Source of the DNA: Cyrtodaria siliqua
Taxonomy: Eukaryota; Mollusca; Bivalvia; Adapedonta; Hiatellidae
Length of the DNA: 64,000 bases
Direction: 5' to 3'
Assembly: GCA_037043455.1 (NCBI GenBank)
Contig: JAWPHD010006807.1
Coordinates: 1-64,000, forward strand
Positions 1-64,000 of this stretch are shown piece after piece; positions within the stretch are counted from its first letter, which is position 1, and the number at the start of each line of letters is the position of its first letter. A program made the position numbers and the translations under genes. A model generated the notes under the pieces. It did no database searches and was not told the origin of the DNA. It was given only the letters and a program-made list of their open reading frames with translations.

Positions 1-3000
1 AACTGTTGGTGTCAGTTACAACAGTTGGTGTCATTACAACTGTTGGTGTCATTACAACTGTTGGTATCATTACAAAGTTTGTATCATTACACTGTTGGTA
101 TCATCATTACAACTGTTGGTATCATTACAACTGTTGGTATCATCATTACAACTGTTGGTGTCATTACAACTGTTGGTATCATTACAACTGTTGGTGACTT
201 TACAACTGTGTGGGTATCGTTACAACTGTTGGTATCATTACAACTGTTGGTGATCATTACAACTGTTGGTGTCTTTACAACTGTTGGTGTCATTACAACT
301 GTTGCTATCATTACAACTGTTGGTATCATTACAACTGTTGGTATCATTACAACTGTTGGTATCATTACAACTGTTGGTGTCATTACAACTGTTGGTGTCA
401 TTACAACTGTTGGTATCATTACAACTGTTGGTATCGTTACAACTGTTGGTGTCATTACAACTGCTTGGTATCATTACAACTGTTGGTATCATTACAACTG
501 TTGGTGTCTTTACAACTGTTGTGATCTTTACAACTGTTGGTATCATTACAACTGTTGGTATCATTACAACTGTTGGTATCATTACAACTGTTGGTGTCAT
601 TACAACTGTTGATATCATTACAACTGTTGGTGTCATTACAACTGTTGGTAGTCATTACAACTGTTGGTATCATTACAACTGTTGGTGTCATTACAACTGT
701 TGGTAGTCATTACAACTGTTGGTATCATTACAACTGTTGGTTATGACATTACAACTGTTGGTATCATTACAACTGTTGTTTATCATTACAACTGTTGTGT
801 CATTACAACTGTTGGTACTTACAACTGTTGGTATCATTACAAACTGTTGGTGTCATTACAACTGTTGGTATCATTACAACTGTTGGTGTCATTACAACTG
901 TTGGGATTACAATGTGTATCATTACAACTGTTGTGTCATTACAACTGTTGGTAGTCATTACAACTGTTGGTATCATTACAACTGTTGGTGACTTTACAAC
1001 TGTTGGTAGTCATTACAACTGTGGTGTCATTACAACTGTTGTGTCATTACAACTGTTGGTGTCAATACAACTGTTGGTGTCGTTACAACTGTTGGTGTCA
1101 TTACAACTGTTGTATCATTACAACTGTTGGTATCATTACAACTGTTGGTATCATTACAACTGTTGGTTTCATTACAACTGTTGGTGTCATTACAACTGTT
1201 GGTATCATTACAACTGTTGGTGTCATTACAACTGTTGGTGTCATTACAACTGTTGGTGTCATTACAAACTGTTGGTGTCATTACAACTGTTGGTATCATT
1301 ACAACTGTTGGTATCATTACAACTGTTGGTATCGTTACAACTGTTGGTGTCATTACATCATTGACAACTGGTTGGTATCATTACAACTGTTGGTGTCATT
1401 ACAACTGTTGGTATCATTACAACTGTTGGTATCGTTACAACTGTTGGTGTCATTACAACTGTTGGTATCATTACAACTGTTGGTGTCATTACAATCTGTT
1501 GGTGTCATTACATCATTACAACTGTTGGTACATTACTAACTGTTGGTATCATTACAACTGTTGGTATCGTTACAACTGTTGGTGTCATTACATCATTACA
1601 ACTGTTGGTATCATTACAACTGTTGTATCGTTACAACTGTTGGTGTCATTACAACTGTTGGTAGTCATTACAACTGTTGGTGTCCTTTACAACTGTTGGT
1701 GTCATTACAACTGTTGGTATCATTACAACTGTTGGTGACTTTACAACTGTTGGTCATTACAACTGTTGGTATCATTACAACTGTTGGTATCGTTACAACT
1801 GTTGGTATCGTTACAACTGTTGGTGTCATTACAACTGTTGGTATCATTACAACTGTTGGTGTCATTACAACTGTTGGTATCATTACAACTGTTGGTATCA
1901 TTACAACTGTTGGTGACTTTACAACTGTTGGTATCATTACAACTGTTGGTGTCATTACAACTGTTGGTGTCATTACAACTGTTGGTCAATACAACTGTTG
2001 TGTCGTTACAACTGTTGGTGTCATTACAACTGTTGGTGTCATTACAACTGTTGGTATCATTACAACTGTTGGTATCATTACAACTGTTGGTATCATTACA
2101 ACTGTTGTGGTGTCATTACAACTGTTGGTATCATTACAACTGTTGGTGTCATTACAACTGTTGGTGTCATTACAACTGTTGGTGTCATTACAACTGTTGG
2201 TATCATTACAACTGTTGGTATCGTTACAACTGTTGTGTCATTACATCATTACGAACTGTTGGTATCATTACAACTGTTGGTGTCATTACAACTGTTGGTA
2301 TCATTACAACTGTTGGTGTCATTACAACTGTTGGTGTCATTACAACTGTTGGTATCATTACAACTGTTGGTGTCATTACAACTGTTGGTGTCATCATTAC
2401 AACTGTTGGTATCATTACAACTGTTTGGTATCATTACAAACTGTTGGTATCGTTTACAACTGTTGGTGTCATAGCAGCATACAACTGTTGTGTGATCATT
2501 ACAACTGTTGGTATCGTTACAACTGTTGGTGTCATTACAACTGTTGAGTATCATTACAACTGTTGGGTCATTACAACTGTTGGTGTCATTACAACTGTTG
2601 GTGTCATTACAACTGTTGGTACGTACAACTGTTGGGTACGTTACAACTGTTGGTGTCGTTACAACTGTTGGTGTCGTTACAACTGTTGGTATTTACAACT
2701 GTTGGTATCATTACAACTGTTGGTGTCATTACAAACTGTTGGTATCATTACAACTGTTGGTATCATTCAACTGTTGGTGTCATTACAACTGTTGGTGTCA
2801 TTACCACTGTTCGTAGTCAATTACAACTGTTGGTATCATTACAACTGTTGGTGTCATTACAACTGTTGGTGTCGTTACAACTGTTGGTGATCGTTACAAC
2901 TGTTGGTATCATTTCAAACTGTTGGGTATCATTACAACTGTTGGTGTCATTACAACTGTGGTACTGTGGTATCATTACAACTGTTGGTGTCATTAACAAC

Positions 3001-6000
3001 TGTTGGTAACTGTTGGTATCATTACAACTGTTGGTGTCGTTTACAACTGTTGGTGATCATTACAACTGTTGGTGTCATTACAACTGTTGGTGTCATTACA
3101 ACTGTTGTGTCATTACAAACTGTTGGTATCATTACAACTGTTGGTGTCATTACAACTGTTGGTGTCATTACAACTGTTGTTATGTCATTACAACTGTTGG
3201 TATCGATTACAACTGTTGGTGTCATTACAACTGATGGTATCATTACAACTGTTGGTATCGTTACAACTGTTGGTATCATTACAACTGTTTGGTGTCATTA
3301 CAACTGTTGGTGTCATTACAACTGTTGGTATCATTACAACTGTTGGTGTCATTACAACTGTTGGTGTCATTACAACTGTTGGTATCATTACAACTGTTGG
3401 TATCGTACAACTGTTGGTATCGTTACAACTGTTGGTGTCGTTACAACTGTTGGTGTCATTACAACTGTTGGTGTCATTACAACTGTTGGTGTCATTACAA
3501 CTGTTGGTGTCTTTACAACTGTTGGTATCATTACAACTGTGGTGACTTTACAACTGTTGTGTGTATCTTACAACTGTTGGTGACTTTACAACTGTTGTAT
3601 CGTTACAACTGTTGGTGTCGTTACAACTGTTGGTGTCATTACAACTGTTGGTGTCATTACAACTGTTGGTATCATTACAACTGTTGGTGTCATTACAACT
3701 GTTGGTGTCATTACAACTGTTGGTGTCATTACAACTGTTGGTATCATTACAACTGTTGGTGTCAGTTACAACTGTTGGTGTCACTACAACTGTTGTATCA
3801 TTACAACTGTTGGTATCATTACAACTGTTGGTGACTTTACAACTGTTGGTATCATTACAACTGTTGGTATCAGATTACAACTGTTGGTGACTTTACAACT
3901 GTTGGTGACTTTACAACTGTTGTATCATTACAACTGTTGGTATCGTTACAACTGTTGGTGTCAGTACAACTGTTGGTGTCATTACAACTGTTGGTATCAT
4001 TACAACTGTTGGTGTCATTACAACTGTGTGTCATTACAACTGTTGGTGTCTTTACAACTGTTGGTATCATTACAACTGTTGGTATCATTACAACTGTTGG
4101 TCATCATTACAACTGTTGGTGATCATTACAACTGTTGGTATCATCATTACAACTGTTGGTGTCATTACAACTGTTGGTATCATTACAACTGTTGGTGACT
4201 TTACAACTGTTGGTATCGTTACAACTGTTGGTATCGTTACAACTGTTGGTATCGTTACAACTGTTGGTATCGTTACAACTGTTGGTGTCGTTACAACTGT
4301 TGCTATCGTTACAACTGTTGGTATCATTACAACTGTTGGTGTCATTACAACTGTTGGTATCATTACAACTGTTGGTGTCATTACAACTGTTGGTGTCATT
4401 ACAACTGTTGGTATCATTACAACTGTTGGTATCGTTACAACTGTTGGTGTCGTTACAACTGTTGGTATCATTACAACTGTTGGTATCATTACAACTGTTG
4501 GTGACTTTACAACTGTTGGTATCGTTACAACTGTTGGTATCGTTACAACTGTTGGTGTCATTACAACTGTTGGTATCATTACAACTGTTGGTGTCATTAC
4601 AACTGTTGGTGTCATTACAACTGTTGGTGTCATTACAACTGTTGGTATCATTACAACTGTTGGTGTCATTACAACTGTTGGTGTCATTACAACTGTTGGT
4701 ATCATTACAACTGTTGGTGACTTTACAACTGTTGGTATCATTACAACTGTTGGTATCATTACAACTGTTGGTGACTTTACAACTGTTGGTATCATTACAA
4801 CTGTTGGTATCGTTACAACTGTTGGTATTGTTACAACTGTTGGTGTCATTACAACTGTTGGTATCATTACAACTGTTGGTATCATTACAACTGTTGGTAT
4901 CATTACAACTGTTGGTGACTTTACAACTGTTGGTATCATTACAACTGTTGGTGTCATTACAACTGTTGGTGTCATTACAACTGTTGGTGTCGTTACAACT
5001 GTTGGTGTCATTACAACTGTTGGTGTCATTACAACTGTTGGTATCATTACAACTGTTGGTGACTTTACAACTGTTGGTGACTTTACAACTGTTGGTATCG
5101 TTACAACTGTTGGTATCGTTAAAACTGTTGGTGTCATTACAACTGTTGGTGTCATTACAACTGTTGGTATCATTACAACTGTTGGTGTCATTACAACTGT
5201 TGGTGTCATTACAACTGTTGGTGTCATTACAACTGATTACAACTGTTGGTATCATTACAACTGTTGGTATCATTACAACTGTTGGTGACTTTACAACTGT
5301 TGGTATCATTACAACTGTTGGTATCATTACAACTGTTGGTGACTTTACAACTGTTGGTGACTTTACAACTGTTGGTATCATTACAACTGTTGGTATCATT
5401 ACAACTGTTGGTATCGTTACAACTGTTGGTGTCATTACAACTGTTGGTGTCATTACAACTGTTGGTATCATTACAACTGTTGGTGTCATTACAACTGTTG
5501 GTGTCATTACAACTGTTGGTGTCATTACAACTGTTGGTATCATTACAACTGTTGGTATCATTACAACTGTTGGTATCATCATTACAACTGTTGGTATCAT
5601 TACAACTGTTGGTATCATCATTACAACTGTTGGTGTCATTACAACTGTTGGTATCATTACAACTGTTGGTGACTTTACAACTGTTGGTATCGTTACAACT
5701 GTTGGTATCGTTACAACTGTTGGTATCATTACAACTGTTGGTATCGTTACAACTGTTGGTGTCATTACAACTGTTGCTATCATTACAACTGTTGGTATCA
5801 TTACAACTGTTGGTGTCATTACAACTGTTGGTGTCATTACAACTGTTGGTATCATTACAACTGTTGGTATCGTTACAACTGTTGGTGTCATTACAACTGT
5901 TGGTATCATTACAACTGTTGGTGACTTTACAACTGTTGGTATCGTTACAACTGTTGGTATCGTTACAACTGTTGGTGTCGTTACAACTGTTGGTATCATT

Positions 6001-9000
6001 ACAACTGTTGGTGTCATTACAACTGTTGGTGTCATTACAACTGTTGGTATCATTACAACTGTTGGTGTCATTACAACTGTTGGTGTCATTACAACTGTTG
6101 GTATCATTACAACTGTTGGTGTCATTACAACTGTTGGTATCATTACAACTGTTGGTGACTTTACAACTGTTGGTATCATTACAACTGTTGGTATCATTAC
6201 AACTGTTGGTGACTTTACAACTGTTGGTATCATTACAACTGTTGGTATCGTTACAACTGTTGGTATCGTTACAACTGTTGGTGTCATTACAACTGTTGGT
6301 ATCATTACAACTGTTGGTATCATTACAACTGTTGGTGACTTTACAACTGTTGGTATCATTACAACTGTTGGTGTCATTACAACTGTTGGTGTCATTACAA
6401 CTGTTGGTGTCGTTACAACTGTTGGTGTCATTACAACTGTTGGTATCATTACAACTGTTGGTATCATTACAACTGTTGGTATCATTACAACTGTTGGTAT
6501 CATTACAACTGTTGGTGTCATTACAACTGTTGGTGTCATTACAACTGTTGGTATCATTACAACTGTTGGTATCATTACAACTGTTGGTATCATTACAACT
6601 GTTGGTGTCATTACAACTGTTGGTATCGTTACAACTGTTGGTGTCATTACATCATTACAACTGTTGGTATCATTACAACTGTTGGTGTCATTACAACTGT
6701 TGGTATCATTACAACTGTTGGTATCGTTACAACTGTTGGTGTCATTACAACTGTTGGTATCATTACAACTGTTGGTGTCATTACAACTGTTGGTGTCATT
6801 ACATCATTACAACTGTTGGTATCATTACAACTGTTGGTATCATTACAACTGTTGGTATCGTTACAACTGTTGGTGTCATTACATCATTACAACTGTTGGT
6901 ATCATTACAACTGTTGGTGTCATTACAACTGTTGGTATCGTTACAACTGTTGGTGTCATTACAACTGTTGGTATCATTACAACTGTTGGTGTCATTACAA
7001 CTGTTGGTGTCATTACAACTGTTGGTGTCATTACAACTGTTGGTGACTTTACAACTGTTGGTATCATTACAACTGTTGGTATCGTTACAACTGTTGGTAT
7101 CGTTACAACTGTTGGTGTCATTACAACTGTTGGTATCATTACAACTGTTGGTGTCATTACAACTGTTGGTATCATTACAACTGTTGGTATCATTACAACT
7201 GTTGGTGACTTTACAACTGTTGGTATCATTACAACTGTTGGTGTCATTACAACTGTTGGTGTCATTACAACTGTTGGTGTCATTACAACTGTTGGTGTCG
7301 TTACAACTGTTGGTGTCATTACAACTGTTGGTATCATTACAACTGTTGGTGTCATTACAACTGTTGGTGTCATTACATCATTACAACTGTTGGTATCATT
7401 ACAACTGTTGGTATCATTACAACTGTTGGTATCGTTACAACTGTTGGTGTCATTACATCATTACAACTGTTGGTATCATTACAACTGTTGGTGTCATTAC
7501 AACTGTTGGTATCGTTACAACTGTTGGTGTCATTACAACTGTTGGTATCATTACAACTGTTGGTGTCATTACAACTGTTGGTGTCATTACAACTGTTGGT
7601 GTCATTACAACTGTTGGTGACTTTACAACTGTTGGTATCATTACAACTGTTGGTATCGTTACAACTGTTGGTATCGTTACAACTGTTGGTGTCATTACAA
7701 CTGTTGGTATCATTACAACTGTTGGTGTCATTACAACTGTTGGTATCATTACAACTGTTGGTATCATTACAACTGTTGGTGACTTTACAACTGTTGGTAT
7801 CATTACAACTGTTGGTGTCATTACAACTGTTGGTGTCATTACAACTGTTGGTGTCATTACAACTGTTGGTGTCGTTACAACTGTTGGTGTCATTACAACT
7901 GTTGGTATCATTACAACTGTTGGTATCATTACAACTGTTGGTATCATTACAACTGTTGGTATCATTACAACTGTTGGTGTCATTACAACTGTTGGTGTCA
8001 TTACAACTGTTGGTGTCATTACAACTGTTGGTGTCATTACAACTGTTGGTATCATTACAACTGTTGGTATCATTACAACTGTTTGTATCATTACAACTGT
8101 TGGTGTCATTACAACTGTTGGTATCGTTACAACTGTTGGTGTCATTACATCATTACAACTGTTGGTATCATTACAACTGTTGGTGTCATTACAACTGTTG
8201 GTATCATTACAACTGTTGGTATCGTTACAACTGTTGGTGTCATTACAACTGTTGGTATCATTACAACTGTTGGTGTCATTACAACTGTTGGTGTCATTAC
8301 ATCATTACAACTGTTGGTATCATTACAACTGTTGGTATCATTACAACTGTTGGTATCGTTACAACTGTTGGTGTCATTACATCATTACAACTGTTGGTAT
8401 CATTACAACTGTTGGTGTCATTACAACTGTTGGTATCGTTACAACTGTTGGTGTCATTACAACTGTTGGTATCATTACAACTGTTGGTGTCATTACAACT
8501 GTTGGTGTCATTACAACTGTTGGTGTCATTACAACTGTTGGTATCATTACAACTGTTGGTGTCATTACAACTGTTGGTATCATTACAACTGTTGGTATCG
8601 TTACAACTGTTGGTGTCATTACAACTGTTGGTGTCGTTACAACTGTTGGTATTATTACAACTGTTGGTATCATTACAACTGTTGGTGTCATTACAACTGT
8701 TGGTATCATTACAACTGTTGGTATCATTACAACTGATTACAACTGTTGGTATCATTACAACTGTTGGTGTCATTACAACTGTTGGTGTCATTACAACTGT
8801 TGGTGTCATTACAACTGTTGGTATCATTACAACTGTTGGTATCGTTACAACTGTTGGTATCATTACAACTGTTGGTATCATTACAACTGTTGGTGTCATT
8901 ACAACTGTTGGTATCGTTACAACTGTTGGTGTCATTACATCATTACAACTGTTGGTATCATTACAACTGTTGGTGTCATTACAACTGTTGGTATCATTAC

Positions 9001-12000
9001 AACTGTTGGTATCGTTACAACTGTTGGTGTCATTACAACTGTTGGTATCATTACAACTGTTGGTATCATTACAACTGTTGGTGTCATTACAACTGTTGGT
9101 ATCATTACAACTGTTGGTATCGTTACAACTGTTGGTGTCATTACAACTGTTGGTGTCGTTACAACTGTTGGTATTATTACAACTGTTGGTATCATTACAA
9201 CTGTTGGTGTCATTACAACTGTTGGTATCATTACAACTGTTGGTATCATTACAACTGATTACAACTGTTGGTATCATTACAACTGTTGGTGTCATTACAA
9301 CTGTTGGTGTCATTACAACTGTTGGTGTCATTACAACTGTTGGTATCATTACAACTGTTGGTATCATTACAACTGTTGGTAACTGTTGGTATCATTACAA
9401 CTGTTGGTGTCATTACAACTGTTGGTATCGTTACAACTGTTGGTGTCATTACATCATTACAACTGTTGGTATCATTACAACTGTTGGTGTCATTACAACT
9501 GTTGGTATCATTACAACTGTTGGTATCGTTACAACTGTTGGTGTCATTACAACTGTTGGTATCATTACAACTGTTGGTGTCATTACAACTGTTGGTGTCA
9601 TTACATCATTACAACTGTTGGTATCATTACAACTGTTGGTATCATTACAACTGTTGGTATCGTTACAACTGTTGGTGTCATTACATCATTACAACTGTTG
9701 GTATCATTACAACTGTTGGTATCGTTACAACTGTTGGTGTCATTACAACTGTTGGTATCATTACAACTGTTGGTGTCATTACAACTGTTGGTGTCATTAC
9801 AACTGTTGGTGTCATTACAACTGTTGGTGTCATTACAACTGTTGGTGTCATTACAACTGTTGGTGTCATTACAACTGTTGGTATCATTACAACTGTTGGT
9901 ATCATTACAACTGTTGGTATCGTTACAACTGTTGGTGTCGTTACAACTGTTGGTGTCGTTACAACTGTTGGTATTATTACAACTGTTGGTATCATTACAA
10001 CTGTTGGTGTCATTACAACTGTTGGTATCATTACAACTGTTGGTATCATTACAACTGTTGGTGTCATTACAACTGTTGGTGTCATTACAACTGTTGGTAT
10101 CATTACAACTGTTGGTGTCATTACAACTGTTGGTGTCGTTACAACTGTTGGTGTCGTTACAACTGTTGGTATCGTTACAACTGTTGGTATCGTTACAACT
10201 GTTGGTATCGTTACAACTGTTGGTATCATTACAACTGTTGGTGTCATTACAACTGTTGGTAACTGTTGGTATCATTACAACTGTTGGTGTCATTACAACT
10301 GTTGGTGTCATTACAACTGTTGGTATCATTACAACTGTTGGTGTCATTACAACTGTTGGTGTCATTACAACTGTTGGTATCGTTACAACTGTTGGTATCG
10401 TTACAACTGTTGGTGTCATTACAACTGTTGGTGTCATTACAACTGTTGGTGTCATTACAACTGTTGGTATCATTACAACTGTTGGTGTCATTACAACTGT
10501 TGGTGTCATTACAACTGTTGGTATCGTTACAACTGTTGGTGTCATTACAACTGTTGGTGTCATTACAACTGTTGGTGTCATTACAACTGTTGGTGTCATT
10601 ACAACTGTTGGTATCGTTACAACTGTTGGTGTCGTTACAACTGTTGGTATCGTTACAACTGTTGGTGTCGTTACAACTGTTGGTATCGTTACAACTGTTG
10701 GTGTCGTTACAACTGTTGGTATCGTTACAACTGTTGGTATCATTACAACTGTTGGTATCATTACAACTGTTGGTGTCATTACAACTGTTGGTGTCATTAC
10801 AACTGTTGGTGTCATTACAACTGTTGGTATCATTACAACTGTTGGTGTCATTACAACTGTTGGTATCATTACAACTGTTGGTGTCATTACAACTGTTGGT
10901 ATCATTACAACTGTTGGTATCGTTACAACTGTTGGTATCGTTACAACTGTTGGTATCATTACAACTGTTGGTGTCATTACAACTGTTGGTGTCATTACAA
11001 CTGTTGGTGTCATTACAACTGTTGGACTGTTGGTGTCATTACTACTGTTGGTATCATTACAACTGTTGGTGTCATTACAACTGTTGGTGTCATTACAACT
11101 GTTGGTGTCATTACAACTGTTGGTATCATTACAACTGTTGGTATCATTACAACTGTTGGTGTCATTACAACTGTTGAACTGTTGGTGTCATTACAACTGT
11201 TGGTATCATTACAACTGTTGGTATCATTACAACTGTTGGTATCATTACAACAGTACTGTTGGTATCATTACAACTGTTGGTATCATTACAACTGTTGGTG
11301 TCATTACAACTGTTGGTATCATTACAACTGTTGGTGTCATTACAACTGTTGGTATCATTACAACTGTTGGTGTCATTACAACTGTTGGTGTCATTACAAC
11401 TGTTGGTATCATTACAACTGTTGGTATCATTACAACTGTTGGTGTCATTACAACTGTTGGTATCATTACAACTGTTGGTATCATTACAACTGTTGGTGTC
11501 ATTACAACTGTTGGTGTCATTACAACTGTTGGTGTCATTACAACTGTTGGTGTCATTACAACTGTTGGTATCATTACAACTGTTGGTGTCATTACAACTG
11601 TTGGTGTCATTACAACTGTTGGTATCATTACAACTGTTGGTATCATTACAACTGTTGGTGTCATTACAACTGTTGGTGTCATTACAACTGTTGGTGTCAT
11701 TACAACTGTTGGTATCATTACAACTGTTGGTGTCATTACAACTGTTGGTATCATTACAACTGTTGGTGTCATTACAACTGTTGGTGTCATTACAACTGTT
11801 GGTGTCATTACAACTGTATTACAACTGTTGGTGTCATTACAACTGTTGGTATCATTACAACTGTTGGTGTCATTACAACTGTTGGTGTCATTACAACTGT
11901 TGGTATTATTACAACTGTTGGTGTCATTACAACTGTTGGTGTCATTACAACTGTTGGTATCATTACAACTGTTGGTGTCATTACAACTGTTGGTGTCATT

Positions 12001-12276
12001 ACAACTGTTGGTATCATTACAACTGTTGGTGTCATTACAACTGTTGGTATCATTACAACTGTTGGTGTCATTACAACTGTTGGTATCATTACAACTGTTG
12101 GTGTCATTACAACTGTTGGTGTCATTACAACTGTTGGTGTCATTACAACTGTTGGTATCATTACAACTGTTGGTATCGTTACAACTGTTGGTATCATTAC
12201 AACTGTTGGTGGTGTCATTACAACTGTTGGTGTCATTACAACTGTTGGTGTCATTACAACTGCTGGTATCATTGGA
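1..12276. repeat. 18-bp satellite array, over 12 kb
   Basis: About 680 tandem copies of an 18-bp unit, ACAACTGTTGGTRTCATT. Common variants change the GTATC/GTGTC part to GTATCG or GTGACT, or insert a short ATC repeat. Because 18 is divisible by three, most reading frames stay open and give hexapeptide repeats; none looks like a protein. Each unit carries CAACTG, an E-box and Myb-like core. Copies from about 4100 to 12276 are very uniform, whereas 1-4100 has many single-base indels. Variants containing an extra ATC before ATTACAACTG recur in groups near 6645/6798/6880, 8143/8293/8376 and 9440/9603/9684, so there is higher-order structure. The array lies left of SMG7 exon 16 and so inside intron 16. 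It starts outside the window. Confidence 0.97.
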
Positions 12277-12288
12277 GCCAGTAATGTT

Positions 12289-12444
12289 AGACATATAGAG
12301 TTTAATTAACATTGTTGAAGTGATACGGGAAATAATTCCCGAGTGAGAAAGATTCTTACGATATAGAAACGAGTGAGTTTTCGCATGAGTTTCTATATCG
12401 CAAGAATATTTTCCATATCACAACAAAAATGTTAATTAAACTAT
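12289..12444. repeat. Long imperfect hairpin (hairpin A)
   Basis: Two arms of about 60-70 bp are inverted copies of each other with small indels. The outer ends pair TTTAATTAACATT with AATGTTAATTAAA, and the inner ends pair CGATATAGAAAC with GTTTCTATATCG. The loop is about 18 nt. It directly follows the end of the 18-bp satellite and is followed by an AT-rich segment whose ends are inverted (12443-12460 and 12691-12711). Confidence 0.8.
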
Positions 12445-12712
12445 ATAATATATATTCTGTTACGAATTTCTTTCCAATCGTCTTTTGACACAAGTATTCC
12501 TTCTTCTGTCACTCCTTTGGCGACAGCGCGGAGTAATATCATGACGTCAATTTGTGACGTAATATCGTGACGTCTATCGTTTAGTTCATAACATTTGGCT
12601 ACTGTGCTATCTTGCACACTAGGCGAGATAGCACAGTAGAGGAAGGGATATGTTATAGATTTTCTTAAACTGGAAAATTTCTATAATTCATCACAGAATA
12701 TATAATATAAGC
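12445..12712. mobile_element. MITE-like segment attached to hairpin A
   Basis: The segment starts near ATAATATATATTCTGTTAC and ends near CACAGAATATATAATAT, which are partial inverted copies. It contains several GACGT motifs and a perfect 14-bp-arm hairpin at about 12599-12640 (CTACTGTGCTATCT with AGATAGCACAGTAG). No coding capacity is visible. Similar hairpin-plus-segment structures occur at 23966-24325, 34236-34795 and 42755-43279. Confidence 0.45.
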
Positions 12713-12872
12713 CTTTATCGCCTTTTTATCACATACCATAACTCTGGTACTCTGGAACTATTTCGGACCAGTAGAGCTAAAAACTCATGCACGACTCAAA
12801 TAATAAGATTTTTTCTCTGACAGACATGAACGTAATTGTGATATATCTGACATCAACACCAGCATTTCATAC

Positions 12873-13062
12873 CTGTATGGCCACATTTTGTCTGTTGGTT
12901 CGTTTCTCAGGGCTCGGTGCAGATGCGCTTGATTTACTAGATGCAGCATGAGGATTGGGTGTTGTCATGGTGACAGATTTAGCCAGGACACCATGATGGG
13001 GAAGGGTAGTGGAAGCAAACTGAAGCCTCCCGGCTTTCACCACCTGGGCTGACAGGTTAACG
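12873..13062 (-). CDS. SMG7: SMG7 exon 16 (residues 480-543), last exon in window
   Basis: 190 nt, acceptor gtttcag, donor gtatgaaat. It encodes a linker rich in Ser, Ala and Pro that ends PEKRTNRQNVAIQ, equivalent to human GKQNVAVQ. Here it sits at the start of the unstructured C-terminal region. Phase 0 at the donor. No further coding sequence is visible between here and the satellite. Confidence 0.9.
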
Positions 13063-16000
13063 CTGAAACAATAAGCAAAGACTAAATTGTATACTGCTAG
13101 ATGACTCCATGAAAGCAACACATATTTGATGATTTAGTAAGACAAAAGAATATGCATGTACAGCTAAATTCGCTTCAAAAATCAGTCTGGGGAATGACCA
13201 AATGTTGTCTCAATACAGGTGGTCATTTATTAAGATTCTTACACATTCTGTTTGACTTCTTATGAACTGAAAAGTGAAATGTTATCATGTATTTTCAATA
13301 GACATTGTACACACGATGTTACTCGGATAGTTAACTTTAAAGCACAACACAATGACAGACTCTACAAGGCAAACAAATAAACCACTTACATGTATATTAA
13401 ATGAGACAGTCAGGCAGCCTGCCAGACACCGTCACACAGAAGCCTCCACAGATGATACCTTACGTGTTTTTTCCTTTGTTTAAGATCAAGGGAATGACCA
13501 CGCCTACAACAACAGTGGTCGGACGGACGGCTAGCAAGATACACAGACATATTGGTGGATGGACAGCCAGGCAGATGGCTGGCCAGATAGCCAGCCACAC
13601 AGCAGACAGACAGACAGACGGACGGACAGACAGATTATACCTGGGATATTCATCCTTTATCCATCGTCCATGTTCCAGTAACCTTTGACATCTCAGTTGT
13701 ATCTCCACGTCAGCTGGAATCCCATCTGCCGGCAACTTACTGTAGCTGTACCCACTGAAACAAATACAGAACTGTTAATAATAACATATCTCATATCTTC
13801 ACTTTACAGATGCTGTTACTAAGCTGCTCTGACTGCACATGTATGGCAGGACAAAGCCCCCCTCTTTTATGACAATAACCAATCAAATTGTTTTGTGATT
13901 TTGATTGTATTGATAATTTAGACACTAATATACTATTATTTTATTGGTTAAGCTGAGACGCTAAATAAAATGACTGATGAAAGTGTGTGTGTATTATTCT
14001 AATGTTTATAGTCACTTTACCCAGGAGCACAAATTAGCGGCTCCCAGTCGCCATTGGAGAATAAACAAGAGGTCAATGACCTTGAAGCTCTACTGATTGA
14101 TTTTGATTTCAGGAAGTAGTCGCTACAGACTTGTTTTTTGAAAATCTATTTTTAAGCGTGGCGGCCATCTTGAATTTCCGGCTGAAATTTTGCTAAGATC
14201 AATAAGACATTAAGAGCAACATTCCTGTGAAGTTTCATGAAAATCCGTCGGGTAGTTTCAAAGAAGTAGTCGCTACAAGTTTTCATTATATAACTCTATA
14301 TAAACAAAGCAGCCATGTTTAAGGTCAAATCAAAACGATTTTCGACAAGGACCAACATCATGTCATACTGATCATTTTAGAAAAAGTCCCAAATCAATAT
14401 CTCTTATTGTTTTGAAGAAGTAGTCGCTACAAACTTATTTATTTTAAATCTATTTTTAGCTGTGGCGGCCATCTTGAATTTCCGGCCGACCTGAATTTTT
14501 TCTAGGATCAACTAGACATGAAGAGCAACATTCCTGTGAAGTTTCATGAACATCCGTCAAGTAGTTTCAGAGGAGTAGTCGCTACAAGTTTTTACTATAT
14601 AACTCTATGTAACCAAAGATGGCCACTGGCAGCCATGTTTAACGTCAAATCAAAATAATTTTCCACAAGGATCTACATCATGTCATGCTGATCATTTTAG
14701 AAAAAGTCCCATATCAATATCACTTATAGTTTTCAAGAAGTAGTCGCTACAAACTTATTTTTTAAAAATCTATTTTTAGCTGTGACGGCCATCTTGAATT
14801 TTCGGCCGACCTGAAATTTTGATAGGATCAATTAGACATCAAGAGCAACATTCCTGTAAAGTTTCATGACAATCCGCCAAGTAGTTTCAGAGGAGTAGTC
14901 GCTACAAGTTTTTACTATATTACTCTATGTAAACAAAGATGGCCGCTGGCAGCCATGTTTAACGTTGAATCAAAACGATTTTTGACTAGGATCAACATCA
15001 TGTAATGCTGATCATTTTAGAAAAAGTCCCATATCAATATCACTTATAGTTTTCAAGAAGTAGTCGCTACAAATTTATTTTTTAAAAATCTATTTTTAGC
15101 TGTGACGGCCATCTTGAATTTCCGGCCGACCTGAATTTTTTCTAGGATCAATTAGACATCAAGAGCAACATTCCTGTAAAGTTTCATGACAATCCGCCAA
15201 GTAGTTTCAGAGAAGTAGTCGCTACAAGTTTTTACTATATAACTCTATGTAAACAAAGATGGCCGCTGGCAGCCATGTTTAACGTTGAATCAAAACGATT
15301 TTTGACTAGGATCAACATCATGTCATGCTGATCATTTTAGAAAAAGTCCCATATCAATATCACTTATAGTTTTCAAGAAGAAGTCGCTACAAACTTGTAT
15401 TTTAAAACTCTATTTTTAGCTTTGGTGGCCATCTTGGATTTCACATCAACATGAATTTTTGCTAGGATCAACTAGACTTTATGGGCAACATTTCTGTAAA
15501 GTTTCATGAATATCCATCCAGTAGTTTCAGCTGTGAAGTCGCTACAAATAAAAGTTTACGGACAGACGGCCAGACGGACGACGGACGCCGCACCACGGCA
15601 TAAGCTCTGCTGATCTCTGATCAGTAGAGCTAAAAATGGTCTGGGAGACCAAAATTTGACTTTCAATCCAAAAAACGGAAAAAGGGTAATCATTCAACAC
15701 AAACATTCGAGGATTTTACCCTGCAGATTTTGCTTAGGTCCCGTGAACTACATACTGTTGGCCGAAATAGACAAACCCTTAACAAAATAATAACGAAACA
15801 AACGTTTGTTTTTATTTTTCCACTGCGGAAACGAGACAATGTTCGAGATGTTGCGATGTACGGTTTCCCACAAAACTGCATGTTACGGTACTCTGAGCTT
15901 CGAATGTCAATGTAAAAATTAGACGTGCAAGAGTACAAGTAACACTTGCTGATATAAAATCAACATTAAAACAGACATGGTAGTGTTTATTTTTCACATG

Positions 16001-19000
16001 ATCATAAATTTATGTTATAATTTGAAGGGGAAATAATTATGTTTCACTTCCGGTTTTTGGATATTCTAAAATGCGGCGTTTTTGATTAATAAAATGCGGT
16101 GCTTTTAGAAATCATCAATAATAATTATATGGCAGGGAATCATGTTGATAAAAAAGGTCTCATACATTAATTTTAAAACTGTATGTCAACATAAAATATT
16201 TATAACAAAATAAAACATTAATTTAATAATATCTAATCTTTTTTAATCTTTTATTACAATAATTTACATATTCTAGTTGTGATCATTTATAACAAAACTC
16301 ATTAACAATACTATTTATAATTAAATAGATAACTTGGGACTTGTAATGATCAGTAATGTTGTTTATGATATTCAATAAACACAGAGTAAATGCATGTAAT
16401 TGTTCATAAATTATGCACCAGAGTGGTAAAATAAAATAATATTTTGTTGGGCCCCTAACTTTTGGGCTGGGCCCCTAAAAATTCTAAGTCAGGGGCCCAG
16501 CTGGCTCCTAGCTAAATAGAGCTAGTTGGTGCCCCTGTCTACCATATGTGCCTAGGGCAGGACCCCTCAACATCACGGCATTATGTCTGAATGTTTTGTG
16601 GTGCATCGACTGTATGTGGGGACCTCCGTTTTAAGTCTCGTCCGAAAGACTGGTTAGTTGGGAAATACTTCTAAATAATTTGATAATTAACCCAAAATGG
16701 TCCTGGCTGGGATTGAACCTGTGATCCCTGGGTTACTAAGCCACAATGCTATCACTACACCACAGCGGCAACCTCTAACTACTACACCACCGAGGCCACC
16801 TTAGGTAGGTGCAAACACATAGTTCTCTTTTATGTTCATCCATATTTAACATCAGTTTCAAAAAAACAATGTATAAAGAATTTATTAAAAGTTGAAGATA
16901 TAATATTGTAATTTATAAAAGAGAAAGTGAGGGCCTAATTGAATTTTATATAAAGTGCAAGTAAACCATGCATTTCTGCTGATATAATATCTTAACATCC
17001 CTGATGTAATTATGAATCCCTCACCTTTGAGCTTTCTCGATTGGCTGAAAACATCTGAGTTCCGCGTCCTCTGGTAGTGGAAGGTCTTCATCTGAGGAGG
17101 AAGATAAAGGTTTATCACTGATCACCATATATTTGCATTTACAGAACAAAGGGCCTTTACAGGGCTCCAAGAATATTTTTTTAGGGGACTAGCCCAGGGC
17201 TTGTGGGTCCTGAAAATCCACTAGCCCTGTTTTTTCTCCCAAGCTCTGTCTTTTTTACTTGCCTTAAAAATAATATGTCTATTTGTTTTTGTCTTTGGCA
17301 GTTATCATTTATCTTGTTTGGAAATACTTTTACCTGTTTACATATCTTGTTATCACAATTTTAAATTTATTTAAATTAACCAGCTCACTGAGACCTGACT
17401 CTATCTATTACTTATACCCAGCTGACGACATCTCATTATGTTAAAGCTGATTCTGATTTAACGGATTGAGATACCCATTATAATTCATTAAATACCGAGA
17501 AAATTAAAAAAAAAAATCAGTAATTCTTATCTACTCATAACCAATAGTTTTTTAGCATTACCCCACCCACAAATTGTATACAGGGATAAATGTTTTATTA
17601 CAGGTGCCTGACTGGCGTGTGTTTTTTATACACAGATCGTGTAATTTAGGCAGTGGGATTAATTTTTTTTGGACTAGCCTGACGGACTACCTGCATAGAA
17701 TTTGCTACAAGCCCGACTTCAATTTTGAAAAGCCCCGGGCGTCGGGCTATCCAATTTCTGGAGCCCTGCTTAACTCTTTTATTGTAACTGATAGCCCTAA
17801 ATTTTAAAGAAGACGAGTTCCATTCTTCTTCTTCCAGGTAAACTTTGAACCTCATAATGAACGAGTATTCTCGAAGTTGGTCCCTATATTTTAATGCTGA
17901 GTTCCCTCTTTTCTATAAATCAATAAATTATCATATTTATAAATTTTCCATATATGGTAATTTAAAACTATGATGTCATAGTTCTCAAAATGGCTGCTTC
18001 CATATCCGTTTCAGAAGAACCTTGTAATGGTCGCGTCTGTTTTATTTATCATCCGATTTTGATAAATCTTTCACCATTTTCCATGTTTTCCAGAACTCTC
18101 AATAATAAAGATGCTTACATCCCTTTAATATGTATGTCTATTTTACTAGCTTACATTTGGAGACGTCAAGTTCTCTGTCCTTTGTCTGGTGTGTCTGTAT
18201 ACTGTTGAGGACTTTACACAGGTTACCCCACAGACTGCAATGGAAGATGAAGATACAGAACAACTGTAACAAATGACAACCAAGCAGAGTGATAGTTGTG
18301 TGTTTGTCCTTGGTCTATAGTAGTATGAGTGTTTCTTCATGTAAATGTTTATTAGAAGTATTCATCAATTTTTCACTCTCTATATTTAAAGACAATATAG
18401 GACAGCCAGAAAAAAATCCAAGACAAACTGAGCTTGAGTGTTTGTTAATGTTGATAAGGAAAAAAAAACTTAATTTGTAAATTTAACCCATATAATGTCC
18501 TTCATTGTGACCTTGATCTTTATATTTTAGTATGGCCATGTCGATGTTGTCATGATAAGTATATATTGAAAGTTTGATGAAGAAATATCAAGAAATGAGA
18601 AAGTTATAGCCAACGTTAAGTTTTCGTGACGGACTGACGGATGGATGGACGACAAAGTGATCCCTATCTATCGCATTTTTCTTCGAAAAGGCGAAACAAT
18701 AAAAATATATTATGCCCATAATGTACTTAAATATGCACATGAATGCATGTCACTATTTAATTCTATCAAGACATTTCATTCTCTATATCACCCCAATATA
18801 TCTAACTCCAGCTAAGAAGTAAAACTCACACCTTGACTTAAGTCTGTATCAATATATCACTATACATTATAAATATGCACTTACGGGGAAAGTTTGAGAA
18901 CTGGTCTGTCAAAGTTTTGAGGGTTTAACTTGAACCAGTCAAGGAGCAGTTTGACTGCAGGAAGGGTGAAGTATTCTCGAACTTTGTGTTCCTTGGTGGG

Positions 19001-22000
19001 CGTGAACTGGAGAAGGATGTCTAACATCAGCACTGAAATGTAAACAATGACACAGTCTAACATCAGCACTGAAATGTAAACAATGACACAGTCTAACATC
19101 AGCACTGAAATGTAAACAATGACACAGTCTAACATCAGCACTGAAATGTAAACAATGACACAGTCTAACATCAGCACTGAAATGTAAACAATGACACATT
19201 AGGCATACAAGCTTCTGATACTGGAGAAGGATGTCTAACATCAGCACTGAAATGTAAACAATGACACAGTCTAACATCAGCACTGAAATGTAAACAATGA
19301 CACAGTCTAACATCAGCACTGAAATGTAAACAATGACACAGTCTAACATCAGCACTGAAATGTAAACAATGACACAGTCTAACATCAGCACTGAAATGTA
19401 AACAATGACACAGTCTAACATCAGCACTGAAATGTAAACAATGACACAGTCTAACATCAGCACTGAAATGTAAACAATGACACATTAGGCATACAAGCTT
19501 CTGATACTGGAGAAGGATGTCTAACATCAGCACTGAAATGTAAACAATGACACAGTCTAACATCAGCACTGAAATGTAAACAATGACACAGTCTAACATC
19601 AGCACTGAAATGTAAACAATGACACAGTCTAACATCAGCACTGAAAGTCTAACATCAGCACTGAAATGTAAACAATGACACAGTCTAACATCAGCACTGA
19701 AATGTAAACAATGACACATTAGGCATGATAACTCAACAGAAGCAGACAATAAAGAAAAACTAGAAGGGTGTTCCATGGAACACTTGTGTCACCTGTCGTG
19801 TTCTTTTCAAGTCATGGCCAGTTATGAGCTTGCTTAGGTTGCAGGTTAAAGTTTTATGAAAGGGGGCTTAACTCTGCCAAAATGAAAGTCAGAGTTACTG
19901 GACATGAGTAACAACATTCCTTAGGTTAAGATGAAAATGTGTGTGAAGTTTCATGAACACAGGTCACATACTTTTCAAGTTATTGCCAAGGTTAGGTTGC
20001 AGGTTAAAGTATAACGGACGGACGACGACAGGCGATGGACAAAGTGATTCCTAAGTGTCTGCGATGCTACATAGGCGACACAAAGAAGAATGTGGAAATG
20101 ACAATATATAATTAGAAATGTGTCCATGATACACGGATGCCCCTACTGAAAACAATCAGAACAAGAAACAAGGATATAGAAACAATAATATATACACAAT
20201 TTGTTTGTTTGAATGGTGTTTTACATCATTTTAGCACATGTTAGGCCATATAATATTTTTTGTGATAGAGGCAGACCACCCCATTTTTCCTTGGTAGAAC
20301 CAGTACTGTATACCTCCCGCCATCCGTAATAATCGACACTATACACACTGTATAAACATCAAAGGACTGAAGGTCCTGAGAGTCGCCAAGATTGAACAGT
20401 GTCTATCTTCTTGATGAGTGTCTATCTTCTTAAAGGTTTTTAAATATATATATATTTTTTTTTTTTTTTTACCCCACCCACACCACCAAATATTGGCCGC
20501 GATTTTTCAAAAAACGGCCGTGCAAAAGACGGCTGCACGGTTGGCTGCCTAATAACTTCCCCTCTGGAAAATAACCGATAGTATGAATCAAATTGAGTAC
20601 AATGTACAATAGTACGAATCTAATTGAGTACGAAGTACGAAATTTCGTAGGAGTTGTCGTTCTTGAATTCATTCTATTTTTAGAAGCAACAACGCCTTGA
20701 TAAATCTGCTAACATACCAAACAAAGGAAACAGACTTATGATTTTAGCAATTTTACGGGAGTTTTTCACACAATTCCGTGGGGCCGGGAGGAGGGTTAGA
20801 ATTCCGTGAGTGAGATATCAAATGTATGCAATAACTACAATATTTACTGACATTTAGTTCCCAATTTGTTATCTGAGTCGAACGTCATGAGCGGCACATC
20901 CGTGGCCTCCATTCATGAAATATATATATGCGTATATTATTGCGCATAGTATTTCAGTTCCTTTTTCAAAAAAGACACGTATATACTGTATACAATGACA
21001 ATTATTCACAATCAGTAGTTATATTATTCGGTATATATAACGTTCATGTCAGTCACCTTATGAAATTAAGTTATACTTGATGCAGTTAAAGGAACTACAT
21101 TCTCGAAGTGCGTAAAGCACCCAATCCGATTTTTTGTGTGTATTAATGCGCATAATATTTCGGTAAACCTACAAAAAAGACATGTTTATACTGTATACAA
21201 TTACAATTATTTCATTATTTCACAATCAGTAGTTATATTAATCGGTATACATAACGTTCATGTCAGTCACCTTATCAAATTAAGTTATATTTGAAACAGT
21301 TAAAGGGGACTACATTGCTTACAACGGTAAAGCGTCTCACCCGTTTGAAAAACTCCCTATTCAGAAATTGCACTATATACATGTACGGTATACACGATGC
21401 TGATGCATGGCGACTCAAAAATGCTACATGTACACACAATAACCTATTATCACTAAAAAAAAGATTATCTTTTATGAGAAATGTCTTACTGAATAAATGA
21501 GGTCACTAGTTCACCATAAATACATTTAGCAATGCTCTTTATGGTCAGTTCATCGTTACAGACCGATTAGGTTGGATTGTCTACATAAAATTCCATAAGG
21601 TGTATGTAGATGTTTAGAAATTTGAAGCCACTGGAGGTGAATGCATTGTTAATGTGTGAAAGTGAGACTACCAGAAGTTTGTAGTACTGCCACCTATAAG
21701 CAGTAGGGGAGCAGCCTTGATATTTTCCTACATCTTTCAAATATCGCAACCACGCTTGACAACGAAAAGTAGTACGTCAACTTTCGGGAACGTCAAAAAA
21801 AAAAAATGTCCGCCATTTTGAATTTTTTAAAACGCATAATTTGGAAAATTGTGACAATTTTTGATCATGAAATTTCATTTCCCCTTTAGGTTTCGTGATT
21901 TTCGTCTGTACCGACTTTTTTTTTAGAAGCTCTACTGCGTGATAAATTCAGACCCGCCTTGTAAAATGTCGAAGCGAGGGGCGATAACTCTAAAAGATGC

Positions 22001-25000
22001 CATCTTTAGAATACGATTAAAATGACAACAACCGTGTGTTTTTTGTTAAATAAAGTACGAGGAGATACTTGAATTGTTGTTTTAGCTCACACATTACATG
22101 AATTTTGCTGCATATCACGAAAAGCATGTTATTTCTTTATCAAAAGTACACGAAAATACGAATTGTTTGATTTAACTGTAATTTTGACTCGACTGACCAC
22201 GCAAGAACTGCAGGCGCGTATTCGATGGAGCGGGTAGTATTGGGCACCCTCTCATATGTGGAAAGTTTACGTAACAATCGCTACTGTTCAAGATGGGAGT
22301 TGGGATGGAGAGAAGGAGGGGGAGGGCATCTGAACTGAGATTTAAAAGGATGCGCCCCATCCCCATCCCACCCCAACTAAAAATTAAAATCATGAAAGCT
22401 AGTTTGTTTTTGAAAGCTCTTCCAAGCATACAGTACATTCTTAAACATATTCAGATAATATATTTGTTGCTGTGTTTTTGACTAGACTGTCCAGTGTCTA
22501 ATTGTCATCCGCAACTTGGCGCAGTCAGTAGCGCAGCGGATTTGTAACCGGAGGTGGTGCCACTGAGTTTTGTCGGTGTGTTCTTGGGCAAGACACATTC
22601 CCTTAGCCTCATCCGTCGGATGGGGACGTAAACAGGGTGGTCCCGCTTATAGGTCTATCATCTGAGCATGTTAAAGAACCATAGGAATCTGTTCGATAAT
22701 AAGGGTAGTGCACGGTTCCCGGATTCCTATGTATCCTTCCCCTCTCTCTGAGGCGGCTCTAAATAACCTGTACTGTGTTGATGAGCCGTTAAATATTCAA
22801 TTCAATTCATCCGCAACTGCACTCAGCACTGTCATATGTACTATAGCTGTCCCATGCTAGTATCATGAATCAACCGTGGAATATATCACCCACACATAAA
22901 AGGGTTTGAGGGCCCCATCTTACTTGTATTAGTTTAAATATAGACCATTTGTCGGTTGAAACCTAAGATGAATTTTTTATCAGACAGAAACACTGTCGTA
23001 ATACTTATACTGATAGCATCGAAGGAAAATAAAGAAGGCCATTTCTTTTACTTTATATTTTTAAAGTTGAATTGTGTTTTATGTCATTATAGCACATTTT
23101 AGGCCATATTTCCTGGGTAGAACCAGTACTGTGTACTTACTGCTATCTGTAAGAATCGACACTTTCTCACCTACAAGTTGAGCTCCCAGTGGGAATTGAA
23201 CCCGCAGCGGTGAGAGGTGAAGATGAGAATGTATACAAATATAAAATGCCAACCGAACATCTCAACTCAATATGTCCATGGGACTTGAATGAACGCACTG
23301 AAAACAATCCGTGGAAAATTGTACTATGCAAGAATATATATTCATAAATAAATTTTATTTTGATGCAAAATCGATATGCTCCTCTAGACATCATAGATAA
23401 AGATCATGTAAAGTTTCGAAAAGATTGGTTAAAAACTGTGGAAGGATATAGACGCACAGATAACTAACACCATATGCCGCCTCACCTTTCAATGGTAAAC
23501 AATAAACATTTAAGGTACATATTAAGGCCTTAAATATTATCTTTCATGACTAAGTAAAAAATATGTAACAAGTCAGATATCAAAATGAATTATTTATTTG
23601 ATTTAAAACATTTTATTTCAAATATTTACATCAAAACATCCCAAATATAAAGGGTATTACATAAAAAATTAAATTGCATCATACAATAATTGTTTTTATT
23701 TATTAAAGGGACACACAGCATTTATCAAGTTTTTATCAAGCATTAAAATGTAATTTATTTTCACTTTACACCCGCTTGCATATATTTAAATTATAAGTTA
23801 TAACATTTTGGAGTTTAAAAAAAAGAAGATTGCTGCATGTCCCTTTAATATGTAATTGTTTATATGGTGCAAGCCAATTTGAACATATGTGGGGTTTTAT
23901 ATATATACATGTATCTGTTTGTTATTTTTTTGGTGAGGAAGACCACTCACTTTTCTTCTGGGTATAACCGGTATTATTATATAACCTATAAATAGACGCG
24001 TTTTCATTGGCTAAAAAGTAATTTTTTAGAAAAAATATCTAGCGATATTGACCTGTTTTTTTCTGATATTGACCAGTTTTATAAACTGTCCCGAGATGTG
24101 ATATTATTGAAAAAATCTATTGTTTAATTGTTATAAACTGTCAAATTCAAATTGAGGGTTATATAATAAAACAGTTATGGACTTTTCAGCTGTTATACAT
24201 GATGTTGATATGTACCAAAAAATCATTATTGACCTCGGCTATCGCCTCGGTCAATAATGATTTTTTTGGTGCATATCACATCATGTATAACAGCTGAAAA
24301 GTCCATAATTGTATAATATACACCTCCTGCCATCTGTTATTCCACAAACTTTTATATAATCCAATAAAATTCAGAAAACATTTTAATCCAATAAATAAAT
24401 TGGGCACGGCCGGTCAGATTAACAGAAACACATTTATATTTTCATATTAGCCCTTATTTTGAGCCTCTCCAATGAACTATCCAGTTAATGTCGCCAACGA
24501 TCCACCTTGTGTCTACAGTCGGATATGCATGTTGATATGATATTGTGCTGGCTGAACTGGTGATCCTCTTACTAGACATATTTTTCTTGAAGTTGATGCT
24601 AGTACTGTCCGTATGAGGTATTGCTGATTCATGATTCATAAAAATATTGTACACCATCTTGTTATTATATACTATTCTTGTTCGTTTAAGTATTTCTGAT
24701 TCTGTTGTTAATGTTGTAAAAAGTTATATGTGACTACTTGTTTCAATAAAATCCTCCCATATATATTGGGACATCACTAACTATTTTCAGCTAACTCCCA
24801 GCATCTCAGGACTCCAGGCTCTGAAAATAAAAATGACATACATGATATTTTGTTTCAACTTAAATAGGTAACAAGTTGTAGAACTGAAATATGTAAATGA
24901 ATAGTGATTATAGAACTTTTTTTACATGTACAATAAATTAAAAATAATCGTTTTCTGCTAAATCAACACATTTATTACCGGTATACCTTATTTAGAGCCG

Positions 25001-28000
25001 CCCCAAATGACACATAGGAATTCGAGAACCTGTCTTACTCTTACTAATGTATATATTAATAATTTCTATGGTTGTTTATCGTGCTTGGAGGATAGACTCC
25101 CCAGTTTCAATCCCAATCAAACAAAAGAGGCTGAGGAACAAACAAGACTGAGGGAAGATGTATTGCCCGAAACCATAGACGAAACTCAGTGGTGCATGTG
25201 TGACTTGAACCGGAAGCTCCAGATTGCTATCATCCACCATGCTATTGCTGGGCCATGCCAGCACATTATGTTAAGTCGGGGTCTTGGTTAAGTTTAATAA
25301 TTTAGATGTAATACAGGGACCTTTTTATTTTGTTTGTTTAATTTTACATATGTACTAAGCACAATATGACCTATTTATGTGTCGATGTGCTGTAAAACAC
25401 CATTTTTATTTTTAGTATAAAAAGTCTGAGACTAAGTGCAGGCACAGACCTAATAACAAATTATTAATATGTCTGTGGTGCAGGACTGGTGCACAATGCC
25501 ACATATTTTGCAAAGAACAAACATTGATAAATTCATAGATTTTTTGAAGCTGCGCTTACCTACATACTGGCTAATACAAGGCTCTTGATGTAGTTATACT
25601 GTGAGACTGGGAAATTTGACTTGAATCTGGCTATGGTAATACTGCACACTGCCTCTAGCTAACTTAGTCTTAGCAGACCTGAAAAAAACAAGTCATATAT
25701 GATATTGTTTCATTTGTTTTTAATATTAATAACTCTGTCCAACTTTCACAATGCTAACAATGCCAGCATTCCATAACATTTTACTTAAAACACAACTGGA
25801 ATTGAAAGTGGTGCTTTCCAGAAGATGATACTGTCCAAAATGTAAGTCACAGGTGGCATTCATGAACAAATAGTAGATTTTCAAGGCTTACATTTTCATC
25901 AATTATTCATCACTCATGTGTTCTAAAAAATTATCAGAATTAAGTTAATATATATCAACCACCACCGTTTTACATGTTTCAACGTTAAACACTTGTCATA
26001 CAGAAATTAAAAGTGTATTTACTTACATAGGCTACAGTGCAGACAATGCCATGACCCATTTCAGGCATTTGCTGGTGTATTCCACTTTTCAATTTTAATT
26101 CTCTACATAAAGTCTACATTGTCTACTGTAATAGATCTATTTGTTTGTATTTTGTAAATTACGCACTCATGCAAAACTTGGAATTGTATACGATCGTGAT
26201 TGTAACACTGTTTTAATTCTACTTCTGTGCAAATAAATTGAAATAATCCATCGGTCACCGTCAATCGGGCCGAATGTGTAAACGATCTATCTGTGTTTGT
26301 TACTTTGTACACGGATCAGCATTATTTGACCTTTGAATGTGTGTGAGCTATTTTTAGCACATTCCTTAGCTATTTATAAACGTTCAGTTCAATTCACAAT
26401 ATTTAGTTTCTGTGACTGTGTATTGACCATATGATGTTAATTTGTCCAGGGAGAAGTGGGTTTGTGGCCTGCGACTGACTGGCCCTGGGCTGGGTGTTTT
26501 TCTGTGTCGCCGCCATTTTGAATAGCCTCTGAAAGAGTGAAATGCAGGTACCAACTTTCAAAACGGGCACGCAAAATGTATATTCACGAAAAAATAAGAA
26601 ATTTTCAAAAAAGGTAGATCAGGTAATGATCTTCGACTCCTGTCAATTTCAACAATATTTAAGAATATACAATTTTTGTACCCGTTTTGAAACATTGGCA
26701 ATTTCGAAGAAAACAAAAACTAGTTTTTTTCGATCTTCGCATTTGTACCGCGATTTCCGACTATGATATCTCAATAAAACCTGTCAACACGATTGTTTTA
26801 TAAATCTCCGACATAATAACTGACTTCTGATATGATTTGTTTTCTTTGCCATCTAGTATAAGCTTTAAACTAGTGTTTCTAAACAGAGTACTATAAAATC
26901 CGCGCATCTGCACGTGCTTGCAAAATGGGAACTACGTTGCCTCCAACCCCAATTATTTATGTTTGAGTTATGCGGTTCAGGCACGTGAAATGACTTGTCT
27001 GCTCCTGTACTGAAGGGTACAGTAAAATATAAAATATCTGGGAAATAAAACATTATTTTTGTTTACCATAGGTTTGACTTTATTATTGAAGTATTGTTTT
27101 CAACAAATAGCAAAACGCCAAAATAATTTGTTTTGCAATAGTTGATATCCTTATAAAGTATGATTTACAAATATACAAAATGTGTAGAATTGTCAGCATA
27201 AAGCTGTGTGGATTAAAAATTGAACAATGTATACATTTCGTTCATTTCAAATAGTTTGTTTATATACAAGAGTATAAAAAAAACACTTTCAAAACCTTCA
27301 GCTACCTAATCTTATAATTAAAATCATATTTAAAACAAGTATTCCAGTTTTCAGCGATTTGTTTTCAATTTGCAACTATTGCTACCAAAAAACAATATTT
27401 CCTAGCCTCCAATCCTTTAGGACTTTTTTATGTAACTGAAAGGCACCTCACTGATTATGAAAATGTTAAAACCATTTCTGTTGAAAGTTGTTTAGGGTCA
27501 AACTTGTATTCCCTAGCCTACATATTAAAATCCAGATGCCGAGAGTATCAGCAGACATACCTGTAAGTGTAAACACGAGATTGAAGCATGTTTCCTCATC
27601 GTCCGTCAGATCTATGTCTCCGTTGACGAGTCCATCGTCACCTTCCCCATCATGCATCTGCTGCACGTGATTCATTGCAAATATGTTGATGGCCACGATC
27701 TGCACGAGCACCTGCCAGGGGAAACTCTGTGATGTCACGTGCGCAGGTAATCCTGCAGCCAGCTTTTCTGACAGGTCCTCTGCTTTATCCAAATCTGAAT
27801 GAAACATGTTTCAAATTGTTACAATGAATTGTAAATAAAAGACAGCTTTGCTTGTAAAAAATACATGTAACGGTCAAGCTACTATCCGTTTGTTGCACAT
27901 GTATCTTACGGTCTATAGATAAATTTCTTGTTTCTTACTTGATGTTACAATGAAAATAATGATTTTTCACAAAAAAAAAAGAATCTAAAAAAAAACGTCT

Positions 28001-31000
28001 TTTTTCAATCAATTTAATAATCAACAGTATGTTGACCACAGCGCTATGGCGTCACACCATTTCGCGTTTTCCAATTAACGCACAAATTCCAGTATATAAA
28101 ACGCATCTATTATCACAAATACAGGGATTTTTTCCACAAAATTGGAAAGCGGCCCAGGTCTGTCCATTTTGAGGGGAAAAAAACGAGTTTATTTTTCATT
28201 TCGGGAAAGATGCAAAATTTCATCAATTAAGTAAATATGACAATACAATGCTTTATTTATATTTTCATTAATTATTTATTATAATACTGACTTCCCAGTC
28301 AGAAATGACTTAACAGACAAAAACACATCGCAGAATTAATGCTTTTTCTCAAATTCTGTGAGACTGCAGCTTTCCAATTGGGAAAACTTTCTGCCACAGT
28401 TGGGAAAAAACATTCGAGTTTTCAATTGGGAAGAGGCGTACATACCTGTACAGAGATGAATCAAGGCATGAAACTGTAGAAATCCTGTTATCATTTCACT
28501 GGCCGATAACTTTCCTCGGAAATCAGGGCTGCAAAATAGTTCACATGTCAGCCAAAATTACATATCAATATCAACAAGAAATTATTCACAAGGAGAGATG
28601 TACAATATGGCTCGTTTTGTCATCACCAGAGGGAACCAGTGACCTTGATTTGCCAAACAACATTTCCATTTGAACAAGGTGCAATTTTCATTTTGCCTAA
28701 TTTGTTTGCAAGCTCTTGACGTTTAACTGCAATATACAAGGCAATTAACACCTGTACAATGAGTCCGTTCTGGATATAAGTAATCTAAAATTAACTGTCA
28801 GTGCGACTTCTAATTACAAATTGATAATTATCTACAATTTGAAACACATTTCGACATAAAACATGCAAAATGTTTCTGGTTCAAGGAAGACTTGATAGCG
28901 TCCATTGACACATTACAGGTTAAAAAGTGAGCGGGAAAACATACAACTAATTACACATTATAAAACATACTACGTCAAGAAAATTAAACATACAAAAACA
29001 TATACATCTTCTTAATAATTAACATTATATACATTCATTTTTAATGGCAAATAAAATCTCACTGTCATAATTCCATCTCTCACTGTCATAATTCCATCTG
29101 CTACAGGCAAATCTCCAACCTCCCAATGGCCTCTCTTTTCTCCCAAATTTATGTAACCGGGTACAGGTAAATGGTGAATAATCGATTCCTAAACAGTGTG
29201 TCCTTGATAGCTCAGTGGTTAGAGCGCTGGTACGGTAAACCAGAGACCCTGGGTTCGAGTCCCGGTTGAGGAATGATTTTTTCACCACCTGTTATATTTG
29301 GGGGCTCGGCCGGGATCCAGGACCGTGTCTGTTAGCATGAAACAGTATGAAAATAAGTCTGACAGCCGGCCTGGAGTTAACTCCACTAGAAATTCAGGGA
29401 CGAATTTCATTCTGGTGGGGGTGTATGTAACCGGGTACAGGTAAATGGTGAATAATCGATTCCTAGCCATATGTCCTCGATAGCTCAGTGGTTAGAGCGC
29501 TGGTACGGTAAACCAGAGACCCTGGGTTCGAGTCCCGGTTGAGGAACGATTTTTCACCACCTGTTATATTTGTGGAGGCTAATGGATAAGTTTTTTCAAG
29601 CTTTTCACGTTCAACTTGAACCTGTGTCATAATATTTGCAAAAGGGAATTTGTGGTCCCACCCCTAAGAACAAACCTTGGCGTATTTATTGCAAAGTTAA
29701 TTTTTAACTTACGTTTCTTTTGTGAGTTTTGCATAGAGTTTTTCCAAGTTTGTGGCAGCGACAGGGAATGGTACTTTCACTGCCAGACTGCGGATGTAGA
29801 AGAAGACCGTCGTCAGTTTGTTACCCTTCGCTGCCTCCAGTATGGCCAACTGGTTGTATGGCTGACCTGCAGAGGAATGGCACAAATAACACTAGGTAGA
29901 AAAGAATGTTTTAATAATGTCTGATTTTGTGATTTTCACAAATTGGGTATCCAACCCACACCTACCGGTATACAATTACAGCAGCTTGCCTACAGAACAG
30001 GTTTAAAACAGGCCGTTCTTGGAATATTCCAAATGTGTAATGTCTGATAAAACAAACAAAAACAAACACTTACAAACATTTACATCATATTCGAAGTTTA
30101 TGAAAAAATCAGAATTAAGAATATCAATAGCTATTGATGGAAATATTTTGATCGACAATCAATACATTTATTTCATTTATTCTATGAAATTAAAGATGAT
30201 TTGGTCAATATGTTTAGTTTTTGCCAACCCGATGTTTGCAAAAGTATATTTAAACCCCCACCATCAACCACAACTATCATTCAAACATGTTTTAAATTTG
30301 TTGTCTAAAGACTTCCAGTATTTATGTATATTCTTTTGCCCATAACATACCATAAGCATCCAACTTCAGTCAAAACATTGACAAATGCGAAGCCTTACAA
30401 AATACTTTTTTTTTTCAGTGGTACGTAGAGATTATTTAACTGCTGGGTTTGGTTAGAAGGAAATCTTTCCCGAGATGGTAGGCATTTTGATTTCCATTAA
30501 AAAGATCCAATGCGCGCGTGTAAAAAGAAAACACGCCTACATTCAAGTGAAGTATTTCCTTATACTAGAATACAGACTTAAATATCTATTACATTTAAAC
30601 CAGTTGTGTATGATTTAAATCAAAATGTTTCATTTGTGGACATCTTAAATAGGTTATTGACATCATAGCTCAAGGTCACAGCTATCCAAGTTAGTTAGAA
30701 TGTCCTTCCACTGAAACATCCTGACACACCTAGTGCACTCAAAGAAATGTAATAAATGTGTACCAGTCACCGTCACACCTAGTGCACTCAAAGAACTGTA
30801 ATAAATGTGTACCAGTCACCGTCACACCTAGTGCACTCAAAGAACTGTAATAAATGTGTACCAGTCACCGTCACACCTAGTGCACTCAAAGAACTGTAAT
30901 AAATGTGTACCAGTCACTGTCACACCTAGTGCACTCAAAAAAATGTAATAAATGTGTACCAGTCACCGTCACACCTAGTGCACTCAAAGAACTGTAATAA

Positions 31001-34000
31001 ATGTGTACCAGTCACCGTCACACCTAGTGCACTCAAAACAAGAGGTCAATGACCTTGAAGCTCTACTGATTGATTTTGATTTCAGGAAGTAGTCGCTACA
31101 GACTTGTTTTTCGAAAAATTATTTTTAGCCATGGCGGCCATCTTGAATTTTCGGCCGACCTGAAATTTTGCTAGGATCAATTAGACACCAAGAGCAACAT
31201 TCCTGTGAAGTTTCATGAAAATCCGTCAGGTAGTTTCAGAGGAGTAGTCGCTACAAGTTTTCATTATATAACTCTATGTAAACAAAGATGGCCGCTGACA
31301 GCCATGTTTAACATCGAATCAAAACGATTTTTGACAAGGACCAACATCATGTCATGCTGATCATTTTAGAAAAAGTCCCATATCAATATCACTTATAGTT
31401 TTCAAGAAGTAGTCGCTACAAACTTGTATTTTGAAAATCTATTTTTAGCCATGGCGGCCAACTTGAATTACCGGCCGACCTGAAATTTTGCTAGGATCAA
31501 TAAGACATCAAGAGCAACATTCGTGTGAAATTTCATGAAAATCCATCATGTAGTTTCAGAGGAGTAATCGCTACAAGTTTTCATTATACAACTCAATGTA
31601 AACAAAGATGGCCACTGGCAGCCATGTTTACCGTCAAATCAAAATAATGTTCGACTCGGATAACCATCATGTCATGTTGATCATTTTAGAAAAAGTCCCA
31701 TATCAATATCACTTATAGTTTTCAAGAAGTAGTCGCTACAAACTTATTTTTTTAAAATCTATTTTTAGCTGTGGTGGCCATCTTGAATTTCTGGCCGACC
31801 TGAAATTTTGCTAGGATCAATTAGACATTAAGAGCAAGATTCCTGTGAAGTTACATGAAAATCCGCCAAGTAGTTTCAGAGGAGTAGTCGCTACAAGTTT
31901 TTACTATATAACTCTACGTAAACAAAGATGGCCGCTGGCAGATATGTTTAACATCGAATCAAAACGATTTTTGACAAGGACCATCATCATGTCATGCTGA
32001 TCATTTTAGAAAAAGTCCTATATCAATATCACTTATAGTTTTCAAGAAGTAGTCGCTACAAACTTGTATTTTGAAAATTTATTTTTAGCCAGGGCGGCCA
32101 TCTTGAATTTCCGGCCGACCTGAAATTTTGCTAGGATCAATAAGACATCAAGAGCAACATTCCTGTGAAGTTTAATGAAAATCCGTCAAGTAGTTTCAGA
32201 GGAGTAGTCGCTACAAGTTTTCATTATATAACTCTATGTAAACAAAGATGGCTGCTGGCAGCCATGTTTATCGTCGAATCAAATCGTTTTCGACAAGGAC
32301 CAACATCATGTCATGCTGATCATTTTAGAAAAAGTCCCATATCAAGAGTTTTCAAGAAGTAGTCGCTACAAACTTGTTTTTTAAAAACTTATTTTTAGAT
32401 TTGGCAGCCATCTTGGATTTCATATAAACATGAATTTTTGCTAGGATCAACTAGACTTCATGGGCAACATTTCTGTAAAGTTTCATGAAAAGCCATTCAG
32501 TAGTTTCAGAGGAGAAGTCGCTACAAAAAAAAGTTTACGGACAGACAGACGGATGGACAGACGGACGACGCACCACGGCATAAGCTCTGCTGATCTCTGA
32601 TCAGTCGAGCTAAAAATGTAATAAATGTGTACTAGTCACCGTCACACCTAGTGCACTCAAAGAACTGTTATCAATGTGTACCAGTCACCGTCACACCTAG
32701 TGCACTCAAAGAAATGTAATAAATGTGTACCAGTCACCGTCACACCTAGTGCATTCAAAGAACAGTAATAAATGTGTACCAGTCAGTCACACCTAGTGCA
32801 CTCAAAGAACTGTAATAAATGTGTACCAGTCACTGTCACACCTAGTGCACTCAAAGAACTGTAATAAATGTGTACCAGTCACCGTCACACCTAGTGCACT
32901 CAAAGAAATCTAATAAAAGTGTACCAGTCACCGTCACATCTAGTGCACTCAAAGAAATGTAATAAATGTGTACCAGTCACTGTCACACCTAGTGCACTCA
33001 AAGAAATGTAATAAATGTGTACCAGTCACCGTCACACCTAGTGCACTCAAAGAAATGTAATAAATGTGTACCAGTCAGCGTCATACTACAAGACTTACCA
33101 TTAAAGGGTACGAGGTAGGCAGCATGCCAGTAGTATGTCTGTGCCTGGTCCACCTGCTGGCGATATCGTGCTGAAATACGTATAACAAGGATTATACATT
33201 TCTTATTAACGATACTTTTCCAATCCTCATTAAAACATGCAACATACCACTCTCAGTGTGGGTAATAGCCATGCTCCGCAAAATGACTCTCGTGGGCTTT
33301 TCAATTCACATGATGTAGGTACAAATAACCTTTACTGTTATAATGAAATAAGTGTTCCACCATGTTTGTTTTCAATTGGGAGATTAAACTACCTTTTTTT
33401 TAACTACATGGAAAAACCCATTCACACAATTCCAGAAATAACTATTGGGATCTTGCGTCAAGAAAGGAAACATTAAGTGCCAGTGAAAACACACGAGAGC
33501 CAGAATCACATAAATGTCCATATCCATGATGCAAGGTCACCTTGGTGGGACATGTGATAAAGACATAGATAACCAAACCTTATTCTCTCTCCATTTACGT
33601 TTTGGCAGTGCTGTTTATTTTGTACTAATTTTTTAACATTTTCACTGAAACACACCTATGCATAAAAATCATTACGTCGAACCAGAAATACTGTGCATAA
33701 AACATTCACTGCCAAAATGTGTAATACCACATAATTATGTCACACCTTGTTTACAGACCTGTGGGAAGACAACCTACCTATATCCCCCAGGTGGACGAGG
33801 CAGTGTTGACACACGTACAGACAGGAACTCTTCTTAGGGGGCGTCACTTTCAACTTCAGTGGGGTCTTCTCTAAAGAATGTTTAAAAAGCAAAATTATAC
33901 ATTTAGCATCCATCAAGTAATAATTTCAACCGATTGCAATTCATAGAGCAGCAACTTCTATAAATAGTCCCACCATTCAACACATTCATATATACACATT

Positions 34001-37000
34001 AACAGTGTGACAGCCTTGCCCAGCACTTTTCATGTTCTTAGGCATGCATATACAGTGTGACAGCCTTGTCCTAAATAATGTATTTAGTTGTACCGGTTTA
34101 TAAATCCGATTGATTTTACCTACTAGAGCTGGCTGCGACTGAAAATATTTGCATGTATAGGATTTAATGTGACTTTTAGAAATCTTTCATCATATCTCAA
34201 TGGTGTCTACTTGTAGAGGTTAATATACGGCCGTTAATATATGGCCGTGGTGTGCCTTTTGTCGATAATGGCACACCTAGTGTCATAATGGCCCGAGGGT
34301 CATGCACTAGGTGTGCCATTATCGACAAAAGGCACACCATGGCCGTATATTTGCCTTTTTATTACATACCTTACTATAAATGTAGAAGAAGAATAAGAAA
34401 AACAGGAACAAATACATCGACAAAGCGTACAAAGTGGTATAATTTATTTACCATTATTTGGCAAGTCTATTAATTTATAAATTATGTTAATTTAGTTTCG
34501 TCCTTGTCTGTGTTTAAAAACCATATCTTCCACTTAAATGATATACTTCAACATTTTAACGTTTATTTATTGGGCGTGAAAATTGCAGTTGAAATTTCAA
34601 CGTCCGCTCTTCATCCATAGTGCTTCAATATGACCTATTTGTGTTGCTTGATGACGTTGACGTCATCGCGTGTGAACAGTTTGTTGCTACTGTGCCGATT
34701 TTCCATAATCCATAATGGCACAGTGTGCCGATTATGGATTTTGAAATAGAACTTTTCTGCTAAAATATGTTAAAAGTTATAATAAGTATGTAATAACAGT
34801 GCTTAATTTATAGTGCTGCCACACTAAAATACCACGGCATCAACACAAAAATGATACCTCACCCGGCCATATGATACCAACAACGGCCAGGGCCTTACAG
34901 TGCTATATGTATGCTGAACGTGAAGCAAGGGAGTTACTAGTACCATGTTATATATGTATGCTGAACGTGAAGCAATGGAGTAACTAGTACCAAGTTATAA
35001 AGTCAAATACCTTTCAATATTCCATAGTAGGCTGACTTTCGTCTAAATGGAAGATCCAGCTTGAATGTCGTACAGATTAATTGTAGAAACTGTGGACAAA
35101 AAAATACACAATAACATTATTGATATTTATACACACCTGCACGTGAAAACAGTGAAAACGCGACAAGATAAAGAAATTGTAGTCAAATTTATACATAACC
35201 ATCCACCAATTTCCTTATTAAAAGACTATATTCCCATATACTGTACTGAAAAAAATACAAAATATCGTAAAACAAAATGACCACCCTATCCGTCAATGTA
35301 AAAGTGAGCGAAAAGTTTAGGTGCACAATCCGCTTTATGTCCTTAAAGTTTGGTCCAAATTTCAGGAGAATACCTCCTCCCATTCAGGCATAATACCCAC
35401 ACATTATATTGAAAAAAAGTAAGAAATTACAAAACAAAATGGCGGCCAATCTGTCATTTTGAATGCAAGTGCAAAAGCAAACTGAACGTGCAAAATCCCC
35501 GAAATGTCATTCAAGCATGGTAAAATTTCAGAAAATAGGAGGGCGTTCCGTGGAAGACATGTGTCATCTGCCGTGTGCTTATTTCAGCTTGGTTAGGTTG
35601 CAGGTTAAAGTTTTATGAAAGGAGAATTAACTCTGCCAAAATTATTATCGGAGTTATTGGACATGTTGAACGACATTTCTTGTGGTAAGATGAAGATGGG
35701 CGTTAAGTTTTATGAAATAGGTCACATGTTTTTCAAGTTATGGCCAAGGTTAGGTTGCAAGGTGTGTCAGACCACAATGACGGACGACAACAGACAATGG
35801 ATAAAGTGATCCTTAAGTGTCTGCCATGCTACGCAGGCGACACAAAAATTAAATCATCCCATTCAGGCACAGTCCTTGTCCAATCAAATCAAATCCTAAT
35901 TACGCTTTATCTCCACAATAGGATCTGACAACACTGCCTTGGAGGTCACGTCAGATCGACCTATCATCTAATCAATATTCATGAGAAGATCAACTAAATT
36001 CAACCAATAAAATCGCACGTTTCATATGTACTTGTCTTCAGACGATGTTCGAGTGAACTAAACAAATGAAAATCCACATAAAACACATATAGATAAAAAA
36101 GATAAAGTCGCCCTGTGTTAATGCTGTGGACTGCACGATAAATTCAAAGAAATGCACCAAATGGCATCTTTTACAGCAAGAATACAAAGAAAATTATAGA
36201 CGCAGTCATTTGGCCCACTAGTGAACTACTGCAACATTCTTTACTACCCGCAAGTGTGATTTTAGTGTGGGTTATGAGTTCAACCCTTCGAAGCGGTAAT
36301 TCTTTTTTTTTTTGAACCGCTATTGAATTCCGTCAATCTTTTACAAGTATTTAACAAGAAGTCAATGACCTTGAAGCTCTACTGATAGGTTTTGATAGCT
36401 AGATTAGCATTCCTGTGAAGTTTCATAAAAATCCGTCAAGTAGTTTCAGAGGAGTAGTAGCTACAAGTTTTTACTATATAACTCTATGTAAAAAAAAGAT
36501 GGCTGCTGGCAGCCATGTTTGACATCCAATCAAAATGAACTTTGGTTAGGACCAACTACATGTTGTGGCAGTCATTTTGGTAAAGGTTCCAAATCAATAT
36601 CACATATGGTTTTTGGGAAGTAGTCACCACAAAATCGCATTTTTAAAATCTATTTTCAGCCGTAGCGGCCATCTTGAATTTCTGGCCGACCCGAATTTTT
36701 GCTGGGATCAACTAGACATCAAGAGCAACATTCCTGTGAAGTTTCATGAAAATCCGTCGAGTAGTTTCAGAGGAGTAGTCGCCACAAGAAAAAGTTTACA
36801 GACTGACGGACGGACAGACGGATGGACGATACACCACGGCAAAAGGTCTGCCGACCTTTGATCAGTCAAGCTAAAAATGGTTGATGTGTTATGTTTGTCA
36901 ACACATTTTTTTTTGGTGTTTTATAAGCTGAAAGTTACGGACATTGTCTCTTTCAATACCGAGCGTAGACTGCTCCTCAGTGTTTGACTGAAACGCGAAA

Positions 37001-40000
37001 TGCGCAGCGAAGCAGTCTATACCGAGCAATTTTGTAGGCTGAAATCTGATTGGCTAATCGTAAGGTCAATCTCACGTGACTGCCAATGCAGTGTTGTCAG
37101 ATCCTTACTTAGTAGCGTAGAGTATCGTAGCATGATAAAACCTCTGAATTTATTGAGACTGGCAGACAGATGGAGAGCTATCCCATACTGCCCTGGGTTT
37201 GACTTACTTGTAAATAGAAGCCACTCGCTGTCTCTAGGAACAGATTCAGGCTTGCTTGGATTTCAGCTCTCTTAACATTCTGTAAAAACAAAACAACATA
37301 CCATGGTATACCTGAATAAACAACATACCCATAAACAACTGTCATGCAGCCATGGTATACATGAATAAACAACATACCTATATACAACTGTCATGCAGCC
37401 ATGGTATACCTGAATGAACAACATACCCATAAACAACTGTCATGCAGCCATGGTATACCTGAATAAACGACATACCTATATACAACTGTCATGCAAACAC
37501 GGTTTACCTGAATAACTGAGGTAAATAGTGCCACGAGGGAGAACATACAAAGGGGATTCCTCCTGTTGTTTGACATGACCAGCGAGGGAGAACATACAAA
37601 GGGGATTCCTCCTGTTGTTTGAAATGACCAGCGAGGGAGAACATACAAAGGGGATTCCTCTTGTTGTCTGACATGACCAGCGAGGGAGAACATACAAAGG
37701 GGATTCCTCTTGTTGTTTGACATGACCAGCGAGGGAGAACATACAAAGGGGATTCCTCTTGTTGTTTGACATGACCAGCGAGGGAGAACATACAAAGGGG
37801 ATTCCTTCTGTTGTTTGACATGACCAGCGAGGGAGAACATACAAAGGGGATTCCTCCTGTTGTTTGACATGAACAGCGAAGGAGAAGATACAAAGGGGAT
37901 TCCTCCTGTTGTTTGACATGACCAGCGAAGGAGAAGATACAAAGGGGATTCCTTCTGTTGTTTGACATGACCAGCGAGGGAGAACAACAAAGGGGATTCC
38001 TCCTGTTGTTTGACATGACCAGCGAGGGAGAACATACAAAGGGGATTCCTCCTGTTGTTTGACATGACCAGCGAGGGAGAACATACAAAGGGGATTCCTC
38101 CTGTTGTTTGACATGACCAGCGAGGGAGAACATACAAAGGGGATTCCTTCTGTTGTTTGAAATGACCAGCGAGGGAGAACATACAAAGGGGATTCCTCCT
38201 GTTGTTTGACATGACCAGCGAGGGAGAACATACAAAGGGGATTCCTCCTGTTGTTTGAGAACATACAAAGGGGATTCCTCTTGTTGTTTGACATGACCAG
38301 CGAGGGAGAACATACAAAGGGGATTCCTTCTGTTGTTTGACATGACCAGCGAGGGAGAACATACAAAGGGGATTCCTCTTGTTGTTTGACTTGACCAGCG
38401 AGGGAGAACATACAAAGGGGATTCCTCTTGTTGTTTGACTTGACCAGCGAGGGAGAACATACAAAGGGGATTCCTCCTGTTGTTTGACATGACCAGCGAG
38501 GGAGAACATACAAAGGGGATTCCTCCTGTTGTTTGACATGACCAGCGAGGGAGAACATACAAAGGGGATTCCTCCTGTTGTTTGAAATGACCAGCGAGGG
38601 AGAACATACAAAGGGGATTCCTCTTGTTGTCTGACATGACCAGCGAGGGAGAACATACAAAGGGGATTCCTCTTGTTGTTTGACATGACCAGCGAGGGAG
38701 AACATACAAAGGGGATTCCTCTTGTTGTTTGACATGACCAGCGAGGGAGAACATACAAAGGGGATTCCTTCTGTTGTTTGACATGACCAGCGAGGGAGAA
38801 CATACAAAGGGGATTCCTCCTGTTGTTTGACATGAACAGCGAAGGAGAAGATACAAAGGGGATTCCTCCTGTTGTTTGACATGACCAGCGAAGGAGAAGA
38901 TACAAAGGGGATTCCTTCTGTTGTTTGACATGACCAGCGAGGGAGAACAACAAAGGGGATTCCTCCTGTTGTTTGACATGACCAGCGAGGGAGAACATAC
39001 AAAGGGGATTCCTCCTGTTGTTTGACATGACCAGCGAGGGAGAACATACAAAGGGGATTCCTCCTGTTGTTTGACATGACCAGCGAGGGAGAACATACAA
39101 AGGGGATTCCTTCTGTTGCTTGACATGACCAGCGAGGGAGAACATACAAAGGGGATTCCTCCTATTGTTTGACATGACCAGCGAGGGAGAACATACAAAG
39201 GGGATTCCTCCTGTTGTTTGAGAACATACAAAGGGGATTCCTCTTGTTGTTTGACATGACCAGCGAGGGAGAACATACAAAGGGGATTCCTTCTGTTGTT
39301 TGACATGACCAGCAAGGGAGAACATACAAAGGGGATTCCACCTGTTGTTTGACATGACCATCGAGGGAGAACATACAAAGGGGATTAGCGAGGGAGAACA
39401 TACAAAGGGGATTCCTCTTGTTGTTTGACTTGACCAGCGAGGGAGAACATACAAAGGGGATTCCTCTTGTTGTTTGACTTGACCAGCGAGGGAGAACATA
39501 CAAAGGGGATTCCTCTTGTTGTCTGACATGACCAGCGAGGGAGAACATACAAAGTGGATTTCTCTTGTTGTTTGACATGACCACCGAGAGAGAACATATA
39601 AAGGGGATTCCTCCTGTTGTTTGACTTGACCAGCGAGGGAGAACATACAAAGGGGATTTCTCTTGTTGTTTGACATCACCACCGAGAGAGAACATATAAA
39701 GGGGATTCCTCCTGTTGTTTGACTTGACCAGCGAGGGAGAACATACAAAGGGGATTCCTCTTGTTGTTTGACATGACCACCGAGAGAGAACATATAAAGG
39801 GGATTCCTCTTGTTGTTTGACATGACCAGCGGATAGACGCCAGTAACATTCACGTCAGTCATATGAAGCAATGGAGGCGCGGTATGAAACACATGCACAT
39901 ATGGAAAAGTTACTTGTGAGAAACAGTTTAAACTGAGAAATATGTATTCTGACTTGAAATATACAGGGGTTCCACTAATTTTCAAATCAAGGAAGTTCAA

Positions 40001-43000
40001 ACTTCCTTCATGTCAATTTTGGAAGTTCAAGGGAAAATTTAAGGAAGTTCACACTTAACGCGACATCACCGTTCGAATTAGTGTTTGTGTCAATAAAATT
40101 TAAATAACTATGCATAGTTCATGTTCTTTAAATGTGTTTTTAAAACATTTAAAGTACATAATTTATGGATATTTTTTAAATTTATTAAATTATTTATGAA
40201 ATTATTCATTAAATTAAATTATATTAAATAGCTTCATGTTTGTATTAAGTTTAAGTTTATTGAATTTATCATCATCATGATTCTTTAATCATCATCATCA
40301 TCAACAACAAAAATCATGGCCCTTTGAAGTGTTGTGTGTGTTAATACAATTTAAATAACTATGCATAGTTCATGTTCTTTAAATGTGTTTTTAAAACATT
40401 TAAAGTACATAATTTATGGATATTTATTAAACTGTATTAATTTAATTAGCTTCATGTTTGCATTAAGTTTCATTGAATGCATCATCATCATCTGTCTGAC
40501 TGTCATCATCATTATCATAATTATCAACACTTTTCATTGTTTGAAGAATATTGTAGAAAATGAAGATTTTATTCAAAACAATTACTCGATCGGCAAACTG
40601 TTGCATCTTCATAATCAGCTAATGTCTCGTAATCCGTTTGCCAATAAACAAACAAACGCATACACATAACCTACCTTTCATAATTAGTCAATCAGTCACA
40701 ACGTCAAAGTAAAAATTTGCGCTGAATGCAAACAATCGCAAACAATCATTATAAATCGGCAGCGTAATATTTTATTTAAAACAATTACACGTTCGGTTAA
40801 GGTATCTGTAATAAACAAACAGGTGCATAAAACGAACCTGCCTTTCATAATTAGTCAATCGGTCACTAACGTCAAAGTAAAAATTCGTGCTGAATGCAAA
40901 CAATCGCAAACATTCATTATAAATCGGCAGTTATTCCGTAATATTTTATTTAAAATAATTAGGTGCATAAAACGATCCTGCCATTCATAATTATTCAATC
41001 AGTCAACAATTAAACGTAATCCACTTTAATCCCATTAATTAATTGCCACTCTTCTTTGAACCCAGAAGCGATGTTTGTTTACATAATACTTGACACAATA
41101 CACAATTCAATTTACACACGTGGCTAACCCCATAATAAAACTGGATCCAACCGGTTTCACCTGTCGAACGCTGTCACAGTAACACAGTGGGTGTTAATTT
41201 AATCGCTTTACAACTCGACTGTGCAGCGTTTGGATGTAATTGGACCCGATGGGCGGAGCTATATCGGTATTTAACCAATTTGACACTGACAGCTGTACGC
41301 CCGCGGTAAAGAAAGTCGGCGTACATTGATGTTTTTGGAAGTTCAGTGTACGTCTTTGATCTCAATTTTCGGCGTACAACTGAAATTTTCGGGCGTAATA
41401 TATGGCCGTACGGCCATTAACGGAAGCCCTGAATATATGAGCCGCAACACGCGAAAATGACCCTTCAGACAATATTTTGACATTTTATGATTTCTGATGT
41501 TTATGAATCTCGGTGATTTTCTCTTTAAAAATCTCTTCATTTTATGTTGATATCTTAATTAAAAATGATTTTAACTCAATTTGAAAAATTAAAAATTGTA
41601 CTCGTCATTAATTTTGACGTTGACGTCGGCGTCTTGGACGACGTCGTTAATTAAATAACAACAAAAAACATGAACAATTATCATTTTCTATAGCATCAAC
41701 TATTTATATTAAGAAAACACATTCCCTATGCTATAATAATTAGGTAAAACACGGAAGTCACGAGAAATTTGATTAGTAAGTAACTGATTACCGGCCGACG
41801 TCATAAATTGTTACTTTATGACGTTGTCGTCTAAACATCCGAAGGGACGTTTTAGTGTGTTGCGGCTCATATACATACCTGTTAATTCTCCTACATTTTG
41901 CGAGCAATATTTTTTCGCTTATTCTCTTATAAATCATTCTTTATTCCATATACAAACTAAAACGTAACTATTTTATTTTATGTCCTCCTGAGTCTCTATA
42001 TACTTGAATTACTAAACACATATTTTATTTTAATCTCTCCTTAACTCTTAAGAGTGTCAACAACAGGTTGACATATTGACGTACATTGTATTTATCAGGT
42101 GCTGACTGACGATCGGACAAAGATTTGAAGGAACGATATGTATATTGAAAATAACAAAACAATGATTCGTAACAGCGTCCTGATCTCACCTGTTTATCTT
42201 TGGCCTGTGTCTGTAGGTTTGTGATCTGATTCTTGAAAGCATGGTTCCAGCTGTAATATATGATAATGACACGTGAAAGCATGCTTCCCAGCTGTAATAT
42301 ATGATAATGACACGTGAAAGCATGGTTTCAGCTGTAATATATGATAATGACATGTGAAAGCATGGTTCCAGCTATAATATATGATAATGATAATGACACG
42401 TGAAATCATGGTTCCAGCTGTAATATATGATAATGGCATGTAAAATCATGGTTCCAGCTGTAATATATGATAATGACATGTAAAATCATGGTTCCAGCTG
42501 TAATATATGATAATGACATGTGAAATCATGGTTCCAGCTGTAATATATGATAATGACATTTGAAAGCATGGTTCCCAGCTGTAATATATGATAATGACAT
42601 GTGAAATCATGGTTCCAGCTGTAATATATGATAATGACATGTGAAAGCATGGTTCCCAGCTGTAATATATGATAATAACATGTGAAAGCATGGTTCCAGC
42701 TGATATATATGATAATGACACATGAAAGCATGGTTCCAGCTGTAATATATGATAAAATAGGATCATTACTAGAGTAACGTGTTCTGGAAGTTTGTATCAC
42801 CTCGAGTAGGTAAATGCCAGATCAAGGATCACACGAGAAGTGGAGCTTTCAGTGTGATCCTGATCTGGCATTTACCTACGAGAGGTGATACAAATTTCCA
42901 GAACACGTTACTCTAGTAATGATCCTTTTATTATATACCTCTTGCACATCATTAACATAGACCTATTTGCATTGCTATTGCATACACATTCAATAAAGCA

Positions 43001-46000
43001 TATTATTTCTGGATAAATTGCAGCGGGAAAATGTATGTAGTTTTAAGGTGTTGGTGTTCATTGGTCTGATCTATATGACGTAACGTCGTCTTGACGTTCT
43101 CGCGCATAGTGGCATAAAACTTGCTTGAATCATTGGAAAAAACGCTGTTCTATTTTTAGTAAAGTAGTGATACTAATTCTATTTTTGGTAGCATAGTGAT
43201 AACCTGTAGTGTGATAAAGGTTGTTGTATTCCATTGTAAGAAAATGAAGGTACTGTATCTATGTATTGATAGGTATATAATAATGATACGTGAAAGCATG
43301 GTTCCAGCTGTAATATATGATAATGACAAGTGAAAGCATGGTTTCAGCTGTAATATATGATAATGACAAGTGAAAGCATGGTTCCAGCTGTAATATATGA
43401 TAATGACAAGTGAAAGCATGGTTCCAGCTGTAATATATGATAATGACAAGTGAAAGCATGGTTCCAGCTGTAATATATGATAATGACAAGTGAAAGCATG
43501 GTTCCAGCTGTAATATATGATAATGACACATGAAAGCATGGTTCCAGCTGTAATATATGATAATGACAAGTGAAAGCATGGTTCCAGCTGTAATATATGA
43601 TAATGACAAGTGAAAGCATGGTTCCAGCTGTAATATATGATAATGACAAGTGAAAGCATGGTTCCAGCTGTAATATATGATAATGACAAGTGAAAGCATG
43701 GTTCCAGCTGTAATATATGATAATGACAAGTGAAAGCATGGTTCCAGCTGTAATATATGATAATGACAAGTGAAAGCATGGTTCTAGCTGTAATATATGA
43801 TAATGACAAGTGAAAGCATGGTTCCAGCTGTAATATATGATAATGACAAGTGAAAGCATGGTTCCAGCTGTAATATATGATAATGACAAGTGAAAGCATG
43901 GTTCCAGCTGTAATATATGATAATGACAAGTGAAAGTATGGTTCCAGCTGTAATATATGATAATGACAAGTGAAAGCATGGTTCCAGCTGTAATATATGA
44001 TAATGACAAGTGAAAGTATGGTTCCAGCTGTAATATATGATAATGACAAGTGAAAGCATGGTTCCAGCTGTAATATATGATAATGACAAGTGAAAGCATG
44101 GTTCCAGCTGTAATATATGATAATGACACATGAAAGCATGGTTCCAGCTGCAATATGATAATCAAATGTGAAAGCATGGTTCCAGCTGTAATATATGATA
44201 ATGACACGGATGTTTAACCAACTACTATTTTGATGTTGTTGCTTTCAATTTTTACACTGTAATACTTAATGTATTTCAAGTATAAACTAGAAAATGTGTC
44301 TATGAGACACATATGCCCCGCTCTGCATTGTGGAAGAATAGTGATCCCTATGTCTGGCCTTCCACTAAAGTGGGGGAGACAATGATGAGGTAACTATAAA
44401 CTTGAACCAAGGTGTGACAGACAAGGGAAAAACTAACATTTTTCTTAAATGTGTAATATCTAAAACAATTCGAAACTAGAACTATCACTGAAGGTGATGA
44501 ATTTCCCCGCTTTTTTGCTCTAGCCGATGATGGGCAAAATCAAGAATAATAAATGTAAAAAATATCTGTTAATTTCTTAATTTGAAAGAAAAGGTCCATA
44601 ATTGTGTAAAAAAAATTGCAGAATCGAAAAAACATTAATGCAGAGACACATCATATCATCACATGAGAACTGTATGTTAGGTGTAATAACAATCCATGAA
44701 AAGTGTTCAAGTAAAAGCACATGAAGTTCATTATGGAGCGAAAAACTCCAAGTCAAATAAAGGGCCGTAATTCTGAAATAAATTAGGCAATCAATGATGG
44801 ATGATGTACAGGGATGTAAGGTCATCAGTTGTTACATGTACATGAAGTTTGGGAACAATCAATTGGAAATGTTTGAGAAAAAATATGTTAACAGGGCATT
44901 ATACAATATTAGAGTGGAAAATTCTAAGTCAAACAAGGGGCCAAATTGATTAGGCAATCAACAATGGGTGATGTAGAGGGACATAAGCATTAAGGTCATC
45001 AATTGTTACGAGTATATAAAGTTTGGGAACAATCCATTCAAAAGTGTTTGAGATATGCAAGTATTAAAAATGTGTTACGCGATGGAACGCGACAAAAATG
45101 TGCGACGGGACGCAACGCGAAGTTGGGGACAAATTGATTCCTATATAGCGCCCACTTCACTTTGTGAAGCAGGGGCATAATAAATTTGCTGAAGCAATTT
45201 CTGAATCAGTTTGTTTGGTGTTTAACGTTGGTTTTCAGCAAATTTTAGGCTATACCAGTATATGATGGTCGAATTTTGGTGGTGGAGGAAGATGACCCAC
45301 TTATTCCTAGATAGCCAGTATTGTATACCTCCCGCCATATGTAAGAATCAACACTTTTGAATCAGTTTTGTTGGTTTTAATAATGACATTCACTTACAGT
45401 TCCTGCTCAACCTTTTTATCTAGAGCGTATTCAAGATCGATGAGGAGGATTTTCTTGTAGATGTCTTCCAACTTCTGTCGGGAAACCCATGTTTCAGAGA
45501 TGGTTTTACTTGAATCTGGGGTGAAAGTACAAAATACTCATGTTTCAGATTACACATACAATGATGTCCTGAACATAAAGCAAATGAATGAAGCCGACCA
45601 AGAATTTATTTTTCAGTATATAAGTTGTGATACCCAATTAGAGATATGAGCCGCAACACACGAAAACGTCCCTTCAGACAAAATTTTGACTTTTTATATT
45701 GTTTGATGTTTATGAAACACGGTGATTTTCTCTTTAAACATCTTTTTATTTTATGTTGATATCTTAATTAAAAATGATTTTATCTCAATTTGAAAATTAA
45801 AGATTGTAATATTAACTGTTAATTTTGACGTTGATGTCGGCGTCTTGGACGACGTCGTTGATTAAATAACAACAAAAACCATAAACAATTACCATTTTCT
45901 ATAGCATCAACTATTTATATTAAGAAAACATATTCCCTATGATATAATAATTAGGTAAAACACGGAAGTATTGAGAATTTTGATTAGTAATTAATTGATT

Positions 46001-46901
46001 ACCGGCTGACGTCATAAATTGTTACTTTACGACGTTGTCGTCTAAACGTCCGAAGGGACGTTTTCGTGTGTTGCGGCTCATATATGATTAATTGGTTCAA
46101 AATGATAACTTCTTTCATTTCTCTAGTACCATGAGTACTAAAATATCAAGCGAGTCAACTTGATCTTGAAAAACTTTAATAGATTAATCAGAAAAAAGGC
46201 TTAACTGACAGATTCTCGATAAAATTGATTAATCAGAACAATAGCTGTGTTAGGTAATGATTTAAATAATAAAATAATGGGCAATTTGGAGTCAATATGA
46301 TCGCTTAAGCATCTACTGCTATCAAAAGAATAAAAGTTATTGAATATTGTGAACTTTTCTAAGTAACATTATCACCGAAGATCTGTGGCTAGGGTTAGGA
46401 TTAATAGAGTCTGTAGCGACATGTCCATCTTTTACTTACCAGATACACTTGCCTTCAGGGCCTCTGCTTGTCTGAAATGGAAAAAACAACAACAACATAA
46501 TCATTCATTTCACATGAAATCTTTAAATATGTAAGTGGCATCATAGACTTGCGTAATTTTTAACAATTTAAATCAGACTACGTGTGGTAAATAAATCAAA
46601 CAAAACAACCAACTGCACCCCATATCACACAATTTTGCATCAAATAATTGTGTCACAGCATCCAAAAATCCCAAATTTCTTATTTGGCATATCATCCAAA
46701 TCCTATATTTACCCTGTATGTTGTGGCCCTCCAATTCAATCTAATAATATGTCTCTGGTATTTGTCCATTGTTTAAACATGTAAGTCAGGTCAGTCAATG
46801 TGTGTAGTTTCATATGCATGTATATGTCAGTGTGGTCGGTGATCTGATTGGGAATGAATGAAACTTAACCTCTTCTCTACTTGAAATATAAACTCCCGCA
46901 T
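12873..46901 (-). CDS. SMG7: SMG7, nonsense-mediated mRNA decay factor (16 exons, C-terminus outside window)
   Basis: SMG7 binds phosphorylated UPF1 through an N-terminal 14-3-3-like domain and recruits decay enzymes in cytoplasmic NMD. The sixteen exons listed separately join in phase to 543 codons. Conserved SMG7 stretches include DLEYALDKKVEQ, WNHAFKNQIT, SLNLFLETASGFY-like, YVCQHCLVHLGDIARYR, QPYNQLAIL and LPAVKLLLDW-like. Lys67 (in NHAFKNQ) and Arg164 (in IARYR) match human K66 and R163, the phosphoserine contacts. Residues 1 to about 235 form the 14-3-3-like part and about 235-470 the helical-hairpin part; after that comes Ser/Pro-rich sequence ending in a conserved RQNVAIQ motif. SMG5 and SMG6 are less likely because of the IARYR and NHAFKNQ segments. 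The last visible donor at 12872 opens intron 16, which contains the 18-bp satellite. Exon assignments are by eye; the start codon is inferred. Confidence 0.95.
13556..13637 (+). repeat. GACA/GACG-type microsatellite next to exon 15 donor
   Basis: Short runs of CAGACAGACAGACGGACGGA preceded by imperfect copies such as GGCAGATGGCTGGCCAGATA. It ends four bases from the exon 15 donor GT. Confidence 0.8.
13641..13754 (-). CDS. SMG7: SMG7 exon 15 (residues 442-480)
   Basis: 114 nt, acceptor atttgtttcag, donor gtataatc. It encodes GYSYSKLPADGIPADVEIQL then RCQRLLEHGRWIKDEYP, matching human RIRQQRLISIGKWIADNQP. A GACA-type microsatellite starts right beside the donor. Confidence 0.9.
14066..15636 (+). 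mobile_element. Dispersed repeat family 1, copy 1 (320-bp internal period)
   Basis: It starts CAAGAGGTCAATGACCTTGA and ends CTGATCAGTAGAGCTAAAAA. Inside are about 4.5 internal units of 320 bp (for example CAAGAAGTAGTCGCTACAAA near 14736, 15056 and 15376). Each unit has two copies of the near-palindrome GTAGTCGCTAC, then GGCGGCCATCTTGAATT and GGCAGCCATGTTTAAC. Before the end there is a GACGGACGGACG tract. It has no intact protein and lies in SMG7 intron 14. Copies at 31039 and 36355 share both ends. Confidence 0.85.
15637..16595. other. Intronic, no feature recognised
   Basis: AT-rich part of SMG7 intron 14 without supported gene or repeat. Around 16445-16540 there is a small palindromic patch built from GGGCCCCTAA-like motifs. 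Confidence 0.5.
16596..16795 (-). mobile_element. tRNA-derived SINE, copy 1
   Basis: Read on the minus strand it has a tRNA-like head with a B-box-like ACAGGTTCAATCCC, then GGTTAATTATCAAATTATTT and CGGACGAGACTTAAAACGGA. The same order occurs on the plus strand at 50205-50345. Confidence 0.7.
17025..17091 (-). CDS. SMG7: SMG7 exon 14 (residues 420-442)
   Basis: 67 nt, acceptor cttcctcctcag, donor gtgaggga. It encodes EDLPLPEDAELRCFQPIEKA then Q, matching human TPLPEEFELQGFLALRPSF. Confidence 0.9.
17160..17768. mobile_element. Nonautonomous TIR element in SMG7 intron 13
   Basis: Ends are inverted copies: CAGGGCTCCAAGAA at the left and TTCTGGAGCCCTG at the right, 609 bp apart. Inside, GGACTAGCC-type motifs also recur in both orientations. 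No transposase is visible. Confidence 0.6.
18155..18234 (-). CDS. SMG7: SMG7 exon 13 (residues 393-420)
   Basis: 80 nt, acceptor cttccattgcag, donor gtaagcta. It encodes LWGNLCKVLNSIQTHQTKDR then ELDVSK, matching human WPWLISLLNSFHPHEEDL. Confidence 0.9.
18534..18695 (+). mobile_element. Fragment of a bivalve-type dispersed repeat
   Basis: A tail with GACGGACTGACGGATGGATG and CAAAGTGATCCCTATCTATC resembles the ends of the copies at 19740-20085 and 35536-35850. Confidence 0.5.
18885..19032 (-). CDS. SMG7: SMG7 exon 12 (residues 344-393)
   Basis: 148 nt, acceptor tttacatttcag, donor gtaagtgc. It encodes LMLDILLQFTPTKEHKVREY then FTLPAVKLLLDWFKLNP, matching human YPLPAVKVSMDWLRLRP. The acceptor and first 14 nt (TGCTGATGTTAGAC) are tandemly repeated upstream as a 36-bp minisatellite. 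Confidence 0.95.
19033..19722 (-). repeat. 36-bp minisatellite made of the SMG7 exon 12 acceptor
   Basis: On the minus strand each unit is TGTGTCATTGTTTACATTTC followed by AG and then TGCTGATGTTAGAC: 22 nt of intron end plus 14 nt of exon 12. There are about 17 extra acceptor copies beyond the real one. They form three sub-blocks, each ending in a GCCTAATGTGTC variant. Two internal copies (near 19215 and 19505) carry about 27 nt of exon 12, through CATCCTTCTCCAG, before breaking into TATCAGAAGCTTG. The array sits at the 3' end of intron 11. Confidence 0.95.
19740..20085 (+). mobile_element. Dispersed repeat family 2, copy 1
   Basis: It begins near GGGTGTTCCATGGAACACTT and ends near GCTACATAGGCGACACAAA, with TTAGGTTGCAGGTTAAAGT inside and GACGGACGACGACAGG near the end. 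The second copy is at 35536-35850. Noncoding. Confidence 0.75.
20195..20345 (+). mobile_element. SINE-like fragment with GTAGAACCAGTACTG tail
   Basis: It contains GGTGTTTTACATCATTTTAG, GGCAGACCACCC and TAGAACCAGTACTGTATACC then TCCCGCCAT. Related fragments lie at 23060-23230 and 45205-45352. Confidence 0.6.
20928..21305 (+). repeat. Diverged tandem duplication of about 200 bp
   Basis: The segment from 20928 to 21088 is repeated with about 15% differences at 21139-21305. Shared parts include CACAATCAGTAGTTATATTA and AACGTTCATGTCAGTCACCT. Confidence 0.75.
22513..22812 (+). mobile_element. tRNA-derived SINE with AATTC-type tail
   Basis: The head CAGTCAGTAGCGCAGCGGAT is tRNA-like. The body has GTTCTTGGGCAAGACACATT and CATGTTAAAGAACCATAGGA, typical of animal SINE bodies. 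It ends AAATATTCAATTCAATTCAT. Confidence 0.7.
23060..23230 (+). mobile_element. SINE-like fragment
   Basis: It contains GTCATTATAGCACATTTTAG, CTGGGTAGAACCAGTACTGT and a GGGAATTGAACCC B-box-like motif on the minus strand. Confidence 0.55.
23705..23846. mobile_element. Short MITE with AAAGGGACACAC ends, copy 1
   Basis: Ends AAAGGGACACACAGCA and TGCTGCATGTCCCTTT are inverted copies, 142 bp overall, flanked by TT and AA so that TTAA-like bases border both ends. Interior AT-rich. A longer copy is at 50548-50814. Confidence 0.75.
23966..24325. mobile_element. Hairpin-bearing MITE-like element (hairpin B, 24172-24311)
   Basis: The hairpin has about 62-bp arms, from CAGTTATGGACTTTTCAGCT to its inverse ending CCATAATTG, around a 14-20 nt loop with CTCGGCTATCGCCTCGG. 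The flanking segment starts TATTATATAACCT and meets the hairpin at AGGGTTATATAATA, an inverted pair. Confidence 0.7.
24330..25559. other. Intronic, mostly unassigned
   Basis: Part of SMG7 intron 11. The region 24780-24850 has an acceptor-like CATTTTTATTTTCAG on the minus strand followed by sequence with stops. It resembles the stretch at 25670-25710 and so looks like a diverged duplicate. Confidence 0.4.
25560..25678 (-). other. Candidate cassette (poison) exon in SMG7 intron 11
   Basis: A 119-nt segment is bounded by a very strong acceptor (cttgtttttttcag) and a good donor (gtaagcgc). Read in the phase left by exon 11 it meets TAG after six codons, and its length is not a multiple of three, so inclusion would truncate SMG7. 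A related acceptor region lies near 24823. No expression evidence is available; the protein alignment joins exon 11 directly to exon 12, so the segment is not constitutive. Confidence 0.25.
25700..27560. other. Intronic, no feature recognised
   Basis: Right part of SMG7 intron 11. A short GC-richer patch with GTCGCCGCCATTTTGAATAG occurs near 26508. No exon, RNA gene or clear element was supported. Confidence 0.4.
27561..27794 (-). CDS. SMG7: SMG7 exon 11 (residues 266-344)
   Basis: 234 nt, acceptor tttcattcag, donor gtatgtct. It encodes a helical segment with FPWQVLVQIVAINIFAMNHV, then an acidic stretch (DGEGDDGL, LTDDEE), then CFNLVFTLT. It aligns with human HVTVINLFQLHHL and LCWTQLLALF. 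Confidence 0.93.
28446..28528 (-). CDS. SMG7: SMG7 exon 10 (residues 238-266)
   Basis: 83 nt, acceptor tattttgcag, donor gtatgtac. It encodes PDFRGKLSASEMITGFLQFH then ALIHLCT, corresponding to human WGVSDFIKAFIKFHGHVYL at the entry to the helical-hairpin domain. Confidence 0.88.
29201..29273 (+). tRNA. tRNA-like cloverleaf in the 5' LTR (anticodon-position GGT)
   Basis: 73 nt with all arms: acceptor TCCTTGA/TTGAGGA (two G-T pairs), D arm GCTC/GAGC, anticodon stem CTGGT/ACCAG, T arm CTGGG/CCCGG. A box TAGCTCAGTGG and B box GGTTCGAGTCC match the Pol III consensus, and a T6 run follows. The loop ACGGTAA has C instead of T at position 33, so decoding as a real tRNA-Thr is doubtful. Likely a retroelement-borne tRNA-like sequence. 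Confidence 0.6.
29474..29546 (+). tRNA. tRNA-like cloverleaf in the 3' LTR
   Basis: Differs from the 29201 copy only at the fifth base (TCCTCGA), which improves the acceptor stem. Same A and B boxes and same loop ACGGTAA; followed by a T5 run. Confidence 0.6.
29713..29866 (-). CDS. SMG7: SMG7 exon 9 (residues 187-238)
   Basis: 154 nt, acceptor tcctctgcag, donor gtaagtt. It encodes QPYNQLAILEAAKGNKLTTV followed by FFYIRSLAVKVPFPVAATNL, closely matching human QPYNQLAIL and FYYCRSIAVKFPFPAASTNL. This is the end of the 14-3-3-like part. Confidence 0.96.
30720..31038 (+). repeat. 49-bp minisatellite, left block
   Basis: Units of 49 bp built from CACACCTAGTGCACTCAAAG, then AACTGTAATAAATGTGTACC and AGTCACCGT. 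About 6.5 copies before interruption by the insertion at 31039. Confidence 0.95.
31039..32616 (+). mobile_element. Dispersed repeat family 1, copy 2, inserted into a minisatellite
   Basis: Same ends and the same 320-bp internal units as the copy at 14066. It splits the 49-bp minisatellite of SMG7 intron 8 in two, breaking it inside a unit after CACTCAAA and resuming with TGTAATAAATG. Confidence 0.9.
32617..33083 (+). repeat. 49-bp minisatellite, right block, next to exon 8 donor
   Basis: The same 49-bp unit resumes for about 9.5 copies. It stops 15 bp from the donor of SMG7 exon 8 at 33098. The array does not include the splice site itself. Confidence 0.95.
33099..33170 (-). CDS. SMG7: SMG7 exon 8 (residues 163-187), with phosphoserine-contact Arg164
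   Basis: 72 nt, acceptor gtatttcag, donor gtaagtct. It encodes RYRQQVDQAQTYYWHAAYLV then PFN. Arg164 corresponds to human SMG7 R163. A 49-bp minisatellite begins about 15 bp downstream of its donor. Confidence 0.95.
33778..33870 (-). CDS. SMG7: SMG7 exon 7 (residues 132-163)
   Basis: 93 nt, acceptor attctttag, donor gtaggttg. It encodes the hallmark SSCLYVCQHCLVHLGDI, one of the best conserved parts of the SMG7 14-3-3-like domain. The final G joins exon 8 to make Ala163. Confidence 0.96.
34236..34352. repeat. Long hairpin (hairpin C)
   Basis: Arms of about 47 bp: GGTGTGCCTTTTGTCGATAA then TGGCACACCTAGTG, inverted as CACTAGGTGTGCCATTATCG then ACAAAAGGCACACC. The loop is about 22 nt. A related shorter palindrome with CTGTGCCGATTT and AATGGCACAG lies at 34690-34735. 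Confidence 0.85.
34353..34795. mobile_element. MITE-like segment attached to hairpin C
   Basis: It starts near TTTTTATTACATACCTTAC and ends near AAGTATGTAATAACAG; ATTACATAC and GTATGTAAT are inverted. It contains GACGTTGACGTCATCGCGTG. Lies in SMG7 intron 6. Confidence 0.4.
35011..35089 (-). CDS. SMG7: SMG7 exon 6 (residues 106-132)
   Basis: 79 nt, acceptor gtccacag, donor gtatttg. It encodes FLQLICTTFKLDLPFRRKSA then YYGILK, aligned with human LLQELCTVFNVDLPCRVKSS. The last G starts the split Glu132. Confidence 0.93.
35536..35850 (+). mobile_element. Dispersed repeat family 2, copy 2
   Basis: It shares order and motifs with the copy at 19740, including GGTTAGGTTGCAGGTTAAAG and CAAAGTGATCCTTAAGTG-type ends. 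It lies in SMG7 intron 5 on the left of its acceptor region. Confidence 0.75.
36190..37150 (+). mobile_element. Repeat family F, copy 1 (with nested family 1 copy)
   Basis: The parts outside 36355-36876 match 51400-52680: AGCGGTAATTC-type region, CGCTATTGAATTCCGTCAAT, TGTGTTATGTTTGTCAACAC, CTCTTTCAATACCGAGCGTA and CTGAAATCTGATTGGCTAAT. The family 1 element interrupts it between CTTTTACAAGTATTTAA and TGGTTGATGTGT. Confidence 0.8.
36355..36876 (+). mobile_element. Dispersed repeat family 1, copy 3 (short)
   Basis: About 520 bp with the family start (CAAGAAGTCAATGACCTTGA) and end (GATCAGTCAAGCTAAAAA) but only about 1.5 internal units. It interrupts a second repeat that continues intact across the equivalent point at 51530-51550. 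Confidence 0.85.
37208..37279 (-). CDS. SMG7: SMG7 exon 5 (residues 82-105)
   Basis: 72 nt, phase 0 at both ends, acceptor tttttacag, donor gtaagtc. It encodes NVKRAEIQASLNLFLETASG then FYLQ, matching human EVQANLSLFLEAASGFY. A 50-bp tandem repeat starts 13 bp beyond its acceptor. Confidence 0.95.
37293..37507 (+). repeat. 50-bp tandem repeat next to exon 5 acceptor
   Basis: About four copies of a unit with ACAACATACCCATAAACAAC then TGTCATGCAGCCATGGTATA. It starts 13 bp from the SMG7 exon 5 acceptor. Confidence 0.95.
37531..39831 (-). repeat. 49-bp minisatellite, about 47 copies
   Basis: Unit GACCAGCGAGGGAGAACATA then CAAAGGGGATTCCTCCTGTT then GTTTGACAT. The minus strand stays open in several frames and gives repeats such as CMFSLAGHVKQQEESPLYVL, which reflects the stop-free unit, not a gene. 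Rare variants recur exactly 963 bp apart (37871 and 38834; 37981 and 38944), showing a large internal duplication. It lies in SMG7 intron 4. Confidence 0.95.
40079..40940 (+). repeat. AT-rich direct duplications
   Basis: About 110 bp at 40080-40190 recurs at 40325-40436 (CTATGCATAGTTCATGTTCT). Another pair at about 40672-40760 and 40850-40930 shares CGCTGAATGCAAACAATCGC-like sequence. ATC trinucleotide runs lie between them. Confidence 0.8.
41439..41868. mobile_element. MITE with GAGCCGCAACAC ends, copy 1
   Basis: 430 bp. The left end GAGCCGCAACACGCGAAAAT and right end GTTTTAGTGTGTTGCGGCTC are inverted copies extending to about 35 bp (with CCTTCAGAC/GTCTAAACATCCGAAGG). It is flanked by ATAT on both sides. 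Internal GACGTTGACGTCGGCGTC. No ORF. SMG7 intron 4. Confidence 0.9.
42190..42250 (-). CDS. SMG7: SMG7 exon 4 (residues 61-81), with phosphoserine-contact Lys67
   Basis: 61 nt encoding WNHAFKNQITNLQTQAKDKQ after the split Leu61. The acceptor is atatattacag and the donor gtgagatc. Lys67 in NHAFKNQ corresponds to human SMG7 K66. The first 17 nt of this exon plus the last 23 nt of the preceding intron form the unit of the adjoining 40-bp minisatellite, so the true acceptor at 42251 is the last of about 36 near-identical acceptors met by the transcript. Confidence 0.95.
42251..42754 (-). repeat. 40-bp minisatellite made of the SMG7 exon 4 acceptor, block 1
   Basis: On the minus strand each unit is CTTGTCATTATCATATATTA then CAG (last 23 nt of intron 3) followed by CTGGAACCATGCTTTCA (first 17 nt of exon 4). 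About 12 copies with small changes directly precede the real acceptor at 42251. The unit has no stop codon in any minus-strand frame. Confidence 0.96.
42755..43279. mobile_element. Hairpin-bearing insertion inside the 40-bp minisatellite (hairpin D)
   Basis: A hairpin at about 42757-42935 has arms of about 75 bp (GGATCATTACTAGAGTAACG inverted as CGTTACTCTAGTAATGATCC). A tail follows that starts TTATTATATACC and ends GGTATATAATAA, an inverted pair. It separates the two minisatellite blocks, so it inserted after the array expanded. Confidence 0.75.
43280..44208 (-). repeat. 40-bp minisatellite made of the SMG7 exon 4 acceptor, block 2
   Basis: About 23 copies, very uniform, same unit as 42251-42754. 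Each carries a complete ATATTACAG acceptor and the WNHAF-coding start of exon 4, spaced every 40 bp. Because 40 is not divisible by three, a transcript using a more distal acceptor would keep the SMG7 frame only every third copy. Confidence 0.96.
44290..45185 (+). mobile_element. Dispersed repeat family 3, copy 1
   Basis: It starts near AAAATGTGTCTATGAGACAC and ends after GATTCCTATATAGCGCCCAC. Internal units of about 200 bp repeat GTTTGGGAACAATCAATT and AATAAATTAGGCAATCAA. A second copy spans 58466-61140. Confidence 0.8.
45205..45352 (+). mobile_element. SINE-like fragment with CTCCCGCCATATG tail
   Basis: It contains GTGTTTAACGTTGGTTTTCA, GGAGGAAGATGACCCACTTA and TATACCTCCCGCCATATGTA, as in 20195-20345. 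Confidence 0.55.
45398..45515 (-). CDS. SMG7: SMG7 exon 3 (residues 22-61)
   Basis: 118 nt, acceptor caccccag, donor gtaagtg. It encodes SSKTISETWVSRQ through LEYALDKKVEQE, the second helix region of the 14-3-3-like domain and nearly identical to vertebrate SMG7 at DLEYALDKKVEQ. Confidence 0.95.
45648..46079. mobile_element. MITE with GAGCCGCAACAC ends, copy 2
   Basis: 432 bp and about 90% like the copy at 41439, in the same orientation, again flanked by ATAT. Ends GAGCCGCAACACACGAAAAC and GTTTTCGTGTGTTGCGGCTC are perfectly inverted over 20 bp. SMG7 intron 2. Confidence 0.93.
46440..46471 (-). CDS. SMG7: SMG7 exon 2 (residues 11-22)
   Basis: A 32-nt micro-exon with acceptor ccatttcag and donor gtaagtaa. 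It encodes QAEALKASVS between two split codons (R11 and D22). It is too short for ORF finders and was found through phase and homology to the SMG7 N-terminus. Confidence 0.9.
46870..46901 (-). CDS. SMG7: SMG7 exon 1, coding part (residues 1-11)
   Basis: ATG at 46899-46901 opens MREFIFQVEK and leaves AG to join exon 2, giving KRQAEALK, which aligns with the start of animal SMG7 (LRQAEVLK in human). The ATG has A at -3. The donor is AG/gttaag. Two out-of-frame ATGs lie upstream at 46942 and 46926. The transcription start cannot be seen. Confidence 0.75.
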
Positions 46902-46942
46902 GTTGGACAAGTTCGCCCTACGCCATCTTCAACAGTCGCCAT
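46877..46942 (-). promoter_or_regulatory. Candidate upstream ORF overlapping the SMG7 start
   Basis: An ATG at 46940-46942 in a strong context (AAAATGG) opens a 21-codon reading frame that is out of frame with SMG7 and stops at TAG 46877-46879, past the SMG7 ATG. A second upstream ATG at 46926 gives only Met-Ala-stop. It acts as a uORF only if transcription starts upstream of 46942; the TATAAAA at 46942-46949 could instead be a TATA box placing the start downstream of it. Confidence 0.35.
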
Positions 46943-46950
46943 TTTATAAA
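46941..46950 (-). promoter_or_regulatory. TATA-like sequence near SMG7 start
   Basis: TTTATAAAAT on the minus strand lies about 40 bp upstream of the SMG7 ATG. If it functions, the start site would be near 46915 and the 5' UTR very short. AT-rich background makes chance occurrence likely. Confidence 0.2.
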
Positions 46951-46999
46951 GATTGTTATATAGATGCATTTACATGCGTTAACTAATTCTTTAGGTCTC

Positions 47000-47990
47000 C
47001 ATTATACATCCATCCATGGTAAGTCATTGCTAAACTTGTTGTTATTGCATTTATCATCGACTTGATGATAATTGTAATGTTGGTGTGACAAAGTCTTTTT
47101 ATCAAGGCCCGGCAAGCCCGGCATTAATGGCGGCGATTGTTTTGTATATCTAAGTTAAATAGAGAATGTGATATATTACCTTTTATATAAATGTGTTAAT
47201 ATTGGAATTGAATTTGGATGGGATAACCATTACATAATTACATTTACCCAAATATGTTAACCGACTCTGTGATACGTATTTAGATATTAGTTATTGTAAA
47301 TATTTATTTCTATATAGATAGGTCACCAAGTAAAGGAAAAGAAGAAAAACCTGCTATTGGATTTATCTATACACATAGATGCCAAATTTTCAAGCATCAC
47401 ATCAGGGAGATTGGACTTCCAAGTCAGGGAGATTTACGTAACGCCATGGAACCATCGCTTTTTTTTCAAATAATGAATACAATTGCTAATTTTAATTTGT
47501 ATTTCATTATCTGGATATATACAATAGATGAAAACAAATAACAGTACCAGTATATGCATTATGCTGTAATAAATTAATTGCTAGATTATCATCCCCGTCC
47601 GCCCCCATTTTTTTTATGCCCGGCTTTTACACCGATTTTCACTGTTTTGAGAGCCGCGTTTTAAACGTCCTCTGAAACCCGGAAACGTAATAACCGGTGC
47701 TGAGGTACACAATTTCTTCACAAAACGACGTGAAATTGGCGAATTAAATGGGGAAAAACTGGTGTTTGTTATCATTAAAATGTATTGCAATTATGAAAGA
47801 CTGGTTTAGTTGTAATATTGTGGAGGATAAAACATTTTTACCGAATGCATCGATCAAAAAGTGCCGATTTCGGCAAAATCCTTCTCGATATAACCGGCCA
47901 TATTTCAATTTAGTTTAAACATATTTATTTTACATCGATTGCGAAACAAGTTATTGCAACTTAGATTAATCACTCTCGATGGCTTCCTGG
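47000..47990. other. Upstream of SMG7, no gene recognised
   Basis: AT-rich. A divergent gene could share the SMG7 promoter region, but no exon with supported splice sites or homology was seen. Confidence 0.4.
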
Positions 47991-48115
47991 GTAGAACCAG
48001 TACTAAGCAATGTGGATTAATTATCTTGCTCAAGGATAAATAACGTGCCCGCGGCGAGAATCGAACCGATCTGGAGTTCGGCGCTCTACCACTGGACCAC
48101 GCACTCCACTCGTCG
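47985..48115 (-). mobile_element. tRNA-derived SINE
   Basis: On the minus strand the head has A-box-like TGGTCCAGTGGTAGAGC and B-box-like GGTTCGATTCTC. Then GCTTAGTACTGGTTCTACCC and AGGAAG follow. Confidence 0.7.
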
Positions 48116-49730
48116 TGTGCCGCATGTCGCTAGATGCAATTTCATTGGTTGGGTGCACGATCGTAACGCCGCCCTGATCGATTATACACGCGACAGCTGT
48201 TTGACATGAGCTAATCACGTGCTGTTATTGCAAATTACCGCAAATTACCGGCAATTAACCATCCTCGGCAAATAATTGATTTCCTGGAGGTTTTGAACGG
48301 CTTCCGTGTGATCGGTAAATCAAAGGCAAATCCGTTAGTCTACCGGAGAATGCGGGAGATTTGGCATGTATGTATACACGACACAGATGCTATCTGGTAA
48401 TACAGGTTTGCTTAACTGGTATTTTAACTAATTGTGTATGCTGTAGCTAAAAAAATATTTATAAGCAAATGGTAATACTTGTTAAAAGATTGGTATACAA
48501 AAAAAAAAGAAACAAATATCCTTATAGGTGTTAGTGAGAAGTATTGTATCACCACATTTACATAGTTCATCCACATGTGCGAGTATGTTCAAGGAACCCA
48601 GCACAATATAGGAAAAAGAAGAAGATTTCTCTGTCAACCCAATCTCCTTTCACTTTCAGTTGTTTACTTCAGGTTTTTAAATTTCATTCCTCTGAGAACA
48701 TATGCTCAAAATTGTAAATATAATAAATAAATGTGTAAGATCGATTTGATATATATACTTGTATGCGATTTCTCATTTTCCAAATCCATTCAAATTATTT
48801 AGATAGATGTGTATCTATCGGTGCACTGTTCGCAGTAAATCAATGCTAAATACAAAATACGGGACAGTATTTACAATTAACAGAATATTTGTGTAAGTTC
48901 CTGTTAAGGTTTTGAACTAATTTATGCTTATTTGATGTAAAATAACTGCTAATATGCTGAAGTACCCGGTTACCCGTAGCGTCCGGATATGCTAAACAAC
49001 CGTATGCGTGAGTTGTCAAAACACTTGCAATAAAGATTGGTTGCTACAGATAACAACTTGGTATTTGTCAACAAATCAATTGATCGGTAAGTTGTTTCAG
49101 CAAAGTCTGAGATATATAATTATCCTTTAGTAATACCTTAACATTTGGGCCACTGAACTCATATTCAACGAGTTCTTTCGGCTAAGTTTCTGACCAAGAA
49201 CAGGCTATGTCAAGTTATCGCCATTTTCTTTCCATTCTGATTTCTGGGTAATGGCCGATCCCGATAATAATTTAATTGTAAACAACGAAATATACAGTTA
49301 AAATAAACCTGCTGACTATTTAATTAAATATTTATAATATTTTTTCTTTTAGTGATTTAGTATGTTGGTAGTTTTTTGTGAAAACATCAATTACTTGGGA
49401 AAATGACTGTTCCCAAAATTATCACGTGACAGTCATGTGGTCTAATGCTAAAAATCAAATCAACAAGTTTAAGCTTTTTAAAAAAAGAGTATTTCACTTC
49501 GTTACTACTCGACTTGTGTCTAATTACTGTATTCTTATATTATCACTACCAAATCTGCCACACATACGTATCATATTCTCACACGATACCTATTATAGTG
49601 ATTCTGATAACTATTAAATGTATTATAAGATATACGTGTAAACGGAGCAGTAAATGATTCTTACAACAATGTATCATGTGAGAACCATATACAATTTGAC
49701 TGATAATTATATGTGTTTCATGAAAAGTAT
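48116..49730. other. No feature recognised
   Basis: AT-rich sequence without supported genes. Short ORFs near 49378-49657 have no recognisable homology and look random. Confidence 0.4.
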
Positions 49731-49736
49731 ATGGAA

Positions 49737-50072
49737 CACTAGCTGATCCAGTGGAGGGCGCACCCGGCGCGCGCCGCCCCTAAAAAATCCGGATCATTCA
49801 TGTATGTCCATGTTACTGTAGATAAAATATCAAACAATTTCGATGCACGCCCTCAGAATAATTTTTTTTTTCGCTCGCTTCGCTCGCTCAACGCATATTG
49901 GCTAATGTGTGGTTTAATAAACACAGTGTTAAATCCTTTTATTTGAAAACGGACTTTTTTTTATCCTATTGGTGCACTACCGCAACCGTTTTATGAGGCT
50001 AGAAACGGACCCGAAAATTGATCAAAATGTTACGCCCCACTAAGCTGAAATCCTGGATCCGCCCATGTGGAA
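49737..50072. mobile_element. Dispersed repeat with GGATCC-containing ends
   Basis: It begins CTAGCTGATCCAGTGGAGGG and ends CTGAAATCCTGGATCCGCCC, with a GC-rich start (CGGCGCGCGCCGCCCC) and TCGCTCGCTTCGCTCGCTCA inside. Single copy here. Confidence 0.5.
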
Positions 50073-50129
50073 CTCCTATTACAGTATTTTTTCTTACAGT
50101 ATTCTATACCTGTTGTAAGCTATTCACTT

Positions 50130-50345
50130 CTAAGGTACTACTTGATTGACTTCCTGTGTAGAACCAGTACTATAAGCAATGCATATAAAGTGTCTTGCTC
50201 ATGAACGACGTCTGTAGTAACCCAGGGATCGCGCGTTCAATCCCAGCCAGGACCGAATTTGGGTTAATTATCGAAATATTTCAAAAGTATTTCCTACCTT
50301 ACCAGTCCTTCGGATGAGACTTAAAACCTAGGTCTGCTCGCTAAA
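50130..50345 (+). mobile_element. tRNA-derived SINE copies, back to back
   Basis: 50140-50200 holds the CTGTGTAGAACCAGTACTAT tail on the plus strand. 50205-50345 holds GTAACCCAGGGATCGCGCGT, CAATCCCAGCCAGGACCG and CTTCGGATGAGACTTAAAAC, the plus-strand counterpart of 16596-16795. Confidence 0.65.
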
Positions 50346-50547
50346 ATGCTTAGTGCAATACAGCGAGGATAAATAAACGCTTATACGTACGAACGACGTC
50401 TGGATCATGGGTCACAGCGCTCCACGCTATAATATATATTATATATCATATGAAACGTTTTATATGAAAATTACATGCGGCTCCTTTTTATGTAAAATTA
50501 TATGGGTTTATTATTTATGGCAACATTTCCAGGGTATACCTTACTTT

Positions 50548-50814
50548 AAAGGGACACACGGCAAGCTTGAAGTAATATTTATCAAACATTGAAATTAGCG
50601 TCTCGGTTTATTTATCCAATATATTTGTGTTTCCTTGTTTTTCGTCTAAATATTTTATTGGTGCAAAATAATCAACAGTAAATAATATGTAAAAGCAAGT
50701 TGCTTTAAACTATTCTTATAATTAATAGTAATGATTGAACAAATACAAATTATGTAGAAAAACTAACTGGACGCCGTGAGTTTTTGAAAAATCAAGATTG
50801 CCGTGTGTCCCTTT
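50548..50814. mobile_element. Short MITE with AAAGGGACACAC ends, copy 2
   Basis: Ends AAAGGGACACACGGCAA and TTGCCGTGTGTCCCTTT are perfect inverted copies over 17 bp, 267 bp overall. Interior TTTATCAAACATTGAAATTA resembles the partial copy at 56225-56345. Confidence 0.8.
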
Positions 50815-50879
50815 ACGGGCTATTTATGGACATATTAACACAGACCGAATAACAAATCGATAGGAAGTTGTCTCAGTTT

Positions 50880-51190
50880 TTCAATTTCATGTGGGACAGT
50901 GCGGAGATTTCACGAAATCGTGCCTGAAATGGAATTCAACGTTAGCAAATGTCCAGTAATCCACATAAATAAATCACGAAACCCAATACTTTACACATAC
51001 TCCCTTTATGGGCAGGTACTAAAAGCGGTAGGCCACGCCAAATACTTGGGACTCGAAATCAGCTCTGGCCTTAGCTGAAACAAGCACATTTCAAACAATA
51101 CTACCAGTGCTAATAGGACACTGGGTTTTCTAGAAAAAAATACTGACAAAACACTAGACTTTACAGAACAATGGTACGCCCCAGACCAAT
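50880..51190 (+). pseudogene. Non-LTR retrotransposon reverse-transcriptase relic (jockey/CR1-like)
   Basis: A reading frame from about 50935 gives EMEFNVSKCPVIHINKSRNP, then YSLYGQVLK and AKYLGLEIS. This is the C-terminal part of non-LTR reverse transcriptases, where a Lys-Cys motif is followed by KYLGV. A TGA replaces the expected Trp after the SSGLS stretch, then NKHISN and RTLGFLEKN continue in frame. It is truncated on both sides and clearly dead. Clade is uncertain. Confidence 0.7.
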
Positions 51191-51663
51191 ATCAATACAA
51201 TTGAAATGATGTGTCGTTTGATTATAGACATTCGTTTAAAAACATTCGTTTAAAAATTACAGCTTGAACTTAATATAGTATATGTTTAAGTAGTTGTATA
51301 AATAAGAGGATTTTCACAAACAGTAAAATACATTGTGTACACATATAAGAACCAATAAGATATAAGATTTAGGCGCTCTCTTAGCGACCGCTTAGCTCAG
51401 TTGATAGCGAAGTCGACTATTGCGACGTTCTGCGAGTGTAATTTTAGTGTAGGTTCAACTCCACGAAGCGGTTGATTTTTTTTGTACCGCTATCGAATTC
51501 CGTCAATCTTTTTTTGTGTGTGTGTTTTTCAGTAAATATTCAATAATGGTTGGTGTGTTATGTTTGTCAACGCAATTAGTTTGTGTTTTATAAGCTAAAA
51601 ATTACGGACATTGTCTCTTTCAATACCGAGCGTAGACAGCTCCACAGCGTTTGACTGAAACGC

Positions 51664-51664
<1 letters not shown>

Positions 51665-51699
<35 letters not shown>
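51665..51699 (+). repeat. (GT)n microsatellite
   Basis: About 17 uninterrupted GT dinucleotides, followed by GGTTTAACGTCCCTCCACCA, which recurs after the second run at 52421. Confidence 0.95.
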
Positions 51700-51701
<2 letters not shown>

Positions 51702-51891
51702 TTCTGAGGTTTAACGTCCCTCCACCAGCATACTCGACAAGCCGTGAGGTATCTTGAAGAGATGGGTACACTAGAGACTGGACAGTGCTTCTTGTAGTGT
51801 CTGCGTTGTATCTGTAGTGATGGGTGTTGTATCTGCGTTGAGTGCGTCGTGTCATGTCGCTGCTACTCTATGTAGTTGTCGCTGCGGCGGT

Positions 51892-51960
51892 GAGGTGGTG
51901 GTGGTGGTGGGGGAGGGGGAGGGGAGGGGGAGGGGAGAGGGAGGGGGAGGGGAGGGGAGT
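51892..51960 (+). repeat. G-rich tract with quadruplex potential
   Basis: GTGGTGGTGGTGG followed by many GGGGGA and GGGGA runs on the plus strand. There are well over four G-runs within 60 nt. It sits in the locally GC-rich insertion. Confidence 0.85.
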
Positions 51961-52420
51961 CTGGACGACATCAGCTACGGTGGTTGCTTCAACGAACTAC
52001 TGGGCTGGTATAGTTTAGGTAGCCCAGTTTGGGGCCACGCCCATCACAGTATGACCCCAGCGCCGCTCACATCATCCGATGACTGTATTAACTCTCTCCC
52101 TCTTCGGTTGTCAGTCTACGGTCAAATGTTCTCCTCGGCGTCGATCCCTAACTATTACTACCTAATACCTGACGTCTACTGCTACTGCTACTGTGGGGGA
52201 GTGGGGGTGGGGTGAGCTCAGCTTCGGCCTGCGGACTTCTGACTTTCCAACTTTCGACTTTGGTTTACAGCCATCCTGTGATGTCTGCTGTGATGGGACG
52301 CAGGAGACATCCTCACTCTCGGTCAAGTGACACTCATGATCCACGCGAATATACCATGAGTGTCACCAGTGCCCACTCAACGACGTGCACGCGGTGAAGA
52401 TAACAGGTGAGACGTAAACG

Positions 52421-52421
52421 C

Positions 52422-52452
<31 letters not shown>
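52421..52452 (+). repeat. (GT)n microsatellite, second copy
   Basis: About 16 GT dinucleotides preceded by AAACGCGA, the same bases that precede the run at 51665. Confidence 0.95.
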
Positions 52453-52456
<4 letters not shown>

Positions 52457-52711
52457 TCGAAGGTTTAACGTCCTTCCACCACTAAAACGTCGTGAGCCCT
52501 TTCAGGTTAAGCCTTCCAGAGTATCTCCTCGCCGTGCATATATACCGAGCAATTTTGTAGGCTGAAATCTGATTGGTTAATCGTATGGTCAATCTGACGT
52601 GACCTCCAATGCCTTGTTGTCCGATCCTTAGTAGTGTAGAGTATCGTAGCGTGATAAAGGGTCAGATTTTAATGAGATTGGCACAACCTTAACCATAACC
52701 ATAACTTTTGA

Positions 52712-53005
52712 AGAACATAATACAATAAATAATACAATAAATAATACAATAAATAATACAATAAAATACTACAATAAATAATACAATAAAATAATACAAT
52801 AAATAATACAATAAATAATACAATAAATACTACAATAAAATACTACAATAAAATACTACAATAAATAATACAATAAAATAATACAATAAAATAATACAAT
52901 AAATAATACAATAAATAATACAATAAATACTACAATAAAATACTACAATAAAATACTACAATAAAATAATACAATAAAATAATACAATAAATAATACAAT
53001 AAAAC
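52712..53005 (+). repeat. AATACAATAA-type low-complexity array
   Basis: Variants of AATAAATAATAC and AATAAAATACTAC repeat for about 290 bp; units of 11-13 bp. Confidence 0.95.
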
Positions 53006-53575
53006 GGAAGCAATGTTCCTTTCTTTATCTGAAGATGACCGTCGCCTTTGACCAAATCTAAATCAGGCCTAGTTATCTAACACTCTATCCACAAGACATG
53101 CATTCGTGACAATCATAACTATAAAGGTATGCATAAAGGTATGTATATGGTCTATAGTAGGTACATACCATAAGAGCTATGCTTCTCGTGGCTAGCATTC
53201 GGACAACAAATATATTCTTCTTCTATTTTAATTGCAAAAGTATTGTGCAACACGTTCTAACAACCTAAGTTAATGCCTTTATATAGTTATGTAGCTCATT
53301 TTTGTCATTTATGATTGTGAAAAGATACTAAACGATGTATAGATATGCGGAATGAGTTTTCCAAAGTATCCTTTTCGTACAGTCCCGTGTAACTGAAGCT
53401 TACTCATGTAGGATAAATACATCTGAAGCGTTATTCGAGTTACTTCATAGTTGTAGATAAGGGTTAAGCCTAGGTGCTTATGGTGATCAACTCATGTCAG
53501 CTGGACATTAATAACATGTAGGACTGGCTATTCCGTGATACTTAAATAACGTTTCCAGTACTTGCTTTGTAGCGT
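53006..53575. other. No feature recognised
   Basis: Unassigned AT-rich sequence between the low-complexity array and the retroelement 3' fragment. Confidence 0.4.
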
Positions 53576-53576
53576 T

Positions 53577-53946
53577 CTATGAGTTTGTCTTTTTATATTC
53601 ATAGTTCTGTGTTATATTTAGATTGCCTATTAATGCTGCCTTTGTTAGAGGATATAGCCTGACGGTCATTTTTTTATTTACACTTTCCCGTTTTATTGGG
53701 ATGGCAATAGGATAAGAGTGAGGTTTAGTGCACCCTAGAACCTGGTTTAAACCCCGGACTCCTTTTTTAATGCCCCTCACCGTTCCAAGGCGGTAGGCTT
53801 AGTGTCAATCCTTTTATGTTTGTGATATCATATACCTGGCCTTTGATTTATCCTTGTAATTGTTGTTGGTTTCTTTGCCTGTGTTTCGTACTATGATCCT
53901 TGAATGCTACATTTCCCGTTAGACCTTTATATTTACTTTGTAAGTG
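53577..53946 (+). mobile_element. 3' end of a retroelement, same family as 59052-60214
   Basis: It shares with the minus-strand element GTTTAAACCCC-type, CCGTTCCAAGGCGGTAG and CTTTTATGTTTGTGATATCA-like sequence in the same order. No reverse transcriptase remains. The 35-bp minisatellite starts right at its end. Confidence 0.7.
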
Positions 53947-55225
53947 CTGGATATGAGCCGCAGTTTCAGTATTTGTAAGTGCTGGATATGAACCGCAGTT
54001 TCAGTATTTGTAAGTGCTGGATTTGAGCCTCAGTTTCAGTATTTGTAAGTGCTGGATATGAGCCTCAGTTTCAGTATTTGTAAGTGCTGGATATGAGCCG
54101 CAGTTTCAGTATTTGTAAGTGCTGGATATGAGCCGTGCTGGATATGAGCCGCAGTTTCAGTATTTGTAAGTGCTGGATTTGAGCCGCAGTTTCAGTATTT
54201 GTAAGTGCTGGATATGATCCGCAGCTTCAGTATTTGTAAGTGCTGGATATGAGCCGTGCTGGATATGAGCCGCAGTTTCAGTATTTGTAAGTGCTGGATA
54301 TGAGCCGCAGTTTCAGTATATGTAAGTGCTGGATATGAGCCGTGCTGGATATGAGCCGCAGTTTCAGTATTTGTAAGTGCTGGATATGAGCCACAGTTTC
54401 AGTATTTGTAAGTGCTGGATATGATCCGCAGTTTCAGTATTTGTAAGTGCTGGATATGAGCCGTGCTGGATATGAGCCGCAGTTTCAGTATTTGTAAGTG
54501 CTGGATATGAGCCGTGCTGGATATGAGCCGCAGTTTCAGTATTTGTAAGTGCTGGATATGAGCCGCAGTTTCAGTATTTGTAAGTGCTGGATATGATCCG
54601 CAGTTTCAGTATTTGTAAGTGCTGGATATGAGCCATGCTGGAAATGAGCCGCAGTTTCAGTATTTGTAAGTGCTGGATATGAGCCGCAGTTTCAGTATTT
54701 GTAAGGGCTGGATATGATCCGCAGTTTCAATATTTGTAAGTGCTGGATATGAGCCGTGCTGGATATGAGCCGCAGTTTCAGTATTTGTAAGTGCTGGATA
54801 TGAGCCGCAGTTTCAGTATTTGTAAGTGCTGGATATGATCCGCAGTTTCAGTATTTGTAAGTGCTGGATATGAACCGCAGTTTCAGTATTTGTAAGTGCT
54901 GGATATGAGCCGTGCTGGATATGAGCCGCAGTTTCAGTATTTGTAAGTGCTGGATATGAGCCGCAGTTTCAGTATTTGTAAGTGCTGGATATGATCCGCA
55001 GTTTCAGTATTTGTAAGTGCTGGATATGAGCCGCAGTTTCAGTATTTGTAAGTGCTGGATATGATCCGCAGTTTCAGTATTTGTAAGTGCTGGATATGAG
55101 CCGTGCTGGATATGAGCCGCAGTTTCAGTATTTGTAAGTGCTGGATATGAGCCGCAGTTTCAGTATTTGTAAGTGCTGGATATGATCCGCAGTTTCAGTA
55201 TTTGTAAGTGCTGGATATGAGCCGC
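53943..55225 (+). repeat. 35-bp minisatellite, about 36 copies
   Basis: Unit AAGTGCTGGATATGAGCCGC then AGTTTCAGTATTTGT. Several copies contain an extra 15-bp partial unit (GTGCTGGATATGAGCC), which itself recurs at regular spacing. Confidence 0.96.
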
Positions 55226-55341
55226 CGTAATAACAAGAGTTGTAGGATGGCAGTACGCTCGACCTTTCGAGGCCTTGTTTGTTTTTATTGGGCAACTAAG
55301 TAGAAAAAGGGAAATAAATCTGTAAAATTCATTTTCGAATT

Positions 55342-55656
55342 ATGGCACTTGTTTGTACGACGTCATCTTGTGACAGTGAATACATGTATAACGTTTCTGT
55401 CAAGCAGTTTCTGAGATATGACCTTAACGAAAAAAAGTTATGGAAGAAATTGTACAATTCTGGTGATGAAGTTATCGGTGGCTTATACTTCGATCGTATT
55501 GAAAAGAGTCCTCTTCACTTGAGGCTTATCAGGAGACTTCCGTGCCTGATTCCATCTTATTCTGTGCTATACATTATCTCTGAAGTAGACATTGATGTTG
55601 ACGGTACTTTAACGATTAGTGATTCGCTTCATAGGAGAGTTCTTTCCAGTATATGA
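55342..55656 (+). CDS. Hypothetical 104-residue ORF
   Basis: ATG to TGA, MALVCTTSSCDSEYMYNVSV at the start and DSLHRRVLSSI at the end, mixed composition without low complexity. No signal peptide or membrane helix is evident. AATAAATAATAAA lies about 165 bp downstream. I do not recognise the protein. It may be a small gene, one exon of a larger gene, or a chance ORF. Confidence 0.3.
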   Translation: MALVCTTSSCDSEYMYNVSVKQFLRYDLNEKKLWKKLYNSGDEVIGGLYFDRIEKSPLHLRLIRRLPCLIPSYSVLYIISEVDIDVDGTLTISDSLHRRVLSSI

Positions 55657-55659
55657 TTA

Positions 55660-57180
55660 CTCTGGAATTTAAACTTATATTATGATCATACACAGAGATC
55701 AAATGCTTTAACGACAATTACCGCATGATCATGACGATGCGGTTCATTTATTTATACACCATACGTATATGTTATGTAGACAACATTTTACAAGTCTGAA
55801 TTGCATACTTAGAAATGTAAATAAATAATAAAACTAGGAATCTACTTGACATGCTTAAAGTTCAAGCATTTACCGGTATATCCATTGTGTTTTATAAGTT
55901 TTGACCCACTCCAAAATGCATTGTTACTGTTAGCAAGAACATTACTTATGGGGATCCACCTAAACAGCAAACAGTTTAGGTCGAAATTTAATTATTGAAA
56001 GGCCTACTGTACCGTTTTCCCGTTAACATTTAAACATCATAGACACACTACACTGATGGAAACGTAATGCATAAATATGAAATACAAGTTATTAACGTGA
56101 CGTTGCTAATCGACGTTCTTTTGACGTTACAAAACGTTACCCAAGATTGTGCGCGACGTCTACCGGTAACGGTAACCACAGACGCCGGGCCGAGTAGAAT
56201 AGCTTCCGTTGCGCATGGCAATATTGCAGTTTTTATCAAGCATTAAAACTAGTACCTCGATTCATTTATCCTGAATCATTTTAACCTGTTTGCATATAAT
56301 TAAATAACATTTTGAGTTTTTCAATTTTATTAATATTGTATATCTGAAGTAATCTGCAGATAACGTTAGTAATATGTAAATTATTATCTGCAAGTATGGC
56401 ATGTTCAATGCAAGCTGTGAGAATCATATTATAGTTCTACGTGTATCTCTTATTTGTGTTTGTTGCTTCCAAGGGATCCCCTTTTCAGTATGTATTGACA
56501 TCCACACTGGCGTTTGTTTAGTGCTGTGTGGCGGCCGTAAAATGTCGCCCCAACTACAAATCAGTAGTGTTGTTACTGGTCCTTTGAGGTCATGAAACCC
56601 ATTCTGTGTTGCTTTAAAGTAGAACATCGCTTAAGCCGGTGCTAGAAGTCATGAGAGGTGTTGCATCTTATAATTACCTCTCATGAACAGACTCAATAAA
56701 ACCGAGTCTGCTATTGTTATCTCTTGTTTATGTTTGTTGCTTCCAAGGGATCCCCTTTTCGGTATTTATTTATATTGTGCACTTCTCTTATGGAGCTATG
56801 ACTCTCACAACTACTTCAATGCATAGTGTACCGAACTAACCAAACTATACAACCATGTGGGCAATACTGCAGTTACTGCTGTGCGTTTTGGGAGATGTTG
56901 GATGTTTATGTATGTGTATTTTTGCAAAAGATGACGCGTGTTTACAAGTCTTATACACAAACTTGTGGACCCAGTGTGGGTTTATATCCATGCTTATAAA
57001 CAAGAGGACCACAGTTCGCTGGACCACCTTATGACGTATGTCCATCGTAAACACTTAGTAAATAGAAACAAGTGTGGGTCAGATCAAAGAGGTCTGGTAA
57101 ATTTTAAGGTTTTTACCATATAACTCTTTTTTTAAACTGGTACGCCATCGCACGCTAAAATTTAACACAATGTTCACCAT
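55660..57180. other. Mostly unassigned, with short direct repeat
   Basis: TGTTTGTTGCTTCCAAGGGA then TCCCCTTTTC occurs at about 56456 and again near 56731. A partial MITE-like segment lies at 56225-56345. A small hairpin CATGAGAGGT/ACCTCTCATG is at 56651-56686. No gene supported. Confidence 0.5.
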
Positions 57181-57925
57181 TTAAACAAACTCGGTATATG
57201 ACCATAAGCTTATGCGACATGCATAATATATAAAACAAAATTAAAAAAAGAAGAATTTCCTATATAACTCTATGTAAAACTGTGATCCCTGGGATGGGGC
57301 CAGATTTTACCATTTGTCATTATTTGAACAAAACTTGGTAGAAGTCCATAATCTTATGTTACATGCAATATACGAGAGCTCTATGCCTTGTGGTTTCAGA
57401 GAAACATATTTTTTTAAATATTTTCTTATACCTGTCTATGCAAAACATGTGACAGCAGGGCCAAATTTGACCCCATGGTCACCATTCGAACAAACTTGGT
57501 AGAGGACCATACGCGTATGTCACATGCAATAGATGAACGTTCTATGTAGTGTGGTTTCAGATAAGATATGTTTTAAAAGGATTTCCTGATATTCGTGTAT
57601 ACGCTATACGTCTCTGTAAACCATGGAAGCTCTATTCAAACTTTGGACTCTTGGGGCACGACCATTATTGACCCTGGGGCACGACCATTATTGACCATGG
57701 AAACTTCATTTGAACAATATTGATAGTCAACGAGTCGGCGAAAGCTGTCAAAATGTGTGCAATGGTTCTCGAGAAGACTGTTTAAGGTGTCGACCTGTTA
57801 TAGTAGCAGCGGCCATCTTGGAGGTTGCATTGACATGTGAAGCATGGTAAAAATTGACCAGGCGGTTTCAGAGATGTATTTTAAACGTTGGCGGACAGAC
57901 GGCAGTCAGGTGAGCTAAAAATAAA
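57180..57925 (+). mobile_element. Bivalve-type dispersed repeat with about 180-bp internal units
   Basis: Repeated GAACAAAACTTGGTAGAAGT and GTGGTTTCAGAGAAACATAT motifs with TATAACTCTATGTAAAACTG. It ends near GGCGGACAGACGGCAGTCAG then GTGAGCTAAAAA, like the ends of family 1. Confidence 0.7.
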
Positions 57926-59051
57926 TATGAAATGTCCGCGAAAAATGGCCAACTTGGTTGAGGGGTAGCGACAGAAAACATACAATAAGCATTGTGAACT
58001 ATGATTTTTTTTAAACAAACTAAACTGCCAAATAATGGCAAATTTACACTACAAAACCGTTCATTAAACTCTGTCCAGCTGTTCAGGTCATATAATAATG
58101 TATTTGTGCTGATTAAAAGTATAGGATTTTTTTCACGTGATCATTTTTTAAAATACCCATGATTGAATATGCGTAAAATGAATTATGAGTTGTTAACTCT
58201 TAATTTAATATGACGCTGGTTAATAAGCATTGTTTTTTTCTTCACAAAAGTGCTGAAATGGATTTTTTTTTTAAAGTACCAATCCCGCCAAGAACAGTCA
58301 AATGCTACAACAGATCTAAACCTACTGAAGACGTGGTATATATAATTTATATATATATACACTGAACGTGAGGGGCGGGGTCAGATGTAATTTGGCTGAT
58401 TATTGAACTTGTCCAAGCTTTCATTAATATAAACAATTTGGCAAAGTTTCGTAAATATCAAATACAAAACTAGAACTATCACTGAAGGTGAAGAATACCC
58501 CCACTTTTTTGCTCTAGTCGATGATGGGCAAAATCAAGAATAATAAAAGACCCTCAGATTGCAGAGAGCCCCTTTCATCAAAATTTTATTTTAAATCTTA
58601 TTTTGAATATTGTAAAGAAATTAAAAAAAAATTCCCCATTTATATAGTCTCTAATCATGATATGCATTTTTTTCTTTTAAATATTTTGAAAACTGTTTAC
58701 ATATAATAAATACTATGCATATTACATTTATATCTGTTTGGTTTGTTGATATTACATTTATATCTGTACGGTTTGTCGAGGGGTGGCCCACCCCGACCCT
58801 CACAGACCTATTATGGGGTGAATAAATGGATTTATACCATTAATTTGGTGATCGAAAAAAAAATGTCTAAAATATCTGTTAATTTTTTAATGTGAAGAAA
58901 TTTTAATTTAAAACAAAGGTCCATAATTCTGTAAAAAAAAAATGCAGAATCGAAAAACCATTAATGCATAGCCACATCATATCATCACGTGAGAACTGTA
59001 TGTTAGGCGTAATAACAATCCATGAAAAGTGTTAAAGTGAAAGCCATATGA

Positions 59052-60214
59052 AAAAGAAATATAAAAAGATCGGACAGGGAAAGTAGCATTCAAGGAGGAC
59101 AGTCAACCACAAAACACAGAAACAAACACGCAAACAGACAAACAAGAAGGCAAAAGCAATAATAAATGCAAACGACATCACAAACACAAAAGGGTTGACA
59201 ATAGGGCTACCGCCTTGGAACGGTCAGTGGCAAAGTAGGCTACTGGGGGTTTAAACCGGTTCTAGGGTGCACCAAACCTCACACTTACCCTTCCCATTAA
59301 AACAGGACAGTGTAAATAAATAAATCCCCGCCATGATCTTATCTTTAACCAACAAGGCAGCATCAATAGGTAATATAAGTAAAACACAAATATGCTCGGG
59401 TAATTATAAAACAAAAAAACAATAGCCTAGAAAGCCACAATGAAGGTACTCAATGGCTTGGCAGAAGCCAGAGCAGTAAGGGAATAAACCATTAAGGGCA
59501 CGACAAGAAAGATCATAGACAAACATCAAACGCCACCGTCCCAATGGGCTTTAGGTAGGCGTCATCATAGGGTCCACAGCCTATCCGGTCATCGTACAAT
59601 TAAAGAGGAAAGCACAGTGGCGAACTGTAAAAGGGTCCACCACCAAGCATGCAAGTTTTTTAACAAGTTTAACAAAGATAGTATGAAAGTGATCATGACC
59701 AAGAATCTTACGAAGTTTATAAATCACATCACCATAGAAGTCAGGTTGTGATAGTCCTTGTCGCAGAAGAGTCCTTAAATTATTTTTATATTTGGAAAGA
59801 AGATCAGGGTTACGATAATAACATTTTGCAAAGGTTTTACGAAGTTTATGGTAACGGTAACCCTGATTGAGCAACTTTTTAGTTATACAAAGATTACGAA
59901 TACAAAAGTCCTCAACTCGAGTACAAGCTCTAGAAAAACGAATAAGTTGAGACACATACACCCCATAAGAAGTTGCTCGGGGAACATCCCCATCCAAGTG
60001 GGGATAATTAACAGTCAAAATTAAAATCATCTCTCTTGTCATAGATTTTGCTAATTATTTCACCATTTTCAATCGAGAGATCTAAATCAAGAAAAGATGC
60101 GTTATTATCAGATATATTTTCTTTATTAAGCTGAAGTTCCTTAGGATAAATATTATCAACCATAGTTGGAAAGAAAGGGTTGTCAATGTTCAATATGTCA
60201 TCCAGATACCGAGA
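59052..60214 (-). mobile_element. 5'-truncated retroelement nested in repeat family 3
   Basis: On the minus strand it begins abruptly inside a reverse-transcriptase core near 60211 and runs through the coding relic into about 500 bp of 3' noncoding sequence. That 3' sequence matches 53577-53946. Truncation at the 5' end and an intact 3' end fit target-primed reverse transcription. Confidence 0.75.
59581..60211 (-). pseudogene. Reverse-transcriptase relic with YLDD box and a frameshift
   Basis: The relic opens with RYLDDILNIDNP, whose YLDD is the catalytic RT motif. IYPKELQLNK and ASFLDLDLSIENG follow. Near 60020 the frame shifts between RDDFNFDC and VNYPHLDGDVP, consistent with a small deletion. 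The rest (SYGVYVSQLIRFSRA, KQGYRYHKL-like) continues to a stop at 59581. Similar ORFs are common in mollusc and cnidarian genomes; the exact retroelement class is uncertain. Inactive. Confidence 0.75.
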
Positions 60215-61684
60215 GGTTCATTATGGAGTGAAAAACTCTAAATCAAATAAAGGGCTGTGATTCTGTAATAAATTAGGCATCCACAATTTGTGATGTAGAA
60301 GGACATCAAGGTAATCAGTTGTTACGCGTACAAGAAGTTTGGGAACAATCAATTCGAAAATGTTTGAGAAAAAATGTGTTAACAGGTCATTATTATACAA
60401 TATTAAAGTGGACAATTCTAAGTCAAACAAAGAGCCATAATTCTAAAATAAATTAGGCAATCAATGATGCGGGATGTAGAGGGACATAAGATCATCAGTT
60501 GTTATGGGTATATTAAGTTTGGGAACAATCAATTCGAACATGTTTAAGAAAAAATGTGTTAACATGCCATTATACAACATTAGAGTGAAAAGTCTAAGTC
60601 AAACAAGGGGCCATAATTCTGTAATAAATTGAGCAATCAATGATGGGCAATGTACAAGGACATAAGGTCATCAGTTGATACGTGTACATGAAGTTTGGGA
60701 ACAATCAATTCGAAAATGTTTGAAACAAAATATGTTAACAGGTCATTATACAATATTAAAGTGGAATATTCTAAGTCAAACAAAGGGCCATATATTCTGT
60801 AATAAATTAGGCAATCAATGATGGGTGATGTACAGGGACATAAGTTCATCAGTTGTTATGAGTATATGAAGTTTGGGAATAATCCATTTAAAAGTGTTTG
60901 AGATATGCAAGTATTAAAATGTGTTACGCGACGGGACGCGACGGCACAAAATTAATGATGGGTGATGTATAGTGACATAAGTTCATCAGTTGTTATGAGT
61001 ATATGACGTTTGGGAACAATCCATTCAAAAGTGTTTGAGATATGCAAGTATTAAAAATGTGTTACGCGACGGGACGCGACGTTAGGGACAACGTGATTCC
61101 TATATAGCCCCACTTCATTCTGTGAAACCTGGGGTATAATGTAGAGTGATTAAGGCAGTATCTGGCATTTGCAATACATGAAGGCGCCACAACTCTGGTG
61201 TTACTAATCCAGCATAGCTGATTTTCAAACTTATCCGACCTTTCATTAATCAAATCAAACATCAAAGACAAAATGAAGATGCTAGTGTTCAAATGCCGAA
61301 TATGGCATTTTGAATAACTCAAGGTGCCAACATTCTGATGTTCCTGGTCCGATATAGCTGGTTGCCCAACTTGTCCGAGCTTGATAAAGATCAAATACAA
61401 AATGAAAGTACTAGTGTTCACAAGGCAGCATATGGCATTTTTCAGTAAAACGAAGGTTATAACTGATGTTACTGGCTGGCTTTCGAACTTGTCCAAGCCA
61501 TCATTGATATAAAGACCCTGGCAAAGTTTGATAAATATTCGATTAATAATGAAGGCCCTATCGTGTTCACAAGGCAAAACAAGAGACGGACACTGATGAT
61601 GGACGGACTCGCCATCTCACAAGTAACTACTGTATCCCTATATTGTAACCTGGCACATGAAAATTCCTTAATAAAGGAAGTTGC

Positions 61685-61865
61685 ACGACACCCGTCTTGA
61701 ATTGAATTGAATTGGATTTTATAGTCGCACCAACAGCTAAGGTCATATAGCGACTTTCCAGCTTCCATTGGTGGAGGAAGACCCCAGGTGCCCCTTCGTG
61801 CACGGGCGGGCACCTGGGTAGAACCACCGACAAGACACCCGTCTTGACAACGATACAATAGACTA
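61685..61865 (+). mobile_element. SINE-like fragment
   Basis: It starts with GAATTGAATTGAATTGGATT and contains CGACTTTCCAGCTTCCATTG, GGTGGAGGAAGACCCC and CACCTGGGTAGAACCACCGA, related to the other GTAGAACCA-tailed fragments. GACACCCGTCTTGA flanks both sides (61688 and 61843), a possible target-site duplication. Confidence 0.6.
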
Positions 61866-62141
61866 AGTAAGGAATACAGCTGGGAAGTAATGCCTTTTCC
61901 TGTATGTATATACTCTTTCCAATGGTTTGTTCCAAGATAAGTTAATATGATTAGAACACTTAGCTGAATGAAGCTTTCAGTTTCACACAATAAACAAGGC
62001 AGTTTTAGTAATATTGTGTCAAAAAAAAAAAAAAAATGCCATTCGTTCCTGGTATTCAAACCTTGTGTGGTTTATGTGTAGGACACTCTAGGTAGTAGCT
62101 GAGTTAATGTTGAAGAGTAATTCTCATCTGTAAATACATGC

Positions 62142-62348
62142 TACAGAAATGTAGCGCCTATGCTTCTTGAGCGAGTGGAAGTTGCAGTTACCGCAGCACA
62201 TATGCTGAACATAATTCGGGCTTTACAGTGCACCAACACAAACGAGGTTATCTTGCACCAACAGGAAGGCGTAAGTGAACATTCCAGGCACACTTTACAT
62301 AGGCTGAAGTACCACGTGCTGAGTGACGTACCACATACGACTGGCTGA
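62142..62348 (+). CDS. Possible terminal exon, unknown protein
   Basis: An acceptor-like ATGCTACAG is followed by an open frame that contains MLLERVEVAVTAAHMLNIIR and ends VLSDVPHTTG-stop. AATAAA lies 45 bp beyond the stop. An internal GGCGTAAGT could be a donor instead. No family recognised. Confidence 0.25.
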   Translation, partial: YRNVAPMLLERVEVAVTAAHMLNIIRALQCTNTNEVILHQQEGVSEHSRHTLHRLKYHVLSDVPHTTG

Positions 62349-62399
62349 GCTAATGGAGAAGTGTAGCTTTTTTGTTGTCTGGAATGTATATAAATAAAC

Positions 62400-64000
62400 A
62401 AGACGCTTTGACTGTTAACATCAAGATTTATTTAGCCAATATATCTATATTTTCAGTCTAGATACACATATGCAATCATGCCCATGATATACACTATCTG
62501 CCTGTAAAATGTGAAATCTGCTCTATAGGACTTTGTTATTTAATTATGCTAATCAACAACTCTTCTTAAATCGGTATATCTACACAACACTGCATCAATA
62601 ACACTGCATCAATTACGGATGGACTCTTCCAAGCATTTCATTTCATTCCAATACTTTATTAGGGTTCCATTCTTGAACATTTGTGATGTAAAATAATGGG
62701 TTATCAACATATTTTTCAGTTTCTGTATTAAAAGTCCATCCTTTAAGTTCTGGCAGATAAGATAATCCTGCTACTTGCATGCTTAATCCCTTAAATTCTA
62801 AACAAATCATAATACATGTACATGCACGAGTTACCCATCATAATACATGCAAGAGTTGCCTTTTATAACAAATATACATGCGTTACAGTAAAACTAGTAT
62901 CCATATTGGAATCCATCCTTTTTCTATTACAGTAGTTATGTCTGTACTTGATTCCATGTCAGTAGGTATGACAGATTCATGATGAGGTGATATGTCAGCT
63001 GTGCCAGCAACACAAGATCATGTTTACAACTATATGGGGAATATTACAACCTAGGATGGGGTAACCTTGGCAACACAAGCATCGGCACTCAACAATTCTG
63101 GATACACATGAAATATATCGATTAAATACAATGAGTACAGTATGGATGCATTATTAATCAGGTTTTGGCAAATTGTGTAAAAAGTCAATGTACATTTTCA
63201 TCCAAATAAATGCCAATTGGACATTTCTTTTTCTCAAGTTATTCAAGACATTAATGCTCGAACCATTCTTTAAAATAACCGTCTGAATTGTTTGCAGAAG
63301 TGAATTACTTACAAATATCATTTAATAGCCAGACCTTCGCCATTAGACTTGAAGTGTAAAATGCCATCATATCATTAAATTTATATCAAAATTCTTCCAT
63401 ACAAACTTATTTTTATGTATGTCAGAAGATTTCCGACTTGTATGGGAGATAACAAGACCAGGAGAGATTGTTTTGTTGCAGTCCATTACCTCCCCTTACA
63501 CACATGAGCGTCGAGTATGTCATAAGGCGCCAACAGAAATAAACATTCCAGGCCCAGCTACCATTTACAGCCATACAAATCTATGGACCTAGAACTCCTG
63601 CAGAACTGCCGAGTTGATGCAAATTCTATTAAGACACATTATTTACACTGGAACCAGGTAACTGCTCAGTGCCACTACTCGTGTGGAACAAAACACGGGT
63701 CATCATGAAGCCCTTTAATATCATGACAAAATATCTGATAATGAACAGGAATTTGGAGGCCTTCTACCCATCTGCCAGGACAGGCAGAGGCCCTATTCTA
63801 AATACATTCAAGGTGAATTTCCAGACGCAGTGGAAGTTACAGGGACGATACATGGTATTTCTTGACAACTATGTATATATGGCGAAGTCTCAACAACGCC
63901 GAATAAACAGATTCTGAGCAATCACGTAATGGAATAAAAATTTAATGAAAATTTAGTCTATAAATATGATAAAAAAATCGTTGAATATCTCGATAACCTA
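62400..64000. other. No gene recognised
   Basis: AT-rich sequence. A 82-codon ORF at 63669-63917 (ending QQRRINRF) has no recognised relatives and no supporting signals. Confidence 0.4.

Follow-up and report, generated by a model that had tools for sequence, protein, structure and literature searches.

Tandem repeats whose units span an exon–intron boundary of their host gene have been described in a handful of lancelet genes but seldom attract notice. The amphioxus Adh gene is reportedly the subject of a paper of 2002. Under the name of mirages, such arrays are described in the amphioxus globin genes BflGb6 and BflGb9 and in Adh3 (PMC3087553), as well as in PGBD5, with troponin C cited alongside (PMC3902484). 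The first-pass annotation of the clam array analyzed here knew of no described tandem array seeded precisely at a splice acceptor of an NMD factor, but the array is of the kind that these two reports present (PMC3087553, PMC3902484). In human CBS, the 844ins68 insertion duplicates the intron 7/exon 8 junction, and splicing strongly prefers the site lying more distally (PMC2630376; the text there speaks of “donor” sites, but the source it cites has 3′ splice site selection in its title).

We analyzed a 64,000-nucleotide stretch of DNA from the clam Cyrtodaria siliqua (the window), whose minus strand holds a reading frame of 541 codons, open across 16 exons with consistent phases. As first proposed, the gene can be firmly assigned by sequence similarity to the NMD factor SMG7: the 532-residue form contains EST1/EST1_DNA_bind domains (Pfam PF10374, 2.1e-21; PF10373, 1.1e-42) and matches the solved SMG7 structure PDB 1ya0 (4.9e-121), and the clam protein is 82% identical to Mercenaria mercenaria SMG7 across 532 residues. 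A 71-residue piece around exon 4 also matched 1ya0 (E 1.2e-25), and a Pfam search with these 71 residues alone gave no match. All exons lie on the minus strand. The coding part of exon 1 (49137–49162) encodes MSSVAQMLR, its last codon being split, and the donor of exon 3 (45398–45515) pairs with the acceptor of exon 4 (42190–42250), followed by exon 5 at 37208–37279. Exon 4 is 61 nt long, codes for WNHAFKNQITNLQTQAKDKQ, and agrees in frame with its neighbours, which upholds the splice coordinate 42251/42250 that had been read from the letters. The Mercenaria protein P0001 carries KKVEQELWNHAFKNQ and FTLTVNMMDILLQ without an insert; it is a gene model and silent on the presence or absence of an array in Mercenaria. 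In the 49–64 kb region, considered as a possible second gene that would widen the sample for the boundary statistics given below, 19 ORFs are listed.

Immediately upstream of exon 4, and reaching into it, lies a 40-bp array on the minus strand (42234–44208) with 36 acceptor copies, i.e., the real acceptor and 35 decoys, in line with the roughly 35 estimated originally. Each unit consists of 23 nt of SMG7 intron 3 and 17 nt of exon 4, again as annotated, except for one additional exonic base in 3 of the 36 units. Because a 518-bp non-repeat insert (42756–43273, minus strand, bounds from TRF) divides it, the array is not the single continuous stretch originally drawn. A proximal block (42234–42755, minus strand) holds 12 decoys and the real acceptor (TRF: 12.8 copies of a 40-bp unit, 90% matches), and a distal block (43274–44208, minus strand) holds the other 23 decoys (TRF, 43274–44206: 23.4 copies, 96% matches). 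Nor does the repeat begin at 42251, since 17 exonic nucleotides lie below that position and the repeated stretch ends at 42234. The repeated codons had been said to stop before Lys67; they stop before human Lys66 (clam Lys65), counting from R10 in the 71-residue alignment to 1ya0. This lysine is presumably the phosphoserine contact. The insert itself carries a hairpin, with inverted arms of 69 nt at 42756–42824 and 42861–42929 that are 94% complementary.

Scanning the minus strand for the acceptor-plus-exon core with up to 4 edits recovered the 36 copies (23 distal, 13 proximal), the most downstream of which is the real start of exon 4 at 42250. With at most 3 mismatches and no indels, 33 copies were found in the window, all inside 42234–44188, against 0 in 100 dinucleotide shuffles of the window. 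The AG at −2/−1 is kept in 36/36 copies, and copies are spaced 38, 40, 41, and 46 nt apart. The units thus contain the exon–intron boundary of their host gene, and the genuine exon 4, like exon 12 beside a second array described below, is intact. Two further possibilities were discarded: the array is not a repeat with further copies in the window (the core is confined to it, and a 120-base query matched nothing outside), and no donors were seeded with the acceptors (no GTRAG within 42251–44206). A search of IMG/VR, which has little power for animal DNA, gave 0 matches to one exact 30-base pattern. With an exonised protein repeat in mind, the distal block was also translated in one frame, which yielded 47 candidates among public proteins, 0 of them at E ≤ 0.001.

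By core signal, most decoys equal the real site. Over −20 to +3, 28 of the 35 are identical to it, and 31/35 score at least as high in a position matrix built from the other 14 acceptors of SMG7. The motif yTnAy is the branch-point consensus; a match to it lies upstream of 33/36 acceptors, at −24 in 31/36 copies, that is, on the end of the exon piece of the preceding unit. The linker CGTG is shared by three copies only, namely the outermost one at 44185, the decoy next to the real site (42291), and the real site itself, the commonest linkers otherwise being CTTG (19 copies) and CATG (7 copies). Copies resemble one another much more closely in the distal block than in the proximal one: mean pairwise identity (gapped) is 0.965 within the former, 0.898 within the latter (0.817 ungapped), and 0.915 between the two (0.856 ungapped). 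Separate homogenization of each block was considered but is not borne out for the proximal one, whose copies are less alike among themselves than to the distal ones. Concerted evolution that spares the edge units, a trait of mirages, would suit the confinement of CGTG to the edges and the uniform distal block, but not the proximal identities.

We next consider what use of a decoy would produce. Although the consensus unit is indeed stop-free, as the first-pass annotation had noted, its expectation that mis-spliced products would gain open repeats and escape truncation is not supported: all 35 decoys are predicted to lead to a premature stop with exon junctions still to follow, the stops being provided by variant copies, the insert, and frame shifts. 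For 34/35 decoys, the in-frame stop falls inside the lengthened exon 4; for the remaining one (42291, +41 nt), it is reached after reading into exon 5. With 40-nt units, it is roughly true that only every third acceptor would keep the frame, although indels and the insert upset this pattern, and frame-keeping decoys have no open product since they carry stops anyway. With a premature stop from every decoy, the decoy-spliced products are predicted NMD targets.

Taken together, this suggests that the exon 4 array is probably a boundary-spanning minisatellite that arose by local tandem duplication and is mainly a passenger rather than a designed regulator. It would have begun with a 40-bp stretch bridging intron 3 and exon 4, which was duplicated in tandem, upstream, and then expanded by slippage or unequal exchange, an insertion later splitting the array. 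The spliceosome would mostly pick the real, most downstream acceptor, as no other is joined directly to the remainder of exon 4, with a donor after 61 nt, and exon definition may favour it beside a 3.1-kb intron. The preference for the more distal site in human CBS 844ins68 points the same way (PMC2630376). Transcripts spliced at decoys would be destroyed by NMD. With the last acceptor chosen and faulty products removed, the array would be tolerated, its expense to SMG7 output being small and dependent on copy number. Set against this reading are the equal core signals of most decoys, the upstream ones of which are transcribed earlier, and the exons of 102, 142, and 182 nt that the nearest decoys would make, which exon definition would also accept. 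The amphioxus authors, too, write that many mirage repeats could act as cryptic splice sites (PMC3087553).

The first-pass annotation overlooked a second acceptor-seeded array in SMG7 (19019–19718, minus strand), upstream of exon 12 (18885–19032, minus strand, numbered by coding exons found; real acceptor 19033/19032). Its 36-bp unit comprises 22 nt of intron and 14 nt of exon 12, and a larger 286-bp period is also present. It holds 17 decoys and the real acceptor; 17/18 copies are complete, one decoy having a truncated intron part, and 16/17 decoys match the real site at all 36 nt. Thirteen of these 17 decoys would give a premature stop, and the 4 nearest are in frame and open over the exons in the window. 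Three more arrays on the minus strand lie near splice sites. A 49-bp array (37301–37515) ends 22 nt before exon 5; by eye and unscored, its unit holds an acceptor-like TATGTTGTTTATTCAG, similar to the real TATGTTGTTTTGTTTTTACAG. On the donor side, with the donor not copied, another 49-bp array (32614–33083) starts 16 nt from the end of exon 8, and two copies of a 47-bp unit (34904–34999) start 12 nt from the end of exon 6.

The two arrays with a copied acceptor raise the possibility that minisatellites of this lineage arise preferentially at exon–intron boundaries through splicing- or transcription-linked duplication, with several showing in SMG7. Overall, 6 of 14 merged TRF arrays lie ≤25 nt from a splice site, compared to 0.95–1.09 expected (P 0.0001–0.0006), a cutoff set after the distances were seen and in the single gene sampled. 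The signal persists without the exon 4 array (5/13, P 0.0009–0.0027) and without both this array and a CAGA microsatellite (4/12, P 0.006–0.013), and varies with the cutoff: 3/14 at 15 nt (P 0.02–0.03), 5/14 at 16 nt (P 0.0002), and 6/14 at 100 nt (P 0.014–0.034, or 0.038–0.081 with 17 unmerged arrays). For minisatellites of ≥90 bp with 30–60 bp units, a subset picked afterwards, 5/6 are near splice sites, as in 0/20000 placements. Tested on their own, arrays spanning an acceptor gave P 0.028–0.076. This clustering of the other arrays suggests that seeding at splice sites may not be pure accident, and boundary arrays in several amphioxus genes point the same way (PMC3087553, PMC3902484). However, three of the six nearby arrays copy no splice site and a fourth merely resembles one, and we consider such preferential seeding possible yet distinctly less probable than local duplication of a passenger repeat.

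More doubtful is a role of the exon 4 array as an NMD-coupled brake, in which a copy-number-dependent share of SMG7 transcripts would be decoy-spliced, stopped, and degraded by SMG7’s own pathway, so that SMG7 output would depend on how long the array is and possibly on NMD activity. The uniform premature stops and the strength of most decoys would suit such a brake, as would the finding that SMG7 mRNA is one of the NMD factor mRNAs that increase when DHX34 or NBAS is depleted in human cells (PMC3783168). Yet degrading a non-productive isoform does not by itself alter the productive one, so that no closed SMG7 loop follows, and a brake would not need the open products of the four nearest exon 12 decoys. 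The NMD-inducing features that the same report gives for mRNAs of NMD factors are long 3′ UTRs or uORFs (PMC3783168). The amphioxus data suggest no splicing effect, which also speaks against a brake (PMC3087553). Inflation of the copy number, or of the entire array, by misassembly is very improbable: the uniform distal block and the 16 identical exon 12 decoys would fit it, but the block-private variants, indels, and insertion of the exon 4 array are unlike a looped assembly, and both arrays sit in an otherwise intact 16-exon gene.

The two SMG7 arrays show that mirages, described in a few genes of amphioxus, also occur in a mollusc, with two in the same gene. Thirty-five near-identical acceptors before one exon also constitute a natural test of 3′ splice-site choice where the signal itself is barely informative; because each copy has its own position, the winning acceptor could be read straight from RNA. 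Should seeding at junctions hold true, ladders of equal acceptors would make the choice between first-transcribed and exon-defined sites readable copy by copy, and the proposal that minisatellites start at splice junctions is a countable one. Were the decoys used, an NMD factor would be making substrates for its own pathway.

Among human repeats, CBS 844ins68 shares with the clam locus a duplicated intron/exon junction and competing splice sites, but has one extra copy (PMC2630376). The 31-bp CBS VNTR c.1444_1467+7, to judge by its name, repeats a segment running from exon into intron, like the clam unit, but differs in being donor-side, with 16–21 repeats, in a human enzyme gene (PMC2630376). 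Human internal tandem repeats likewise involve minisatellite expansion at a boundary that can change splicing, and differ in having units of 30 bp on average, repeated four times, in primate duplicates, with novel introns reported (PMC2812944). In the titles and abstract openings of the literature on boundary repeats, mirages, and mollusc repeats, no mollusc boundary array was found. The closest match is with the amphioxus mirages, in which tandem units also span an exon–intron boundary and the authentic exon is intact (PMC3087553), and in particular with BflGb6, whose unit likewise joins the 3′ end of an intron to the 5′ part of an exon (PMC3087553). The BflGb6 arrays comprise 6 and 3 units of 150–160 bp in two haplotypes, compared to 35 decoys of 40 bp in the clam (PMC3087553). 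Unlike the amphioxus mirages, the clam arrays occur in a mollusc, one of them with an insert inside it, and there are two in one gene.

In the SMG7 gene of Cyrtodaria siliqua, read on the minus strand, exon 4 (42250–42190) is preceded by a 40-bp tandem repeat that multiplies its acceptor. Combining TRF with a scan for the acceptor-plus-exon core, this array 1 was delimited at 42234–44208 (minus strand) in two blocks, a proximal one of 12.8 copies (42234–42755, 90% matches) and a distal one of 23.4 copies (43274–44206, 96% matches). Scanned across the window with ≤4 edits, the core has 36 copies in array 1, i.e., 35 decoys (repeated acceptor copies upstream of the real one) and the real acceptor at 42250. 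A stricter scan (≤3 mismatches, no indels) yielded 33 copies, every one within the array, and 0 matches across 100 shuffles of the window. Copies are mostly spaced at 40 nt, with further spacings of 38, 41, and 46 nt and a single 568-nt gap at the block split. Each unit consists of 23 nt with a terminal AG followed by 17 nt (CTGGAACCATGCTTTCA); the AG is kept in all 36 copies, 3 of which carry one additional exonic base. Since the first base of exon 4 completes a Leu codon started in exon 3, the 17 exonic nucleotides span the end of this Leu codon, the codons for WNHAF, and a single base of the Lys codon that follows. The scan agrees with the first-pass annotation on this unit (23 nt of intron plus 17 nt of exon) and its roughly 35 decoys; the Lys, numbered 67 there, corresponds to human residue 66 by hand count in the 1ya0 alignment.

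Homology and splice signals were used to place the SMG7 exons, exon 4 among them. Fifteen form a single 532-codon frame with consistent phases, which exon 1 (MSSVAQMLR, 49162–49137, minus strand) completes to 541 codons without a stop. The 532-residue protein contains EST1 and EST1_DNA_bind domains, matches solved human SMG7 (1ya0) over residues 1–468 (E 4.9e-121), and shares 82% identity with an SMG7 model from Mercenaria mercenaria. As the latter extends past the last exon found (13062–12873, minus strand), the C-terminal part probably lies outside the window. The Mercenaria SMG7-like protein P0001 has, besides SMG7 domains, a precomputed PF00530 (SRCR) domain, possibly a sign that its gene model is a fusion. 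An 18-bp repeat of ~690 copies (1–12273) lies past the last located SMG7 exon, reaches the window edge, and is perhaps inside SMG7.

Computed from the actual copies, splicing at any of the 35 array 1 decoys leads to a premature stop: for 34, an in-frame stop lies inside the lengthened exon 4, while the decoy at 42291 shifts the frame and reaches a stop after read-on into exon 5. This overturns the earlier expectation that mis-splicing would insert open repeats. A premature stop with many exon junctions downstream makes an mRNA an NMD substrate, and since the decoy stops lie upstream of many such junctions, decoy-spliced products would be predicted NMD substrates. Mis-splicing would then be cheap at the protein level, and this low cost may explain the tolerance of the array. 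Premature stops do not by themselves create a feedback loop. In one human-cell study, the NMD factor mRNAs raised on DHX34 or NBAS depletion include that of SMG7, and long 3′ UTRs or uORFs are the NMD-inducing features named there for NMD factor mRNAs (PMC3783168).

Core signals hardly separate the real exon 4 site from its copies, because matrix scores, identity over −20..+3, and branch-point-like motifs are largely shared. With a position matrix built on the small sample of SMG7's other 14 acceptors, the real site scored 7.95, and 31 of the 35 decoys scored at least as high (range 3.86 to 10.44); 28 decoys are identical to it over −20..+3. A branch-point-like motif (consensus yTnAy) occurs 45 to 15 nt upstream of 33/36 acceptors, and at −24 in 31/36, where it overlaps the last exonic bases of the preceding unit. 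It is the neighbourhood that separates the real acceptor from the decoys: it alone runs straight on into the remainder of exon 4, with a donor after 61 nt. Splicing at the nearest decoys would produce exons of 102, 142, 182, and 228 nt, and at those of the distal block exons of >1.1 kb. From exon definition and precedents, we infer that the real acceptor would be preferred.

The blocks are separated by a 518-bp insert (42756–43273, minus strand) that has a hairpin at its exon-4-side end, with inverted arms of 69 nt (94% complementary); a second copy was not found in the window, and the insert looks like a small mobile element. Linkers vary among copies: CTTG occurs in 19 copies, all distal, CATG in 7, all proximal, and CGTG in 3 (the outermost at 44185, the last decoy at 42291, and the real site at 42250), with TGTG in 3 and CACA, TCCT, AATG, and ATTA in 1 each. 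Private variants of the proximal block include CATGATTT in 5/12 decoys and one additional G in 3. With gaps allowed, distal copies share an identity of 0.965 among themselves and proximal copies 0.898, against 0.915 between the blocks (ungapped, 0.956, 0.817, and 0.856), so that the proximal block is no more similar internally than to the distal block. The high distal value suggests a recently homogenised or young block.

A second acceptor is similarly multiplied at exon 12, where array 2 (19019–19718, minus strand) comprises 18 junction copies, 17 decoys and the real exon start at 19032 as the final copy. Its 36-bp unit combines 22 nt of intron (tgtgtcattgtttacatttcag) and 14 nt of exon (TGCTGATGTTAGAC); one copy has a truncated intron part, and 16/17 decoys match the real site over the whole 36 nt. 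The array also shows a larger 286-bp period; read by eye, its spacer holds the following 13 exonic bases (ATCCTTCTCCAGT), which suggests that this acceptor was crossed by at least two duplication rounds. The 4 exon-nearest decoys (+36 to 144 nt) preserve the frame and meet no stop in the exons that the window contains; the other 13 lead to a stop.

Other repeats in the window include a 49-bp array of ~47 copies in intron 4 (37534–39831), most of which also shows a 147-bp higher period, and one 49-bp repeat at 30725–31037 and 32614–33083, flanking a 320-bp tandem repeat (31080–32526) that looks like an element inserted into the 49-bp array; a similar 320-bp repeat lies at 14107–15547. Upstream of SMG7, a 35-bp array (53937–55225, ~1.3 kb) has a plus-strand unit holding GTAAGT and TTTCAG.

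Arrays may cluster at SMG7 splice sites. A 49-bp array with acceptor-like TATGTTGTTTATTCAG in its unit ends 22 nt upstream of exon 5, another begins 16 nt from the exon 8 end, a 47-bp pair lies 12 nt from the exon 6 end, and a CAGA microsatellite 7 nt from the exon 15 end. Overlapping TRF rows were merged by hand, as were the parts of each of two arrays split by inserted sequence, which left 14 arrays across the coding span. Of these, six lie ≤25 nt from a splice site, against 0.95 expected under random placement (P 0.00013) and 1.09 under circular shifts (P 0.00058). Other cutoffs gave 3/14 at 15 nt (P 0.02–0.03), 6/14 at 50 nt (P 0.0025–0.004), and 6/14 at 100 nt (P 0.014–0.034), and the 17 unmerged arrays gave 6 at 25 nt (P 0.00025–0.0015) and 6 at 100 nt (P 0.038–0.081). 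Excluding array 1 left 5/13 at 25 nt (P 0.0009–0.0027), and excluding the CAGA microsatellite as well left 4/12 (P 0.006–0.013). A run without exon 1 placed 5/14 arrays within 16 nt (P 0.0002); in a size-picked subset of minisatellites it gave 5/6 at 25 nt (0 of 20000). As cutoffs were chosen after distances were seen, and in one gene, this clustering is a lead. A direct test on acceptor-spanning arrays, of which 2 were observed, gave a weaker result (P 0.028 with 6 arrays, 0.076 with 14).

By anatomy, array 1 is a mirage, the boundary-spanning minisatellite described in amphioxus. Literature searches limited to open-licence papers, judged by titles and abstract openings, listed no recognised molluscan boundary array. 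For amphioxus mirages, Adh3 data and the authors' RT-PCR suggest that regular splicing is undisturbed; according to the authors, mirage clusters are unstable in length, and many of the repeats could still serve as cryptic splice sites (PMC3087553). A further report adds PGBD5 and cites troponin C (PMC3902484). Concerted evolution of mirages leads one to expect uniformity, whereas array 1 is uniform in its distal block only.
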